A model generated the notes under the pieces. The model made no database searches and was not told where the DNA came from. It saw only the letters and a list, made by a program, of their open reading frames with translations. A DNA stretch of 64,000 nt, taken from the NCBI GenBank assembly GCA_027459665.1, contig DAIDHN010000011.1, positions 1 to 64,000 on the forward strand, given 5' to 3'. Both the position numbers and the translations under genes were made by a program. How positions within the stretch are numbered: the stretch's first letter is position 1; each line of letters starts with the position of its first letter. This stretch comes from Chthonomonadaceae bacterium. GTDB lineage: Bacteria > Armatimonadota > Chthonomonadetes > Chthonomonadales > Chthonomonadaceae. Shown piece by piece: positions 1 through 64,000 of this stretch.

Positions 1-176
1 TCGACATACCACCCGAATATGGCTCCTGCAGGGTCTCGGATGACTTCTTTGCAGTGGACGCACTGGAAAACAGGCTGTGGCTCAGTTTCAAACTCTTCCA
101 GGCGGAGCGGGTTGGTTTCGGGTTTATTGGGCTTTTCTAGTTGGTCATCGTCAGGATTTTCGTCGTATGCGGGCAT
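1..176 (-). CDS. Small acidic protein with one CxxC motif (3' end outside the window)
   Basis: The minus strand reads an open frame of 58 codons from ATG at 176 to the window edge. A GAAGGA Shine-Dalgarno lies about 8 nt upstream. The N-terminus is acidic and proline-rich ([16 protein letters not shown]), and residues 39-42 are CVHC, which could be half of a zinc ribbon. I do not recognise a family. It lies where the 5' part of comM would be expected, so it probably belongs to a different inserted element on the left. Codon flow and the Shine-Dalgarno support a real gene; the function is unknown. Confidence 0.5.
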
Positions 177-313
177 GGAATTCATCCTTCAATTCCACAA
201 GGCAGAGGGCGCACGGGCTGTCGAATCCTGTGCGCCCTGTTCAGCGTTATTATACCCGTCAACGGGGGTCTGATCTATCAATGACCATGACGCGAACATC
301 CGAAACCGTTGCA

Positions 314-420
314 AACATTCTGCTCATTGGACCGCCAGGGAGTGGAAAAACCATGCTGGCACGCCGCGTGCCTTCCATTTTGCCCCCCATGACTGTGCCT
401 GAAGCGCTGGAGGCAACCAA
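314..420 (+). pseudogene. comM: comM (yifB) internal fragment, Walker A region
   Basis: In frame, this stretch encodes the ChlI/ComM P-loop segment [18 protein letters not shown] followed by [14 protein letters not shown], very close to the ComM consensus. Upstream of position 314 the frame no longer resembles ComM; the usual run before the P-loop, ending in a glycine-rich GGHN-like turn, and the whole N-terminal domain are missing. Downstream the homology stops at the AA dinucleotide 419-420 and resumes at 19751. ComM is an AAA+ helicase that promotes branch migration in natural transformation. The gene is broken on both sides of this fragment and cannot make a functional protein. Confidence 0.85.
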
Positions 421-449
421 AGTAGCTTCCTTTTTGTTCCTCTTCTCGG
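419..449. other. attL, left end of the element
   Basis: The AA at 419-420 is the last ComM-encoding dinucleotide and probable crossover core. The following AGTAGCTTCC and TTGTTCCTCTTCT read as the reverse complement of the right end of the element. The exact crossover dinucleotide is inferred from the symmetry. Confidence 0.78.
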
Positions 450-450
450 A

Positions 451-539
451 TATAATATAGCCCACCCTGCGACGGAACAAAAGATTTGCCGTCGCACAGA
501 GGAGGGGCGTATAATATGGCGAACCGTGCGACGGTACAA
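451..539. repeat. 30-bp direct repeat pair with an inverted half, upstream of the integrase
   Basis: Copies at 451-480 and 510-539 match at 25 of 30 positions, both starting TATAATAT and ending in TGCGACGG(A/T)ACAA. Between them, 489-496 is CCGTCGCA, the reverse complement of TGCGACGG, so the first copy can also form a stem with it. The second copy overlaps the integrase start codon (516). This could be an integrase or recombination-directionality-factor binding site, or an autoregulatory operator; each copy also starts with a -10-like TATAAT. Confidence 0.6.
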
Positions 540-1700
540 GCCGCACAATCAATCCCGGAGGAGGAGCTTGCTAGTGCGGTTCTATCACCAAATCCGCAGA
601 ACGTCCAATTGCGTCCTCTTTCGGTCGAGCAGATTGTTGCCACCTATAGGAAGGCGCTTAAGCCTGAACTCGCCGTACAAAACTGGGAACATGGAAACTG
701 GAAACCGTTCGTGGTCTCCCCTCTATTTCGACAGATCATCGACCATAACGGCAACGTCGTTGATCTTGAGACCCGCCAGGGCCGACATGCTGCCATCTAC
801 GTTCGCGTCTCCACCATGCAGCAGTGCGGCGATAAGCGAGATGATGGCTACAGCGTCGAAGATCAGATGCGCTCCAACATCGCTGCCGCCGTAAAGAGTG
901 GGCTGGCGTTCCGCATCTACAGCGATGCGGGCCTCAGTGGTTACTATGCCACAAACGATCCTGAAGTTATCCAGCAGATCCGCGAAAACCAGGCGACGCT
1001 CTATCGGCAAGCCTTTGAGGAAGTCATCCTGCGCGATGCTCACACCTGGAATACCCCGGCGCAAGTAGCAACGATGAGAACCTTTCTCGATCATCGCTGC
1101 AAGGCCATCGCCAAAGGTGAAAAGGAGGCGTTGAACGAGTGGAAGGAAGAGCAGGTTGACCACGACTGGCGTAACGTCGATCTCGTGTTTGCCCTACGCT
1201 ATCAGCACAACAAGGGCGCACGCTTTCGTCCGGCCCTACACGCCCTTCTGGAGGAGATTTCCTCGATTCACAGTATTCTCGTCACCGATGCCGACCGATT
1301 AAGCCGAAACCAGATGTTGTTTGTCGTCCTCTCTCAACTCTTCCAGCGAGAAAAGGTGAAGGTCTACAGCAGCGAGGGCGCGGCGGATTGGCTCACAGGC
1401 GATCAGATGGAACAGCAAATTGTAGGGGTCGTCTATGCCTTCCAAGCTCAGAACCGCATCAAGGATGTCAAACGCAGCGTCCTTCGGGGTCTGGTGGGAA
1501 TGTTGCGGGCGGGCCGTCCCCACGCTCAGCTTCCCTTCTGGTTGGAACGCGATGAGGAGGGATACGCGCGGCTCGTCGAGGCTTATGTTCCTCTGGTGCG
1601 CCAGATCATAGAACTGGCGCAGCGTACCGACGCCTATTATGGTGAGGCCAAAATTGCCACAACCCTTCAAGAGATTTGGACAGTGCATAGCACTTGTTGA
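516..1700 (+). CDS. Large serine integrase, C-terminally truncated
   Basis: A member of the serine recombinase family that would catalyse insertion of this element into comM. The start is ATG 516 with AGAGGAGGGG about 8 nt upstream. The catalytic domain begins late: IYVRVST places the nucleophilic serine near residue 99, after an unusual 90-residue N-terminal extension. SDAGLSG (about 136-142) and DRLSRN (about 260-265) are typical, but about 95 residues of extra sequence separate them. The start of the recombinase domain (GRPHAQLPFW, about 333-342) is present. The protein then ends at 394 residues, lacking the rest of the recombinase and zinc-ribbon DNA-binding parts. Homology is lost around 1675, exactly where the converging OLD gene also loses its end, so a deletion or insertion joined two broken genes. 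It is probably inactive. Confidence 0.8.
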   Translation: MANRATVQAAQSIPEEELASAVLSPNPQNVQLRPLSVEQIVATYRKALKPELAVQNWEHGNWKPFVVSPLFRQIIDHNGNVVDLETRQGRHAAIYVRVSTMQQCGDKRDDGYSVEDQMRSNIAAAVKSGLAFRIYSDAGLSGYYATNDPEVIQQIRENQATLYRQAFEEVILRDAHTWNTPAQVATMRTFLDHRCKAIAKGEKEALNEWKEEQVDHDWRNVDLVFALRYQHNKGARFRPALHALLEEISSIHSILVTDADRLSRNQMLFVVLSQLFQREKVKVYSSEGAADWLTGDQMEQQIVGVVYAFQAQNRIKDVKRSVLRGLVGMLRAGRPHAQLPFWLERDEEGYARLVEAYVPLVRQIIELAQRTDAYYGEAKIATTLQEIWTVHSTC

Positions 1701-3402
1701 CAATCTCGACGTAGGTAGTACGGCCTAGAATGTCCTCAATGTCGGCCTCATTCTGACCGGCGTATGAATCTGCGGTTAGTACGTGTCCGCTTCGCAGTAT
1801 CTCGGCTTCGCGGAGTTTCTGCACCTTCGTCTTGTCGCCTTGCTTGATGTCCGTCAAGACGGCGATATGCAAGTGGCGACCGCCGAACAGGATGACGAAG
1901 CTCATAACTTTGTCGAGGCCACCAGCGGGCGCGATAGACCAACGCGGGTCAAGATGGGGTCGCTTGAGCCTCTGAAGCTCGTTGGACAGGGTTTTGAGGA
2001 ACAGATAGTCCGATGGCCCCTCGACGATGAGCGTATGAGCGCCTACGAATAACGTTTGCGTGATGTCGTAACCAAGCGCGCCCTGTAGAGGGAGAATTGT
2101 ATCGGCATCCGTGCTGAGGATACGATCCCCGACCTTTGTTCCTTCGATGATCTCTCGGCCTCGTGCGTCTTTCGAGGTATGGTCTTCCACAGTTCGGGCG
2201 CTCAATATGTGATCCGGGTCGATCATGAACGGAGAGTGGGTGGTATAAATGACTTGGTGCTGCGGACGAAGTTTCTCGTTGATGTAGCGTAGCAGGTCAG
2301 CCTGGGCTGTACCGTGGAGGGACAAACCTGGTTCGTCGAGGAGGATGAAGAGGTTCTTGCCGTAGTGCTTTTTGACCTGTGAAAACCAGACCAGGAAGGA
2401 GAAGAACCAGATGAAACCTGTACTTCGCTCGTCGAAGTTCACCGTTACGCGATGACGCTGGTTCTCGATGCGGGTGCTAAACACGTACCCCTCATTGAAC
2501 GGTGGATGGTCTTGCGGGCGAGCTTGGTCACAACGAAACTGCACTCTAAGGTGCTGGTTCTGACTCCAGTACTCGAAGATTTCGTCGGAAATGCGGTTGG
2601 ATACAGCCTCAAGTTCCATGATGAGTTCCTCAGACGTTCCGGTGTTCGCCACTCCTTCGACACTACTATTGGCGAGATCAAGGAATGCGAGGAAGACTTT
2701 ATCCTTCTCATCGAGCGTGTCTTGCTGTTTGCGTGCGCTTATGTCGTTCAGGGCAGCCCGACCCGGCATCTTGTAATACTCGGAGAAGTAGACAAAGATA
2801 GGTAGCCGATCCGCAAGGAAGTTTCTAATTGCGGCTCCGGCGTCGGAATTTGGATAGCGCTGTTTCAGGGTTGATAGAAGCTGTGTTTGCGCGTCGGAAG
2901 GCGCTTCGATCTCACTGAGCAGGTTCATCAGTTGAGCGATACTATCCGTACTGGGTAGTGCCTCTTTCTCTATCTCACTCAGGTTACTATCCGTAAGCGC
3001 TTTCGAGACGAGCGACTTATCATTGTGCTGAAGAGTCCAGGAACGAGAGTTGGAATAGCCCTTCGTGACCGTTACTGTTTGACTGGTCAACGGATTGATA
3101 CCGAAATACTCCTCGACAGCCAACACATCCGAATCTTCCAGTTCCCAAATTGTGGTGAGTACGTTGTCATGGGTGTCCTGGTTATCGCGGTCACGGTAGG
3201 TCGAAACGTGGCGACGGGGATATTCGGTTTCCGCGAAGTTGGCCTTGTCCTTCTCAACCGGCTTAAGTTTGTAGAGGGACTCAAGGATCGCTGACTTTCC
3301 GGACTCATTCTTACCCACGAGACAAGTTACTTCGTCGATCCTAAACTCAGTCGAGTCCTCGACGCACTTGTAGTTTTGGATTTGAAGTGTCTTGAGAATC
3401 AT
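1606..3402 (-). CDS. OLD-family ATPase with TOPRIM nuclease domain, C-terminus truncated
   Basis: An ABC-type ATPase fused to a TOPRIM domain, as in overcoming-lysogenization-defect (OLD) nucleases and GajA of Gabija. Walker A is VGKNESGKS (about 29-37), Walker B is ILLDEPGLSLHG (about 350) with a following THSPFMID switch. TOPRIM signatures are LIVEGPSD (about 456) and the acidic EADIEDILG near the C-terminus. The last 20 or so residues are antisense to the broken integrase and do not look native, so the 3' end is lost. It starts 5 bp after the methyltransferase stop and is the third gene of a coupled trio. A role in anti-phage nuclease activity is inferred from family and context; truncation may have inactivated it. 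Confidence 0.8.
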   Translation of the reverse strand: MILKTLQIQNYKCVEDSTEFRIDEVTCLVGKNESGKSAILESLYKLKPVEKDKANFAETEYPRRHVSTYRDRDNQDTHDNVLTTIWELEDSDVLAVEEYFGINPLTSQTVTVTKGYSNSRSWTLQHNDKSLVSKALTDSNLSEIEKEALPSTDSIAQLMNLLSEIEAPSDAQTQLLSTLKQRYPNSDAGAAIRNFLADRLPIFVYFSEYYKMPGRAALNDISARKQQDTLDEKDKVFLAFLDLANSSVEGVANTGTSEELIMELEAVSNRISDEIFEYWSQNQHLRVQFRCDQARPQDHPPFNEGYVFSTRIENQRHRVTVNFDERSTGFIWFFSFLVWFSQVKKHYGKNLFILLDEPGLSLHGTAQADLLRYINEKLRPQHQVIYTTHSPFMIDPDHILSARTVEDHTSKDARGREIIEGTKVGDRILSTDADTILPLQGALGYDITQTLFVGAHTLIVEGPSDYLFLKTLSNELQRLKRPHLDPRWSIAPAGGLDKVMSFVILFGGRHLHIAVLTDIKQGDKTKVQKLREAEILRSGHVLTADSYAGQNEADIEDILGRTTYVEIVNKCYALSKSLEGLWQFWPHHNRRRYAAPVL

Positions 3403-3407
3403 CCGGC

Positions 3408-6400
3408 CTAAACCTCCTCGTCGCCGTCGCTGCCCACACGGTACTTGATGTCGTAGTTGATGATGAAGTCTGTTTCATCATCGGTGAAGCCGTAGTACCG
3501 CGCCAACAACCGGTCTATCTCGTCTATGATGGTCTTGGATTGGCTCGGATAGAATGTTTGGTATTCACAGTTATATCGGACGGTTATTTGGGACTTCCGC
3601 CGATAGTCCTCCATAAGTTGGTCGAAAAGGTTACTGCACGTCGCAATTGTCATTTCATCAGGATTCCCTATGGGAAAGCCGCTCACGTCATCGCCAGTGA
3701 GATTCCGGCAGTTTCCCATTGACACGAATCGAAAATAGAAGAGCGAACTGTTCAGTATCGCTCCTATCATCTTACTGATTTCTGCGCTCGTGCCGTAAAT
3801 GTCACGGAAGTGATGAACCGAGCGTTCCTTCGTCTCGGACTTAAAGTACGGCTCAAAGTCCATTGCACGAATCCAGTAAAGAGGGCTTCTGTGATAGTGC
3901 AGAATCGTACCGCCGCGTTTCACAAGGTATTTCTCAACCGTCTGGGCCGTTCGCGCGAGTTTTCGTGTAACTGCCGAAGCATAGTGGGAATCTATCTTGA
4001 CGAATGCCTTATGATCTACCATGTCCGCCTGAACGTATGCGATTTTAGTGAAAAGGCTGGTCCGTTCCTCGTGGCTCCAAAGTAGATAACGTGAAGAGAA
4101 CAATTCCGGCTTGGGTTGAGCCTCGTTTGTTCCAAGTATGATTGTGAGGCGGAGATTAACTCCCTCGAACAGCTTGGATGGTCGGAAGCCAAAGCCGGAA
4201 TACCAGCAGGAGCACAAATGCTTTAGCAGGTAGTTGCGTAAAGTCTCAGTAGTGCTGACACTTATAGCCGCGAGAGGAGTTATAAGGCCAAGCCTTCCTC
4301 TACTTCGGAGCAGTGCTATGGCGCGTTCAGCGACGAAAGCGTATAGGTCTCCGCAGTCCTCCGTGTCAAAGCCAAACACCAGATACTCGCCTTTGACTTT
4401 GTTATAATCCACGAAAGGCGGATTGCCGATTATCGCATCGAACCCGCCATCGGCCATGACATGCGGGAATTGTAGAAACCAGTGAAAGGGCTGGTGAGTG
4501 GCGAGGAAATCCTCTTGCCGCTTTTTGGGAGGGTCCGGGTATTTGCCCGCCGTTCTATAGAGACGCCAGAGGTCTTCATCCAAGTCGGGCTGCACGAGGG
4601 CGCAAGAGCGCAGAATGTCCTCCTTCGTCTGGGTCGGCCTATCGAGAGCCTCGCCAAGTTGCTGCTTGCGGAACAAATCTACTTTGTGACCGTACTCGGC
4701 GACCTGCATTCGCAGTTTCGAGTGATCTTTCTCGAAAGCGAACGTGCTCTTCTCAACCTCGACCACGTGCCACTGCCGGTCAATGTCCTCGATGGATGTG
4801 TAGCCTACCAGTGTGTTTCCGGCGAGGATGTTGAAATCAATATCCGGTAGCGGCTCGATCCCCTGGTTTGGCTTTGATGGGTCGCGGTCGGCATGGGCAA
4901 TCAGATTGAGGAAGAGGCGCAGTTTGCAGATTTCAACGGCTTCCTCCATAATATCCACGCCGTAGAGATTATTGACGATGATTGTCTTGTGAATATAATA
5001 AGAGCGATTCGGGTGTTCGGCGATTCGCGCAATCTCGGCGCGAAAACTCTGTAGCACATCGTCTGTAAGTGTTGCGGGATCGAGGAAAGATTGCTGCGCG
5101 TCCACTTCGTTGACGAACGCGAACTCACCCTTCATGGTCAACGGAACGGATTGGCCTTGCGGTTCGTTTATCGCGAGTACCTCCATGCGGTCAAGGCAGG
5201 CTTCATAGAGTGGATAAAGAATGTTGAGAGCCGCGAACAGAAACGCACCAGAACCACACGTTGGGTCAAGGATGGTGATTCGCTGTAGGCAGCGGAAGTA
5301 AAAGTCCCGGAGAACCGCTGCGTCCTGGCAAGTGTCCACAAAGTCGCGTGCAATGCGCGGCAAATCCAGGTTGTAGGTGATGAAGTCGTTGACGGTGGTG
5401 ATCTTGGCGTCGTGGAAATCCGCTAGGATGGCGGCGTACCGCTGGCGGCGGGCGATAAACTCGCGCCATGTCTCGGTCGGGAGGGCATATCCCAATGGCG
5501 CGCGTTCATTCCAGAAGGCACGTCGGGATACGTCGGCTACGCCTAGTTCGATTTGCGGCGGAAGCGGAAGTTCCGTCCCATGTTTCACGGCAGGATAGAT
5601 GTACGGCTCGATCTCACTGACAGGTATAGGACGTGTAGAGTTTGCAGCGTGCCCGTTGGCTTCGGACAGCATATCGAATATGCGGGGAATCACCGTGTTG
5701 CGGCAGATGTAGCCGGTGATGTCCTCCTTCGTGTAGTAGGCTCCCTTCTCCTTCTGTTCGCTTTTGGAGATGACGTACTTCTCGAAGATGAAGCCGAGAA
5801 CGTCCGGGTTGATCTGGCGCTCGCTGGTCAAAGGCCGGTCGTCAATGTGCCAGGTGTAACGATCAAAGAACTCATACAGCCGCCCGAAAGCGTCATCCTT
5901 GATTTTGATGGCGGCGTGATCGTGCTCTAACTTGTGCGGCATGAAGAGGCCGCCGTTGAGATAGGGAATATCACCGAGAAGGTGCCGCGTCTCCTGGCTG
6001 CGCTGTTCGGCGGGCACGGCGAACCCCTCGAAGAAAAGCGGGCAGAGGAAGTCCTGGTAGTAGCCGTTCCCGCGTGCGGTGTGGTCGTTGAGCTTCTTTC
6101 GGAGGTAGAAAGGATTGCCGTCCAACAGGCCGTTCGACTGGATGAAGTAGATAAACATCAGACGGTTTAGAACGACAGAGGCGTACCACTGGCGGTTTTC
6201 CAGGTTCTCAATGCCCTCGATGAAACCGACGAAGGTATCCTTGTGATCCTTGAACTCGTCATAGAACTTCTTCGTAACGCGCTCGACGTTCACAACCTCT
6301 TGAAGCCTGGCGCGGAACCCCTGGGCCTTCGCTGTCCTTAGCCGTTTGAGCATTTCGTTCTCGAAGTTGCCCGGACGCGCGGTATCGAGAAAGAGTTGTG

Positions 6401-6761
6401 CCATGCGAATGCCGGGCGTGCTTCCCAGCGCCTTGTCCGGGTCTTCGGGCGCAAGAATAAGGAGTGTCCGGGGCAGGTTTACGAAGACGACTGCGAACTG
6501 TGGCTCTGCCCGAAGTTGGCTTTCCACGATGGCGACAGCATCCTGCCAACGGTGTGAGTCCAGTGTAAGGCGGTATATCCATGCGCCCGTGTCCGGCACT
6601 TGCCCGGCTCGGCGAAGTCGCGGCGAAAGGCTCGGTCGGGCGCGCCCCCGGAACGGGTGGTCGGTCATGGTCGGCGGATAGCGAAACCAACCGAGGTCAA
6701 CAAGAGCTTGCGCGAACTGTTGATCGCTGCCAGTGAGAAGTTGAAGGGTCTCGTGGCTCAT
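3408..6761 (-). CDS. Eco57I-type DNA adenine methyltransferase (DrmMI/PglX-like), 1117 aa
   Basis: A large N6-adenine DNA methyltransferase. Motif I is DPTCGSGAFL (about 495-505) and motif IV is IIGNPPFVDY (about 776-785), the NPPF signature of amino-methyltransferases. The long N-terminal half and the C-terminal region after the catalytic core resemble COG1002-type enzymes that carry their own target-recognition part. The chosen ATG at 6761 overlaps the helicase stop as ATGA, so translation is coupled; an upstream start at 6803 is possible. In this setting it would mark self DNA for the linked PLD-helicase, as DrmMI does with DrmD in class 1 DISARM or as in split Type ISP-like systems. No separate specificity subunit is present. 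Confidence 0.85.
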   Translation of the reverse strand: MSHETLQLLTGSDQQFAQALVDLGWFRYPPTMTDHPFRGRARPSLSPRLRRAGQVPDTGAWIYRLTLDSHRWQDAVAIVESQLRAEPQFAVVFVNLPRTLLILAPEDPDKALGSTPGIRMAQLFLDTARPGNFENEMLKRLRTAKAQGFRARLQEVVNVERVTKKFYDEFKDHKDTFVGFIEGIENLENRQWYASVVLNRLMFIYFIQSNGLLDGNPFYLRKKLNDHTARGNGYYQDFLCPLFFEGFAVPAEQRSQETRHLLGDIPYLNGGLFMPHKLEHDHAAIKIKDDAFGRLYEFFDRYTWHIDDRPLTSERQINPDVLGFIFEKYVISKSEQKEKGAYYTKEDITGYICRNTVIPRIFDMLSEANGHAANSTRPIPVSEIEPYIYPAVKHGTELPLPPQIELGVADVSRRAFWNERAPLGYALPTETWREFIARRQRYAAILADFHDAKITTVNDFITYNLDLPRIARDFVDTCQDAAVLRDFYFRCLQRITILDPTCGSGAFLFAALNILYPLYEACLDRMEVLAINEPQGQSVPLTMKGEFAFVNEVDAQQSFLDPATLTDDVLQSFRAEIARIAEHPNRSYYIHKTIIVNNLYGVDIMEEAVEICKLRLFLNLIAHADRDPSKPNQGIEPLPDIDFNILAGNTLVGYTSIEDIDRQWHVVEVEKSTFAFEKDHSKLRMQVAEYGHKVDLFRKQQLGEALDRPTQTKEDILRSCALVQPDLDEDLWRLYRTAGKYPDPPKKRQEDFLATHQPFHWFLQFPHVMADGGFDAIIGNPPFVDYNKVKGEYLVFGFDTEDCGDLYAFVAERAIALLRSRGRLGLITPLAAISVSTTETLRNYLLKHLCSCWYSGFGFRPSKLFEGVNLRLTIILGTNEAQPKPELFSSRYLLWSHEERTSLFTKIAYVQADMVDHKAFVKIDSHYASAVTRKLARTAQTVEKYLVKRGGTILHYHRSPLYWIRAMDFEPYFKSETKERSVHHFRDIYGTSAEISKMIGAILNSSLFYFRFVSMGNCRNLTGDDVSGFPIGNPDEMTIATCSNLFDQLMEDYRRKSQITVRYNCEYQTFYPSQSKTIIDEIDRLLARYYGFTDDETDFIINYDIKYRVGSDGDEEV

Positions 6762-9700
6762 GAGGCCGCCGCCTCCGTTTCGGGAATGAGTTCGAGATAG
6801 CAAACAACCTCAAGCGGCACTGTCTCCGGGTTCTCTGTCGTTACCGCGAGTGTGGGCAGTGTGCTTTCAAGCCATGCAATGAGGATCGTCGGGTTGCGCT
6901 CTTCGATGGCTCGTTTTAGCAGTTGCTCGCCGGTGGTCTTATGGCGCTGTAGGTCAAACTTACCGAGCCGTCGCGCAAGATCGTCGGGCAGAGGTTCGGG
7001 CCGGGCAGCGAAAAACTGCTGTATTCGCTTGTTGATGTGTCCGGCGGGCCAAATCTGCCCGACAGTAGCATCATGGTACTGCTGAACGAGCATCTCACGG
7101 CATCTGCATTCCGCGTCCAAAATGGTTGCCCAATGGATCGCGCGTGGGGAAACATCGGGGCGCGGTCGCTCGGTGTCCGGTGGCTTGGCAGATTCAATGA
7201 GCGGAAGGATTTCGCTCACTTCCTGGCTTGGTGTAAGAGATGGGTTCGCTGCGTCGGGATAAAGCAACCACCAACAGGGGTTCGTTTGTAGATCGCTCCC
7301 GGCGCGGATGCAGAGAAAGAGACTGGCCCTGGTGGCCTTCTTGTTGCTCTGGCATCCGAAAGGTATCTTGGAAACCTGCTCGATCCCGAAGTCCACGAGG
7401 AGTTTGATGGCACGATCAAGCGTGTCGTGGAAAACGTTGATCGGGTTTCGTGCGTCGATCTCGTCAATGACCGACGTGTCGCCCTGCCGGGTTCGTCGGA
7501 GTTCTTCCAAACTAAACACGCTGACCGTTTCGCCGATGACGCTGCTGTCCGTAGGCATATTTGCTTGAATCTGCTCGATCTTGGCCTGTAGGCGCTGCAC
7601 GATCTTGAGTTGCTCTTCTAGCGCGCCTTCGGGAAAGAAGTTGGCAATCGTGATGTCCGTGTGTTCGGAGAAGAGCCGGTCAATACGCCCGTTGCGCTGT
7701 ATCATGCGGACCGGGTTGAAGTGCAGATCGTAGTTGATGAGGTAGCCACAATCCTGCAAGTTCTGGCCCTCAGCGAGAACGTCTGTAGAAATGAGAAGCT
7801 GGATCGGCCGGGAAGGCGGGTCGTCCCGCCGTCCGTTCGCTTTGGGCGCGAAGTCGCGGACAATGCGCGTCTTTTCTGCCGGTCTGAGGCCGCCGACGAT
7901 CATCTCCACGCGGGTGCTACCGATGGCGTCCATGAACTCGTGGTCGGTACTCAATTGTTCGTAAACGTAACGCGCGGTATCACTGTAGAAGGTGAAGAGA
8001 AGTACCTTCTGATCCGGTAGGAGATGCTTGAGTTCGTTTTTGAGACGCGCGATCTTGCCGTCGCGCTCCCCTAGAAGCATTCTGGCTTTGAGCAGGAGGG
8101 GTTCCAGTCGGGCGCGGTCGGCTTTTACGTCGCGTGCTAAGCGGTTGATGTCATAGTCTGACGGATCGCGCTCTACCAGGGCTTGCAGGTACGCAGAGGA
8201 GTCAGCGTCGTCATCGTCAAGCTCGTTGGAAAAGTCCAGTTGGAAGCGGCGGTACTCGTCGTTCGTCAGCCTGCGGCCCTCGCGGAGTGCGGCGACAACT
8301 TGGTCGCTGAACCGAAGAAGACGCTCGCCCGTGGCAAGGAATGATGCAAGGCTGCTCTCAAGCCGTTTAAGCAAGAGTATCTTGAAGAGGGTTTGGAGCG
8401 TCGAATATGTCTGGTTGGCCTGCACGTTTGGTTTGGAAGAATATTGCTCTACGTTGTAGGCTCCGAGAGTGAGTGTCTCGACGGTCTGGGCAATCTGTTC
8501 GTAGGTAAGATCGGTCTGTGTCGTGCTTAATGAGTAATCGAGCGCGGCCATGTGTCGGGTCGGAAAACGGACTTCCTTTCCGGCAATAACGATGGTTTCT
8601 CCTGCCTGTTGCCTGCGCCTTATGTCCAAGCGGCTGCGACAGACCATCGTTTCGAGAAGAAGGTCTGTGGTCGCGGCCTCGCCCTTCTCAACCCGCTTGA
8701 AGAACTCCCGCAGGCTCGCCATACGAAGGTTCGTAGATTGGAAAAAAGCGTCATTGTCGCGGGTCATGAGCCGGTAAAGGCTGTAGAGGTCGCCGATGCC
8801 GTTGTTGATCGGCGTCGCGGTCAACAGGAGGACTTCCTTATCGACGGGACCTCCTTGTAGAACCCGCATGAGATTGGTGAACCGATTCGCGAGTGGATTG
8901 CGGAAGTTATGGGCCTCGTCCACGATGACGATAGCGTACTGCTCAAGTTGGCGGAGCCGGTCATCGGCGTCGGCAGCGGTCGTGTTGCCGAGTGTCTCCA
9001 TGCTCTCAGTGTCCAGCGCAACGCCCTGTTCGCGGCTCGCATCTCGCCAGACGTTTTCAAGTTGGGCAGGGCAGATCACAAGAACCTTGCGCTGGTGGCG
9101 TGGCCGGGTTTGCGCTCTGCGCTGAACCGCGCCAAGCGCAACGAATGTCTTTCCCATTCCCACAGCATCGGCAATGATGCAGCATCGGTGCTCGGCAAGT
9201 ATGCTGAGGGCTGCGTCACGGCCTTCTTGCTGGAAGATGGCGAGGTCAACGTCACCGGCAGAGGGAGTTAGTGACAGAAAACGGTGGCGGTATCGCTCAA
9301 AAAGTGCTTTGGCATATGGATGGAAGGGAGCGAACCGGCGGATGCGTGAACCGTCGAGCCATGCGATAAGGTTGTCTTTGAAGGGTTCACGCTCGGCGTT
9401 GAGTGCCTGCGTCCACTGAGATTGAAACCAGTCACGAAGTCTTGCTACGGCTTCGGAGCGATCTTGAAGCAAGTTAAGCTCGCGTTGCCCAAGCATCCCA
9501 GCCCTTGTGAGGTTGCTGCTCCCGACGATGCCGATGTTCTCATTTACATAGAGTTTGGAGTGTGTTCGGCGGGCAGCTTTGGCTGCGTGAAACGTTGACC
9601 TATTCAGGGCTTGGATAGCCGGGCCGATGCTCTCGTCGTCTGTTGTTCGGTCAAGTGGATCGGCTCCGGTGTCGCGCCAAGTGCGGGCGTCTTCAAACGT

Positions 9701-9940
9701 AATGGTGTCCTGAGCAGTAGGTATATCCGATAGCTCATAGCCGACGAGCAAACGGACTTCGCCGTTCTGAGCGCCATCTGCGAGGGCCGCGATGCCGAAA
9801 GCATCAACGAATGCCGATGAAACGTCGAGATGTCGTGCTTCTGTCAGTGCCTCAACTGCATCGATCATTCGGAACTTGTCGTTGTCTGCTACGAATTGCC
9901 CGGAGAGAGCGGGCGACGTTGAGTCTGCGTGAATGCTCAC
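6758..9940 (-). CDS. PLD nuclease - SNF2-type helicase fusion (DrmD-like), 1060 aa
   Basis: The N-terminal 180 residues form a phospholipase-D-like domain with one visible HxK motif, THSKLYVNEN (H127, K129), followed by GSSNLT. This is the layout of PLD-family nucleases attached to helicases. A superfamily 2 SNF2/HepA-type motor follows: Walker A ADAVGMGKT (about 257-265), DEAH (341-344), LLISTDVLAEGQNLQ and the motif VI QRNGRIDR (about 750). The start is GTG 9940 with AGAGGTGA upstream. It overlaps the methyltransferase by ATGA. The pair looks like the DrmD-DrmMI module of class 1 DISARM with the PLD function (DrmC there) fused on, but drmA and drmB are absent. Probably the DNA-translocating and cleaving effector of a restriction-like system. 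Confidence 0.85.
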   Translation of the reverse strand: MSIHADSTSPALSGQFVADNDKFRMIDAVEALTEARHLDVSSAFVDAFGIAALADGAQNGEVRLLVGYELSDIPTAQDTITFEDARTWRDTGADPLDRTTDDESIGPAIQALNRSTFHAAKAARRTHSKLYVNENIGIVGSSNLTRAGMLGQRELNLLQDRSEAVARLRDWFQSQWTQALNAEREPFKDNLIAWLDGSRIRRFAPFHPYAKALFERYRHRFLSLTPSAGDVDLAIFQQEGRDAALSILAEHRCCIIADAVGMGKTFVALGAVQRRAQTRPRHQRKVLVICPAQLENVWRDASREQGVALDTESMETLGNTTAADADDRLRQLEQYAIVIVDEAHNFRNPLANRFTNLMRVLQGGPVDKEVLLLTATPINNGIGDLYSLYRLMTRDNDAFFQSTNLRMASLREFFKRVEKGEAATTDLLLETMVCRSRLDIRRRQQAGETIVIAGKEVRFPTRHMAALDYSLSTTQTDLTYEQIAQTVETLTLGAYNVEQYSSKPNVQANQTYSTLQTLFKILLLKRLESSLASFLATGERLLRFSDQVVAALREGRRLTNDEYRRFQLDFSNELDDDDADSSAYLQALVERDPSDYDINRLARDVKADRARLEPLLLKARMLLGERDGKIARLKNELKHLLPDQKVLLFTFYSDTARYVYEQLSTDHEFMDAIGSTRVEMIVGGLRPAEKTRIVRDFAPKANGRRDDPPSRPIQLLISTDVLAEGQNLQDCGYLINYDLHFNPVRMIQRNGRIDRLFSEHTDITIANFFPEGALEEQLKIVQRLQAKIEQIQANMPTDSSVIGETVSVFSLEELRRTRQGDTSVIDEIDARNPINVFHDTLDRAIKLLVDFGIEQVSKIPFGCQSNKKATRASLFLCIRAGSDLQTNPCWWLLYPDAANPSLTPSQEVSEILPLIESAKPPDTERPRPDVSPRAIHWATILDAECRCREMLVQQYHDATVGQIWPAGHINKRIQQFFAARPEPLPDDLARRLGKFDLQRHKTTGEQLLKRAIEERNPTILIAWLESTLPTLAVTTENPETVPLEVVCYLELIPETEAAAS

Positions 9941-10090
9941 AGAACAGGATCACCTCTAAGGACTGTGAAGAAGTCCCTACCTTTCGGTTTGTAAGAAAAG
10001 AACTTTGCGCGAATCCCGGATACGAGTCGTCAGCACTCGTCCTTCTGTATATCGTCAGCGTTCTTCTTTGAATATTCACCTTTGATGCTG

Positions 10091-10133
10091 GGCAATCCTC
10101 CGGTAGCGGCTGTTGGGCTGTCGGAGGATTGCC
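10091..10133 (-). terminator. Long hairpin between helicase genes
   Basis: GGCAATCCTCCG (10091-10102) pairs perfectly with CGGAGGATTGCC (10122-10133) over 12 bp with a 19-nt loop. It lies downstream of the UvrD-like gene and upstream of the PLD-helicase gene on the transcribed strand. There is no clear U-run, so it may be a processing or attenuation site rather than an intrinsic terminator. The rest of 9941-10200 shows no gene. Confidence 0.45.
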
Positions 10134-10200
10134 AGACTCTCGCGTCAGCTAACCCGTGCAAGGAGTAAGGTAGGGCGGGCCGCGACGGTCATTCAGGGAT

Positions 10201-12177
10201 TCATGCTCTAGGACGATGGTCTGTCATCGCTAACCCCGTATGTCGTAAGAATCTCGTTAGCGTGGGTATGCGAGGTCTCCCTGTTGCATAGTCTCCTTGC
10301 TGTTTAGTACGATGCGCAGCATAGGAAAAGATAACACTATCTTTTGCCCGTGTGATTGAGACGAAAAACAAGCGCAGTGCTTCTAATTCCTCCTGTCTCC
10401 CTACCTCCAAGCCTGGTATTTGATGGTCTTCAGCTACAGGGATGAATACAACGTCTGCGGAAAGGCCCTTTGCTTTGTGCATCGTCAATATGTGTATTCC
10501 CGGCTCTAGTCCTACGCCGCCTTCGCCGATTGACTGAGCTGCAATTGCTGAAAGCAATCCCGACAGGCTTGAACATTTGGAGCGCTCGATCTCTTCATTC
10601 AACTCCTTCAGCAATGATTCTTTCACGGCTGTGTCACCCGTTACGTAATCAACAGCCCGTTTGATTGTTTCGTCCATAGCTGCTGCTTTGTCTTCACTTT
10701 CTAAAGTGTGGTCATAGATTTCAGAGAGCTTTTCGCGAATACTCGTGACGTTGGTGGCAATTCGTGGGCCGAACTTATCGATCAAACCAGGGTTCTTTTC
10801 TATCTCAGATAAGCCTTCAAAGAACTTCCATTTCTGGGCAACACACAAATCATAGATAGAGCGTAGAACAGTTTCACCGATGCGGTTAGTTCTTTGGAGT
10901 TGAAGTACTATGCGCCATGAAACACTATCGGCCTGTCCAAGACAGAGTGACAGGATCGCTCTTAAAAGAATTCCCGTTTCCGTCTCAAGCGGTTTCTGTT
11001 TTGTATCATCTGCAACCACAAGTCCAACTTTTGCGAGTGCTTCGCGGATGGGCTTGGAATATTTCTCGTTATGATCGCTTCGGAGAAGAATGAGAACTAT
11101 CTCAGGGAAGATTCCTTCTGATGTATACATAGTTTTGATCATCGAAGAGATCCCCGCCGCTTCTGCGAATTGGTCAGCGTAGAGGTGCAGTTGAACAGAA
11201 CCATCTTTACAAGAAGGATCTGGCAGCGTACCTTTGTCCTTTCGGTCGGTATCCAGCCGAATGACGTGATGGGCTAAATCCAGAACCGCTTTAGAGCAGC
11301 GGAAACACCATTGTAGATTGAACTCTTTTGCCCCGTCATAGTCATTGAGAAAATCGCGAATTGCTTGTGGGGTGGCATGACGAAAGCCGTAGATACTCTG
11401 GTCATCATCGCCCGCTCCGGTAACCTCACAACCATGATAGGCTAATTGCTTGACAACTGCTAAGTCACAAGGATTCAAGTCTTGAAACTCGTCAACGATC
11501 AGATGCTGAAAATCGCTTTCAAGCTGGAATTGTGGACTTTGCTCAAGGGCAACTTTGACCTGATATACCATCTCAGCACGCAAGGTGTAGCCGAAGACTT
11601 CTCGATGTCTTATCCAGTGAGAGATAAAAGCAGGGTTTCTCTTTAGATGCGTATCATATTCTGCGCCGGAAAGGTTTTGTTCCCAGGCAGAAGAAAGATG
11701 ATTTAGCTCGGCTTTGACCGTTGCAACATCAGCCTCAACAAGGTTCTTGAGGTCTTCAATGACGACTTGCCTCTCGAAGTAATCATCAGCAACACGGACA
11801 GGGGTGGGGATTGATTCCACGTTGTCACTGTTTTTGATGAGTTGCCGTAGAGCAAAGCCATGCATCGTCGCAACGAATGGAAACTCAGAGGTTTCCTCCT
11901 TTAATGCCTCCTGCAAGTCCTTACGGAGTTGCTGTGCTGCTACCCTGGTAAAGGAGAGCGCTAAAATATTCTGTGGATCAATGCCGTGCTTTTTGACTAG
12001 AGCAAGTGCCTTGCCCTTGAGAGTACGGGTCTTTCCTGTCCCAGGCCCGGCGAACAAAACAGCGTGAGAGCCGCTATGCTCTGCGGCTTTTTTCTGTTGG
12101 TCGTCAAGTCCTGAATACCAATCGGGCATAGTTTCCGAAACCGAGTTTTCTTCCTGGGGCATAGTGCTTTTCTCCAT
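10201..12177 (-). CDS. UvrD/PcrA-like superfamily 1 helicase, 658 aa
   Basis: A 3'-5' DNA helicase of the UvrD/Rep family. Visible motifs are LFAGPGTGKTRTL (Walker A), SFTRVAAQQL (Ia), LIVDEFQDLN (II), GDDDQSIYGFRHA (III), LTMHKAKGLSADVVF (V) and VSITRAKDS (VI). ATG 12177 is chosen; ATG 12162 has a better-spaced GGAG. It is similar in kind to GajB of Gabija but longer, and lies 115 bp downstream of an HsdR-N-type nuclease gene on the same strand. Within this island it more likely acts in phage defence than in housekeeping repair; that is inference from position. Confidence 0.85.
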   Translation of the reverse strand: MEKSTMPQEENSVSETMPDWYSGLDDQQKKAAEHSGSHAVLFAGPGTGKTRTLKGKALALVKKHGIDPQNILALSFTRVAAQQLRKDLQEALKEETSEFPFVATMHGFALRQLIKNSDNVESIPTPVRVADDYFERQVVIEDLKNLVEADVATVKAELNHLSSAWEQNLSGAEYDTHLKRNPAFISHWIRHREVFGYTLRAEMVYQVKVALEQSPQFQLESDFQHLIVDEFQDLNPCDLAVVKQLAYHGCEVTGAGDDDQSIYGFRHATPQAIRDFLNDYDGAKEFNLQWCFRCSKAVLDLAHHVIRLDTDRKDKGTLPDPSCKDGSVQLHLYADQFAEAAGISSMIKTMYTSEGIFPEIVLILLRSDHNEKYSKPIREALAKVGLVVADDTKQKPLETETGILLRAILSLCLGQADSVSWRIVLQLQRTNRIGETVLRSIYDLCVAQKWKFFEGLSEIEKNPGLIDKFGPRIATNVTSIREKLSEIYDHTLESEDKAAAMDETIKRAVDYVTGDTAVKESLLKELNEEIERSKCSSLSGLLSAIAAQSIGEGGVGLEPGIHILTMHKAKGLSADVVFIPVAEDHQIPGLEVGRQEELEALRLFFVSITRAKDSVIFSYAAHRTKQQGDYATGRPRIPTLTRFLRHTGLAMTDHRPRA

Positions 12178-12309
12178 GTTAACCTGATAGAGCAAAGGTT
12201 TATGGATTATGCGTGTCTTTCTGCGGCAAGTTTTGCACAGAATTAGTTCGCACGTCTGTATGTTCGGCGTGTTGCTATTGCTTTCCTGCTCAAGGCAAGA
12301 AAGCAGAAC

Positions 12310-13266
12310 CTAACCCTCCGCCGTGTCTCCAGGTAAATGCAGATGGGCCAGCGGCCATACGCCCTGCCTCTCTGTACGAGGTGGAAGTTGTGCGGTTGCA
12401 TCGAAAGTCATGTCTCCGACTGAGGTCACCATAATCGGCACAAATTGATCGTGCTGCCCTTGAGTAATTCCGTCAAGGTAGCCGGAACAGGTCAAGATGA
12501 TGCTGTTGCCTAGATTGGCATGGTAAGGAGCGTGCGTGAGAGATTGCTTGATTGCCTCGGCGACCTTGTGCGGGAGACCAGCGACAATCGCAAGGTACAT
12601 TTCTACGGAAAAGTCAAAACTTACCATGTATTCGGTTTCACCCATCATTAAGGTACCGCTTCCGGTGTAAAGCTCGTCACTGACACGAAATAGGTCATGC
12701 AAATAAAAAGATGGGAAAAGATGCAGTGCATCCCGCTCGCAACCTATTTTTAGTATACTGAGACCGTAATCCAGAAGAAAATCCCGAAGCTCCGGATTTT
12801 GCAGATAACGCGGGTGGAGTGCCTTGAGTACATCATTCCAGCGAACGTCCACGTCACAAACATTTATGTGGAGCAGAGATTCCCACCGATCAACGGCGTA
12901 TACAACGAGTTCGCGACCGTTGCAGAGCCCGTAATGGCGGGCGCGGACATCTGGGTGAATTGCGTAACTATACGCTTGCTCAACGTGATGTGAGTTAACA
13001 ATGTCTTGATCCGGCGCTTTCGCATCAAGCACCATTACAGCATCCGAATCGGAATAGAGCGTATAATCTGGCACAATGTTAACCGGATGACGTTTTGATC
13101 CAATCATAACAAATGGGTGTACCAAGATTTTGCTTCTGGTGAACCGGATAGGACCTGTTGGACTATACCCAACTCCTTTTAGAATTGGCGCGACGATCTC
13201 TTCTCGCACTGCGTCTTCTTTGAACGTGGGATCATCGAGTGCTGAAAAATCGAAATGCTCGAACAT
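12310..13266 (-). CDS. PD-(D/E)xK nuclease, HsdR N-terminal-like (HSDR_N_2 type)
   Basis: The first half carries a restriction-endonuclease-like core: EEIVAPIL (about 22-29), then VPDYTLYSDSDAVMVLDAK with P66-D67 and D81-A-K83, the PD-DxK catalytic signature found in the N-terminal domain of Type I HsdR. The second half (about 170-318) is unknown and may bind DNA or a partner. No helicase is attached, but a UvrD-like helicase follows 115 bp downstream. It starts 9 bp after the resolvase gene, so the two are probably cotranscribed. A nuclease-helicase pair acting in defence is plausible; the individual assignment to HSDR_N is firmer than the system. Confidence 0.75.
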   Translation of the reverse strand: MFEHFDFSALDDPTFKEDAVREEIVAPILKGVGYSPTGPIRFTRSKILVHPFVMIGSKRHPVNIVPDYTLYSDSDAVMVLDAKAPDQDIVNSHHVEQAYSYAIHPDVRARHYGLCNGRELVVYAVDRWESLLHINVCDVDVRWNDVLKALHPRYLQNPELRDFLLDYGLSILKIGCERDALHLFPSFYLHDLFRVSDELYTGSGTLMMGETEYMVSFDFSVEMYLAIVAGLPHKVAEAIKQSLTHAPYHANLGNSIILTCSGYLDGITQGQHDQFVPIMVTSVGDMTFDATAQLPPRTERQGVWPLAHLHLPGDTAEG

Positions 13267-13275
13267 GGCTTTGTC

Positions 13276-13854
13276 CTAAACGGTGGCGCTGCGCGCCATT
13301 GAATTCTGCTTACCGGTGTAGTTGTAGAAGGTGGCGCGGCTGATCTTGAGCAGATCGCAAATCTCTTTGACGGATCGCGTCGTGTCTTTGCGAAGCTCCA
13401 GTGCCATCGCTGCCTTTTTCTCGTCGAGCTTCTTCGGGCGTCCGCCGTTCTTCCCTCGCGCTCTGGCCGCCTCCAATCCGGCCTTCGTGTTCTCGATCAT
13501 GTTGTCGCGCTCGAACTGTGCGAACGCGGCGACGATGTGAAAGAGTAGTTTTCCGGTGGCTGTCCCCGTGTCAATGCTCTCGTTCAGGCTCTTTAGCTCA
13601 ATGCCCTTTTCTTGGAGGATCTGCACCGTCTCAATCAACTGCTTGAGGCTGCGGCCTAACCGGGAGAGTTTCCAGATAACAAGGGTATCGCCTGGGCGCA
13701 TAAAGGAGATCGCCTCCATCAGTCCGGGTCTGGCTGCTTTCGCGCCGCTCATCTTGTCTTCAAAGATCCGCTCGCACTTCGCCGCCTGTAGCGCATCCCT
13801 CTGAAGTTCTAGGTTCTGGTCCTGGGTGGAAACCCGTGCATAGCCGACTAGCAT
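13276..13854 (-). CDS. Small serine resolvase/invertase, 192 aa
   Basis: A Tn3/Hin-type site-specific recombinase. LVGYARVSTQDQ carries the catalytic serine (Ser9), KLSRLGRS is the conserved arginine motif, and the C-terminus has a helix-turn-helix (KEICDLLKISRATFYNY). Full length for the family. It lies inside the defence island and only 9 bp upstream of the nuclease gene. A res-like inverted repeat lies about 55 bp upstream of its start. It may be left from an older transposon that brought in the nuclease/helicase genes, or it may resolve element multimers. No matching transposase is visible. Confidence 0.92.
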   Translation of the reverse strand: MLVGYARVSTQDQNLELQRDALQAAKCERIFEDKMSGAKAARPGLMEAISFMRPGDTLVIWKLSRLGRSLKQLIETVQILQEKGIELKSLNESIDTGTATGKLLFHIVAAFAQFERDNMIENTKAGLEAARARGKNGGRPKKLDEKKAAMALELRKDTTRSVKEICDLLKISRATFYNYTGKQNSMARSATV

Positions 13855-13907
13855 CTATTCTTCCTCGTTCGTCTTCCTCGCCGCTCCGGTCATCGTAGAG
13901 CCTCGTT

Positions 13908-13930
13908 TTTCTGTCCACAGTGTACAGAAA
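13908..13930. promoter_or_regulatory. Inverted repeat upstream of the resolvase gene
   Basis: TTTCTGT (13908-13914) and ACAGAAA (13924-13930) are perfect inverted arms 9 nt apart. This is a likely resolvase binding subsite or operator, because small serine recombinases bind dyad sites next to their own gene. The remaining 13855-14067 holds no gene that I can see. Confidence 0.4.
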
Positions 13931-14067
13931 CTCATTATACCTGGCAAGTTATTAGACGTAGATAGATGGACGGGTTTTCAGGCGGAAAAAGGGGACTTTT
14001 GACATATATCTTGGGGAACGAGCGGACAGTCCAGAAAACCTTCGTTTTTTATACAGCTACCAGGCAA

Positions 14068-15093
14068 TCAGAAGTGTGCTTCAACGTAATTCTTCCAAGC
14101 CTCGAATTCCGAATCACGGAGGCGCGGCACATCTGCCAGGACTTCGATTACTTGGTTCAAATCTCGATGGTTGCCATCCCGAAAGTTGATATAGTGTTCG
14201 TAGACTTCGCCGGGATAGCGCAGCGCGCCGCGAATATCCCCCTCGATTGTCCCGCAAGATACTTTCAATATCGCCCTCGCAAGGTGATTCCAATACGCTG
14301 GCACCCCAACTACATCATTAGTTCGTAAGCTATCCCTGAGCCGAAGAACAAGTTCCTCGGTGTGTGGCCCAACTACGGTTACGCGTACCTCTTTGTCGCG
14401 TAAGTAGCGGCAAACCCTTTTGTAAGTCTCTTGGTCGTTCTGCTGGGCGAACGAATAGCCGATGATGACCAAGTCGGAACAATCCGACAAGGCTTGCGAA
14501 AACCAATGTTCCTCGCGTATCCCATAAAGGTTTGGCGGCTCTGCCTCGAAGTAGTGTAGGGAAGCTGGGGCTATTTCATGCCCACGCATAGCAAGCGGGA
14601 AAAGCTTCGCCAACTCCCAATCAAAGGGGAATTCTGGTGAGTGCCGTCCGTGCATCTCCCGCACAACGAATTGAGGGCAAAACCGCTTCGCGAGCCCGTC
14701 ATAGTTATAGGTCAGTATGATGACCGAGCGCGAAATGCACCGGAAGACGGCATACTGTGCCGGAGCCGCTGCCAACGGACCCGGCTTCGTTATCTCATAC
14801 TCCAGCATCCGGTAAGCCTGTTGGGTTAGCTGCCCAATTGCGCCACGGACAAATGCGGACCATTCGTACCCAGTGGATCGTAGCCAACTACGATTCTGTG
14901 GAGTACGACCTTGCGTACCCACCTCAATAGCGTCGGTGAGCCGGATTACCATGTCTAGGCCACGCCTATTCAGGTTTGCCGGAACCATCGGAGCAGACAC
15001 TCCGGCACCGAGAATGCACGCACATTTCCGTCCGACGAAATCACCGAGTAGGCGCTTTACGCTTTCGGCAGAGAGTTCTTGACTCACGCTCAT
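14068..15093 (-). CDS. SIR2-like domain protein, probable NADase defence effector
   Basis: The Rossmann-type SIR2 fold is visible from CILGAGVSAP (about 26-35), TYNYDG (N130, D132), a catalytic-type HGR (H148) and LVIIGYSFAQQN (about 206). These are the NAD-binding GAGxS, NxD, H and late GYS positions shared with Thoeris ThsA and other prokaryotic SIR2 defence proteins that deplete NAD upon infection. ATG 15093 has AAGGA about 7 nt upstream. The 341 residues hold no other domain I can name. There is no TIR, HerA or Argonaute partner beside it, so it may act alone or with an unrecognised partner in this island. Confidence 0.8.
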   Translation of the reverse strand: MSVSQELSAESVKRLLGDFVGRKCACILGAGVSAPMVPANLNRRGLDMVIRLTDAIEVGTQGRTPQNRSWLRSTGYEWSAFVRGAIGQLTQQAYRMLEYEITKPGPLAAAPAQYAVFRCISRSVIILTYNYDGLAKRFCPQFVVREMHGRHSPEFPFDWELAKLFPLAMRGHEIAPASLHYFEAEPPNLYGIREEHWFSQALSDCSDLVIIGYSFAQQNDQETYKRVCRYLRDKEVRVTVVGPHTEELVLRLRDSLRTNDVVGVPAYWNHLARAILKVSCGTIEGDIRGALRYPGEVYEHYINFRDGNHRDLNQVIEVLADVPRLRDSEFEAWKNYVEAHF

Positions 15094-15242
15094 CACATTG
15101 TCCTTTTCGACGTGTCTTCCCTACATCTACGAAGTGTAGCAGGAGGAACGTAACGGCAACGTGACGAGGCACGAGAAAAATCGTGACGAGGGGTGTTACT
15201 TTCTCATAAACAAAACGTCTGACAAAAGGCTTTCTGGGTGAG

Positions 15243-15521
15243 CTACTGCTCGTCTGCTGATGCGCCGCCAGATTCGTTCAGTAGATCCCGAAAAACCTGC
15301 GCCTTCGGAAACAACTCCCCCACCTCCACCTTGAGCGCCGCCGCGATGCGCATCAGGTTGAGCGCCGCGATGTTATGATCGCCGCGTTCCACGCCCCCAT
15401 AGTAGGAGCGACCGAGACCCGCTTCCGCTGCAAAGCCCTCCTGAGAAATGCCCCGCTCTCGGCGAATCTTTCGTATCTGTTGCCCCAGCGCGACAAGCGC
15501 TGGATGTCTCGCTGTCTTCAT
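15243..15521 (-). CDS. XRE-family helix-turn-helix regulator, 92 aa
   Basis: A Cro/C1-type DNA-binding protein: IRKIRRERGISQEGFAAEAGL is a classic XRE helix-turn-helix, followed by SYYGGVERGDHNI and a short acidic tail. The size matches controller proteins of restriction-modification systems and mobile elements. ATG 15521 has no obvious Shine-Dalgarno. It is divergent from the GNAT gene across a 155-bp spacer filled with GTGGTAT-like repeats that it probably binds. It lies at the top of the minus-strand defence block and may control it. Confidence 0.9.
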   Translation of the reverse strand: MKTARHPALVALGQQIRKIRRERGISQEGFAAEAGLGRSYYGGVERGDHNIAALNLMRIAAALKVEVGELFPKAQVFRDLLNESGGASADEQ

Positions 15522-15546
15522 GTACCCACGATACCCTAGCACGCTA

Positions 15547-15615
15547 TTTTATACCACTCCGTATGATAGCACTCTATTTGATACCACACTATATATTGGT
15601 CATTTGTGGTATAAT
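15547..15615. promoter_or_regulatory. Tandem 15-bp operator repeats and -10 box
   Basis: ATACCAC at 15551, ATAGCAC at 15566 and ATACCAC at 15581 are spaced exactly 15 bp apart within repeats of the form TTTNATACCACTC. An inverted copy, GTGGTAT, lies at 15606-15612 and overlaps a TATAAT (15610-15615) reading toward the GNAT gene. A weaker ATACCCT is at 15531 next to the XRE start. The layout fits a regulator that represses both divergent genes; XRE binding is inferred. Confidence 0.6.
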
Positions 15616-15622
15616 GGAGATC

Positions 15623-15669
15623 ACGGCAAAGCCGTCAGGTGCCTCCCTCGTTGGGAGGCAGGAAGGGAG
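15623..15669 (+). promoter_or_regulatory. Structured 5' leader of the GNAT gene
   Basis: Two hairpins follow the TATAAT: ACGGC-AAA-GCCGT (15623-15635) and TGCCTCCC (15640-15647) with GGGAGGCA (15653-15660). The Shine-Dalgarno GGAAGGGAG (15661-15669) lies directly after. The CCTCCC arm could pair with either GGGAGG or the Shine-Dalgarno, so the leader may tune translation. I see no match to a known riboswitch. Confidence 0.4.
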
Positions 15670-15676
15670 ATCCTAC

Positions 15677-16348
15677 ATGCTTCCGCTCTGGAAGGACGCC
15701 GATAGCGGCGTTCGAGTGGTTCGATTGACTGAAACTGAGGAGATTGAAACGCTGGTGGGTCTGTTCGAGCAAATCGCAGCGGATGAAAACTGGCAACCAG
15801 ATGGGGCGTTACGCTTCTGGTTGGATCGCTCCGTCTTCTTCGCATTGGAAGTCAATGGAAAACTTGCTGGCGGTCTGCAACTCGTGCGACCGGACTTGAA
15901 CGGAACGTTACCATGCCAGACCGTCTGGCCCGAAGTGCAGATCGCTAATCCTAGACGATGCGCTCATGTGGCTATTCTGGCTCTGGACGATGAATTCCGA
16001 GGACAGGTTATGCTCTTTTGGCGGCTTGCTGTCGAGATGTGGCGCTACTGTGTGGGGGAGAACATAGCAACGCTGTATATCGAGGTGACGCCTCGCGTCC
16101 TTCCTCTGTACCGTCGCCTGGGTTGGCCGCTCCAGATCCGGGGCGATCTGCGGCTTCATTGGGGAGAAGACTGTTACTGTTGCTCACTCGGCATTCCAGA
16201 AGTGGCCGAAGCGCTCCTTCGGCGATCAGAGCGCTCCTCATACTACAGGCAGATCATCTCACAGGCGTTTCGGGTAACAATTCCAGTTCGAGAGATTCGC
16301 CGGGCAGATGTGGTAAAGGAGGCAGTTCAGGTATACGCGACCTGCTGA
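15677..16348 (+). CDS. GNAT-fold acyltransferase, FeeM-like, 223 aa
   Basis: The C-terminal half, including RCAHVAILALDDEFRGQ and TLYIEVTPRVLPLYRRLGW (about 112-168), matches the GNAT/FeeM layout, in which a beta strand is followed by an acyl-CoA loop and a late YrrLGw motif. FeeM enzymes make N-acyl amino acids and are structurally related to LuxI, but the substrate here cannot be told. The chosen ATG 15677 has GGAAGGGAG at good distance. The gene is transcribed away from XRE and under the tandem repeats, suggesting regulated expression. It is the only obvious metabolic cargo of the element. Confidence 0.6.
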   Translation: MLPLWKDADSGVRVVRLTETEEIETLVGLFEQIAADENWQPDGALRFWLDRSVFFALEVNGKLAGGLQLVRPDLNGTLPCQTVWPEVQIANPRRCAHVAILALDDEFRGQVMLFWRLAVEMWRYCVGENIATLYIEVTPRVLPLYRRLGWPLQIRGDLRLHWGEDCYCCSLGIPEVAEALLRRSERSSYYRQIISQAFRVTIPVREIRRADVVKEAVQVYATC

Positions 16349-16357
16349 CAATCTACG

Positions 16358-16409
16358 CATCCTCGCAAGCGGCTCGTCATTGACGTAGCCGCTTGTCTGC
16401 ATGAGGATG
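16358..16409 (+). terminator. Two-part hairpin after the GNAT gene
   Basis: CAAGCGGCT (16366-16374) pairs with AGCCGCTTG (16387-16395), and the outer CATCCTC (16358-16364) pairs with GAGGATG (16403-16409). The stem is strong but lacks a U-run. Its outer arm overlaps the GAGGA that serves as Shine-Dalgarno for the next small gene, so it may also affect that start. Confidence 0.4.
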
Positions 16410-16414
16410 TGTGT

Positions 16415-16660
16415 ATGTTTTCTGGACTGGTCGCCTTCCTCTACTACGGCTGCTTTCTGTTACTCGTCGGTCTGGTTCTGTTCATCGCCTTGAAAGGTAG
16501 CCGTCGCTCGCATGGGCTAACCAGATTGCAATGCACTTTCTTTCTGCTCACTCTGTCTCTGTTGATCTGGCAAAGCACACTCTTTCTGGAAACCCGAATA
16601 GCGCTGCTGCGTTGGGAAGAAAGTATCCTCTGCTCTTTCCTGTGCCGGTTCCGCCGATGA
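16415..16660 (+). CDS. Possible small single-pass membrane protein
   Basis: ATG 16415 has GAGGA 7 nt upstream. The first 28 residues form a strong hydrophobic segment (FLYYGCFLLLVGLVLFIAL) followed by basic residues. From about residue 42 the frame is antisense to the broken coupling-protein gene and is probably not native. It is either a truncated small membrane protein or a chance frame. Function unknown. Confidence 0.35.
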   Translation: MFSGLVAFLYYGCFLLLVGLVLFIALKGSRRSHGLTRLQCTFFLLTLSLLIWQSTLFLETRIALLRWEESILCSFLCRFRR

Positions 16661-16883
16661 TGACGCCGTGCTGTAGGGTTGCCTCGCGGGAAAGCGTGAT
16701 CGCCTTCCCTCGGTGATGTCCGATGGAGAACCCGCCCGATTCCGGCGCTCGCAGGTATCGGCGCGGCGGGTGTCCCCACCCGGCGCTACCGTGAGTTGTG
16801 GGGAGAACAAACCGCAAGCGACAGAAAATGGTTACGGCGAACGTACAGAGCAAGACGAAGATCCGAAACAGATCAAGCTTCAT
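16548..16883 (-). pseudogene. VirD4/TraG-type coupling protein, truncated after Walker A
   Basis: An N-terminal membrane segment (IFVLLCTFAVTIFC) is followed by GFSIGHHRGKAITL and HGVIIGGTGTGKSRGYFLPN, the Walker A region of type IV coupling proteins. The protein stops about 20 residues later, at 111 residues instead of roughly 500-700, so the ATPase is not functional. The ATG at 16883 overlaps the relaxase stop as ATGA, the normal mob-tra order. Loss of this protein means the element cannot encode its own coupling ATPase. Confidence 0.78.
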
Positions 16884-17677
16884 TCCCTCCCCCGGTCGGC
16901 ATCCCGCTCCGTGTGCTGCTTGCGATCCAGTTCCGCAGCGTCTCGGTGTAGTTTCTCAGTCTCTCGTAGCGCCTGGTCATACGCAGTAATAGCCTCAAGG
17001 CAGATTCGTTCTCCCGGCGTAGGCGCTCGTTCTCCTGGATAATCTTCTCTCGCTCTTCTTTCCATCTGCGCCGAAAAGCTTCTCTGCGCTCGCGGGCTTT
17101 CTCGCTCCGCTCGGTCCTGCGAAAAAGTGCGGTGATGTTGCGCGTTCGCTTGGTATCGTTCTCTTGCACGCTCTTTCTTTTCCAGGTGATCGCGTTCATT
17201 TCGGCCAAATTCCCGGCAATATATCAGGTTCCAAGCCTCATCTAACGTCCGGAATTCGCGCGGCGAAAGGTCGAGCTTTCTCCCGTTCGTTTGCCGGGCG
17301 TCAATCCAGACATGAGCATGGGTGTAGTCGGTGTTCTGGTGAACAAACCCGATGGCCCGCGTACCTGGAAGTGTCGTGTTCAGCCATTCTCTTACCATCC
17401 CTGCCGCTACCGTGCCTGGTGTCTTTACCTCGAAAGAGAGAAGGGTTCGGTAGTGCGTTCTCCCTTTCCCTTCTGCCTCCTCACGAAGCTGGGCATACAA
17501 TACAAGGTTCTCTCTTAACTCCTCAAACGTGGTGGCTCGCCTTACCTCTTCCGGCAACCCTTGAGAGACAAACCCGCACACGCCGCCCTCCTCCCCTCGC
17601 TCTCTTACCGCCGATGGTCGGCTGATATAGGCGACGTGTGCGCCTCCTGCGCCCCGTGTCCCGACTGTGAAACGCAG
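16880..17677 (-). CDS. Relaxase (MobA-like, MOB_P-type), likely CTG start
   Basis: Nicks and carries the transferred strand at oriT. HYRTLLSFE and THAHVWIDAR (the HxH metal site, motif III) are visible, then DEAWNLIYCREFG and a charged coiled C-terminus. A GTG at 17581 would cut off the N-terminus. In the same frame upstream, FTVGTRGAGGAHVAYISRPSA looks like the natural relaxase N-terminus. No ATG/GTG/TTG precedes it, but a CTG at 17677 has GGGGAAGGGGG upstream, so I place the start there (265 aa). It follows mobC by 17 nt. The catalytic tyrosine may be the one in AYISR. Confidence 0.75.
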   Translation of the reverse strand: MRFTVGTRGAGGAHVAYISRPSAVRERGEEGGVCGFVSQGLPEEVRRATTFEELRENLVLYAQLREEAEGKGRTHYRTLLSFEVKTPGTVAAGMVREWLNTTLPGTRAIGFVHQNTDYTHAHVWIDARQTNGRKLDLSPREFRTLDEAWNLIYCREFGRNERDHLEKKERARERYQANAQHHRTFSQDRAERESPRAQRSFSAQMERRAREDYPGERAPTPGERICLEAITAYDQALRETEKLHRDAAELDRKQHTERDADRGRE

Positions 17678-17694
17678 GAACGTTCCCCCTTCCC

Positions 17695-18078
17695 CTATTT
17701 CATCCTCCGCTTAACCTCTATTGCCAGCGCCTTCACCATGCGGGCGGTCTGCCGGATCTCGGCAAGCGTCGGCGGGACAACCGGCGCTCCCTTCGCGGCG
17801 GCGTTCAGCCGGTGTGCGATCTGGTTGAGATTGACTCCGGCCTTTTCCAACAAAAACCGTGTCCGGAAGAGTTCTTCCCGGTCGCGTAGTGTCGGTGGGT
17901 AGCGCCGCTCGATGACGGTTCGCGCGAGATACCGGGATATAGAAATATCTGCCTCTTTTGCCTCACGGCGAAACGTCTCGCGCTCCGGAGCGGTGACGCG
18001 AACAGTGAGCCTGTACGGGTAGTTTTTGGCCGGTCTATATCGGGGTTTCTGGTGGTCCGGTAGAGAAGTGCTTTCCAT
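17695..18078 (-). CDS. MobC-like relaxosome accessory protein, 127 aa
   Basis: A small basic DNA-binding protein: RLTVRVTAPERETFRREAKEA resembles a ribbon-helix-helix N-terminus, and LEKAGVNLNQIAHRLNAAAKG is the characteristic segment of MobC/TraJ-type mobilization proteins. It lies between oriT and the relaxase and is transcribed away from oriT, as in IncP/IncQ-like mobilization modules. It would bind oriT and help the relaxase melt the nic site. Confidence 0.88.
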   Translation of the reverse strand: MESTSLPDHQKPRYRPAKNYPYRLTVRVTAPERETFRREAKEADISISRYLARTVIERRYPPTLRDREELFRTRFLLEKAGVNLNQIAHRLNAAAKGAPVVPPTLAEIRQTARMVKALAIEVKRRMK

Positions 18079-18152
18079 GCGCCATGCAGGGTAAGGGAGA
18101 CAAACGGATAGTACAAGTGACTTAAAGCAGAACCGAGGTAGATTGTGTTGTG

Positions 18153-18185
18153 GGGCGCTGACGTCAGCGCCCGTATCCTGCCTTC
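18153..18185. other. Probable oriT with IncP-like nic sequence
   Basis: A perfect 20-bp palindrome lies at 18153-18172 (arms GGGCGCTGAC/GTCAGCGCCC). It is followed by TATCCTGC (18174-18181), which fits the YATCCTG/Y nic consensus of the IncP (RP4) relaxase family; cleavage would fall after G18180. Its place just upstream of mobC and the relaxase gene supports oriT. The rest of 18079-18348 holds no gene. Confidence 0.75.
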
Positions 18186-18215
18186 ACCCCGTTTTGCAAC
18201 ATTTCCGGCTCCCGA

Positions 18216-18286
18216 TTTTTCCACAGTTCACCGCTCGCTTTGGGGCATCTGGAAAAGCCCCGCGCTCGCGTGGTCCTGTGGAAAAA
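18216..18286. repeat. Inverted pair of DnaA-box-like sequences
   Basis: TTTTTCCACAG (18216-18226) and its exact reverse complement CTGTGGAAAAA (18276-18286) flank a GGGGC/GCCCC hairpin. The core TTTCCACA resembles a DnaA box, and a perfect TTATCCACA lies at 19624-19632. These could help replication of an excised form or bind a regulator; no rep gene is visible. Confidence 0.4.
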
Positions 18287-18348
18287 CCATTTCGCAGTGG
18301 TCAGATCTGCTTGCGCTTCAATGTAGGTTATGGCAGTTTTCTTCCGCT

Positions 18349-18783
18349 ATGTCTGACTTTGATTCAAGAGATGCAGGGCGGAAGCAAGAATTCGGTTCCC
18401 TGGCGGATCTATTCGCCGATGCCGAACTCGTCTTTGTCTATACGCGGGCACAGGCTATTGAAGACGGCACTCTAGTAGATGTGTCCAAGATGGCAAAAGA
18501 AGCAGGCTTTGTCTATCCGGTGGCTGTAACCGCTACGCTGTGGGCCGATATTGAGGCGATCTCCGAGGAGTATGCTGAATTTGAAGACGTTCAAGGGCGC
18601 TTGTGGGATGTGCTTTACATGGGGCATATGGCGATCCTGCACAGCAAAGGTGACGAGTCTGAGCTTCTCTACAAGCTCATTCTTCACACTGGAGGAAACG
18701 AGGAGTACACAGTCAAACTCGTCTGCGGCCCCGGCGACAATCGAGAGCCGGTGATTACCTTGATGCAACCGGACGAAGATTAA
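18349..18783 (+). CDS. DUF6573-like protein, 144 aa
   Basis: Recognisable as the plasmid/ICE-associated DUF6573 type from the opening SLADLFADAELVFVYTRAQAIEDGTLVDVSKMAKEAGF and the following TLWADIEAI. Function is unknown for the family. ATG 18349 is chosen because the upstream frame does not look coding. It converges on RadC with only 3 bp between stops. Such proteins often travel with antirestriction or mobilization genes, which fits the position next to oriT. Confidence 0.7.
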   Translation: MSDFDSRDAGRKQEFGSLADLFADAELVFVYTRAQAIEDGTLVDVSKMAKEAGFVYPVAVTATLWADIEAISEEYAEFEDVQGRLWDVLYMGHMAILHSKGDESELLYKLILHTGGNEEYTVKLVCGPGDNREPVITLMQPDED

Positions 18784-18786
18784 ACC

Positions 18787-19353
18787 TCAAATCATTCCAC
18801 GCTCTTTGAGCGAACAAAACCGCCCATTCTCACCGATAACGATGTGGTCCAGAACTTCGATACCGAGGAGTTGGCCCGCTTCATGAAGGCGCTGCGTGAC
18901 GCGCTTATCTTCCGCCGATGGCGTGGGGTCGCCGGAGGGGTGATTATGAGCCAGGATGATGCTCGCGGCGTTGGCAAGAATCGCGGCCTTGTAGACTTCT
19001 CTCGGATGAACAAGCGCCGAATCCAGAATGCCGACACTGACGGTGTTGATCCCGATCACAGCGTTCTTTGTATCAAGAAGAAGAGTAACAAAATGCTCCC
19101 GATCAGTCTCTTTGAGAAATTCTCCAACGACTGTCGCCACATCCTGGGGGCTGCGAATCGTCGGGCGCTCCTGCACTGACATAACATTGCTTCGGCGAAG
19201 AAAGACTGTGTAGACCGGGAGGAAGTCCGGTGTCGTGGTGAGTGGAGGTAGCGTTGCGTCTTTCACTTGATGGGTTCCGCTTGGTGGAAATCGCATCTCC
19301 TCGAACTGAAAGGCGACTTGATGGGGATTGGAGGCGTCTTGAGATCGGCGCAT
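18787..19353 (-). CDS. radC: RadC-family JAB/MPN domain protein, 188 aa
   Basis: The MPN+ metal site is intact: a Glu-containing start EFLKETDREHF, then ILAHNHPSGDPTPSAED (HxH...S...D) and IGIEVLDHIVIGE-type ending. Mobile-element RadC proteins are common next to integrases and defence genes; the biochemical role is still debated. The N-terminal 60 residues lack the helix-hairpin-helix of chromosomal RadC. The start at ATG 19353 has no good Shine-Dalgarno; MSVQERP inside the frame is an alternative. Confidence 0.9.
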   Translation of the reverse strand: MRRSQDASNPHQVAFQFEEMRFPPSGTHQVKDATLPPLTTTPDFLPVYTVFLRRSNVMSVQERPTIRSPQDVATVVGEFLKETDREHFVTLLLDTKNAVIGINTVSVGILDSALVHPREVYKAAILANAASIILAHNHPSGDPTPSAEDKRVTQRLHEAGQLLGIEVLDHIVIGENGRFCSLKERGMI

Positions 19354-19468
19354 AGAAAGTTACGCCGATGGTCGCCTGTCTGTTTCTGCAAGTCAAACTG
19401 TCAAGTCGTTTCTTGCCTCCGGCGGCCAGGCGCTCGCCGCCCTGGACCCGGCAGCGCGTTCCTCCTTT

Positions 19469-19708
19469 TCATTGAAAATGAGAATAGGGGAGTTTGCCGT
19501 CGTCGGCCATGAAAAGTTGTGCAAATTCTTTGCTTGGTGTGGCCGCGACGGTCAAACGAAGCTTGCGCTGAAGGAGCAAATGGTAACGGTGTCGAATATC
19601 TCTCCGATGGTTTCCACTAATCTTTATCCACAGACGGCATTGCCGTTCGTTGAATCGAGCGGACAGCAGGGACGCCGCGACCGCACAAGTATTTGGTGTA
19701 GGGCGCAT
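19469..19708 (-). CDS. Possible small basic protein at the right end
   Basis: A 79-codon frame from ATG 19708, ending inside the element. It is rich in Arg/His (RRDIRHRYHLLLQRKLRL) and then AATPSKEFAQLFMADDGKL. No Shine-Dalgarno and no family recognised. It could be the remnant of a gene cut by the element end or a chance frame. The rest of 19354-19720 shows nothing coding that I can support. Confidence 0.25.
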   Translation of the reverse strand: MRPTPNTCAVAASLLSARFNERQCRLWIKISGNHRRDIRHRYHLLLQRKLRLTVAATPSKEFAQLFMADDGKLPYSHFQ

Positions 19709-19720
19709 GAAGAGGGGGCG

Positions 19721-19752
19721 CGACAGAAGAGGAACAATGACGAAGCTACTAA
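19721..19752. other. attR, right end of the element
   Basis: AGAAGAGGAACAA (19725-19737 or so) and GAAGCTACT (19742-19750) mirror the left end. The AA at 19751-19752 is the other copy of the probable crossover dinucleotide, directly followed by ComM codons for KLYSIAGLL. Confidence 0.78.
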
Positions 19753-20629
19753 GCTTTACTCGATAGCAGGTCTGCTGAATTCGGAAAGAGCCTTGATCAA
19801 TACACGGCCGTTTCGATCTCCTCATCATACAGTGAGTACTGCAGCACTGGTGGGAGGAGGAAGTGTGCCGCGGCCAGGCGAAGTAAGCCTCGCACATCAT
19901 GGCGTTTTGTTTATGGATGAGCTGCCCGAATTTCCACGCGATGGACTGGAGGTGCTGCGGCAGCCGCTGGAAGACGGGGTAGTGCACATAGCCCGCGTAA
20001 GCGCCTCCTATGCATTTCCTGCACTGTTTACGCTGGTTGCAGCTATGAACCCGTGCCCCTGCGGTTTTTATGGCGACAAGTTTCGTGAGTGTACATGCAC
20101 CCCAGAAGCGGTGAAAAAATATCAGAAACGCATCTCTGGGCCATTGCTCGACCGCATTGACTTGCACATCGAAGTACCGCGGCTTTCAGAGGATGAGCTG
20201 CTGCAAATGCAGCAGGGAGAGGCATCTGAAAAAATACGTGAACGGGTTTGCAAGGCCAGAAAAGTGCAGGAAAATCGATTCACGCATCCTCTGCCCCAAA
20301 CTCCTTCGCATTACACAGAAGATACACCACCGCATCCCGCAGACCAGGCAGCTCAGAAAACGCCCAGCCCCCAGGCCAATCGGCCTGTTTATTGCAATGC
20401 CCAGATGGGGCCGGCTGAAATTCGCGCATACTGCCAGCCCGATGAACCCGTAAAAGAACTGCTTAGGCAGGCCATTCAGAACCTGGGTCTCTCAGCCCGT
20501 GCATACGACCGACTGCTGAAGGTAGCCAGAACCATTGCAGACCTGGAAAACGCAGAGCACATTACCACTTCTCATGTGGCAGAAGCCATCAATTACCGAA
20601 GCCTGGACCGCAAATACTGGGGCGGGTAA
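19751..20629 (+). pseudogene. comM: comM 3' part, separated from its 5' end by the element
   Basis: Encodes the second two-thirds of ComM/YifB: LYSIAGLL, FRSPHHTVS, LFMDELPEF (Walker B), AAMNPCPCGF (cysteine loop), GPLLDRIDLHIEVP and the C-terminal Mg-chelatase-like domain ending SLDRKYWGG. The frame is intact from the element border to the stop, and would rejoin the left fragment exactly if the element excised. No promoter or start for this part alone is evident. Loss of ComM is expected to reduce natural transformation efficiency. Confidence 0.9.
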
Positions 20630-20711
20630 AACAAGGAAGGAAAATAGTACTGACAGCATAGAACATAGTAGATGTAATTGTTGAACATCGCAGTGATCAG
20701 GAGCAGATACT

Positions 20712-21479
20712 ATGCTTACAGACAATCAGGTTCAGTCTTATCATGAAAACGGATTCCTGCTGGTGAAAGGGCTGTTTTCCAAAGAAGAGGCAGCTGACTA
20801 CAGGGCGGCGGGACATTCCCTCATAGAGAGGCTTTCTGCTATTCATGATGTAGATGCTACGTGGGGCAGTGCCAGGGCTTCCATTGCCGAAGCGCAGAAA
20901 ACACGTCTCTTCCACTGTCATGACGTGCAGTTCTACGATGCTGTTTTTTCTCGTCTCATTGTAGATCCGCGCTTCACAAATGCAGCTGCCAGTGTAATGG
21001 GAACGCCTAACGTGCAGCTGCATCATACGAAAATGTTTATCAAGCCGCCCGAAAAAGGCAGCCCGTTTCCCATGCACCAGGATCACCCCTATTTTCCGCA
21101 CGACAGGCATTCTATGATCGCCGCTATCATTCACTTTGATGATGCCCCATTGGAAAAAGGCTGTGTACGAGTAGTGCCTGGCAGTCACCACAAGGGACCG
21201 CTGGAGCATCAGCCGGAAGGCGGATGGCATCTTCCCTTCTCCGAATATCCCCTGGAGAGTGCTGTTCCCTGCCCGGCAGAGGCGGGCGACGCGCTTTTCT
21301 TTAGCTATCTCACCATCCATGGTTCAGGAGTGAATGTAAGTCAGGAGGCACGAACCACGCTGCTGGTGCAAATGCGCGACCCTGCCGATCCGCCCAGTGT
21401 TCAGACCCATCTTTCCAGGGGGCAGGGTATGATGCTGCGAGGGATTAACCCGGTCGCAGCATCAGAAATGCCCAAGTAA
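20712..21479 (+). CDS. Phytanoyl-CoA dioxygenase (PhyH) family protein
   Basis: A non-heme Fe(II)/2-oxoglutarate oxygenase. The iron ligands are H122 and D124 in MHQDHPY and H203 in TIHGSGVN, and R214 in QEARTTL suits 2-oxoglutarate binding. At 255 residues it is full length. ATG 20712 follows GGAG (20699-20702). It stands alone between comM and the convergent SLH/CsgG gene, so the substrate cannot be told from the neighbours. Confidence 0.88.
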   Translation: MLTDNQVQSYHENGFLLVKGLFSKEEAADYRAAGHSLIERLSAIHDVDATWGSARASIAEAQKTRLFHCHDVQFYDAVFSRLIVDPRFTNAAASVMGTPNVQLHHTKMFIKPPEKGSPFPMHQDHPYFPHDRHSMIAAIIHFDDAPLEKGCVRVVPGSHHKGPLEHQPEGGWHLPFSEYPLESAVPCPAEAGDALFFSYLTIHGSGVNVSQEARTTLLVQMRDPADPPSVQTHLSRGQGMMLRGINPVAASEMPK

Positions 21480-21491
21480 ACAGCAGATTGC

Positions 21492-22922
21492 TCAGTGGCC
21501 AGTGTCTATCAGCACACTCACTTTGTAGTCCCACAAAAAGTGGTTTCGAGCATTGGCGCTTAGAATGAGCTGAGCGTCGCTGTTGCTGATAATCAGCACA
21601 TCTCCGTGAACCGCAGTGGCGCGCACCTCCAGCGGGTGTGCGCCCGCTTTAGTCGCCTGTACTACGTGAAATGCATAGCGCACGGTGCCATACTCATCCA
21701 CAAAGTCTGGCCCCGGCATATGGCTGTGACGCGGGTAAATCAGGTCTCCTGCCTCGTCGCGTACCGTCATCCCCATTGCACGCTCGGTGCCAAAGCCGCG
21801 GGCATCTACAATAAGCCCAGTGTAGAATGCGATGTTTGCAGCCTGTGCAGTAGTAGAAATGGGTATGATTTGTGCAGGAGCAGGCGGCGTGCCGGAAGCA
21901 TCGTCGGGCGAAATGCACTGAATATTGCCGCGGGTAAGCAGGTCATGTACAAAAGACCATGTAGCGGCCATATCTGGGTGCAGCGACTGCTGAGATGGCC
22001 ACAGGCCTCTGTCGAGTGCGACTCCCACATAGGGTTTTGCCCAGGGACGCACCCAGTCTGCATCGGGCAGCGCATTGGCAGAAGAGACGGCAGCGCTTAA
22101 GGCGCGCTTAGACATAGGGAACAGGGCACGTACCACGGCAACAAGCGCTCTTACCCTGCTCACCGTGCCCTGATTGGAAAGTATAGTGAAAAGCGACTGC
22201 TGACCGCCCGATATTTTTGCAACTACACGCGCCATATCCTGCTGGGTCAATGTATCGTCTGGCGCTCCTAAAACACAGGATATTCCACGTGTTACTGCAT
22301 CGCCAGAGGCAGGCTGTGCTGCGGGCACTGTCTGCGCGGCAGGAGCAGTGAACGTAAGCGGGGCTGTTACCGGCTGCGTGTTTACTGCCGAACTGCCTGT
22401 ATTTTCCAGCAGCGCATGTCCGGTTGTGTTCATGTGAAACTTTTCGGCCAGTTTTTCAATTACCGATGTGAGGTGATCAAGCGGCCCGCTCACACTGGCA
22501 GAACACCCCTGCACCAGCCCGCCGTTTTTCACATTGATCAGGCTGGCATTCAGCATCAGTGTGCCTCCAGTAGTAAGATAGCTGCCTACTACAAGGCGGT
22601 CTGCGCCAATAAATCGCGCTATTCTGGCAATTTGCTGAGGTGAGTTGAGGGCAGAAGGCTGCATCAAAATCTGTATCATGCTCTGGCTGATTTGGGCACG
22701 GTCTACCATATGCAAATAATGTGACTGCCCCAAATCGGTGAGCAGCGTGTTTGCAATAAACTGTCCAGTTTGTTCATCTGTGCCAGTAAACCCGGCCACG
22801 GCCACCGTTAAGTTTGATTTTGCTGGTATGGCTGCCTCAGGTTCTGCAGCACGTGCCAGAACGGGCGAAATAATCAATGCGCCCAGTACACATCCAATAG
22901 TAATACGCCCCCACGCATTCAT
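21492..22922 (-). CDS. Secreted CsgG/FlgO-like protein with SLH-like segment, 476 aa
   Basis: A signal peptide (WGRITIGCVLGALIISPVLARA) is followed by TVAVAGFTG...IANTLLTDLGQ and VDRAQISQSM and ADRLVVGSYL, the CsgG-like curli/lipoprotein-assembly fold. A linker leads to SLH-like sequence, DADWVRPWAKPYVGVALDRGLWP (about 290-320), which would anchor it to the pyruvylated wall polymer made by the neighbouring csaB. The C-terminal 120 residues look like a beta domain of unknown role. The second ATG (22922) is preferred, with GGAG at 7 nt spacing. Single gene, not obviously coupled to csaB. Confidence 0.7.
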   Translation of the reverse strand: MNAWGRITIGCVLGALIISPVLARAAEPEAAIPAKSNLTVAVAGFTGTDEQTGQFIANTLLTDLGQSHYLHMVDRAQISQSMIQILMQPSALNSPQQIARIARFIGADRLVVGSYLTTGGTLMLNASLINVKNGGLVQGCSASVSGPLDHLTSVIEKLAEKFHMNTTGHALLENTGSSAVNTQPVTAPLTFTAPAAQTVPAAQPASGDAVTRGISCVLGAPDDTLTQQDMARVVAKISGGQQSLFTILSNQGTVSRVRALVAVVRALFPMSKRALSAAVSSANALPDADWVRPWAKPYVGVALDRGLWPSQQSLHPDMAATWSFVHDLLTRGNIQCISPDDASGTPPAPAQIIPISTTAQAANIAFYTGLIVDARGFGTERAMGMTVRDEAGDLIYPRHSHMPGPDFVDEYGTVRYAFHVVQATKAGAHPLEVRATAVHGDVLIISNSDAQLILSANARNHFLWDYKVSVLIDTGH

Positions 22923-23014
22923 GTTCATACTCCTTTCGCCCAATTTGCGAATGTGACTATGTTTGGTAGATGTGCAAATGCACACTATCCGCAAGAATGC
23001 GTGTTTATGTTGGA

Positions 23015-24121
23015 TTAATGCATGGCGGCGAGCGCTCTCTCTGTGTTTACCGCTGCTCCCTGCCTCATTTCGCAGGTGGCAGCATGCAGGATTTCAGAGC
23101 GCTGCGGCCTGTGTATCAGCGCTTGTTCCACACGGTGTACAACTGAATCTCCGTTGGCAAATTCCGGGTCAAACTGCAGAATGTCATCCGGGCACCCCAG
23201 CCTTTTCATCAGCGCTTCTACCTTGTGGTCATATGAAATTGCAATGGGTGGCACCCCTGCGGCAGCTGCCAGAATAAGGGCATGCAGGCGCATGGCCACC
23301 ACAGCCTGAGCGCCTTGAAGCAGCCGAAGCAGTACGGCAGGCGGGTAGGGCAGCTGCAGTACATGGAAGCGTTCTGCAGCACCGGTTGCCAGTGCTGCTT
23401 CCTGGGCATAGATGCGGTCTATCGGATGCTGCATGGGCAGGAGGCATATCTTCATGCTGCACCTTGCTTGCAGTGCAAGCAGCAGGGGGGCAAACCGGGA
23501 GGCTGGCGCACCCTTCCATGGGCGCATGGCAACGATGATATATGGCTCATCTGTATTCAGCCCTTCCAACTGCCGCACCATCTGCAGTGTGCATTCGGGG
23601 GCTGGCTGCAGCGCAAAAGCCGGGTCGGCGGTAATCTCTACAGGCCGGTGCACCCCCAGGTCTTTCAGCAGCTGTGCCGAGGCAGGGTCGCGCACGGTAA
23701 TGCATGCTGCCCTGTTTGCTGTAATACTCACCAGTTTTCTGCTTGCAGGGCGGTGCAGCGGTCCAATGCCCTGTGCATAAAACATGAGCGGGGTACCCAG
23801 CACAGGCGCTGCACGTGCAACCAGCAGATAGTACAGCAGAGAATGCAGGCTGGTGGTATCTTGCAGCAGGCTGCCGCCGCCAGAGAGCAGCAGTCTGCTG
23901 CGGCGTATAGCCGCAATCACCGCGCCTGCGTTCATGCGGGGTACTGCGGGCAGGCCGTGCAGAGCCATGGTAGATTCAGGGTTTTGAGAAAGCACTGCAA
24001 GTTCGGGTCTGTTTGAACCCATAGCTGCAAAGGTAGCCTGCACTCCAGCCAGCACTGCCTCATCTCCGGCATTGCCGCAGCCGTAGTATCCAGAAATCAG
24101 GCAGCCGCTGCGTTTGGGCAT
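23015..24121 (-). CDS. csaB: CsaB, polysaccharide pyruvyltransferase
   Basis: Adds pyruvate ketals to a cell-wall polysaccharide so that SLH proteins can bind. The fold is recognised from ISGYYGCGNAGDEAVLAG, LLLSGGGSLLQDTTS, YAQGIGPL and the late AMRLHALILAA (GT-B-like). ATG 24121 is used, giving a TGATG overlap with the DUF5693 gene; the upstream frame is not native. The coupled pair csaB-DUF5693 and the nearby SLH-like protein point to an S-layer or similar surface layer. Confidence 0.92.
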   Translation of the reverse strand: MPKRSGCLISGYYGCGNAGDEAVLAGVQATFAAMGSNRPELAVLSQNPESTMALHGLPAVPRMNAGAVIAAIRRSRLLLSGGGSLLQDTTSLHSLLYYLLVARAAPVLGTPLMFYAQGIGPLHRPASRKLVSITANRAACITVRDPASAQLLKDLGVHRPVEITADPAFALQPAPECTLQMVRQLEGLNTDEPYIIVAMRPWKGAPASRFAPLLLALQARCSMKICLLPMQHPIDRIYAQEAALATGAAERFHVLQLPYPPAVLLRLLQGAQAVVAMRLHALILAAAAGVPPIAISYDHKVEALMKRLGCPDDILQFDPEFANGDSVVHRVEQALIHRPQRSEILHAATCEMRQGAAVNTERALAAMH

Positions 24122-26214
24122 CACAAGCGTCGCACTTCTGCATCGGCAGTCGAAGCCTCTGCTGCCATGGCATTGCTGCCGGGTGCAATTTTTGCTGCAA
24201 TCCATTCCAGCGCCAAAAAGGCAGCGGCGCCAATTGCAGCGCCAATCAGCAGCCCGATAGCGCCGCGCCAGGCGGAAATAATAAGCGGCGTATGAATATG
24301 ACAGAATGTATTCAACATAGAAACCTGCCCGATTGTACCTGCCAAAAAACAGGGCAGAGCCAGCTTTTTTCTGCCGCGGGCCTGCAGTGCAAGCGCCAGC
24401 ACAAACGCGGGATGCCCCAGTAAAAACTCCTTGCTGCGGGGGCGCACAGGCAGTATATGATCGAGTACGGCTCTCAGCTTCAACTCCAGAGGCGAAACGC
24501 CTACCGCTGCATCATTGCCGGTGCGTGCCAGTATCAGTGCGATAACAGCCAGTGCAGTCAGCATCAACAGCAGCTCTCCGTAGCGGGCAGGTTCACTCAG
24601 CACAGCCTGCAATCTGTGTTTTGCACGGCCGAAAAATTGGGAAAGAGTTTCAGAAGAATAGGCAGCGCCTCCCGCAAGCGCCGTGATGCAAACCAGTAAA
24701 ACCGGCAGGCCGTGCTGCGCCTTGATTCCTAAAAACTGGTCTACCTTCAGCATGAAAATTCTGGAAGCCAGCATCCCTGCAACATGTACAATGCCAACCG
24801 CTGTGATGCTTGCAGCCAGACCAAGCTTGCACAGCGACTGGCCAAGCGCAGCCATGGGTGAAAGGGCAGGGGAGTTGTCTTCAGGATGAGGCATCATCAG
24901 CAGACAGGCAATAGAGGGAAATACAATGCCGGCCAGCAGGGCAATCAGCTTGCGGCCGCTGTCTCCTGTTAGCGGCAGCAGGCCGCACACAACACAAAGC
25001 CCCAGCAGCAGCAAAATTCTCAGGCGCGGGGGCAGCGGCATCAAAGTACTCAGCAGCAGCAGTACGCCTCCAGCGGCTCCCAGTCCAATTATCCCAAATA
25101 TCAGATGGGGCAGGTCAACCCGCTGAAATATTTTCGCTTTTCCAAATCCTAAACTGCCTCCCTCCCATACAGGGCCATGGCTCACCCGTTCTGCAATACG
25201 CTGCAGGTAGTGCATATTGGCTTGCAGCCTGTCGGTGCCTGCCTGTGTAAGCAGCCGCACATAGAGAAATCGAATATTTCTTTCGCGGGCAGCCAAACCA
25301 AAGCGTTCCACCATGGCAGCTTCGGTCATATCACCCATTTCTGCGGTCTGAATGCTGTGTACGCGTATGGCATCGCCTTTCAATACGCTGTTGATGCTGC
25401 CATCTCCAAACTGCTTGCCAAATTCTACAGTGCCATAAATCAGCCCGGTTGGAGAAACGCCGCTGCGGTTTGGGCGAAGCAGTGCTGCCACCTGTTTGGT
25501 AACGCCCCTGTAACCCAGCACATCCTGCCCGGAAAAAATCACCAGCGAGGCACCCTGGGCGTGCAAATCGTTGAGCACAGCGCGGGCAGAAGCCTCTGTT
25601 ACCCCCGGAAAATTGCCTATTCTGCCCACAACCAGCATCCCTGCCTGTTGTGCTATATGCACGGCATGAGGGGGCAGGCCAACGCCCAGGGTGCGCAGAT
25701 AGCTGTACCCCTGTGCCGCCAGATAGCCTTCGTCTGCGCTCTCAAACAGGGTAGTGCCAGGGGGAATGGCATTGGCTGAAATGGGCAATTTCATACGTGT
25801 CAGGGCTATCGAGCGGTCTCGCAGAGAGCGCACAATGCGCTGCAGTGTTCTCTCATCTGCCACCACGGCTCTGGTTGCTGTGCCATGCGGCACATCTACC
25901 ATCATGGGGCGCACTGCTCCGGTAGTTTCCAGCGAGGCAGGGGTGTCTTCTGGAATAATCAATGCGCTTACATCCTGGCTGGCCAGCATGCGCACTACAT
26001 TGAGTACAGGCATATTGCTAAACTGCGCCAGCGAACTTACTTCTGGAAACTCCAGGCCAATCTCTACTCTGCGGTTGGCCATTTCTACATGAAAACGGTG
26101 TGCAATAGCATAACATCCGGCAGCAATTCCTGCAAGCACCAGCAGAAGTTCCAGTTTCATTACAGCAATGCGGGCATAACCGCTTCTGTTGAAAAGGTTT
26201 TTAATAGAAGTCAT
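24121..26214 (-). CDS. DUF5693 multi-pass membrane protein
   Basis: An N-terminal membrane helix (LLLVLAGIAAGCYAI) is followed by about 330 extracytoplasmic residues with a repeated-looking alpha/beta pattern (LIFSGQDVLGYRG), then at least ten hydrophobic helices to the C-terminus. This matches DUF5693, often found directly before csaB. Its role is unknown but an export or flippase-like part in wall-polymer modification is inferred from the strict pairing. Start is uncertain: ATG 26214 is weakly supported; an upstream GTG at 26247 and a downstream ATG at 26127 are possible. Confidence 0.8.
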   Translation of the reverse strand: MTSIKNLFNRSGYARIAVMKLELLLVLAGIAAGCYAIAHRFHVEMANRRVEIGLEFPEVSSLAQFSNMPVLNVVRMLASQDVSALIIPEDTPASLETTGAVRPMMVDVPHGTATRAVVADERTLQRIVRSLRDRSIALTRMKLPISANAIPPGTTLFESADEGYLAAQGYSYLRTLGVGLPPHAVHIAQQAGMLVVGRIGNFPGVTEASARAVLNDLHAQGASLVIFSGQDVLGYRGVTKQVAALLRPNRSGVSPTGLIYGTVEFGKQFGDGSINSVLKGDAIRVHSIQTAEMGDMTEAAMVERFGLAARERNIRFLYVRLLTQAGTDRLQANMHYLQRIAERVSHGPVWEGGSLGFGKAKIFQRVDLPHLIFGIIGLGAAGGVLLLLSTLMPLPPRLRILLLLGLCVVCGLLPLTGDSGRKLIALLAGIVFPSIACLLMMPHPEDNSPALSPMAALGQSLCKLGLAASITAVGIVHVAGMLASRIFMLKVDQFLGIKAQHGLPVLLVCITALAGGAAYSSETLSQFFGRAKHRLQAVLSEPARYGELLLMLTALAVIALILARTGNDAAVGVSPLELKLRAVLDHILPVRPRSKEFLLGHPAFVLALALQARGRKKLALPCFLAGTIGQVSMLNTFCHIHTPLIISAWRGAIGLLIGAAIGAAAFLALEWIAAKIAPGSNAMAAEASTADAEVRRL

Positions 26215-26431
26215 TAGTAATGTTCTGTTTTTCACGGGGAAGTACACTGGAACATTGTTTTATTCCAGACACAATACTGTACCCTAAAAGCAGCAGAGCA
26301 GTAGAAAAGCGCCTGTCCTGTATTTGCCAGACATAAATTATATTCCAGAATGTCTACATGTTTAAGAATATCAGGTACAATAAATAAATAAAAAATATGT
26401 ATCGTTCAGGCTGGATGTTAAGGAGAGCAAA

Positions 26432-28930
26432 GTGCCCGAAAACAATGTGCCTACCCCGCCCTCGGAAGACGCAAACAACATTACCAAAATAGAGATAGAT
26501 GAAGAACTTCGACGCTCTTATCTCGGTTATGCGGTATCTACCCTGGTTTCCCGTGCGCTCCCCGATGTGCGAGACGGGTTCAAGCCTGTGCAGAGGCGTA
26601 TACTCTATGCTATGCGCGACCTCAATGTTGGCCCCGGTTCGGCGCGCGTGAAGTCTGCAAAAGTAGTTGGCGAATGCATGGGCAACTACCACCCGCACGG
26701 TGATGCTGCACTGTATGGAACGCTGGTGCGCATGGCTCAGGATTTTAGCCTGCGCTACCCTCTCATCGATCCACAGGGCAATTTTGGCAGCGTAGATGGC
26801 GACCCGCCTGCAGCACAGCGCTACACAGAATGCCGCCTCACTCCACTGGCCGTGGAAATGATGGAAGACATAGATCGAGACACTGTAGACTTTATGCCCA
26901 ACTACGACCAGTCTCGCCAGGAACCAGTGGTGCTGCCCGGTAAATTTCCCAACTTTCTCTGCAATGGCGGCGAAGGAATCGCCGTGGGAATGTCTACCAA
27001 AGTGCCGCCGCACAATCTGCGCGAGGTGGCAGAAGCCACGCTGCATATGCTGGATCACCCCAACGCAACCCCAGAGGAGCTGATGCGCTTCATCCCCGGC
27101 CCCGACTTTCCAACCGGCGCGCTGATACTGGGCGCCAAAGGGGCGCGTGAAGCATACCATACTGGCAGAGGCAAAATTATTATGCAGGCTCAAATGCAAA
27201 TTGAGCCAATGGATGGCGGCAAGAATGCAATTGTAGTAACCGAACTGCCTTATCAGGTAAACAAGGCAGACCTGATACAGCATATTGCAGACCTGGTGCG
27301 CCAGAAAAAAGTAGAGGGCATTACCGCTCTCAATGATTTTTCAGACAAACACGGAATGAGGGTTGTGATAGAGCTGCGGCGGGATGTAATGCCGCGGCGC
27401 ATTATGAATTACCTGCTGAAACACACCTCGCTGCGCCAGACTTTCGGCGTAATTATGCTGGCTCTTGTAAATGGGCAGCCGAGGCTGCTTAACCTGCCGC
27501 AGGCAATCAGCCTGCATATCAACCACCGCAGGGAAGTAATAGTACGCAGAACGCGCTTCGAACTTGCCCGCGCCCAGCGCGACGCACACATTCGGGAAGG
27601 TTTGCAGATAGCGCTCAACTTCCTTGATGAAATCATTGCACTGATAAGGCGCGCACCCAGCAGCAATGCTGCACGCTCTGAAATGTGCGCACGATTTGCC
27701 CTTACCCAGCTGCAGGCAGATGCCATCCTATCTATGCAGCTGAGGCAGATTGCACAGCTGGAAAGGCAGAAGATTGAAGAAGACTATCGGGCGCTGCTGC
27801 GGGAAATAGCACGCCTGGAAGACATTCTGGCCACGCCGGCGCGCGTAACACGCATGGTGCGTGACGAAGTGAAGGCGCTTCGAGATAAATATGGCGATGA
27901 AAGACGCTCGCGCATTCTCCCAACCGAAGCAGACGAGATTACCGAGGATGACCTGATTCCTGAAGAGAAAACCATCGTAACCATCTCGCGGGATGGCTAC
28001 ATCAAACGAATGCCCCTCGATGCTTTTAGAACACAGAATAGGGGGGGAAGAGGAGTAAAAGCCACCAGCCTCAAGGAAGAAGACCAGCCTGCTCACCTTT
28101 TTATAGCCACCACCACCCACTATATACTCTTCTTTACCAATCGCGGCAGGGTATACCGCCTCAAAGCATTTGAAGTGCCGCCTTCCACTCGTCAGGCGCG
28201 AGGGCAGCACATCAATAATTTTATACAGGCCGAAGCAGGCGATCAGATCACTGCTATTCTGCCGCTGCAAAATCTCAAAACAGAGGGCTACCTCTGTATG
28301 GCAACAGAAAATGGCGAGGTGAAGCGTACCTCGCTGTCTGAATTTGCTAACCTGCGCTCAAACGGCCTCATCTGTTTCGATATAGAAGAAGGCGACAGCC
28401 TCAAATGGGTGCGCTGCACCGACGGCAATCAGGAAATCATAATGGTTACCCGGGGCGGAATGTCGATTCGCTTCCCTGAAGCCGATGTGCCAGGGAGAAG
28501 CCGCGGGGCAGGGGGAGTGCGCGGCATAGAAATGAGAGACCAGAAAACAAGACAGCTGGGCGATGTAGTGGTGGGTATGGATGTGGTAAGCCCTACTAGT
28601 CAGCTGCTGGTAACATCGGTGAATGGATACGGAAAACGCACCGACCTGGCCTCCTACAGGGCACAGTCGCGAGGCGGCAGGGGCATTAAGACCATGCACA
28701 TCACTTCAAAAACCGGCCCTATCGTAGATGCCGCAGTGGTAGAACCTGATGACAAGCTGATGGTGCTCACCGAAAAGGGAATCACAATTCGCATGGATAT
28801 GGCCTCGATAAGGGCGGCAGGGCGCAGCACGCAGGGCGTACGCCTGATCAACCTCGATGAAGGCGACCGTGTAATTACCATAGAACGTCTGGTAGATGCA
28901 GAAACCATGGCTTCAGAAAGCGAAGATTAA
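26432..28930 (+). CDS. gyrA: DNA gyrase subunit A
   Basis: Full-length (832 aa) type IIA topoisomerase subunit. The catalytic tyrosine is Y131 in QRYTECR. The quinolone-resistance region [10 protein letters not shown] has Ala at the E. coli Ser83 position (A92) and Gly at the Asp87 position (G96). The C-terminal beta-pinwheel begins with a GyrA-box-like QNRGGRG. The start is GTG 26432 behind AAGGAGAGCAAA. gyrB is not in this window. The alternative, ParC, is less likely because of the GyrA box. Confidence 0.95.
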
Positions 28931-29074
28931 TTCAGTTTGTAAAAAACAGTTTTCTTACCCGCAAACACTGCAGTTTTTTCTCAAAGTATGGAAAAACCTT
29001 TCAGACGCCTTTCTATATTCAAATAAAAAGGCGATGCCCTTCGCCTGTAACAGGCACTGGGCGGGGTGGAGAGA

Positions 29075-29314
29075 ATGTCTCATACAAACCAGACTGCGTC
29101 TGACGAAAAAGTGAAACTAACCCAGAGAGAGCTGGAAATACTGGCTTTGATTGTCGAAGGCCATTCCAGCAAGCATGTGGCAGACCTGCTGTTTGTTTCC
29201 AAGCGTACCGTAGATTTTCATCTGGACAACATTTACCAGAAGCTACAGGTGAAAAACCGAATGCAGGCCATGCAGCGTGCAGGGCGCCTGGGGTTGCTTC
29301 CCGGAAGCGTTTGA
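29075..29314 (+). CDS. Stand-alone LuxR/GerE DNA-binding protein, 79 aa
   Basis: Almost the whole protein is a GerE helix-turn-helix: LTQRELEILALIVEGHSSKHVADLLFVSKRTVDFHLDNIYQKL. There is no receiver or ligand-binding domain, as in GerE itself. ATG 29075 has GGTGGAG just upstream. A strong terminator follows its stop. The target is unknown; the neighbour fucI is convergent and is not an obvious target. Confidence 0.9.
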   Translation: MSHTNQTASDEKVKLTQRELEILALIVEGHSSKHVADLLFVSKRTVDFHLDNIYQKLQVKNRMQAMQRAGRLGLLPGSV

Positions 29315-29326
29315 TGCACCCGGAAG

Positions 29327-29364
29327 GCCCGGCTCGATCGGAGACAGTTTCGAGCCGGGCTTTT
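29327..29364. terminator. Bidirectional terminator between luxR-type gene and fucI
   Basis: GCCCGGCTCGA (29327-29337) pairs with TCGAGCCGGGC (29350-29360) and is followed by TTTT. It serves the LuxR gene and could also end fucI transcription from the other side. Confidence 0.85.
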
Positions 29365-29369
29365 CACTG

Positions 29370-31178
29370 CTATTTGCCGTACAACGGCCCGAAAGTAGAG
29401 CAGGCAAGGTAATCTGCCTGCTGGCTCTCCATGCTTCCAAACCGCATCCAGGCAGTAGGCCGAAAAACTTCCTCTTCTGCCACATTGTGCATTTCAACCG
29501 GTATGCGCAGCAAGGAAGCCAGTGTAATCCATGCAGCGCCAATATGCCCATAAGAAATAGCGCCATGATTTGCACCCCAGTGTGCCATCACGCTGTACAC
29601 ATCGTTGAAAGGTGCACGACCGGTAAGGCGTGGTACAAACCAGGTAGTGGGCCAGGTTGGGTTGGTGCGCTTGTCCAGCACATCATGCACTGCCGCTGGC
29701 AGGTCTACTGTGTAGCCCTCTGCAATTTGCAGCACTGGCCCCAGCCCGTCTACCAGATTGATTCTGCACATGGTAACCGGCATTTCTCCCCGAGTAAGAA
29801 AATCGGTAGAGTAACCGCTGCCCCTAAAGTACTCTAATACCCCTGGGCACCAGCGTGTAGCCTGCAGGCACTTTTCTGCTTCTTCCGGCTCTACTTCATA
29901 CCAGGGTTTTATGGCAGGCTTACCGTATTTCTGCTGCTCGCCGGTCCAGTCCAAAGCAGCCGGCCCCGAATTGATAAGGTGAATTATTCCTTCTGAAGCC
30001 CTGTCCGTCAGGGTATAACCTGTGACCCGCTGTACAGACTGAGCGCTCCAGTATGTTCTTACATCGGCGAAGAGCTGGGCAGAACCGGTAAGCAAGTGCC
30101 CCATCAGCATGGTAATACCATTCAGCGCATCGTTTTCGGTTGCCATAATGTAGGGCTGGCGTATACCATCCCAGTCAAAAGAAGTGTTCAGAATCGCCTC
30201 GATAAAGTCTCCGTTAGGAAAAGTATCTGTCCATTGTCTCTGCCCCTGAAACCCTGCCGCCAGTGCGTTTCTGCCTTCTGCTTCTTCAGGGAATCCCAGT
30301 TCTTTCAGGCGCTGATTTCCCACCATAAGGTCGCGGCAGATCAGAGCAGATTTTACGCAAAACTCCCAGTCGGCATCTTTTTGGGCACGCGTACGCTGCA
30401 CAGCAGGCGGATTGGGGTCTTCGCCTTCCAGACACTGTTCGCGTGTCCATTGCAGTGCTCTTTCAAACTCCTGCGGGTCAAAAATATTTTGCTCCACGCG
30501 CCTCCATACCTCAACCATGTCAACCGTTTCATTGCGCATTCCAAAATAGTTTTGAAACAGTTTATGGTCTACAACCGAGCCGGCAATACCCATCGAAACG
30601 CTGCCAATAGAGAGGTACGAAGAGCCTCGCATAGAAGCTGCAGCAATTGCCGCACGTGTAAAAAGCAGCAGTTTCTGCTGCACATCATCAGGAATCGAGG
30701 TGTCTCCTGCATCCTGAACTTCCCGGCCATAAATGCCGAAGGCTGGCAGCCCCTTCTGATTGTGTCCGGCCAGGGCAGCCGCAAGGTACACGGCGCCAGG
30801 GCGTTCGGTGCCATTGAAGCCCCATATTGCTTTAGGTAAATGGGGGTGCATATCTACCGTTTCTGTACCATAGGCCCAGCAGGGTGTTACAGTAATCACT
30901 GCCCCTACGCCTTCGCGCTCAAACTTTTCGGCACAGCGGGCAGCTTCCGCTACGCCGCCAATGCAGGTGTCTGCAACAACGCATTCAAGCGGCAGGCCGC
31001 AAGCATGGCGAACATTTGCGCTGAGAAAAGCTGCAGTATTCTGCGCCATGGTCATTACCTGATTTTCCAGCCCTTCGCGAACCCCGCCATAGCGGCCGTC
31101 TATGGCCGGTCGAATGCCCACCCTGGGCAGACGGGACTGTAATCGTTGACGTGCATTTGCATGATGTATAGTGGTCAT
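29370..31178 (-). CDS. fucI: L-fucose isomerase
   Basis: Converts L-fucose to L-fuculose (also D-arabinose to D-ribulose). The sequence is typical throughout: [21 protein letters not shown] at the N-terminus, [48 protein letters not shown] and [15 protein letters not shown]. Length about 602 aa matches the family. ATG 31178 replaces a longer in-frame start whose first 52 residues are not native. fucK and fucA are not adjacent; the PfkB kinase on the other strand might take the kinase role, which is only a guess. Confidence 0.95.
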
Positions 31179-31321
31179 TTTACCTGTGTCCTTTGTGAGG
31201 TGCAATCTTTTTAGCAAGTTCACTTTTCTTTTCGTTTTTCCTGCCTGCAGAGGGGGCAAAGATTGCCTGCAGGCAGAGAAACAGGCAGGAATTGGCAAAG
31301 CATATCTGGAAATACAAGGGC

Positions 31322-32131
31322 ATGTCTGCAACAATTCAAAAAGATACGCCGCTGCGCCCCAAAAAAGTATTTCAGGAAATATTTATGCTTTCCTGGGAGC
31401 GCATTGGTCTCTGGATGGCAGTGAGCGTTACTTTTTTTATAGCAGGCGGCATTGTTTTACTGTTGATGCAGCTTCTACCGTTTTCGGCTCCTGTTCGCCT
31501 GCTGGCGGGCGGAGTGGCTTCTGTGCTCATTTTCCCTGCCCTGCTGGCAGGGGCATGCTACACTGCTCATCTGGTTTGCAGTCGCACAGAGGCAGGGTAT
31601 GCAGACATGTGGAGGGGCGCAAAAGCTTTATATCGCGTATCTGTACAGCTTGGTTTGATGCAGATGGCAGTGTGGGGGGCAGGCATTACGGGTATTATTT
31701 TCTACCTCAAATGGCACAACATGCCGGGCAGTCTGTTTGCACTGGTGTGTACCTGGGCGCTTGTTTTCTGGGGGATGGCAATACCGTACCAAATGCCAGT
31801 ACTGGTGCTGCAGCATGCAGGCGTATTTGATGAAGAAGGCAAAAGAGCACAGCGTACCGCGCGTGCCGCCATGCGCCGATCGTTTTATATGGCATACGAC
31901 AATCTGCTTTTTACTGGCATGCTGCTTGCTGTTCAAACCCTGCTGTTTGCGCTGCTGGCTCTCACAGCACTGGGAGCGCTGCTTCTGCCTGCATTTCTCG
32001 CACTCTCAGGGGTGGCGGCGGCGCGTGCGCTGCTGGTACGCTACGCACTGCTGCCTGCTCCTCCCAACCCATCTGACGCTGTGCCAGACGAAGCGTTTCG
32101 ACTGAAAGCCGGAGAAACAAAACAACCATGA
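31322..32131 (+). CDS. Multi-pass membrane protein of unknown function
   Basis: About five hydrophobic segments: [35 protein letters not shown], a third near [31 protein letters not shown] and [18 protein letters not shown]. The family is not recognised with certainty; the layout resembles YesL/DUF624-like integral membrane proteins often linked to sugar genes. It overlaps the PfkB gene by ATGA, so it is the first gene of a four-gene run with the kinase and glycosyltransferase. Confidence 0.6.
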
Positions 32132-33075
32132 CTTTTGTAGCATGTGTGGGCGGTCTGGTAGCAGATGTAGTGGGTAAGCCTATTGAGCAAATGCCCTCGC
32201 GAGGTACGCTGGCACTGGTAGACCGCATGGAACTGCATACAGGAGGGTGTGCCGCAAACACAGCTGTGGCGCTGGCTAAACTGGGCGTGCCTACCTACCT
32301 CATCGGCAAAGTAGGCAAAGACGGGTTTGGCGATTTTCTGATTCAGAAAATGAGGCAGCAGGGCGTAAACGCAGAAGGAGTTGTACGCGATGATACTGCC
32401 TCTACCTCTGCTACCATGGTGATGGTACACACAGATGGAGAACGTACCTTTTTACATCACCTGGGAGCAAATGCAACCCTTACGCTGCAGGATATCAGCC
32501 TGCATAATATATACCAGGCGCGTATTCTGCACATTGCAGGCGCATTTCTGGTTCCAGCGCTAGACGGCCCCCCAACAGCACAGCTGCTGGCAGAAGCGAA
32601 ACAGCATGGCGTAATCACCTGCATGGATACAGCCTGGGATGCAAGCGGTAAATGGATGCAGACGCTTGGCCCCTGCCTGCCTTTTCTCGATTATTTTGTA
32701 CCCAGCCTGGTAGAAGCAGAACATCTTTCTGGTAGAAGGGCGCCCGCAGAGATGGCGCGTTTGTTTCAGAAACTGGGTGCTGGCGTGGTGGTGATCAAAA
32801 TGGGACAAGAAGGTTGTTTTGTGCGCACTACTGCCGGAGAAGAATGGTTTCAGCCCGCTCTGCCTGTGCCAATGATAGATGCTTTGGGAGCAGGAGATGC
32901 ATGGTCTGCAGGGTTGCTTGCCGGGATAATGGAAGACCTGCCGCTGCGCGATGCTGTGCAGCTGGCCAACGGAACGGGGGCGGCATGCGTTACCGCGCTG
33001 GGGGCTACTACGGGTATACATTCTAGAGCAGCAGTGGAAGAACTGGTAAGCAGATATGAAAGCCGCGAAGCATGA
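32128..33075 (+). CDS. PfkB-family carbohydrate kinase
   Basis: A ribokinase-fold sugar kinase of 315 aa. HTGGCAANTAVALAKLG is the substrate-binding signature 1, and DALGAGDAWSAGLLAG is the anion hole with the catalytic Asp. Substrate is unknown; the opposite-strand fucI nearby makes a deoxy-sugar or pentose substrate possible. Overlaps with both neighbours (ATGA) show translational coupling with the membrane protein and the glycosyltransferase. Confidence 0.9.
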   Translation: MTFVACVGGLVADVVGKPIEQMPSRGTLALVDRMELHTGGCAANTAVALAKLGVPTYLIGKVGKDGFGDFLIQKMRQQGVNAEGVVRDDTASTSATMVMVHTDGERTFLHHLGANATLTLQDISLHNIYQARILHIAGAFLVPALDGPPTAQLLAEAKQHGVITCMDTAWDASGKWMQTLGPCLPFLDYFVPSLVEAEHLSGRRAPAEMARLFQKLGAGVVVIKMGQEGCFVRTTAGEEWFQPALPVPMIDALGAGDAWSAGLLAGIMEDLPLRDAVQLANGTGAACVTALGATTGIHSRAAVEELVSRYESREA

Positions 33076-34217
33076 TTTCAGTTGCACGGGGGCTGATTGT
33101 GGCCATGTATACCCCCTGGCGAATAAAATGCGGCATATCTGATTACAGCCGCTACCTGGTTCAGGCGCTGCAAACACTGCCTGAAATAGATTACATCTCA
33201 CTGGTAGAACCGCCGGAAGCAGTGATACACTCTCGCCTTGAGGCGGTGATGAACCGCCTTGAACTTGCACGAGCCTACCGTCTGCGAGGAAGCCAGACTC
33301 ATCTGTGCCATCTTACGCACATACAGCATCAGTATTTTTTGTTTGGGGGAGTGGCGGGGTTCAAAAATTTTGCAGTTCAGTTTTATAAGTCGTCGAAACC
33401 GCCCATCATACTCACAGTACATGAAATAGCGCACCCTCCTGAAGGAGCTTCCCCGCTGATACGCAAAGCCATAGAACGCGCCAACTACACCAATTTCTTC
33501 TGGCCTTCTATAGCCCAGCTTATCGTGCATACTACTGCAGACAAGCAGCAGCTGATGCAAATTGGCATGGAAGCAGAAAAAATAACAGTTATTCCGCATG
33601 GAGTGCCAACCCCGCTGCCCTTGCCCGATGTGCAAAGCGCCCGGGCAGAACTGGGGCTGCAGGGTAAGCGTGTGCTTACACTTTTCGGGTTTTTGTCACG
33701 CAAAAAAGGGCACAGCACTGCCCTGCGTGCCCTGCAAATGCTGCCAGAAGATGTAGTGCTGATTTTTGCAGGCGGAAAGCACCCCGAAGACAGCACCAAC
33801 TACGTTCCACGCCTTATCGACTTCATTCAGCAAAACGGGCTGCAAGAGAGGGTACGCATTACGGGCTACATTCCGCCTGAGCAAATTCCGCCGATTATGG
33901 CAGCTACAGACCTTGCAATTGCTCCCTATCCAGAATCTTCCGGGTCGGGGTCACTGGCGAATCTTATAGCCTACCGCAGAGCCGTGCTGGCAAGTAATAT
34001 CGCCCCGCATCAAGAAATAGAGGCCGGAATGCCGGGCTGCATGGCCATGTTTCCGGCAGGAAACAGCGAGGCCCTGGCCGAAAAAATATTGCAGCTGCTG
34101 CACAACGAAGATCAGCTGGCTTTGCTGCAAAACCAGGCTGCCCGGTATGCCGAAAAACATACCTATCTCAACATGGCTCTGCAAACGCTGCAGGTATATC
34201 AACACGCACTGCAATAA
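33072..34217 (+). CDS. GT4-family glycosyltransferase
   Basis: GT-B fold, retaining. RIKCGISDYSRYL is the N-terminal acceptor loop, HIQHQYFLFGG and VIPHGVPTP are conserved, and the C-terminal donor half has FGFLSRKKGHSTALRAL and APYPESSGSGSLANLIAYRRAVLAS with the EX7E-like glutamates. 381 aa, full length. ATGA overlap with the kinase gene. Probably builds a surface glycan, given the second GT4 gene nearby. Confidence 0.88.
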   Translation: MISVARGLIVAMYTPWRIKCGISDYSRYLVQALQTLPEIDYISLVEPPEAVIHSRLEAVMNRLELARAYRLRGSQTHLCHLTHIQHQYFLFGGVAGFKNFAVQFYKSSKPPIILTVHEIAHPPEGASPLIRKAIERANYTNFFWPSIAQLIVHTTADKQQLMQIGMEAEKITVIPHGVPTPLPLPDVQSARAELGLQGKRVLTLFGFLSRKKGHSTALRALQMLPEDVVLIFAGGKHPEDSTNYVPRLIDFIQQNGLQERVRITGYIPPEQIPPIMAATDLAIAPYPESSGSGSLANLIAYRRAVLASNIAPHQEIEAGMPGCMAMFPAGNSEALAEKILQLLHNEDQLALLQNQAARYAEKHTYLNMALQTLQVYQHALQ

Positions 34218-34256
34218 ATACAGTACAACATTCTCAGGAGGGAAAGCAAAATCTCT

Positions 34257-35594
34257 ATGTCTGTGAAAAATGCCAATCTACGCTATTTCATTTCAGGTGC
34301 TCTGCACGAACCAATGCATGCTATTGCTTACTATGTTAGCCAGAGCCTGCAGGAACAGTTTCCAGGAGAAGTTCTCTTTCATACACAAGACTGCGACTTT
34401 GAACTGGCCCCTTTTGTACAGGATGGCCACTGCACTGCTGAACTGCAGCAAGCGCCGCAGGCGCTCAACAATGCCGTATGGCTGGGCGAAGACCGTCCTA
34501 CCCGCGTACAGCATATGCAAACCTGGCATGTGGTAGAGTGGAAAGGCAGCAGTCTGCACGTATTGCAGATGAACTTCGACAATGAGTTTCACGCATGGAT
34601 TATTGCGCCAATCCAGGAAGCCGCCAATCAGTTTTTTCGCGAAGTGTGCGCATGGCAAACACAGGTGCATGGCGACATTGTGGTATTTGAAAATGGACGC
34701 TGGTCGCGCAGCGAGCATCTGTACGAGTCTATACAATCTGCCAGCCTCGATTCGCTTATTCTTCCACCGGCCTTCAAAAAAAACCTGCAGGACGATCTTT
34801 CCCATTTCTTCGCCTCCCGTGCTCTCTATGAAAAAATGGGGGTGCCCTGGAAAAGGGGACTTCTTTTTATCGGCCCGCCAGGCAACGGAAAAACGCACAC
34901 GGTGAAGGCGCTGATAAACTGGCTGCAAAAACCCTGCATTTATGTGAAGAGTTTTGATGCTTCACACCTCACCAACACACAGGTAACTATTCGAAATGTA
35001 TTTGAACGTGCAAGGCGCACTACTCCCTGTCTGCTGGTAATGGAAGACCTGGATTCGCTCATCACAAAAAACAACCGCGCTTTTTTTCTCAATGAGCTTG
35101 ACGGCTTCGATAATAATCGGGGGGTGGTCATTCTGGCAACCACCAACTATCCAGAGCAGCTCGACCCTGCTATTACAGACAGGCCAAGCCGATTTGATAG
35201 AAAGTACTATTTCGGCCTGCCTGCCATGCAAGAGCGCATTGACTACCTCGCCGACTGGAACGAGCGGTTTGAAACCGAAATGAAACTTTCGGAAGAAGGA
35301 ATGGCAGCAATAGCCAGTGAGACGGAGGGTTTTTCTTTTGCTTATCTTAAAGAACTGGCTCTCTCTTCCATGATGAGCTGGATGAATGGCGGCGAAAAGG
35401 CGAACATGGATTTAGAAATGCAGAATCAATGCAAAATTTTGAGAGAGCAGATGAGCAGTGAAGAATCGGAAAAATCTCACTCGGCAGAAGCTTCAGATGA
35501 TGGAGGCATGGATGGCTTTCCGTTTGAACTGCTGGAAAGAGAGAAAGGCCTGAAATATGGTCCGTTGTTCAGGAAAAAGCCTTTTGAAATGTAA
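34257..35594 (+). CDS. AAA+ ATPase with unknown N-terminal domain, 445 aa
   Basis: The first 195 residues are unknown. The AAA module has Walker A FIGPPGNGKTHT (206-213), Walker B LLVMEDLD (259-266), sensor LATTNYPEQLDPA and the arginine finger in DRPSRFDR, similar to BCS1-like and bacterial AAA_SF ATPases. The C-terminus is acidic (SEESEKSHSAEASDDGG). AGGAGG lies upstream of ATG 34257. It sits between two glycosyltransferase genes on the same strand; whether it serves glycan assembly is unknown. Confidence 0.85.
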   Translation: MSVKNANLRYFISGALHEPMHAIAYYVSQSLQEQFPGEVLFHTQDCDFELAPFVQDGHCTAELQQAPQALNNAVWLGEDRPTRVQHMQTWHVVEWKGSSLHVLQMNFDNEFHAWIIAPIQEAANQFFREVCAWQTQVHGDIVVFENGRWSRSEHLYESIQSASLDSLILPPAFKKNLQDDLSHFFASRALYEKMGVPWKRGLLFIGPPGNGKTHTVKALINWLQKPCIYVKSFDASHLTNTQVTIRNVFERARRTTPCLLVMEDLDSLITKNNRAFFLNELDGFDNNRGVVILATTNYPEQLDPAITDRPSRFDRKYYFGLPAMQERIDYLADWNERFETEMKLSEEGMAAIASETEGFSFAYLKELALSSMMSWMNGGEKANMDLEMQNQCKILREQMSSEESEKSHSAEASDDGGMDGFPFELLEREKGLKYGPLFRKKPFEM

Positions 35595-35623
35595 CAACAA
35601 TACAGGTCTGGTAAAAACCTCTC

Positions 35624-36802
35624 GTGACCAGTCAGTCTAAAACAGACCGCCTGTTTGTGCTGGATGGCAGGGCGCTTTGCGGGCATTTTACAGGCGACCG
35701 CACCTACTGGCGGGGTATTCTGACGCATTTGCCGCAAATTGCTCCTGCCCACCAGTTTGTGGCGCTTACGCGCCTGCCCATAGAGCCAGGCTTGCTGCCG
35801 CAGCTGCCCAACCTGACAGTACGCACCATATATGCCGCCAACGAACGGGTCTGGCTGGCGCGTACATTTCCAGCGGCTGCGCGCGCCATGCGTGCCAGCG
35901 TGCTGCATACGCAGTACACTATACCGCTGCCCGGCATGGCTGGCTGCCCCATATACACTTCGGTGCATGATGTAAGCTTTCGCCTGCACCCAGAATGGTT
36001 CCCCCTCAAGCACAGGCTGCTTATGAACCTCACGGTAGGGCCTTCTATGCGCATGGCTGCCCATGTGCTTACCATCTCTGAAAGTTCACGGCAGGATATT
36101 TTGCGGCTGTACAGGCTTCCGCCGCATCGGGTTACCGTAGCGACCCTGGGGGTAGAGGGGGTATATGCGCCGTGTTACAGCGCACAACAGCAGGCGGCAG
36201 ACCTGGCCATGCTGCAGACAAGGTTTGCACTGCAGCCGCCCTATGTGCTTGCGGTAGGCGTGCTGCAGCCGCGAAAAAATCTCTCTACGCTCATTGCCGG
36301 CTTTTCACGCTTCTGCAAGTCGAATCCGAATGCGCCTCATAAACTGGCGCTCACCGGAAAAAGCGGATGGGGCGAAAGCAAAAACCAGATGCTGGCAGCA
36401 GCGCGCGAAATCGGCGGGCAGAATGCAGCAGACCGCATTGTCTTCACAGGGTATGCAGAAGATGAGCAGCTGCCACCCCTTTATCGGCAGTGCGCTGCAT
36501 TTGCCTACCCTTCACTCTACGAGGGGTTTGGCCTGCCGCCGCTCGAGGCAATGGCCTGCGGGGCGCCCGTGCTGGTATCTAATCGACCTGCCATGACAGA
36601 GGTCACTGCAGGGGCAGCCATGCAGGTAGAAGCAGAAGAGAGCGGGGCGTGGGCGCAGGCGCTGCAACAGGTGCTGCTTAGCACAGGGCTGCAGGCAGAG
36701 ATGCGTGCCAGAGGGTTTGAAAAAGTGCGGCAGTATACCTGGGAAAAAACCGCACAGGTGATACTGCAGGCTTATCAGCTTGCCTTTTCTTCACACAAAT
36801 AA
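35624..36802 (+). CDS. GT4-family glycosyltransferase
   Basis: Second GT-B glycosyltransferase, 392 aa, with HTQYTIPLPGM, SVHDVSFRLHPEWF, HVLTISESSRQDILRLY, LAVGVLQPRKNLSTLIAGF and the donor-site EX7E in YPSLYEGFGLPPLEAMACG. These features are close to mannosyltransferase/WbaZ-like GT4 enzymes. Start is GTG 35624. It follows the AAA gene by 29 bp and converges on cheB with 2 bp between stops. Confidence 0.9.
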   Translation: MTSQSKTDRLFVLDGRALCGHFTGDRTYWRGILTHLPQIAPAHQFVALTRLPIEPGLLPQLPNLTVRTIYAANERVWLARTFPAAARAMRASVLHTQYTIPLPGMAGCPIYTSVHDVSFRLHPEWFPLKHRLLMNLTVGPSMRMAAHVLTISESSRQDILRLYRLPPHRVTVATLGVEGVYAPCYSAQQQAADLAMLQTRFALQPPYVLAVGVLQPRKNLSTLIAGFSRFCKSNPNAPHKLALTGKSGWGESKNQMLAAAREIGGQNAADRIVFTGYAEDEQLPPLYRQCAAFAYPSLYEGFGLPPLEAMACGAPVLVSNRPAMTEVTAGAAMQVEAEESGAWAQALQQVLLSTGLQAEMRARGFEKVRQYTWEKTAQVILQAYQLAFSSHK

Positions 36803-36804
36803 AT

Positions 36805-37896
<1,092 letters not shown>

Positions 37897-38490
37897 CTAA
37901 AAAAGCGTAGCCCGGCTGTCTGTATCTATCTTGTCATCCAGCAATTCAGGGTTTTTTCCCATTTGCTCTTCGCGTTCCAGACTGCGCAGTTCCTCCCCTG
38001 TGAGGCTAAAGGTTTCCAGCCGTTTCAGAAGTATGCGTCCGCTGTCTGTAAAGAAAAAAACTTCTCGAGCTACATACCCTCCCATGTCTTGAGAGAGCAA
38101 TGGAATGTTTTCTGTTTTCAGAAACTCTGTTACAAAACGAATGTTCATCTGAGGAACATTATTGTCATATTTCTTTACTTTCAATACATGTCCGCCTCCA
38201 AACACTTTTGCCTGCAGTCTGCTTCTTTCCGCTCCATGCTTCATGCATTCATTGATGAGTATTTCCATGGCGTGCACTCCATACCGAGCGCTTATGCCTT
38301 CTTCAGAAGCAATGCAGGGCAGCATAAAGTGGTTCATGCCTCCCACATGGCAAACAGGGTCTCGCATGCATACAGCAATACAAGAGCCAAGCACGGTGCG
38401 TACCACAGCCGGTTCTGCACTTACAAACACCCCTCCAATGTGTATAGAGAAAAGAGACCGCTGATCCAGATACCCCTTTATCGAACTCAT
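37897..38490 (-). CDS. cheD: CheD, receptor deamidase
   Basis: Deamidates glutamines on chemoreceptors. The catalytic cysteine is in TVLGSCIAVCMRDP and the histidine in GGMNHFMLP; the later KVFGGGHVL is also typical. 197 aa with an extended charged C-terminus. GTG 38499 is an alternative start. It lies 18 bp from cheB and 18 bp from cheR, so the three are one operon for adaptation of receptors. Confidence 0.92.
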   Translation of the reverse strand: MSSIKGYLDQRSLFSIHIGGVFVSAEPAVVRTVLGSCIAVCMRDPVCHVGGMNHFMLPCIASEEGISARYGVHAMEILINECMKHGAERSRLQAKVFGGGHVLKVKKYDNNVPQMNIRFVTEFLKTENIPLLSQDMGGYVAREVFFFTDSGRILLKRLETFSLTGEELRSLEREEQMGKNPELLDDKIDTDSRATLF

Positions 38491-38508
38491 CTTATTCACT
38501 CTCTCTGG

Positions 38509-39369
38509 CTAATACAATCGGTAAATAGTGTTGCCCAGCGATTCAAAGTCTTCCGAAAGCCCCAGCATAGATTCAGAATGCCCCAGAAACAGATATCCCC
38601 CCGGCCGCAGCATGCGGGCAAAACGTGCAAACAGAGTGCGCTGTGTTGGCTTGTCGAAATAAATCACAACATTGCGGCAAAAAATAATGTCAAAAACCAC
38701 GCTGCTGCGTATGGGCCAGGGGTCTTGCAGCAAATTGATTTGGCGAAAGGTAATTTGTTCACGCAGAGAATTGCATACGCGCACCTGGCCGTTTTGATCG
38801 CCTGTTCCTCTCAAAAAGTATTTGCGCAGCAGCGGTGCAGGCACAGGAGCAACCCTCTCTATATCATAAATGCCCTGTTGGGCATGGGCAAGCACCTGCG
38901 TGTCTATGTCTGAGGCAAGCTGCCGTACCTGCCAGCCTGAATGCTGCTGCAGCGCTTCGGCCAGCGTGATGGCCAGTGTATAAGGCTCTTCGCCAGTAGA
39001 ACAGCCTGCATGCCATATTGTCAGCCGCGGGGCGCACTCTCCATCTTTTGCACGCTGTATTTGCTCAGCAGTTATCTGCTCTGCTGCAAAGGTGAAATGA
39101 TGCTCCTCCCGAAAAAAATCAGTTTTGTTGGTGGTCATGCAGTTGATAAATGAACTCCACTCCTCCGCGCTTTTCGGCTGGGCCAGCAGCAAATCGTAAT
39201 ATGCCCGGTAAGAAGGGAGGTGGTAATGAAGAAGCCTCTTGCGCAAGCGCGACTGCACCAGCAGGCGCTTGCTTTGCGCCAGAGAAATACCGGCGTGACT
39301 ATATATAAGTTTTTGAAACAGCGCAAATTCTTCTTCAGAGAGCGTATACTCTTCCAACGTCTGTAACAT
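38509..39369 (-). CDS. cheR: CheR, chemoreceptor methyltransferase
   Basis: An S-adenosylmethionine-dependent methylase for receptor glutamates. The N-terminal helical domain (LFQKLIYSHAGISLAQSKRLLVQSRL) and CMTTNKTDFFRE precede the SAM site IWHAGCSTGEEPYTLAI, then IIFCRNVVIYFDKPTQ and GYLFLGHSESM. Full length. The second ATG (39369) is preferred with AAGGGA at a good spacing. First gene of the che operon. Confidence 0.95.
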   Translation of the reverse strand: MLQTLEEYTLSEEEFALFQKLIYSHAGISLAQSKRLLVQSRLRKRLLHYHLPSYRAYYDLLLAQPKSAEEWSSFINCMTTNKTDFFREEHHFTFAAEQITAEQIQRAKDGECAPRLTIWHAGCSTGEEPYTLAITLAEALQQHSGWQVRQLASDIDTQVLAHAQQGIYDIERVAPVPAPLLRKYFLRGTGDQNGQVRVCNSLREQITFRQINLLQDPWPIRSSVVFDIIFCRNVVIYFDKPTQRTLFARFARMLRPGGYLFLGHSESMLGLSEDFESLGNTIYRLY

Positions 39370-39437
39370 ACACATTCCCTTTTTCTATTATCATTGGTTT
39401 TATTCCATAACTCGCAGTATTTGGGAGGAACTGTTTT

Positions 39438-40193
39438 ATGATTGCCTTGAAAGAACTGACAGCCTATCTGGATGACCTGCTGCAAATTAGAGAAGTGCCA
39501 GACTGGAAGCAGGCGCACAACGGTTTGCAGGTAGAGGGCAGGGCCAGGGTGAGGCGCATTGCATGTGCTGTAGACAGCAGCATGCAGGTTTTGGAGGCGG
39601 CAAGAGAGCAGGAAGCCGATTTACTGCTGGTTCATCACGGGTTGTACTGGCAAAACATAGTTCCCCTCACAGGGATAAACTACCGCAAGGCAGCTTTGCT
39701 GATCAATGCGCAAATGGCAGTGTATTCCGCTCATCTGCCCCTGGATGTGCATCCTGAATTTGGCAACAATGCTGTGCTGGCGCGACGGCTCAATCTGCCT
39801 GCAACAGGCGTATGGGGTGAAAAAGAGGGGTGGCCGGTTGGGGTGTGGTGTCAGGCAGAAAGAAACCGTGATGATCTGCTTTCGCAGATACGCAGTGAAC
39901 TGGGCGTGCAGCCTATACTGGCTCCCGGCGGCCCAGAACATACGCAGCGCATAGGGGTGCTGACGGGCGCAGGAGCAGACTGGCTGCCCCAGGCCGCCGC
40001 CGCCGGGCTGGATACGCTGATAACAGGTGAAGGACCGCACCACACTTACCTGCAAGCAGAAGAAATGGGTATCAACCTCATTTATGCCGGGCACTATGCT
40101 ACAGAAACCGTGGGGGTAGAGGCACTGGGAAAACACCTGCAGGCACGCTTTGGGCTGGAGTACTGCTTTTTGCCGCACCCCACAGGTCTGTAA
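39438..40193 (+). CDS. Nif3/YbgI-like dinuclear metal-center protein
   Basis: Metal ligands are seen in LLLVHHGLYW, YSAHLPLDVHP and the C-terminal YAGHYATETVGVEALG, the three Nif3/DUF34 metal-binding motifs. At 251 aa it is the short form without the PII-like insertion. The family is linked to GTP cyclohydrolase I type 2-like annotation, but its real reaction is unsettled. GGGAGGAA lies upstream of ATG 39438. Divergent from cheR. Confidence 0.92.
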   Translation: MIALKELTAYLDDLLQIREVPDWKQAHNGLQVEGRARVRRIACAVDSSMQVLEAAREQEADLLLVHHGLYWQNIVPLTGINYRKAALLINAQMAVYSAHLPLDVHPEFGNNAVLARRLNLPATGVWGEKEGWPVGVWCQAERNRDDLLSQIRSELGVQPILAPGGPEHTQRIGVLTGAGADWLPQAAAAGLDTLITGEGPHHTYLQAEEMGINLIYAGHYATETVGVEALGKHLQARFGLEYCFLPHPTGL

Positions 40194-40195
40194 CA

Positions 40196-40232
40196 AACAA
40201 ACAGGGCAGGCAGCGCCCGCCCTGTTTGTTTT
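40196..40232. terminator. Bidirectional terminator
   Basis: AACAAACAGGGC (40196-40207) pairs with GCCCTGTTTGTT (40219-40230), with T/A runs on both sides. It lies between the convergent Nif3-like and NHL lipoprotein genes. Confidence 0.9.
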
Positions 40233-40246
40233 GCAGAAAGAACTGT

Positions 40247-41170
40247 TTAGTGAAATGCTATGCCAGTGGGGTGGCTTAGCCCATTGTTGTAAACAGCAAT
40301 CAGTGCATTGTTTGCAGCGCCTGCTACAATACTGGTTTCAGCAATCTGATTGTCGGGGCCGTCTGCTACGTACAGGTGATTGCTGCTGTCGAGTGCAAAG
40401 CCAGATGCCTGCAGACCGGCGCCGGAATACACCCCCAGCTCGATTGCGGCGCTGTTGTAAAGGTATATTGGGTTGGTGGTAGTTTGCTGCCCCAGATAGA
40501 AATCATTAGAAGAGTCTACAGTTACAGCATCCAGGTTTGTGTAGCTGCCGGTAAGGGAAACAAACGATGCAAACTTGGGAGCAAACTTCACTACTTCCTT
40601 CAATGTCGCATCGGTGCAGTAAATGTTGCCTGTGCTGTCTACTGCAACGCTGTTTGGGGTTTTCAGGGTCAGGCCGCCTCCTGTTGAGAAGGTGTAGAGA
40701 GTGGCTCCGGCGCTGCTCAGTTCGCATACCCGGCTGTTGCCCGTGTCGGCAACATAGATATTGCCGGCAGAGTCTACTGCTACGCCCTGAGGGTTGTTGA
40801 AGCTTACATTATTCGCTGTGGTGAATACTGTCCAGCTGCTCAGCTGCCCGTTTGTAATAGTGGCCTTTACAATACGGTTGTTGCCTGCATCTGCTATGTA
40901 CAGGTTTCCGGCAGAATCGAAGGCAAGCTGTGCCGGCTTGCTAAACTGGTAGGTTCCGCTGCCCGGGGTGCCCAGAGCCACCAGCCCGGCGCCAGTCATA
41001 TCGTTGATGCGCACCAGTCGGCTGTTGCCGGTATCAGAAATGTAAATATACGGCCCGGTGTAGGTAGAGCCTCCCGATGAGCTGGAAGAACCTCCTCCCG
41101 AACTGCAGCCGCTCAGTCCCAGTGCCAGTACACAAAGCATGCCCGCTGCCCACACAGCTTTCAGATTCAT
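40247..41170 (-). CDS. NHL-repeat lipoprotein, 307 aa
   Basis: Lipoprotein signal with lipobox LGLSGC, then a Ser/Gly linker and a beta-propeller of NHL-type repeats. The repeats are visible as YISDTGNSRLVRI, YIADAGNNRIVKA and YVADTGNSRVCEL, with later degenerate copies. ATG 41170 has AAGGAG upstream. It is probably exposed on the cell surface and may bind protein or carbohydrate; no enzyme motif is visible. Confidence 0.85.
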   Translation of the reverse strand: MNLKAVWAAGMLCVLALGLSGCSSGGGSSSSSGGSTYTGPYIYISDTGNSRLVRINDMTGAGLVALGTPGSGTYQFSKPAQLAFDSAGNLYIADAGNNRIVKATITNGQLSSWTVFTTANNVSFNNPQGVAVDSAGNIYVADTGNSRVCELSSAGATLYTFSTGGGLTLKTPNSVAVDSTGNIYCTDATLKEVVKFAPKFASFVSLTGSYTNLDAVTVDSSNDFYLGQQTTTNPIYLYNSAAIELGVYSGAGLQASGFALDSSNHLYVADGPDNQIAETSIVAGAANNALIAVYNNGLSHPTGIAFH

Positions 41171-41239
41171 TCTGTTTCTCCTTTTGCATTGCAAAAAATG
41201 CCCTCTCTTTCTCCCTAACAATCAAAAATTCTTTCAGCA

Positions 41240-41320
41240 GTTAAACCGTGCTGCATGGGAGACGCAGGTAAAGCCGAGAGATGGTTCGGCTCAGGGCGAA
41301 TAGAACCTCATTCAGTATAA
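41240..41320. promoter_or_regulatory. Hairpin upstream of the NHL lipoprotein gene
   Basis: Within the gene-free stretch 41171-41676, AAGCCGA and TCGGCTC around 41270-41295 form a 6-7 bp stem with an 8-nt loop, read as part of the lipoprotein leader on the minus strand. No riboswitch family could be matched. Elsewhere in this stretch only a GTGCTTACC-like run and a run of ten C (41621-41630) stand out. Confidence 0.25.
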
Positions 41321-41676
41321 CATGCAGTAAATGGTATGTCAATTGAAAAATAGCTGGGCACAGCGCCGGGCAGCTGCACAGAGACAGTGCGGGCAGGCGT
41401 CTCACAAAATTCTTTGATCCTGCTCAACCAACATGCCTACAGTAAGAAAAAAATAATTTTCAATGGCAATTTTTCAGAGTACAATATCATTGTACTTGCC
41501 AATTGTGTACCTGCACCTCTTTCGAAGGAGGTGCTTACCCTTCTCTATTTCTGTGAATCCCCTGTGAAGTCAGGTGAAAAGGATTGCATCACTATGATGT
41601 GCAAATCTTCTTCTCTGCTACCCCCCCCCCACGCATATCGGGCGGGCAAAGCAATACTGAAAGGCACAGCCGCTCT

Positions 41677-43416
41677 ATGCGACATGCTTTTTTCCTCTTT
41701 ATCTGCGTTAGCTGTTTTCTAACAACATTTCTCCAAAAAGCATTGGCTCAGCAGTGGTACATCACGTATGTTTCCGAGCAAGGCGGCGGTTCTTCGACCA
41801 TAAATGGAGTGACAACCCCGTTTACATGGCAAAGCCCTGGCGCTGTTTACGAAACTGCAGCCTATGAGACAGGTTATGGCGTATACATTACACCCGAAGC
41901 AATGTCCACCTCTGCAGCATACTCTGTGGTCAATCAGGGAAATATCACTTTCGCTCTGAAATGGCTCAATGCCGATGGCACTCCCGGGCTTAATCCGCCC
42001 TCTACTGTGATACTGGCCGTCTCTCCCTACTCTGCTGTAAATATCACAACCAATAATTTTGGGTTGGATAGCTGCACCGATACAGTAAATGATGGATATG
42101 GAGACCCGTCTACCTACTCAAACAGCCTGTCGTACACATACAATCGTAATCCGGGAGATGAGTCGGGTTATACTACCTTGAACGGTGAGCTGCTTCAGCA
42201 CACAGAGCTAATTCCGGTGCAGGCGAATGGTGGTACGGCAACCTATACAACCAATACCTTGACTGCCAATGTTTCGGGGGTAGCGAATACTCTGGATATT
42301 ATGGCGAATGCATCGGTGAACTATGTGAACCTGGCTATCGACAACCGTTCCGTTACCATTAGCAGAAACAATAGCGCCGGGGATTGGATAGATCCGGCTA
42401 ATCCGCTGGTTGCACATGGGGATACTACCTATTCATGGGGGTATACATTCCCTGTGTTTATACCTGGATCACTCATGCCCAGCTATGTTACGACAATGAA
42501 TGACAACTCTCAAACTTTTACCCCACACTTTACTGGTTCCTGGAAACAGCAGCCTCCTCCCGTTAAATGCCAGTGGTACCCAGACAATACCGGTAGTACA
42601 GCCGACAACGGAATATGGGTAATAGGGGATGGAGGGCAGAGAGAGGAAAGCTATCCGTTCGAAGACACAGAGTGGACCCCGTCTCCATCTCCTGTATCCG
42701 GGTACATAACCTACTCAGCAACCGATTCGGACAATGCAACCTTCACTGGTGTATACAACCTGAATATTCATCCATTTGTCGAGCCGGTGGCAAAGCAAGA
42801 ATATCCCGAGAATGTACAGCGAATCGCATGGAATTATAATACCAACCTTCAGGCTGGGCTTGTGGTAGGACCGGCTTTGGCGGGGCTGCGATCTGCCCAG
42901 AGTATAGGTGAATCGCATACGGCAGGATACACTGTTTCAGGTAGTGTAAGTATAGCTCTGGAGGAACTGGCAGAATGTTTCGGTGGCATATTCCCTGGTA
43001 CAGTAGGAGGCAGCATTGGATATTCTTCTACCGATTCATCCATTACCACTGTCACAGTCCCTCCCAGTCTGGCTGTGACACAAAACCAGATAGAAGCAGT
43101 TTACGAAACCTCAACTTTTACACGCCATATACTCGACTACAGGCAGTTCACCCCTTCGGGGGAGACCATCAACCAGTGGGAAGCAAATATGGTGGATGCT
43201 ATTGCCTTTCGCACTATAACAGATGATGGGCCAACCAGTGACTCAGGGTACGTATGGGAGATCTTTCCAGTAGAACCTGGCAATCCCCAAACCATTACTG
43301 GTCCTCAGCCCTGGCAGGTACTGACGCACAACAAGCCGAAATACCGGCAGCATGCGAGCAGGCATATCGGGCTTTTCGGCACGTTGACTTTTTCTATCCA
43401 GACTGGATACACCTGA
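41677..43416 (+). CDS. Secreted protein of unknown function, 579 aa
   Basis: An N-terminal signal peptide (FFLFICVSCFLTTFLQKALA) is followed by Thr/Ser/Tyr-rich beta-type sequence without a family I recognise, including VSGSVSIALEELAECFGGIFP and many NxT/SxT turns. ATG 41677 is chosen; a run of ten C lies 46 bp upstream and an in-frame ATG exists before it. The last 25 codons look non-native: the -1 frame from about 43320 to 43607 reads better, so the gene may be frameshifted near its end. Not linked to a known operon. Confidence 0.55.
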   Translation: MRHAFFLFICVSCFLTTFLQKALAQQWYITYVSEQGGGSSTINGVTTPFTWQSPGAVYETAAYETGYGVYITPEAMSTSAAYSVVNQGNITFALKWLNADGTPGLNPPSTVILAVSPYSAVNITTNNFGLDSCTDTVNDGYGDPSTYSNSLSYTYNRNPGDESGYTTLNGELLQHTELIPVQANGGTATYTTNTLTANVSGVANTLDIMANASVNYVNLAIDNRSVTISRNNSAGDWIDPANPLVAHGDTTYSWGYTFPVFIPGSLMPSYVTTMNDNSQTFTPHFTGSWKQQPPPVKCQWYPDNTGSTADNGIWVIGDGGQREESYPFEDTEWTPSPSPVSGYITYSATDSDNATFTGVYNLNIHPFVEPVAKQEYPENVQRIAWNYNTNLQAGLVVGPALAGLRSAQSIGESHTAGYTVSGSVSIALEELAECFGGIFPGTVGGSIGYSSTDSSITTVTVPPSLAVTQNQIEAVYETSTFTRHILDYRQFTPSGETINQWEANMVDAIAFRTITDDGPTSDSGYVWEIFPVEPGNPQTITGPQPWQVLTHNKPKYRQHASRHIGLFGTLTFSIQTGYT

Positions 43417-43607
43417 TGCTGATGGGCTGGGCATCTGCCCCGGCAGCAGCTTCCGGGCACCCGGTGCAGGCGCTTGAATGGGATAAAACGGTGTTTCGTA
43501 TGTCTCCGATTCCACCCTGGATGAACAAAAGCCTGCGAAAAATGATAGCTCAGTCCCGTCAGCGCACACTTTTAGATGAAGAAAAGCAATTGCATGCGCA
43601 TCACTGA
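43320..43607 (+). pseudogene. Out-of-frame continuation of the secreted protein
   Basis: In the -1 frame relative to the upstream gene, this stretch reads AACEQAYRAFRHVDFFYPDWIHL and WDKTVFRMSPIPPWMNKSLRKM, which look like genuine protein, then stops at 43607. Either the upstream gene has a -1 frameshift or sequencing error near 43320, or this is the tail of a different gene joined by deletion. The family is unknown. Confidence 0.4.
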
Positions 43608-43640
43608 AAACTGCTTCCGCCGCAGAGGGCAACACAGAGA

Positions 43641-43669
43641 GGAGAACTGCCTGAGGCGGTTCTCCTTTT
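43641..43669 (+). terminator. Intrinsic terminator
   Basis: GGAGAACTGCC (43641-43651) pairs with GGCGGTTCTCC (43655-43665), followed by TTTT. It ends the preceding transcript before the ROK kinase. Confidence 0.9.
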
Positions 43670-43793
43670 GCATTGCACAATGCCTATGTCTGCCTGCTGC
43701 TGCAAAATAGTTGTTTCCCTTCTCTTCAACATGCCATGCATGCCCCTGTGTTCGGTATACTCTAGGTAATAAAAAATTGAAGGAGAACCTTCT

Positions 43794-44822
43794 GTGAACG
43801 AAGCGCGAGTAGAACCAAAGCGCGATGCCCGCTACGTTGTTGGCGTAGACCTGGGTGGCACCAACGTGCGCGCCTCTGTGCTGGATGCAGATGAAAAGCG
43901 GCTGGGGCGTGCAGAAAACTCTTCTGAGGCCAAGGCAGGCGCATCGCGCACTGTGAAGTGCATTGGCCAGGCCGTGCGGGATGCCTGCAAAAACGCAGGC
44001 GTTTCTCTCAATGAGATAGGGGCGGTGGGAGTGGCTGTGCCTGGGCACATCGATGTACCGGCAGGAATGGTGCGCTGGGCGCCTAACTTTGGGGAAAACG
44101 TAAACGGAAGCTATGTGCCCTACAAAAACATACCTCTGCGCCAGATGGTGGAGCAGGAACTGGGCATTCGCATGGTAATGGACAACGATGCCAACGTAGC
44201 GGCTCTGGGTGAATTTCGCTACGGGGCAGGGCGCGGCGCCAGGCATTTGGTGATGTTTACCCTGGGCACAGGGGTGGGCGGTGGAATTATTATTGACGGC
44301 GAAGTGCTGCGCGGCGCTACCGGCGGCGCTGCCGAAGTAGGACACATTATTATTGCCGATGGAAAAGGCAGCAGCCCCAATGGGCCGCACGGCCGGCTGG
44401 AAACGCTGACCGGGCGTGATGCTATTGTAGAGCGAGCCACGCTGAAAATGGAAAGCGGCAGAGATACTATTCTGTGGCAGTATGTAACTGGCCCCGAAGC
44501 GCTGCAGCAGTTCATCACCCCCGCACTGCTCGATGAGGCAGCAGAACAGGGCGATGCGCTGGCCCGCGAAACTCTGGAAGAAATCGGACATCTGGTGGGC
44601 CTCGGCATTGCCAGCATGGTAAACGTATTCAACCCGGAAGTGGTGGTAATGGGCGGCAAGATATCGCAGTCGAACACCCTCTACAACACTGCCCTGCGTA
44701 CCACCAAAGCCAGCGCCATAGGCTCTATACTGGCCTCTGCGCGCATTGTGCGCGCCGAACTGGGAGATGATGCCGGTATTATGGGCGCCTCTGAACTGGC
44801 CTGGCGCGAATTGAAAGGCTAG
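43794..44822 (+). CDS. ROK-family sugar kinase (glucokinase-like), zinc motif lost
   Basis: ATP site VGVDLGGTNVRASVLD and the catalytic DNDANVAALGE are present, and TLGTGVGGGIIIDG is the second phosphate loop. The usual zinc-binding CxCGxxGCxE is replaced by GSSPNGPHGRLE, so three expected cysteines are missing. 342 aa. Start is GTG 43794 behind GGAGAACC. It heads an operon with an SRPBCC protein (gap 3 bp), an unknown protein and sucD. Glucose or N-acyl-hexosamine are likely substrates; not certain. Confidence 0.88.
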   Translation: MNEARVEPKRDARYVVGVDLGGTNVRASVLDADEKRLGRAENSSEAKAGASRTVKCIGQAVRDACKNAGVSLNEIGAVGVAVPGHIDVPAGMVRWAPNFGENVNGSYVPYKNIPLRQMVEQELGIRMVMDNDANVAALGEFRYGAGRGARHLVMFTLGTGVGGGIIIDGEVLRGATGGAAEVGHIIIADGKGSSPNGPHGRLETLTGRDAIVERATLKMESGRDTILWQYVTGPEALQQFITPALLDEAAEQGDALARETLEEIGHLVGLGIASMVNVFNPEVVVMGGKISQSNTLYNTALRTTKASAIGSILASARIVRAELGDDAGIMGASELAWRELKG

Positions 44823-44825
44823 AGT

Positions 44826-45281
44826 ATGCCGCGCATAGAACAGGCGCTGATGGTAGCGGCGCCCCCCGAAAAAGTATACAGTGTGGCGAGAAACGTAGAG
44901 CAGTTCCCACTGTTTATGGAAGACCTGCAGTCGCTCACCATTCTGGAAGGCAGCCCGCAGGAAAACCGAACGGTTACAGAGTGGGTGGGCATTATCAGAG
45001 CCTTCAAAATGAAACTGCGCTGGAAACAGGAAGACATCTGGAATGATGCCGAACTGCGCGATGACTTCAGGCAGCTGGAGGGCGACCTCGACCGCATGGA
45101 AGGCAGCTGGGTATTTGCGCCGCAGCCGGATGGCGCCACTCGTTTTGAAAGCGTGGTAGATTACGAGATCAACGTGCCAATGGTTGGCCCCATGGTGAAA
45201 GGCCTGGTAAAAAAACTGATGACCGAAAATTTGCAGGCAACACTGGAAGCCATTGCAAAACGGGCTGAGGAAGAAAACTGA
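44826..45281 (+). CDS. SRPBCC (START/COQ10-like) ligand-binding protein
   Basis: A single helix-grip domain of 151 aa: IEQALMVAAPPEKVYSVARNVEQFP opening, EWVGIIRAFKMKL and the final long helix MVKGLVKKLMTENLQATLEAI. Members bind lipids or quinones or act as cyclases. The chosen ATG 44826 is 3 bp after the kinase stop. The next gene starts 1 bp downstream. Confidence 0.85.
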   Translation: MPRIEQALMVAAPPEKVYSVARNVEQFPLFMEDLQSLTILEGSPQENRTVTEWVGIIRAFKMKLRWKQEDIWNDAELRDDFRQLEGDLDRMEGSWVFAPQPDGATRFESVVDYEINVPMVGPMVKGLVKKLMTENLQATLEAIAKRAEEEN

Positions 45282-45282
45282 G

Positions 45283-45810
45283 TTGGAGCTTTCCGACCCC
45301 TTTCAGGTATTGGCCCTAGACAGCGCTCCACCCGCCCTTTTCAGCCTGCAGCAGCCGCTGCAAGTTCTCTCTATGCCGGTTGCATTCAGCGTAGACGGCC
45401 TGCAGCCTGCCGCACAGGCAGATATGGAGAGCAGGGAGTGGGATGCGGCTTTTGTGCTTTGGAATGCACCTGAGCTGGAAAGCCTGGCGCTTGTTGTGCG
45501 CTACACGCCAGGTTTAGAAGAAGAGGCAGACAGCATTCTGGAAATTCTGGGCGGGAAACTGGGGGCAGAAGAAGCATCTGATATGCTGCAGCAGCACATC
45601 AGTCAGACACAGGCAGTTTACTCTCTGCAGCCGCAAGCCGCTTTGCTGTCAGACCCCGACCATGATGGCTGGGAAATGCTTGAAATTCTGCTCTCCACTC
45701 TGGCAGGGCAGACCAATGGGATTATCTATGCTGAAGCAGCAGGTTTTTTTGATGCCGACATGAGCCTGCTGCTGCCAGATACCAATAGAGAGGAAGATGA
45801 GGAAGAATGA
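45283..45810 (+). CDS. Hypothetical protein, TTG start, 175 aa
   Basis: I recognise no family. It is acidic with a helix-beta pattern ([42 protein letters not shown]) and ends in a Glu-rich tail. TTG 45283 is one base after the upstream stop, with GAGGAAG before it; the next gene starts inside its end (ATGA). Tight coupling with sucD and the SRPBCC gene is the only hint. Confidence 0.65.
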
Positions 45811-46694
45811 GCATACTGATAGATGAAAACACCCGTGTGCTGGTGCAGGGCATTACAGGGCGCGACGGCGCTTTTCACACAGGCCAAATGCTGGAATACG
45901 GTACGAAAGTAGTGGGAGGAGTAACCCCCGGCAAAGGGGGCCAGACCACGCAGGGAGTGCCGATTTTCAATACCATGCAGGAGGCAGTGAAAGAAACCGG
46001 AGCCAACACTTCGGTGATTTTTGTGCCCCATACCCTCAATGCCGCAGACTGTATTATAGAAGCCTGCCACGCCGGCATTGCACTTGTGATCTGCATAACA
46101 GAAAACGTGCCTACCCAGGATATGATTCGGGCCAACGCCATATTGCAGGCATACGGCGGCAAAACCCGCCTGATAGGGCCAAACTGCCCCGGACTAATTA
46201 CCCCTGGCAAAAGCAAGGTGGGCATTATTCCACCCAGCTCTTTTCTGCCAGGCAGGGTAGGGCTGGTATCGCGCAGCGGAACGCTTACCTACGAAATTGC
46301 AGATGAACTCACCCGCGCCGGGCTGGGGCAGAGCACTGCAGTGGGAATTGGCGGCGACCCGATGATAGGCACCAAATTCAGAGATGTGCTGCCGCTGTTT
46401 GAAGCCGATCCCAATACAGAAGCGGTGGTAATGGTGGGTGAGATAGGGGGCAGCGATGAAGAAGAAGGCGCTGCCTACATAAAGGCGCACATGACCAAGC
46501 CGGTGATTGGCTTTATTGGCGGGCGCACCGCGCCTCCGGGCAAGCGCATGGGGCATGCCGGCGCCATCATCAGCGGCAACACCGGTACGCCGCAGGCAAA
46601 AGTAAAAGCACTGCAAGAGGCAGGCGTGCCAGTAGCCGACACCATGCACGAAATACCCGACCTTGTAAAAAAGGCGCTGGCCGGGCGAAAATAG
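45807..46694 (+). CDS. sucD: Succinyl-CoA synthetase alpha subunit
   Basis: CoA-binding [25 protein letters not shown], and the active-site phosphohistidine in [12 protein letters not shown] (about residue 247). 295 aa, full length. It makes succinyl-CoA from succinate with the beta subunit SucC in the citric-acid cycle. sucC is not next to it; instead it is the last gene of the ROK operon and overlaps the unknown gene by ATGA. A terminator follows. Confidence 0.95.
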
Positions 46695-46729
46695 TGCGCC
46701 CGAATGCGGACATCTATACAAAAAACAAG

Positions 46730-46775
46730 AACCAGGGCAGACTGAAACAGAATATCTTCAGCCTGCCCTGGTTTT
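46730..46775. terminator. Bidirectional terminator after sucD
   Basis: ACCAGGGCAG (46731-46740) pairs with CTGCCCTGGT (46763-46772), followed by TTT and preceded by an A-rich run. It lies between sucD and the convergent oxidoreductase gene. Confidence 0.88.
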
Positions 46776-46786
46776 ACTTTCTCAAA

Positions 46787-47779
46787 TTAGTCGGCAGGGT
46801 AGCGTACTCCGCATCTGGAGCGCAGGGTATCTAGCGTGCGCATAATCTGCAGGGTCTCGTGTATTGGCAGAACAGGCGACTCGGCAAGACCTTCGTTCAG
46901 ACAGCGGCAGGCTTCTGCTGCTTCAAACTGAAAGCCTGTGCTTTCAAACGGATACGTAAACTCCTCGGTTTTGCCATTTCGGTGCAGTTCCAGCCGGGTG
47001 GGTTTCCACCAGGGGCTGGGCAAAACAAGGCTGCCTTCCTCTCCAAACAGGGTGGCTGCATGCACAGTAGAGAGCCGAATGGCAGTAGAAAGGTGGGCCA
47101 GTGAACCGTTTGGGTAACCAAGCAGCATTACAGCCTGTTCGTCCACCCCTGTATCGCACAGGGTTGCCACGCACTCTGCACGGTCTGGGGTGCCGAAGAA
47201 CATAGAGGCCAGCGACACACAGTAAACGCCCACGTCCATCAGCGCGCCACCGCCCATAGCCGGGTCAAACAGTCGGCTGTTTGGGTTGAAACCCGCCCGA
47301 AACCCGAAATCGGCTTCCAGCAGCATGGGTTTGCCAATAGCGCCTTCTGCCAGCAGGTCACGCACTTTTTGCATGGCAGGAAAAAAGCGGCTCCACATGC
47401 CTTCCATTAAAAAGCAGTTGTTGCGTGCTGCCGCTTCCGCCACCTCTTCTGCCTGGCGCGCATTGATGGTGAACGGCTTTTCACACAGCACTGCCTTGCC
47501 TGCATTTAGAGCCAGCAGGCATGCCTTGTGGTGTTCGCTGTGCGGGGTAGCCACATAGATTATGTCTACATCCGGGTCGTTTACAAGCGCCTCATAGCTG
47601 CCATGCGCCCTCTCAAAACCGTATTCTCCGGCAAACTGCGCTGCCTTTTCCTGTGAGCGTGAGCCAACCGCTGCACGCTGTGCCTGCGGCAGCTCGCGCA
47701 GCCCCGTGGCAAACGCTTTTGCAATAGAGCCGGGGCCAAGTATGCCCCACCTAATGTTTCCCGATATTTTCTCTGGCAT
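46787..47779 (-). CDS. Gfo/Idh/MocA-family oxidoreductase
   Basis: NAD(P)-binding WGILGPGSIAKAFATGL at the N-terminus, DIIYVATPHSEH, and the catalytic EKP motif in LCEKPFTINARQAEE. C-terminal substrate domain DPAMGGGALMDVGVYC. About 330 aa. Similar to dihydrodiol/xylose dehydrogenase-type members; substrate unknown. ATG 47779 has AAAGGATG upstream. Monocistronic as far as visible. Confidence 0.9.
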   Translation of the reverse strand: MPEKISGNIRWGILGPGSIAKAFATGLRELPQAQRAAVGSRSQEKAAQFAGEYGFERAHGSYEALVNDPDVDIIYVATPHSEHHKACLLALNAGKAVLCEKPFTINARQAEEVAEAAARNNCFLMEGMWSRFFPAMQKVRDLLAEGAIGKPMLLEADFGFRAGFNPNSRLFDPAMGGGALMDVGVYCVSLASMFFGTPDRAECVATLCDTGVDEQAVMLLGYPNGSLAHLSTAIRLSTVHAATLFGEEGSLVLPSPWWKPTRLELHRNGKTEEFTYPFESTGFQFEAAEACRCLNEGLAESPVLPIHETLQIMRTLDTLRSRCGVRYPAD

Positions 47780-47890
47780 ATCACATCCTTTAGAGTATAA
47801 AATACGGCTGTATCGGCCTGATACTCTGCAGCATAATTCGGTGCAGGGCATCAGTAATCCTGCTGCAAGGCATGCAGTATGCCACCGGGC

Positions 47891-48337
47891 TTACCTTGCC
47901 TTTTTTCTTGGTGCAGGCTGAGCGTCAGACAGCACGGCTGGCTCTTGCTGCAAACCCTGGTTAAGCCAGGCAGAAAGCAGCAGAACGCCTGAAAGCAGTA
48001 CTACTTGTATTGCAGAGAGAGCTTGCGCAAAAGCGGGAGAAGCAGCTGTTTCGGCGGCCAGCAGTGCACCAAAAGTAAGAAGCCAGCGCACCCCTTCTGC
48101 CACAAATAGCTGCCGTTTGTGCCTGTAGCGGCGGCGCACCAGCCACTGCCCGCCCAGCAGAAGCAAGCCAAACAGGGTGACTGCATTTTGCTGCTGATGC
48201 AGCAGGGGGGCGCTGTGCCAGAGAAGCGGGCGCAGCGCAGAAAAAAACCAGGGCGCAGCGGCAGTGCCCAGCCAGAGCGCAACGGCCAGAAGCTGTATCA
48301 GTTCAAGTAAAACTGCCGGCAAGGGAGAATTTTTCAT
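47891..48337 (-). CDS. DUF4149/TMEM205-like small membrane protein
   Basis: Four hydrophobic helices are visible, beginning LELIQLLAVALWLGTAAAPWFFSAL, the typical DUF4149 opening, then LFGLLLLGGQWLV, LLTFGALLAAE and VVLLSGVLLLSAWL. ATG 48337 overlaps the previous stop as TGATG. 148 aa. The function of the family is unknown. Coupled to the LTD-like gene. Confidence 0.7.
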   Translation of the reverse strand: MKNSPLPAVLLELIQLLAVALWLGTAAAPWFFSALRPLLWHSAPLLHQQQNAVTLFGLLLLGGQWLVRRRYRHKRQLFVAEGVRWLLTFGALLAAETAASPAFAQALSAIQVVLLSGVLLLSAWLNQGLQQEPAVLSDAQPAPRKKAR

Positions 48338-48714
48338 CAGGGTAGAACAGGAAGAACAGGCACAACCTTGCGCGAAGAGGCAGGATGCAGCAGGTACACC
48401 TGCCCCACTGCCGACCACACCCGCTCTTCTCTGCCCCACCAAACGCAGTAGGCAGGGTGCCCGTCTGTGGTTTCCTGCCAACCTTCCTCTTCTTCTCCAC
48501 CCGTAAACAGCACCACGCGAGCGTAGGGGCGAATGGAGATTTCCGGTTGAAACACATACAATTCTTTCACCATGCGCTTCAAATCACACTGCATGTATGC
48601 ATCAGAGCAAAGCGCCCAGCCCCGCAGATTCAATGACCCCAGCCCCTGGTTTTGCAGTACCACATATTCCCCCCTTGCATGTTCGGAGGTATGCACTTCT
48701 ATGATTTTGAGCAT
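48337..48714 (-). CDS. Lamin-tail-domain (LTD)-like protein, 125 aa
   Basis: EYVVLQNQGLGSLNLRGWALCSD and ISIRPYARVVLFTGG match the immunoglobulin-like LTD fold (EYVeL.N.g...dLsGW...pG..v.l). It has no signal peptide. Bacterial LTD domains usually occur in secreted nucleases; a stand-alone cytoplasmic form is less common. It is translationally coupled with a TMEM205-like membrane protein gene. Confidence 0.6.
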   Translation of the reverse strand: MLKIIEVHTSEHARGEYVVLQNQGLGSLNLRGWALCSDAYMQCDLKRMVKELYVFQPEISIRPYARVVLFTGGEEEEGWQETTDGHPAYCVWWGREERVWSAVGQVYLLHPASSRKVVPVLPVLP

Positions 48715-48779
48715 TCTTCTTCATCCATAATCTTGTTGTTACTGAGTAAGACTTGTTTCTGCGGCAAAACGTGTTGCAG

Positions 48780-49829
48780 CTACAACTGGGCTTCTGAAAG
48801 AGTTAGCATATTGTTGTGCTGTTCAAACCATGTATTAGCGGCAGCATCGTTCAGCAGCAGATGAGAATCGAGGTCCAGATAATGAAATGCCCCTGTTCCA
48901 CATGCCAACGAAAGTGATACTGCAATGCTTCTGCTGGTTTCCAGCATGCAGCCCAGCATCAGCTTTTTGCCTGCCGCCTCTGCAATGGCTATGTTGCGCA
49001 GGGTGTCGCGAATGCCGGTTTTGTTGATTTTCAGGTTGAAGCCATGCACCGGAGTAACTGCCAGGCGAAGCGCATCGTGCGGGGTGCGGCAGCTTTCGTC
49101 GGCAAACACTGGCACAGGGCTGTATTGAGCCACTTCTGTCAGAGCGTCAAAATCATCGGCAGGGGTGGGCTGCTCAAAAAGCTGCAGCGCTATCTGCTCT
49201 GAATGCAGCTGCTCAATAAAATGAAGCGCCTCGTGGGCAGTAAAAGCCTGGTTTGCATCAATGCGCAGCTGCGCTTCGGGAGCAGCCTTTGCTATGGCGC
49301 GCACCCGCTCAAGGTCCTGGGCATGGCTGCCTTCTCCCACCTTTATTTTCAGGCATGATATGCCGCGTGCAGCTGCATCTGCCGCCAGCTGGGGCGCATT
49401 GGGCACCAGCGGTATGGTGAGATCGGTTTCCATTTGGTGCAGTGCGCCGCCCCAAAGCCTGCGCAGCGATATGCGTTGGGTGTAGCTCCAGGCTTTCAGC
49501 GCCGCCATCTCAAGGCCGCAGCGCGCGCTGGGCTGATTCAGGGTGAGGCTGGAAATCAGATTCAGAATATGCCCGTAGTCTTCCATTTCCAGGCCCGACA
49601 ACGCCGAAGCGGCTTCTTTCACCGTATGCAGTACGGTTTCCTGCGATTCACCGGTGACATATGCTACCGGAACCGATTCGCCTATGCAGAGATGCCCATC
49701 TGTTAAGGTAAGAGTAATGCGCACGCCTCTGGCTGTGCTGGTGCTGCCACGCGAGGTGACAAACGGAGCGTGCAGCGGAATTTCGTAAGGCTCTGCGTGC
49801 AGAGCCGCTGCAGATTGGAGAGCAGCCAT
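48780..49829 (-). CDS. Enolase-superfamily dipeptide epimerase
   Basis: Muconate-lactonizing subgroup: KxK in LKIKVGEGS, metal ligands in RIDANQAF, FEQPT and ADESC, and the second lysine in KINKTGI. These fit L-Ala-D/L-Glu epimerases that recycle murein peptides. 349 aa, full length. Start ATG 49829 behind GAGG. It lies 12 bp downstream of topA. o-Succinylbenzoate synthase (menC) is an alternative. Confidence 0.85.
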   Translation of the reverse strand: MAALQSAAALHAEPYEIPLHAPFVTSRGSTSTARGVRITLTLTDGHLCIGESVPVAYVTGESQETVLHTVKEAASALSGLEMEDYGHILNLISSLTLNQPSARCGLEMAALKAWSYTQRISLRRLWGGALHQMETDLTIPLVPNAPQLAADAAARGISCLKIKVGEGSHAQDLERVRAIAKAAPEAQLRIDANQAFTAHEALHFIEQLHSEQIALQLFEQPTPADDFDALTEVAQYSPVPVFADESCRTPHDALRLAVTPVHGFNLKINKTGIRDTLRNIAIAEAAGKKLMLGCMLETSRSIAVSLSLACGTGAFHYLDLDSHLLLNDAAANTWFEQHNNMLTLSEAQL

Positions 49830-49840
49830 GATTTTCCTCC

Positions 49841-52126
49841 TTATTCACTCTGCTCGGGTTTTGACCTCGGCTTGCGGGGAGAGGTTTTTTTGCCTGTCGT
49901 TGTTTTGCGCACGGTGGTTTTGCGCGCCGCGCCAGTGCGCTTTGTACCATGCGTGCAGGCAAAATCCTGCCCTTCCAGTAAAGACCCGTCTGCATTCAAC
50001 TTCAGTGTAGTGCGGCATTTGGGGTAGCTGCTGCAACCCAAAAACGGTCCATACCGACTCTGCCGCACCAGCATAACCCCCTTGCCATCCGGGCAGGTGA
50101 AGCATCTGCCGTCTGGCAGAACAGCAGCGGCAGGCGCCTCTTTTTCAGCCGTGCCGGCTTCCATACCGCACGTAAACTCTGTGCCCTCCAGCGGCTGCCC
50201 CTGTTCGTTCAGCTTCAATATTTTTTTGCATTCGGGGTAGCCGCTGCAACTGATAAACGGTCCATACCGTCCCTGGCGCAGCAGCATCACCTTGCCTGTA
50301 GCCGGGCAGTGGTATTCGGTTTCCTGCGGCGCCGGCTTCAAACTCTCCATATCAGTTTGCGCGGTTTTTACCGCCTGTTCAAAGGGCACGTAAAACTCGC
50401 GCACTAGCCCAACCCATTCTTCCTGCCCATCTTCCACTTTGTCGAGGCGCGTTTCCATCTCTGCAGTGAACTTTACATTCATTACATCAGGAAAGTGCTT
50501 AACGAGCTGATTGGTTACTACAAACCCCAGATCGGTGGGAAAAAAGCTTTTGTTGCGCAGTTCTACATATTCGCGGTCGCGCAGCACAGAGATAGTGCTC
50601 GCGTAAGTAGAGGGTCTGCCTATGCCCAGTTCTTCCAGCACTTTTACAATAGTTGCTTCTGTATAGCGCGGGGGCGGCTCGGTAAAATGCTGTTCGGGCA
50701 GCAGGTGCTGCAGCTGCAGTATCTGCCCTCTATCCAGCGCGGGCAGGGGAGGCTGCTCTTCTTCAGAAGCCTCCTTCGAGTCGCGGCCCTCGGTATAAAC
50801 GCGTGTAAAGCCATCGAAGCGCGTTACGCTGCCTGTTGCCCGAAACAGATAGGGAATGCCCGCTGTGCGTTCTGATTCTGCTGCAATGTTTACGGTGGTC
50901 AATTCCAGTAGGGCAGGGGCCATCTGGCAGGCAAGAAACCGCTGCCAGATAAGGCGGTAGAGCGCAATCTGATCGCTCTCAAGAAACGCGGCGACCTGTT
51001 CGGGGGTGCGTGCTGCACTGGTAGGCCGAATGGCCTCATGGGCATCCTGTGCCTCGCTTCTGGTTTTGAAACGACGCGGCGCCTCTGGCAAATAAGGCTT
51101 GCCATACTGTTGTTCTATGTATTGGCGTGTTTCTGTTAGCGCCTCGTCTGCAATGCGCACCGAGTCGGTACGCATGTAGGTAATCAGCCCTACGCTTCCT
51201 TCTCTGCCCAGCTCTATGCCCTCATACAACTGCTGCGCCACGCTCATGGTGCGCCGGTTGCTAAAGCCCAGTTTTCGCGCGGCATCCTGCTGCAGGGTGC
51301 TGGTGGTAAAAGGAGGGGAGGGGTTGCGGCGGCGGTCGCGGCGGGTGACATCGGTCACTGTATAGCGGGCATAGCCGTTGTCGGGCAGTTTTTTACCTGA
51401 AAGCTCTTCGGGGTTTTCGGCAGCGCCGGTGAGGTCTGCCAGTATTGCACTTATCTCTTCACCGGTTTTTGGCTCGATACGCTGTTCTGCACGGCTGTGC
51501 AGGCGGGCGGAAAAAGGCAGGCCGGGCTGCTGCGGATTGAGAAGCAGCGCAGCAAGCGACCAGTATTCTTCTGGTACAAATGCCTGTATTTCCTGCTCGC
51601 GATCACAAATGAGGCGCAGGGCTACCGACTGCACTCTGCCCGCCGAGAGACCTTTCTGAATTTTTCTGGAAAGCACTGGCGAAAGCTTGTACCCTATCAG
51701 GCGGTCAAGTACGCGGCGGGCCTGCTGTGCGTTCACCCTGTCCATATTCACCGTGCGGGGGTGCTGCAGTGCATCCTGCACCGCCTGGCGGGTGATCTCG
51801 TTAAATTGTATGCGTTTTGGCGACTTGAGCTTGAGCGCTTCCGCCAGGTGCCAGGCGATCGATTCGCCTTCCCTGTCGGGGTCTGAGGCAAGAAACACTT
51901 CGTCTACAGTGAGAGCTATCTCCTGTATGCGTTTCAGAACTGCCCTGCGGTCTGTAAGCACAGAGTAGGTGGGCTGAAAATTGTTTTCAACATCTACCCC
52001 CATACGATGTTCGGGCAAATCTCTTACATGCCCCATGCTGGCTTCTACCTGATAATCGCTGCCCAGAAAGTTTTTCAGGGTTTTTGTTTTTGCGGGCGAT
52101 TCCACAATAATGAGCGCTCTGGCCAT
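49841..52126 (-). CDS. topA: DNA topoisomerase I
   Basis: Type IA enzyme of 761 aa with TOPRIM residues IIVESPAKT and LASDPDREGE (80-88) and the active Tyr317 in GLITYMRTDS. C-terminal zinc-ribbon-like repeats RYGPFISCSGYPECK and RYGPFLGCSSYPKCR are present, but the first CxxC of each has lost one cysteine (for example CPATGK). A Lys/Arg/Thr-rich tail follows. It relaxes negative supercoils. First gene of an apparent pair with the epimerase. Confidence 0.95.
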   Translation of the reverse strand: MARALIIVESPAKTKTLKNFLGSDYQVEASMGHVRDLPEHRMGVDVENNFQPTYSVLTDRRAVLKRIQEIALTVDEVFLASDPDREGESIAWHLAEALKLKSPKRIQFNEITRQAVQDALQHPRTVNMDRVNAQQARRVLDRLIGYKLSPVLSRKIQKGLSAGRVQSVALRLICDREQEIQAFVPEEYWSLAALLLNPQQPGLPFSARLHSRAEQRIEPKTGEEISAILADLTGAAENPEELSGKKLPDNGYARYTVTDVTRRDRRRNPSPPFTTSTLQQDAARKLGFSNRRTMSVAQQLYEGIELGREGSVGLITYMRTDSVRIADEALTETRQYIEQQYGKPYLPEAPRRFKTRSEAQDAHEAIRPTSAARTPEQVAAFLESDQIALYRLIWQRFLACQMAPALLELTTVNIAAESERTAGIPYLFRATGSVTRFDGFTRVYTEGRDSKEASEEEQPPLPALDRGQILQLQHLLPEQHFTEPPPRYTEATIVKVLEELGIGRPSTYASTISVLRDREYVELRNKSFFPTDLGFVVTNQLVKHFPDVMNVKFTAEMETRLDKVEDGQEEWVGLVREFYVPFEQAVKTAQTDMESLKPAPQETEYHCPATGKVMLLRQGRYGPFISCSGYPECKKILKLNEQGQPLEGTEFTCGMEAGTAEKEAPAAAVLPDGRCFTCPDGKGVMLVRQSRYGPFLGCSSYPKCRTTLKLNADGSLLEGQDFACTHGTKRTGAARKTTVRKTTTGKKTSPRKPRSKPEQSE

Positions 52127-52345
52127 ACAGACGTAGCTACCTTTGTTTCTTATAATGCCCTGAGGCAGTTGTTCAGGTTATGGTACCCCTGCCCCTCTGC
52201 TTTGTCAAGCATGAAAGCGCAGTGAGGGTAAATGCCCATTTTGCGCTAAAAGGCAGGCAGCAAACGAGGTATTCATTTAGGAGTGCACCAGGTGGAAGCT
52301 TCGGGTACACTAAAAATATACGTATTATAAAGCAGGAGAAAAACA

Positions 52346-53314
52346 GTGCTGGACATACCGTTTTTGAAACAGCTTACCGAAGCGCCTTCGGTAGGCACGG
52401 CATGCGGGCCGGTGATGAGTGCGGTGAACCAGTGGCTTGGCGCCGAATACTGCTCAACACTGGTGCGCGACGGGTTTTGCCTCTACCAGAAACAGGGGGC
52501 GAGTCCGCAGCAGCTGCAGGTGGTGTTTGTGGCGCATATGGATGAAATTGGCGGATGCGTGTATGCTGCAAACCCCACAAACGGTTTTGCCACACGTGTG
52601 TGGGGCAACAGGGCGGCGGTATTTGCAAACACCCCCCTGCAGGCTTTTGACTATCTGGCGCAAACATCTGCCGAAGCCTATGCCGTGCAGGGTGAAGTAA
52701 CTGCCGAAGAAGGTGAAGACCGCCTTACCTTGTTTGGAAACCAGGTGCGCCCCTTTCGCACAGTGTTTACTTTTCACGAAGAAACCACAGTGCAGGGCGA
52801 TGTGCTGGAAGGCAAGGCCCTTGACCCGCGTGTTACCCTGTATGCTGTACTGGAGGCAGTGCGCACGCTGGATACCCCCGAAGTGGGCGCAATGCTTGTG
52901 ATGGCAGAAGAGTGCGCCATGGATGTGGCGCGCAAGGGAGTGCATTATCTGCAAAAAAACGCACCCAACCTTGCTCTTATTGCCAATGCAGATGTGCCCT
53001 GGATAAATAATCTGGCAGAAGGGCGCCTTGATATGCCTGCCATACGCATTTTTGAAGGCCGCAACTTTATCGACCCTGAAACGGGCATACGCGTGGCAGA
53101 TGCACTGCAGAAAGAAGGGGTTGAGTTTCACCTTTCTGCAGCACGCAGCGGCAGCCAGACACTGCTTTTCACGCCGCTCGCGCCCACCCTCTCGATAGCG
53201 CTGCCCAGCCAGGGAGTGCATTTGCCCCGTGTGCAGATGAGCATGAAGGGGCTTGAACGCTGTATTGCATTGCTGCAGGCAATAGGAGACGGCGCGCTGC
53301 ACCATGCCTTCTAG
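52346..53314 (+). CDS. M42-family aminopeptidase
   Basis: Metal sites follow the M42 layout: VAHMDEIGG (H, D), GKALDPRV (bridging Asp, usually LDNR), AEEC (catalytic Glu and ligand) and QGVHLPRV for the last His. 322 aa, slightly short; the second-domain loops are reduced. GTG start at 52346 with GGAG upstream. Divergent from topA; precedes the two-component pair by 24 bp. Confidence 0.85.
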   Translation: MLDIPFLKQLTEAPSVGTACGPVMSAVNQWLGAEYCSTLVRDGFCLYQKQGASPQQLQVVFVAHMDEIGGCVYAANPTNGFATRVWGNRAAVFANTPLQAFDYLAQTSAEAYAVQGEVTAEEGEDRLTLFGNQVRPFRTVFTFHEETTVQGDVLEGKALDPRVTLYAVLEAVRTLDTPEVGAMLVMAEECAMDVARKGVHYLQKNAPNLALIANADVPWINNLAEGRLDMPAIRIFEGRNFIDPETGIRVADALQKEGVEFHLSAARSGSQTLLFTPLAPTLSIALPSQGVHLPRVQMSMKGLERCIALLQAIGDGALHHAF

Positions 53315-53338
53315 CTGTTTTGCTCTGAAGAGAAGACC

Positions 53339-54511
53339 ATGCAGAAGAAAGACTTTCCGTACGAAGAGCCTGGAATAAGGGCCGAATGGATGCCGCATGA
53401 ACGCGATATGCTGCATGCCCTGCTGCAGTCGGCTGAATATGGAATACTGGCAACTGGTTTAGACAGGCAAGACCTGATTGCCAATGCCAAACTGGCGCTT
53501 CTCTTCTCTATACCAGCACGCAGCGTGGTAGAAACCGATCCAGATTCTGTGCGCGCATGGGCTGTGAGCCAGGTAGCCAGTCAGAAACAGTTTCTGGAGG
53601 GGCTTGAACGCGCCTACAGCGACCCGTGGGTCAGTTTTACAGATGAGATAGAATTGAAGTGCAACCCGCCTAAACTGCTGCGCCGCAGTACTGCGCCTAT
53701 TATAGGACGAGATGGAAAACCCGTTGCGCGCCTGTGGACTTTTTTGGACGTGACCGAGGTGCGCATGCTGCAGAAACAGGTGCAGAAAGACCTGGAAGAA
53801 ACCACCGAAGCGCTGCAAGAGGCCCGGCGCCAAATGGTGCAAATGGAAAAGCTTTCTACTGTGGGCCTGCTTGCCTCTGGCGTGGTGCACGATATTCGCA
53901 ACATTATGAGCGCACTGCAGCTGGAAATGGCCATGCTGCCTGCAGAAGCCATTCAGACGCTGCAGCCGCACCTCAACCGATTTCAAACCCTCACTCACAG
54001 GCTGCTTGCCTACAGCAAACCTGGCATGACAGAACTGCGCCCCACAGACATGGGCAAACTAACAGCAGGCATGGCGGCGCTGCTGAAAACCCAAATGGAA
54101 ATGCACTGTATAGAACTGAAGCTCACTATTCCCAGTGTGCTGCCCTGCGTGCATGCCGATGCCTCGCAGCTGGAGCAGGCGCTGGTAAATCTCTGCCTCA
54201 ACGCCCTGCAGGCTCTGCCGCCGGAAGGCGGGTGGATAGAAATACGCCTGCGCGACCTGGAAGAATGGGTGGAGGTGACCGTGCGAGACAACGGACCGGG
54301 CATTGCCGCCGAACTTTTGCCCCATATTTTTCATCCGTTTTTCACCACCCGCAGCGAAGGCATAGGGCTGGGGCTTTATTCCTGCCGGCGAATAGCCGAA
54401 GAAAACGGAGGCCAGCTTACCGTGAGCAGCACACCCGGCAAAGGAGCCGTATTTACCCTGCTGCTGCCCTCTTGTCAGCCGCCTGGAGACAACCTATGCC
54501 CAGAGTTCTGA
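53339..54511 (+). CDS. Soluble PAS-type sensor histidine kinase
   Basis: No membrane helix. A PAS-like N-terminus (HALLQSAEYGILATGLDRQDL) is followed by a coiled coil (QKQVQKDLEETTEALQEARRQ), the HisKA box GLLASGVVHDIRNIMSAL with the phospho-His, the N box VNLCLNALQAL, DNGPGIAAE and GIGLGLYSC. 390 aa. Its last 16 bp overlap the response regulator gene. Senses an internal signal; identity unknown. Confidence 0.93.
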   Translation: MQKKDFPYEEPGIRAEWMPHERDMLHALLQSAEYGILATGLDRQDLIANAKLALLFSIPARSVVETDPDSVRAWAVSQVASQKQFLEGLERAYSDPWVSFTDEIELKCNPPKLLRRSTAPIIGRDGKPVARLWTFLDVTEVRMLQKQVQKDLEETTEALQEARRQMVQMEKLSTVGLLASGVVHDIRNIMSALQLEMAMLPAEAIQTLQPHLNRFQTLTHRLLAYSKPGMTELRPTDMGKLTAGMAALLKTQMEMHCIELKLTIPSVLPCVHADASQLEQALVNLCLNALQALPPEGGWIEIRLRDLEEWVEVTVRDNGPGIAAELLPHIFHPFFTTRSEGIGLGLYSCRRIAEENGGQLTVSSTPGKGAVFTLLLPSCQPPGDNLCPEF

Positions 54512-55218
54512 TTGTAGATGATGACCGGTTTATACAGCATGCACTTCAGCGTCTGCTGGCTTCAGAGGGGTTTGTGTGCCGTACTGCAGCCACAGGGGCC
54601 GAGATGGAAAGAGTAATGCTGCATGAAAGCTTTGATGTACTGCTGCTGGATGTAAACCTGCCAGATACCGATGGTTTCAGCCTTTGCAGGCGCCTGCGCA
54701 CCAAATACACTATGCCGGTACTCTACCTTACCGCCCGATCTGGCAGCGGTGAAAAAGTGGTGGGGCTGGAAGTAGGCGGAGATGACTACCTGACCAAGCC
54801 GTTTGATGCCCGTGAACTGGTGGCCCGCGTTCGCGCGCTGCTGCGCCGCTCGGAAGAATACAGCAGGCGGCAGGAAGAGACTGCGCACATTCGCATTGGA
54901 AGCCTGCTGATAGATGCAGCCAGAAGAGATGCGTTTCGCATAAACAGCCCCCTGCACCTCACCGACAAAGAGTTTGCACTGCTTTACCTGCTGGCCCGCA
55001 ATTTAGACAAGGCGCTGAGCAACAATCGCATATTCGAAGAAGTATGGGGCTTTGAGTCGCAGGGCGGCCCCGGAGTGGTAGCGGTGAACGTGCGCCGGCT
55101 GCGCCAGAAAATTGAACCAGACCCGCAGCACCCGGTGTTTTTGCTCACCGTGAGGGGCTATGGCTACCAGCTGACTTCAGCAGGGAACGCTTCGGCTGAA
55201 ACTGTAATCAAAATGTAA
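54496..55218 (+). CDS. OmpR-family response regulator
   Basis: Receiver domain with DDD pocket (LIVDDDR), phospho-acceptor in LLLDVNLPDTDG and TKPF, and a winged-helix output domain (LTDKEFALLYLLARN, VNVRRLRQKIE, VRGYGYQL). ATG 54496 has GGAG 8 nt upstream. 240 aa. It overlaps the kinase gene, so the two form a coupled pair. The divergent-free downstream gene is the Tat ferritin-like protein, a possible target. Confidence 0.95.
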   Translation: MPRVLIVDDDRFIQHALQRLLASEGFVCRTAATGAEMERVMLHESFDVLLLDVNLPDTDGFSLCRRLRTKYTMPVLYLTARSGSGEKVVGLEVGGDDYLTKPFDARELVARVRALLRRSEEYSRRQEETAHIRIGSLLIDAARRDAFRINSPLHLTDKEFALLYLLARNLDKALSNNRIFEEVWGFESQGGPGVVAVNVRRLRQKIEPDPQHPVFLLTVRGYGYQLTSAGNASAETVIKM

Positions 55219-55319
55219 TATAGATGCAATTATGCTGTAATCTCGGCAAACAAAACCGGGCGTATTCTGTTGTTGAGAGGAAATTTTCTTCTACAGTATT
55301 TGTAATCAAGGAGAAACCA

Positions 55320-56150
55320 ATGTCCAGAACAGAAGAGAGCTACAGCGGTGAACGTCGTCGTTTTCTAGCCGGTATAGGGGCGGCAGGGCTGGTAACAGCC
55401 AGCACCATGCTAGTAGGCTGCGGAGGAGGCAGTTCAAGAGCATCTACTAACATGGATTCTACCATCATCAATGCAGCGGCAACTGCAGAAGCGCTTGCAA
55501 CAGTAATGTATGACAACCTGATCAAGTCTTCGCTCAACACCAGCGGCCTCAACGGCAATGTAAACGACCAGGCATATCTTACCGCAGGGCGTGAGCAGGA
55601 ATATCTGCATTACCAAACTTTGGTAGCAGCGGGCGGGGTTCCTCTGGCCACCACCTTCTACTTCCCGGTAGGCATGTTCACCACTGCAAACGGCACGCAG
55701 TCTGTGCAAACTGCCATCAATACGCTGATTACCCTGGAAGACGCGTTTATTGCGGCCTATCTCATAGGCGTTCGCGATTTTTCAACTTCCGCGCTCAAAG
55801 TGCTGGCCGGGCAGATTGCAGGGGTAGAATCTGAGCACCGCGTGCTGGGCCGCATCATTGCCGCCGACCTGGGTCTGAGCAGCGTTACAGGGCTTTCGGG
55901 CACGGCAGAAGGCGTGCAGGGCAGTGCGGGGCATGCTTCAAACAACATCGCCTACGAGCGTACTTTCACCACCACCGGGCCTTCTTTTCAGAATATCAGC
56001 AGTGTAGTAGCAGCGCTGGGGCCGTTTGTCACGCCTCCTTCAGCCGGTGCAGCCGGCGCCTACGACCCCACGCCGTATGCGCTGAACACTACTGCAAACT
56101 ACTACCTTACCGAAACCCCCGTCATTACCCTGGACAGCACCACGCCGTAG
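55320..56150 (+). CDS. Tat-exported ferritin-like lipoprotein
   Basis: A twin-arginine signal (GERRRFLAGIGAAGLVTAS) merges with a lipobox-like LVGCGG. The body is a four-helix ferritin-like domain with metal-site glutamates in GREQEYLHYQ, LEDAFIAAYL and VESEHRVLGR. ATG 55320 has AAGGAG. About 276 aa. The family (Dessication/ferritin-like, DUF4439-type) is exported folded. It lies about 100 bp after the response regulator. Confidence 0.85.
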   Translation: MSRTEESYSGERRRFLAGIGAAGLVTASTMLVGCGGGSSRASTNMDSTIINAAATAEALATVMYDNLIKSSLNTSGLNGNVNDQAYLTAGREQEYLHYQTLVAAGGVPLATTFYFPVGMFTTANGTQSVQTAINTLITLEDAFIAAYLIGVRDFSTSALKVLAGQIAGVESEHRVLGRIIAADLGLSSVTGLSGTAEGVQGSAGHASNNIAYERTFTTTGPSFQNISSVVAALGPFVTPPSAGAAGAYDPTPYALNTTANYYLTETPVITLDSTTP

Positions 56151-56417
56151 CGGTTCATTTCCTGGCGGGGCAGGCGGGGAGCGCAAGCCTGCAGCGCCCC
56201 CGCATCTGTATAAACCTGCTGCACAGAATAAAAATTATGGCGGCAGATGGGTATTTCACCCTCAAGAAGCTGCAGCAGCATGCCGACAATGGCAAGGGAA
56301 AATTGAATAGCGGATGCTTATACAAAAAAAGAATAACGGCAAAACTACATAGTGTAGAGAATTCAGGGCTTTCTCTTCCTTAAAAATTATAAAATTTATT
56401 GCCGGAAGAGAAGCAGC
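56151..56417. other. Gene-free stretch
   Basis: I see no convincing coding frame, RNA or repeat here. It is AT-rich in its last 100 bp and includes a short frame from ATG 56237 without a Shine-Dalgarno. Confidence 0.4.
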
Positions 56418-56446
56418 GGGGCGGTGCAAACCGCCCCGTATTTTTT
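56418..56446. terminator. Strong terminator
   Basis: GGGGCGGT (56418-56425), loop GCAA, ACCGCCCC (56430-56437), followed by GTATTTTTT. It serves the plus-strand side and may also affect the end of apt. Confidence 0.88.
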
Positions 56447-56456
56447 GCTGCAGTGA

Positions 56457-56981
56457 TCAGTCAAAGTGAAGCAGGCTTACCACCGGGTACTTGTCCAGAA
56501 TAGTGCGCCCTTCCAAAAAGTCGAGTTCTGCCAAAAACACAAAGCCAGCCACAATGCCCCCCACTCGTTCAACCAGCCTTGCTGCCGCGGCTGCAGTGCC
56601 GCCTGTAGCAAGCAGGTCATCTACAATCAGCACGCGCTGGCCAGGTTCTATGGCGTCATCGTGAATTTCCACAGTATTGGTGCCATATTCCAGTGCGTAT
56701 TCTTCGGCAATGCGGTTGCCGGGCAGTTTGCCCAGTTTGCGCAGCGGCACAAAACCGGTGCCATGTTCCAGTGCAATGGGTGCGCCAAACAAAAACCCTC
56801 TTGCTTCTATCCCTACCACTACATCAGGTTTGAAGGGGCGCGTAAGGGCTGCCATTTCATCAATCACCTCACGCAGCGCGGCAGCATTCTGAACTACCGG
56901 AGTAATGTCTTTGAAAAGAATGCCTGGTTTAGGGAAGTCTGGAATATCCCTCACCAGTGATTCAGCGAGCAGTTTGCTCAT
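56457..56981 (-). CDS. apt: Adenine phosphoribosyltransferase
   Basis: Makes AMP from adenine and [21 protein letters not shown] at the N-terminus, [10 protein letters not shown], and the PRPP loop [15 protein letters not shown]. 174 aa, normal size. It is the third gene of the mtnP-mtnA-apt run, where it salvages the adenine released by MtnP from methylthioadenosine. Confidence 0.96.
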
Positions 56982-57001
56982 GGGTGTTCTCCTCAGAAGT
57001 G

Positions 57002-58060
57002 TTACGTTGCCGCACTGTTTCTAGTCTGCAAGCTTGCAAGGCTGTCAGGCCAGGGCGGTTTCAGCACTCCCTGTTCTGTAATAAAGCCGCTGATAAGGCA
57101 GGCAGGTGTTACATCAAAAGCAGGATTCCATACCTGCACTCCAACCGGTGCAATGCGCTCTCCGGCAATATGTGTGATCTCTTCCGGGTTTCTTTCTTCT
57201 ATGGGAATGCCGCTGCCGTTTGGCAGGTTCATATCGAATGTAGAAACGGGGGCAGCTACATAAAATGGAACATGGTAATGGCTGGCAACAATGGCCAGCG
57301 CGCATGTACCTATTTTATTTGCGGTGTCTCCATTTGCTGCAATTCGGTCGGCTCCCACTACAACACACTGAACTTTGCCCTGCTGCAACAGGGCAGCTGC
57401 CATATTATCGGCAATTAAGGTTACTTTAATACCCTCCCTTATCAATTCCCATGCGGTGAGCTTCATTCCCTGCAGGCGGGGGCGTGTTTCATCTGCAAAC
57501 ACCTCAATCTGCTTGCCCTGTTCTTTTGCTGCGCGAATAACGCCCAAAGCAGTGCCGTAGCCTACCGTGGCCAGCGCCCCTGCATTGCAATGCGTAAGCA
57601 CCCCTCCCTGTTCGGGCAGAAGGTCTGCCCCAAACCGGCCCATGCGCCTGTTTATCTCTACATCTTCCTGCAGCATGGCCACTGCTGTTTCCTGAATGAC
57701 TTCTTTCAGATCGGCTGTGGTGCCCTGCGTTTCTGTGGCAAGGCGCATTAGCCTGTCTACTGCCCATGCCAGGTTCACTGCGGTAGGGCGCGCTGCTTTC
57801 AATGCGCTTGCCACGGTTTCCAATCGCTGCAAAAACAGGGTGCGGTCGGTGGCAATCAGCATGCGCGCTGCCATGGCCATGGCCAGCGCTGCCGTGCAGC
57901 CTATGGCGGGCGCGCCACGCACCACCATTGTGCTGATGGCCTCTGCGCACTGGCGCCAGTCTTCCAGTTCTACATACTTTAGCTCAGCCGGCAGCGCATT
58001 CTGGTCTATCAGGCGCACACGCCCTGCTTCCCATTCTACCGTTTGCAGCAATTCTGACAT
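57002..58060 (-). CDS. mtnA: Methylthioribose-1-phosphate isomerase
   Basis: Converts 5-methylthioribose-1-phosphate to the ribulose form. [15 protein letters not shown], the catalytic Cys in [17 protein letters not shown] and the Asp in [20 protein letters not shown] are all present. 352 aa. It lies 5 bp after mtnP and 20 bp before apt, an operon of the methionine salvage pathway. Confidence 0.95.
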
Positions 58061-58065
58061 GGCGG

Positions 58066-58881
58066 TCAGGCCTGTACCCGCGCATGGTCGAGGGCATGAT
58101 GGCAGGGGCTGTCAAGGTCAAGCGGAATGCGCCTGATCAACTCGGCAACCACCGATTTCACGCGTGAGGCATTCTGTACAAACACGCGGTACACCTCTTC
58201 TTGTGTTACGGGGGCAATATTCTCTTCTGCAACCAGGCCGCAGTCGTAGTCGGTGATGAGGGCGATGTTTACTACTGCCAGGTTCTGTTCCAGGCAAAGG
58301 TAGGCTTCGGGGTACTGCGTCATGTTGATCACTTCCCAGCCTGCGCGGGTAAACCACTGGCTCTCGGCGCGAGTGGAAAAACGCGGCCCCTGTATAATCA
58401 CCACCGTGCCTTTTTCGTGCACAGTAATGCCCTGCTCGCGAATGATCTCTGCGGCAAGCCTGCGCAAATGGGGGCAGTACGGCTCGGCGCTTGAAACATG
58501 GTACACCTCCGGCCCCTCGTAAAAAGTATCCTTGCGCGAGCGGGTGCGGTCTACGTACTGATCGCATACTACAAAATGCCCCGGTTTTACATGCGTCTGC
58601 AGGCTGCCTGCCGCGCACGGGCTGATGATAAAGCGAATCCCCAGCGATTTCATGGCCCATACATTGGCCCTGTAGTTGATGGCATGGGGGGGGATGGTAT
58701 GGTGTCTGCCGTGGCGGGGTAGAAACGCAACCGTGCGCCCTTCGGTTTCTGCCAGAAAAATGCTGTCGCTGGTCGGGCCAAACGGCGTATCTACCGTGAT
58801 TTCCTGCACATTTTCAAACAGCGAATAAAAACCGCTGCCTCCAAACACTCCTATATCGGCTCTCGGAGCTTGTTGTGTCAC
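58066..58881 (-). CDS. mtnP: 5'-methylthioadenosine phosphorylase
   Basis: Splits methylthioadenosine to adenine and methylthioribose-1-phosphate. IGVFGGSGFYSL, the phosphate site FLPRHGRHHTIPPHAINYRAN, SPCAAGSLQ and VINMTQYPEAYL show an MTAP-type purine nucleoside phosphorylase. 271 aa. First gene of the salvage operon with mtnA and apt; a short S-methyl-5-thioinosine phosphorylase role is less likely given the neighbours. Confidence 0.95.
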   Translation of the reverse strand: MTQQAPRADIGVFGGSGFYSLFENVQEITVDTPFGPTSDSIFLAETEGRTVAFLPRHGRHHTIPPHAINYRANVWAMKSLGIRFIISPCAAGSLQTHVKPGHFVVCDQYVDRTRSRKDTFYEGPEVYHVSSAEPYCPHLRRLAAEIIREQGITVHEKGTVVIIQGPRFSTRAESQWFTRAGWEVINMTQYPEAYLCLEQNLAVVNIALITDYDCGLVAEENIAPVTQEEVYRVFVQNASRVKSVVAELIRRIPLDLDSPCHHALDHARVQA

Positions 58882-59066
58882 TTTGCTCTCTCCTTTGAAA
58901 AACAGTCAGCGAAGTTCTTTCTCGTATTGCAACAGGCAGTATTGTACCCGTTAGGCATAAGCAAACCGCATCTGCATTAAAATACCGCCAGCATAATTTT
59001 CAGATGCCGGCGGCCCGTTCGTGGTATATTATTGCCCAGCGATATTTTTACGGAAACCCGAAACTT

Positions 59067-61583
59067 ATGCCAGAACAAACCGCTGCAGCGCCAGATCTTT
59101 GCATAACCCCCCGCGCACTGCTGGAAACGCATCTTCTTCAAGCGCCTGTTATACACCCCGACGGGGTGCGCGTGGCGTTTACTGCCACCGATACCGATTT
59201 TCACGACTCTTCGCGGCGTTCATTTTTGTGGATCGCCGAATGGCCTCTGCCCTCCGGCAGCGATGTGGAAGAAGAACTGCCCGAACCTGAAGACCTTGCA
59301 CGCCGCATTACCTGGCAGCGCGATGGAGCGCATTCTCCGCGCTGGTCTCCCGATGGCCGCTGGCTTGCCTTTCTCTCTGCCCGGCCAGAAGAAAACGGCA
59401 AGGAAGAGGATGAGGAAGAGCATACTCCCATGCGGCTCTGGGTAATGCATATGGAGGGCGGCGAGCCGTTTTGCCCGTGTGCTTTTACAGAAGATGTGGA
59501 AGAGTATGCCTGGGAGCCGGGAAGCGAAAGCCTGATTGCCATGCTGGTGCAGCCGCTGCCCAAGCCAGTGGCTGCATACCGCCGCACCCAGCGCACCGAT
59601 GAATACATTGACCCGGTAGAAGAACCTGCCGAAAAAAGACCGCGGCAGTTCTGGCGCATTGACATTGCAGCACGTAAAGCCACCCTGCTTGCAACCGCCG
59701 ATGCAGGCGCCCTGGAGTTTGCGCTCTCGCCGGAAGGAGATCGCATTGCCTGGATAACCAATCATACTGGCGAGCCGAATGACTATCACCTTTCTGAAAT
59801 AGAGATGCTAAACCTAAAGACAAATGTCAAACAGAAAATTTGTGAACGGCCCGGCGGCAAAAGCTGCCTGCGCTGGTCGCCCGATGGCAGTGCGCTTGCC
59901 TACCTTTCGTGGCTGCAGTATGACCTCTCCTACTCGCGCACCAGCATCTTCCTGATGAAAACGCCGCCCCATGAGAATGGCATGGAACCTCCTGCCTGGC
60001 TGCAGGATTTTCCCAATGCCTGCCCGCTGGAACCGTATACCCCGCAGGATTGGGACCACGATGTGCAGGAGATAGAGTGGAGCAAAACTGAAGGGGCGCT
60101 GTATGCCATAACGCTGGAAGGCACCGGCACAGGGCTGGCCCGCATTGCAGAAAAAACAGAAATGCTGCCGATCTCTGCAGATGCCGACCGCTGCGACCTG
60201 TGCATTTCGCCGGAAAGCGGACGCATGGTGTGGGTAGAGCAGAGCAGCAATTCTCTGCCTGAACTGGTGATGCGCACCCCCGAAGGCGAAACCAGAACGA
60301 TTACCGCGCTGAATGCCGATTTTCTGCGCAAGTACCGTCTGCCGCGACAGAAGGTGGTGCGCTGGAAAGCGCCTGATGGGCTGGAGATAGAAGGGGTGCT
60401 TACCCTGCCGGATGCAGAAGGCCCGGCTCCTCTTGTGTTGCAGCTGCATGGCGGACCGCACGGGCGTTCTGCCAATACGCTGCTAAGCTACAGCATGCAC
60501 CCCGCCTGGGCTGCTGCCGGATACGCAGTGCTGCGCCCTAACTACAGGGGAAGCGAGGGGTATGGCAATGCATTCGGCACTGCCAACCGCCGTGACCTGG
60601 GCGGCGGCGACTACCAGGATGTAATGGCCGGTGTAGACTGGTGCATAGAGCAGGGCATTGCTCTGCCGCACAAGCTGGGGGTAATGGGAGGATCGTATGG
60701 CGGCTACCTGACCAACTGGATTATTGGGCATACCAGCCGCTTTGCCGGAGCCGTATCGCTGTTTGGCATTTTTCACCTGCAAACCGATTACTCAAACTCG
60801 GCGCTGTCACGCTGGGACAACGACTATCTGGGCGCATACTACTGGGAAGATGAAGAAATTTACCGCAGGCTTTCACCCGGCACCTACCTGCAAAACATAC
60901 AAACCCCAACCCTGATAGTGCATGGGCAGGATGACGACAATACTACCCTTGCAAACTCGCGCGAGATGTACCAGGCGCTGAGGCACCGGGGGGTGACCAC
61001 CCGGTTTGTACATTACCCGCGGGAAGGGCATGGCCTGCAGGAACCAAACCACCGGCTGGACGAGATGCGCCGCTGCATGGCCTGGCTTGACAGGTACGTG
61101 CTGCATGCCGGCAGCGAGCCGGCAGTGCTGCGCACGGGAGACGCCCAGGAGCGCGAAGGATTGACTTTGATAGTTACTCGCGCAGAAACCGCCTCATTCA
61201 CCGGCGCCGAGCAGAAAGAAGGCATGGCCCTGCTGGAGGTAAGCTTTACCATACACAGCGCACTGCCTTACCCTTCTACCTACCTGCTCAGCCTAGACCG
61301 CATTACGCTGGAGCAGGAGGGCGAGCATCTGCCAGCTGCAGGAACCGGTGCAGAAGTGCATGGCGCCCGCATACTGATAGAGGGCAGTAAAATTTATACG
61401 CTGCAGCATCCCCACCCCGAAACCGGGGCGGTCGGCTTTGGGTTTAGCGCCGTATTTTGTGTAGGCGAAACAAAGGGAATGGGGCGGGTGCACATTGCCG
61501 ACTTTGCGCCTGTAGAGGTATGCTGGTGGGGCGAGGAACTGGAGAGCGCCCCGGATGCAGGGGAAGATTCTGCCGAGGGCTGA
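59067..61583 (+). CDS. S9-family prolyl oligopeptidase-like peptidase, 838 aa
   Basis: N-terminal beta-propeller with repeats of the RWSPDGxxLAFLS type, then the alpha/beta hydrolase with the nucleophile in GVMGGSYGGYL (about residue 543), the Asp in HGQDDDNT (about 624) and the His in REGHGLQ (about 655). About 140 further residues form an extra C-terminal beta domain (LLEVSFTIHSALPYPSTYLLSL). No signal peptide, so it acts in the cytoplasm. ATG 59067 is chosen. Confidence 0.9.
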   Translation: MPEQTAAAPDLCITPRALLETHLLQAPVIHPDGVRVAFTATDTDFHDSSRRSFLWIAEWPLPSGSDVEEELPEPEDLARRITWQRDGAHSPRWSPDGRWLAFLSARPEENGKEEDEEEHTPMRLWVMHMEGGEPFCPCAFTEDVEEYAWEPGSESLIAMLVQPLPKPVAAYRRTQRTDEYIDPVEEPAEKRPRQFWRIDIAARKATLLATADAGALEFALSPEGDRIAWITNHTGEPNDYHLSEIEMLNLKTNVKQKICERPGGKSCLRWSPDGSALAYLSWLQYDLSYSRTSIFLMKTPPHENGMEPPAWLQDFPNACPLEPYTPQDWDHDVQEIEWSKTEGALYAITLEGTGTGLARIAEKTEMLPISADADRCDLCISPESGRMVWVEQSSNSLPELVMRTPEGETRTITALNADFLRKYRLPRQKVVRWKAPDGLEIEGVLTLPDAEGPAPLVLQLHGGPHGRSANTLLSYSMHPAWAAAGYAVLRPNYRGSEGYGNAFGTANRRDLGGGDYQDVMAGVDWCIEQGIALPHKLGVMGGSYGGYLTNWIIGHTSRFAGAVSLFGIFHLQTDYSNSALSRWDNDYLGAYYWEDEEIYRRLSPGTYLQNIQTPTLIVHGQDDDNTTLANSREMYQALRHRGVTTRFVHYPREGHGLQEPNHRLDEMRRCMAWLDRYVLHAGSEPAVLRTGDAQEREGLTLIVTRAETASFTGAEQKEGMALLEVSFTIHSALPYPSTYLLSLDRITLEQEGEHLPAAGTGAEVHGARILIEGSKIYTLQHPHPETGAVGFGFSAVFCVGETKGMGRVHIADFAPVEVCWWGEELESAPDAGEDSAEG

Positions 61584-61591
61584 CCGTTAGT

Positions 61592-63433
61592 TCACTCTTG
61601 TGCGTGCAGGAATTCGAAAACGGTTTCTGCCAGCGTTCTGCTCATGCCGGGCGCCAGAGCTATATCCTCTACGGCAGCAGCGCGCAGTTTTTTCATTGAG
61701 CCAAAGTGCAACTGCAGTGCCTTGCGGCGAACCGGGCCTATGCCGGGAATATCAGAGAGGGTAGAGTGCGTCATGCTCTTGCTGCGCAGCTTCGCCCCAA
61801 AAGTGTTTGCAAACCGGTGGGCCTCATCGCGAATGCGCTGCACCAAAAAAAGCGCCTGGCTGTTGCGGGGCAGTATCACCGGCTCGGCCTGGCCGGGCAG
61901 CACCAGGTGTTCAAACTGTTTTGCCAGCCCGGCCAGGGGCAGATGCATGCCTGTTTCTTCCATGGCGGCAAGGGCAGAAGTCACCTGCCCGCGCCCTCCA
62001 TCTACAATAAGCAGGCTGGGCAGTGGAAGGAATTTGGGGTTGCCTGCTTTTGCCTGATTGAGCCGGCGCACAAGGGTTTCCTGCATAGAGGCATAATCGT
62101 TGGGCTGGCCGTCGGCGCGTTTTATTTTGAAGCGCCTGTATTCCTGCTTGCACATTTCCCCTTTTCTGCATACCACCATAGAGGCAACCTGGTGCGCTCC
62201 CTGCGTGTTTGATATGTCGTAGCACTCTATGCGTTCGGGGGGGGCCTGCAAACCCAGCGCCTCTGCCAGTTCGGCAAGCGCATGCTCTGTGCTTCCCAGC
62301 TTTGCGCGCATTTCTGCTTTTATCTGCTCCAGGGCATGCGCAGCGTTTTCAGAGGCCATGTCTATCAGCTTCTTTTTTTCGCCCCGCACCGGCACATGAA
62401 TTTCCACCTTGCGCCCCTTGCGCTGTTTCAACCAGCTCTGCACTATTTCCGCTTCGTCTATGCTCTGCGGCAAGAGTATTTCCTGTGGAATGTAGGCTGC
62501 ATTCTGGTAATACTGCTTCACAAATTCCTGTACCACGCTGGCCTGTTCTTCCTCACCAGAACCTTCTACCAGAAAATGGTTCTGCCCTATCAGGCGGCCG
62601 CCCCGTATGTAAAACATCTGCACGCAGGCCCCATTCAGCCCGCTTTCATCTTCCACTACCGCAATAACATCCTGGTCTACCATATCGGTAGAGATTACTT
62701 TTTGCCGCTGCAGTATCTCCTCCGCTGCCTGCAGGCGGTCGCGAAGTCGTGCTGCCCGCTCAAAATCGAGGTCTTCTGCGGCCTCTTCCATGCGCTCGCG
62801 CAGCTTTTTCAGTATCGGTTCCTGGCGTCCATCCAGAAAGCCTGCCACCTCTTGCACTGCTGTCGCATATTCAGCCTGGTCTGCCAGGCCGGCGCAGGGG
62901 GCCAGGCACTGCCCCATGTGGTGGTACAGGCAGGGTTTTTGTACTGCGCGGCCATCAAAACTTTTGCCGCATGAAACCAGCGGAAATACCCTCTGCACCA
63001 GTTCGAGCGTGCGGTGTACCGACCGTGCATTGGCATAGGGGCCAAAGTACCGGTTTTTGTCCTGCCGAATGCGCCGCGTTACCAGCAGGCGCGGGTAGGG
63101 TTCTGAAAGTGTGAGGCAAAGGTAGGGGTACTGCTTGTCATCGCGCAGGCGCACATTGTAATGGGGCTGATGCTTTTTGATGAGGGTGCATTCGAGTACC
63201 AGCGCCTCCAGTTCGTTTTCGCATACAATGTATTCCAGGTCGGCGATGTTGCTTACCAGCCGGCGTACCTTGGGGCTGTGCGAGGCGCCTTTCTGAAAGT
63301 ATGAGCGCACCCGGTTGCGCAGGTTGATTGCTTTGCCCACATAGATAATTGTACCGGCTGCATCTTTGTGCAGATAGCAGCCGGGCAGGGTAGGAAGCGA
63401 TTTCAGTTTTTCCAAAACAGCCGGTGTGGGCAT
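61592..63433 (-). CDS. uvrC: UvrC, excinuclease ABC subunit C
   Basis: The GIY-YIG nuclease LPGCYLHKDAAGTIIYVGKA opens the protein; the UVR segment FERAARLRDRLQAAEE, the RNase-H-like endonuclease with ECYDISNTQGAHQVASMV and C-terminal helix-hairpin-helix repeats (DIPGIGPVRRKALQLHFGS) follow. 613 aa, full length. Makes both incisions in nucleotide excision repair. Converges on the S9 peptidase with 8 bp between stops. Confidence 0.96.
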   Translation of the reverse strand: MPTPAVLEKLKSLPTLPGCYLHKDAAGTIIYVGKAINLRNRVRSYFQKGASHSPKVRRLVSNIADLEYIVCENELEALVLECTLIKKHQPHYNVRLRDDKQYPYLCLTLSEPYPRLLVTRRIRQDKNRYFGPYANARSVHRTLELVQRVFPLVSCGKSFDGRAVQKPCLYHHMGQCLAPCAGLADQAEYATAVQEVAGFLDGRQEPILKKLRERMEEAAEDLDFERAARLRDRLQAAEEILQRQKVISTDMVDQDVIAVVEDESGLNGACVQMFYIRGGRLIGQNHFLVEGSGEEEQASVVQEFVKQYYQNAAYIPQEILLPQSIDEAEIVQSWLKQRKGRKVEIHVPVRGEKKKLIDMASENAAHALEQIKAEMRAKLGSTEHALAELAEALGLQAPPERIECYDISNTQGAHQVASMVVCRKGEMCKQEYRRFKIKRADGQPNDYASMQETLVRRLNQAKAGNPKFLPLPSLLIVDGGRGQVTSALAAMEETGMHLPLAGLAKQFEHLVLPGQAEPVILPRNSQALFLVQRIRDEAHRFANTFGAKLRSKSMTHSTLSDIPGIGPVRRKALQLHFGSMKKLRAAAVEDIALAPGMSRTLAETVFEFLHAQE

Positions 63434-63457
63434 GGTTGTACAGAGATGAGTGTGAGT

Positions 63458-63874
63458 TTAGGTGGGTGAACGGTGAAAATGCGCCATTTTCCAGGCGCCC
63501 TCAATGCGCACAAATACTCGTGTTTCATTGAATGTGCGCCAGCTGGGGCTGCTGGGGGCATCGTAGGTAAGCAGACGGGTATAGGTGACTACGGCTGCAT
63601 CGCCATGTATTTGCACGCGGGGAGAAAGCATGTCGAATCGAACCGGCCGGTTGTGCGAATGCACCGCCATTTGCTGAATAAGGCTGGTGTGAAACTCCAC
63701 GCCATCAATGCGGTAGCGGCACACATCTTCAAAGCAGGAAAGGTCGGGGGTGCAGAGCGAGGCATATGCTTCTGTATCCCCTCCATCGATGGCGGTCAGC
63801 ATGGCATACGTTATATGCAGCAGGGCGCGCTGCTCTTCATCAAAATGGCAGGCCCCTAAAATAGCCTCTTCCAT
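63458..63874 (-). CDS. NTF2-like (SnoaL/DUF4440) protein, 138 aa
   Basis: A small cone-shaped fold: helix AMLTAIDGGDTEAYASLCTPDLSCF, then beta strands with VQIHGDAAVVTYTRLL, NETRVFVRIEGAWKMAHFHRSP. This end is typical of SnoaL-like or calcium/calmodulin-kinase-II association domain-like proteins. The reaction, if any, is unknown. It lies 24 bp upstream of uvrC on the same strand and 34 bp after the tRNA. Confidence 0.85.
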   Translation of the reverse strand: MEEAILGACHFDEEQRALLHITYAMLTAIDGGDTEAYASLCTPDLSCFEDVCRYRIDGVEFHTSLIQQMAVHSHNRPVRFDMLSPRVQIHGDAAVVTYTRLLTYDAPSSPSWRTFNETRVFVRIEGAWKMAHFHRSPT

Positions 63875-63907
63875 AAACGCTCCCGGCAGTTTGTGCTGAT
63901 TGTGTGA

Positions 63908-63979
63908 AGCCGACGGTCGGATTTGAACCGACGACCGACGGTTTACGAAACCGTTGCGCTACCACTGCGCCACGTCGGC
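63908..63979 (-). tRNA. tRNA-Thr (anticodon CGT)
   Basis: Complete cloverleaf on the minus strand: acceptor stem GCCGACG/CGTCGGC, D stem GCGC/GCGC, anticodon stem ACGGT/ACCGT with loop TTCGTAA, T stem GTCGG/CCGAC with loop TTCAAAT. Anticodon CGT reads ACG. The 3' CCA is not encoded. Confidence 0.96.
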
Positions 63980-64000
63980 GTAGGAGGATGGGCGATCATG

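Follow-up and report, generated by a model that had tools for sequence, protein, structure and literature searches.

A very probable MOB_P-type origin of transfer beside mobC and a relaxase gene in a member of the Armatimonadota

The window analysed here is a 64,000-nucleotide stretch of a Chthonomonadaceae genome (contig DAIDHN010000011.1, positions 1 to 64,000), the host assembly being a 3.67-Mb draft in 118 contigs. Near its left end comM/yifB, a gene that is whole in most members of the family, is split by an island of ~19.3 kb that holds a mobilisation module. The features of the module and of the island around it are as follows.

311–433, plus strand: comM/yifB fragment to the left of the island (profile positions 212–252)
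486–1700, plus strand: truncated serine recombinase, presumed to be the integrase (PF00239, 2.7e-12), adjoining the left island junction
16605–16883, minus strand: N-terminal remnant of a VirD4/TraG-type coupling protein (T4CP), reaching just past Walker A, the remainder missing
16880–17698, minus strand: MOB_P-like relaxase, 272 aa plus stop (PF03432), following mobC and overlapping its stop codon
17695–18078, minus strand: mobC, encoding a NikA-like ribbon-helix-helix relaxosome accessory protein of 127 aa (PF21983 NikA-like, 1e-9; PF05713 MobC, 1.9e-5)
18153–18172, plus strand: inverted repeat of the proposed oriT, a perfect 20-bp palindrome whose right arm ends 8 nt from the predicted nick
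18174–18181, plus strand: putative nic sequence TATCCTG|C, TATCCTGC, with predicted cleavage at G18180/C18181; conserved in the related loci L005, L007 and L023
18216–18226 and 18276–18286, no strand assigned: second inverted repeat, TTTTTCCACAG...CTGTGGAAAAA, with perfect 11-bp arms and a 49-nt spacer
18337–18783, plus strand: DUF6573 protein (PF20213, 1.9e-22), which also adjoins the module in the plasmid-like relative L005
18787–19353, minus strand: RadC/JAB-domain protein of the island (PF04002, 4.6e-45)
19742–20629, plus strand: C-terminal part of comM/yifB to the right of the island (profile positions 245–499 at 19742–20599)

The first-pass annotation had placed a probable origin of transfer (oriT) at 18150–18290, describing a perfect 20-bp palindrome followed by an IncP-like YATCCTG/Y sequence, just upstream of mobC and the relaxase gene. 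Each of these elements is present: the palindrome GGGCGCTGACGTCAGCGCCC is followed on its 3' side by G18173, TATCCTG (18174–18180) and C18181, and mobC starts 102 bp from the nick position. The octamer agrees with (C/T)ATCCTG(C/T), the published MOB_P nick consensus, whose ATCCTG is needed by RP4 TraI, VirD2 and Tfs4 VirD2 (PMC3772185). As single-stranded DNA the palindrome has a hairpin energy of -10.5 kcal/mol (z -2.7), and across the 3.67 Mb of the genome the 29-bp block of palindrome plus nic sequence is single-copy even when as many as two mismatches are tolerated. The right-hand limit of 18290 also takes in the second, separate inverted repeat. Its 11-mer TTTTTCCACAG occurs twice in the window, with no further copies there, and is absent from L005 and the other plasmid-like relative, L027; the repeat contains the DnaA-box-like TTTTCCACA.

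YATCCTGY is frequent in the window, with 18 copies against 8 expected, so that the motif alone carries little meaning, and a palindrome (a terminator stem, for example) might have come to lie beside an octamer by accident. That reading is hardly credible. Apart from the palindrome at 18153–18172, the 64 kb hold no perfect palindrome of 16 bp or longer, and of the 18 octamers all but that at 18174 lack a palindrome of 12 bp or longer ending 0–10 nt upstream. A set of 1500 first-order Markov windows yielded seven cases of YATCCTGY with a palindrome of 16 bp or longer ending 0–10 nt upstream, while a 20-bp palindrome at exactly one offset is expected ~8.4 x 1.0e-6 times per window (~1e-5). The palindrome lacks a following T-run and is passed over by a terminator scan, and the conservation of the site in other loci in itself refutes chance.

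Those other loci come from a search of 291 Armatimonadota genomes for mobC–relaxase loci, which found three homologous loci: L023/L027 in G122, a genome of a different Armatimonadota family, and L005 and L007 in G012 and G003, respectively. Upstream of mobC in L023 lies GGGTGCGCTAGCGCACCC-G-TATCCTGCCCTCACCC, with an 18-bp perfect palindrome in the same place and register before TATCCTGCC. Relative to the palindrome of the window, four of the nine pairs (4, 7, 8 and 9) are changed on both sides, and are thus compensated; as only these two loci carry the palindrome, the compensation amounts to one independent comparison. In the L005/L007 lineage TATCCTGCC is kept at the equivalent place and strand, with no palindrome or repeat at it.

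This pattern also bears on whether the palindrome is mainly an operator or promoter element through which MobC represses its own gene, as O_M does in the IncU plasmid RA3, with YATCCTGY close by through coincidence. The palindrome does sit in the upstream region of mobC, and in RA3 the ribbon-helix-helix accessory protein acts through a palindrome to repress the promoter of its own gene (PMC4175270). Regulation of mobC would, however, leave unexplained why the 8-nt spacing is kept in L023 despite the changed palindrome sequence, and is equal in R751 and R64, or why TATCCTGCC persists in L005 and L007 where the palindrome is lacking. As the main explanation an operator is therefore improbable, although the palindrome may serve both as operator and as part of oriT.

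The characterised systems closest to the window are those of IncP, IncI1, IncU and Helicobacter pylori tfs4. The end of the repeat lies exactly 8 nt from the nick in the window, in L023, in R751 (IncP) and in R64 (IncI1), and the polarity of the nic sequence is uniform across the window, its relatives, R751 and R64, being upstream of mobC, traJ or nikA and on the strand opposite that gene. The oriT of R751 and RP4 shares with the window a YATCCTG|C nick with the inverted repeat ending 8 nt before it, and R751 also has the nic strand opposite the accessory gene and the order oriT–accessory–relaxase–T4CP (TraJ–TraI–TraG). It differs in its repeat, which has 19-nt arms (17 of 19 positions paired) and a 2-nt spacer where the window has perfect 10-nt arms and no spacer, and in its relaxase of 747 aa, compared with 272 aa. 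In R64 (NikA–NikB), the repeat likewise ends 8 nt before CATCCTG|T and the accessory protein is of the NikA family; unlike the window, no T4CP lies beside nikB in the stretch read, and NikB has 899 aa. IncU RA3, compared by its published description, resembles the window in having oriT upstream of a bicistronic mobC–relaxase operon and a MobC with the motif LxxugxNlNQiaxxLn, whereas the operator of its MobC is an imperfect palindrome lying apart (PMC4175270). The VirD2 oriT of Helicobacter pylori tfs4, also on a chromosomal island and upstream of the relaxase gene, has a perfect repeat directly before TATCCTGC, but belongs to another relaxase branch and phylum, and nicking there has been shown in vitro (PMC3772185). 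The correspondence with R751 and R64 in nick motif, 8-nt distance and polarity, a comparison that the first-pass annotation had suggested, supports at the level of sequence its prediction of a nick after G18180.

Assignment of the module to MOB_P draws on both of its proteins. The relaxase matches PF03432 alone in Pfam (E 8.8e-6 to 1.3e-5, above the gathering score), with no match to PF03389 or PF01076; these three families we take to stand for MOB_P, MOB_Q and MOB_V, respectively. Near its N-terminus a candidate motif I contains Tyr24 within AYISRP, as is typical of MOB_P relaxases, and motif III reads HQNTDYTHAH, a MOB_P-like HxNTDxxHxH whose three histidines are invariant in four sequences. 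Aligned with VHNDTDNLHIH of R751 and VHTDTDNLHVH of R64, it has the first Asp replaced by Asn (HxD to HxN). MobC of the window carries LEKAGVNLNQIAHRLN, the motif by which RA3 MobC is grouped with the accessory proteins of MOB_P relaxases (PMC4175270). The MOB_P type proposed at first pass is thus supported by the NikA-like accessory protein and its motif, by PF03432 and by motif III, for a relaxase that is a remote and small branch. Beyond motif III its similarity to RP4-type and R64 relaxases is weak (hhalign probability <10%, single sequences), and its best match to NCBIfam MobP1 scores 21.1 bits (E=1.7e-4) against a cut-off of 200, for which reason it is classed as MOB_P-like and not as MobP1. 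An AlphaFold model of low confidence (pLDDT 64) finds as its best solved-structure matches two relaxases, R1162 MobA (2ns6, E 1.1e-3) and the staphylococcal 4ht4.

Taken together, the nick consensus, the 8-nt spacing, the polarity next to accessory and relaxase genes, and the compensated palindrome in a distant locus make it very probable that a MOB_P-type relaxosome has its origin of transfer at 18153–18181; judged as a sequence, the identification as oriT is secure, and G18180|C18181 is a strong prediction for the nick. By analogy with IncP, IncI1 and IncU, a MobC dimer would bind oriT on or close to the palindrome and bring in the relaxase, which, using Tyr24 and a metal-binding HxH, would cut the plus strand between G18180 and C18181 and remain on the 5' end at C18181. 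If the strand exits as from RP4-type oriTs, it would leave from C18181, with the DUF6573 gene and radC entering first and mobC and the relaxase gene last.

Expression of the relaxase would be unusual, in that its reading frame has no ATG, GTG or TTG from the stop upstream down to Tyr24, the candidate catalytic residue. The apparent start is an ATA at 17698–17696, with GGAGG 5 nt upstream (17708–17704) and a 2-nt overlap with the TAG stop of mobC (ATAG). L023 has ATA at the equivalent position, likewise overlapping the mobC stop, while the aligned start in L003 and L004 is ATG. AUA starts are known for a few bacterial genes, and in Staphylococcus aureus reporters non-AUG starts give ~10% of AUG output, one AUA start reaching up to 30% in rich medium (PMC13009471). 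Two other candidates were considered. A CTG at codon 12 of the relaxase is CTC in L023, and hence is not common to both. MobC and the relaxase might instead be joined by a programmed frameshift, the relaxase frame being -1 relative to mobC in all loci, but initiation at ATA is preferred since the loci have no common slippery sequence and L003 and L004 have ATG there. A conserved AUA start, as read from two sequences, is the simplest reading. A more speculative extension, towards which we lean slightly less than evenly, is that this Armatimonadota MOB_P branch starts at AUA, preceded by a good Shine-Dalgarno sequence, as a built-in brake, coupling a low relaxase level to translation of mobC. 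Standard gene finders would place such a start too late, with loss of the candidate catalytic tyrosine.

The island itself looks partly broken. EATK codons occur at both of its junctions in differing sequences, and the assembly yielded no comM sequence from before profile position 212. The serine recombinase is without its C-terminal half when set beside homologues whose frames span 675 and 696 aa, which makes excision doubtful; it ends directly against the 3' end of the gene for an OLD-like ATPase. For a possible integrative mobilizable element, the split comM and the recombinase at one end of the island count in favour, but the truncation of that recombinase and the missing 5' part of comM count against. 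The T4CP remnant (approximately the first 94 residues) is 43% identical to the T4CP of L027 over 88 aa (E 2e-9), with homology ending at 16605, and searches of the host genome found no further T4CP (PF02534) and no VirB4 (PF03135). Transfer at present would thus need help in trans. Other island genes include a FeeM-like protein (N-acyl amino acid synthase) at 15563–16348, between an XRE regulator and the T4CP remnant, and at 1606–12195 the OLD-like ATPase, a type IIG restriction-modification protein, an SNF2/PLD helicase and a UvrD/GajB-like helicase, which match defence-system profiles.

As the element around oriT is partly degraded, present-day activity is not implied, and it is nearly an even call whether the module is dead and the oriT a relic, with the relaxase not made for want of a standard start codon. 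Such a view concerns present activity and not the identity of the site. It draws on the T4CP that stops after Walker A, the truncated integrase, the incomplete comM, the lack of VirB4 by PF03135 and the ATA start. Against it, mobC, the oriT and the relaxase frame with its motifs are intact, a trans-acting helper would be enough for mobilisation, and the ATA is common to L023, whose T4CP is intact, so that ATA alone is no sign of decay. The module would have reached the Armatimonadota chromosome on the island inside comM, and may now be mobile with a helper system supplying T4CP and T4SS in trans, or not at all.

This type of oriT is already known from IncP and IncI; what is new is its occurrence in an under-described phylum. 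The host, which had been thought to look non-proteobacterial, does belong to the Armatimonadota, and the IncP/IncI-type design of repeat, 8 nt and YATCCTG|Y is thereby extended to this little-studied group, with the nick predicted to the base and the palindrome present, in compensated form, in a second family. Searches further afield returned little. Among nic-block matches with one mismatch in the 291 genomes, only the true one, in G122, has a palindrome ahead of the motif; the one match from an exact search of IMG/VR has none. Comparison of the oriT with plasmids by blastn gave chance matches alone. Single-sequence and profile searches with the relaxase (IMG/VR, GTDB contigs and plasmids) found little beyond the Armatimonadota loci, with one remote match in Acidobacteriota and no homologue in the plasmid collection.

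Intact versions of the module on the plasmid-like elements L005 and L027, in both of which the order oriT–accessory–relaxase–T4CP is complete, allow the prediction to be tested. L005 encodes ParA, MobC, the relaxase and a full T4CP, and L027 has mobC, the relaxase, a full T4CP and a ParA-like ORF. Besides the MOB_P module, both elements carry a MOB_F TrwC-like relaxase, at 13495–16230 in L005 and at 3–2288 in L027, where the sequence appears as two overlapping matches, perhaps through a frameshift. Near the module of L027, at 14273–16820, lie ORFs that by eye resemble a mercuric-reductase-type flavoprotein, an ArsR-like regulator and a metal-transport protein.
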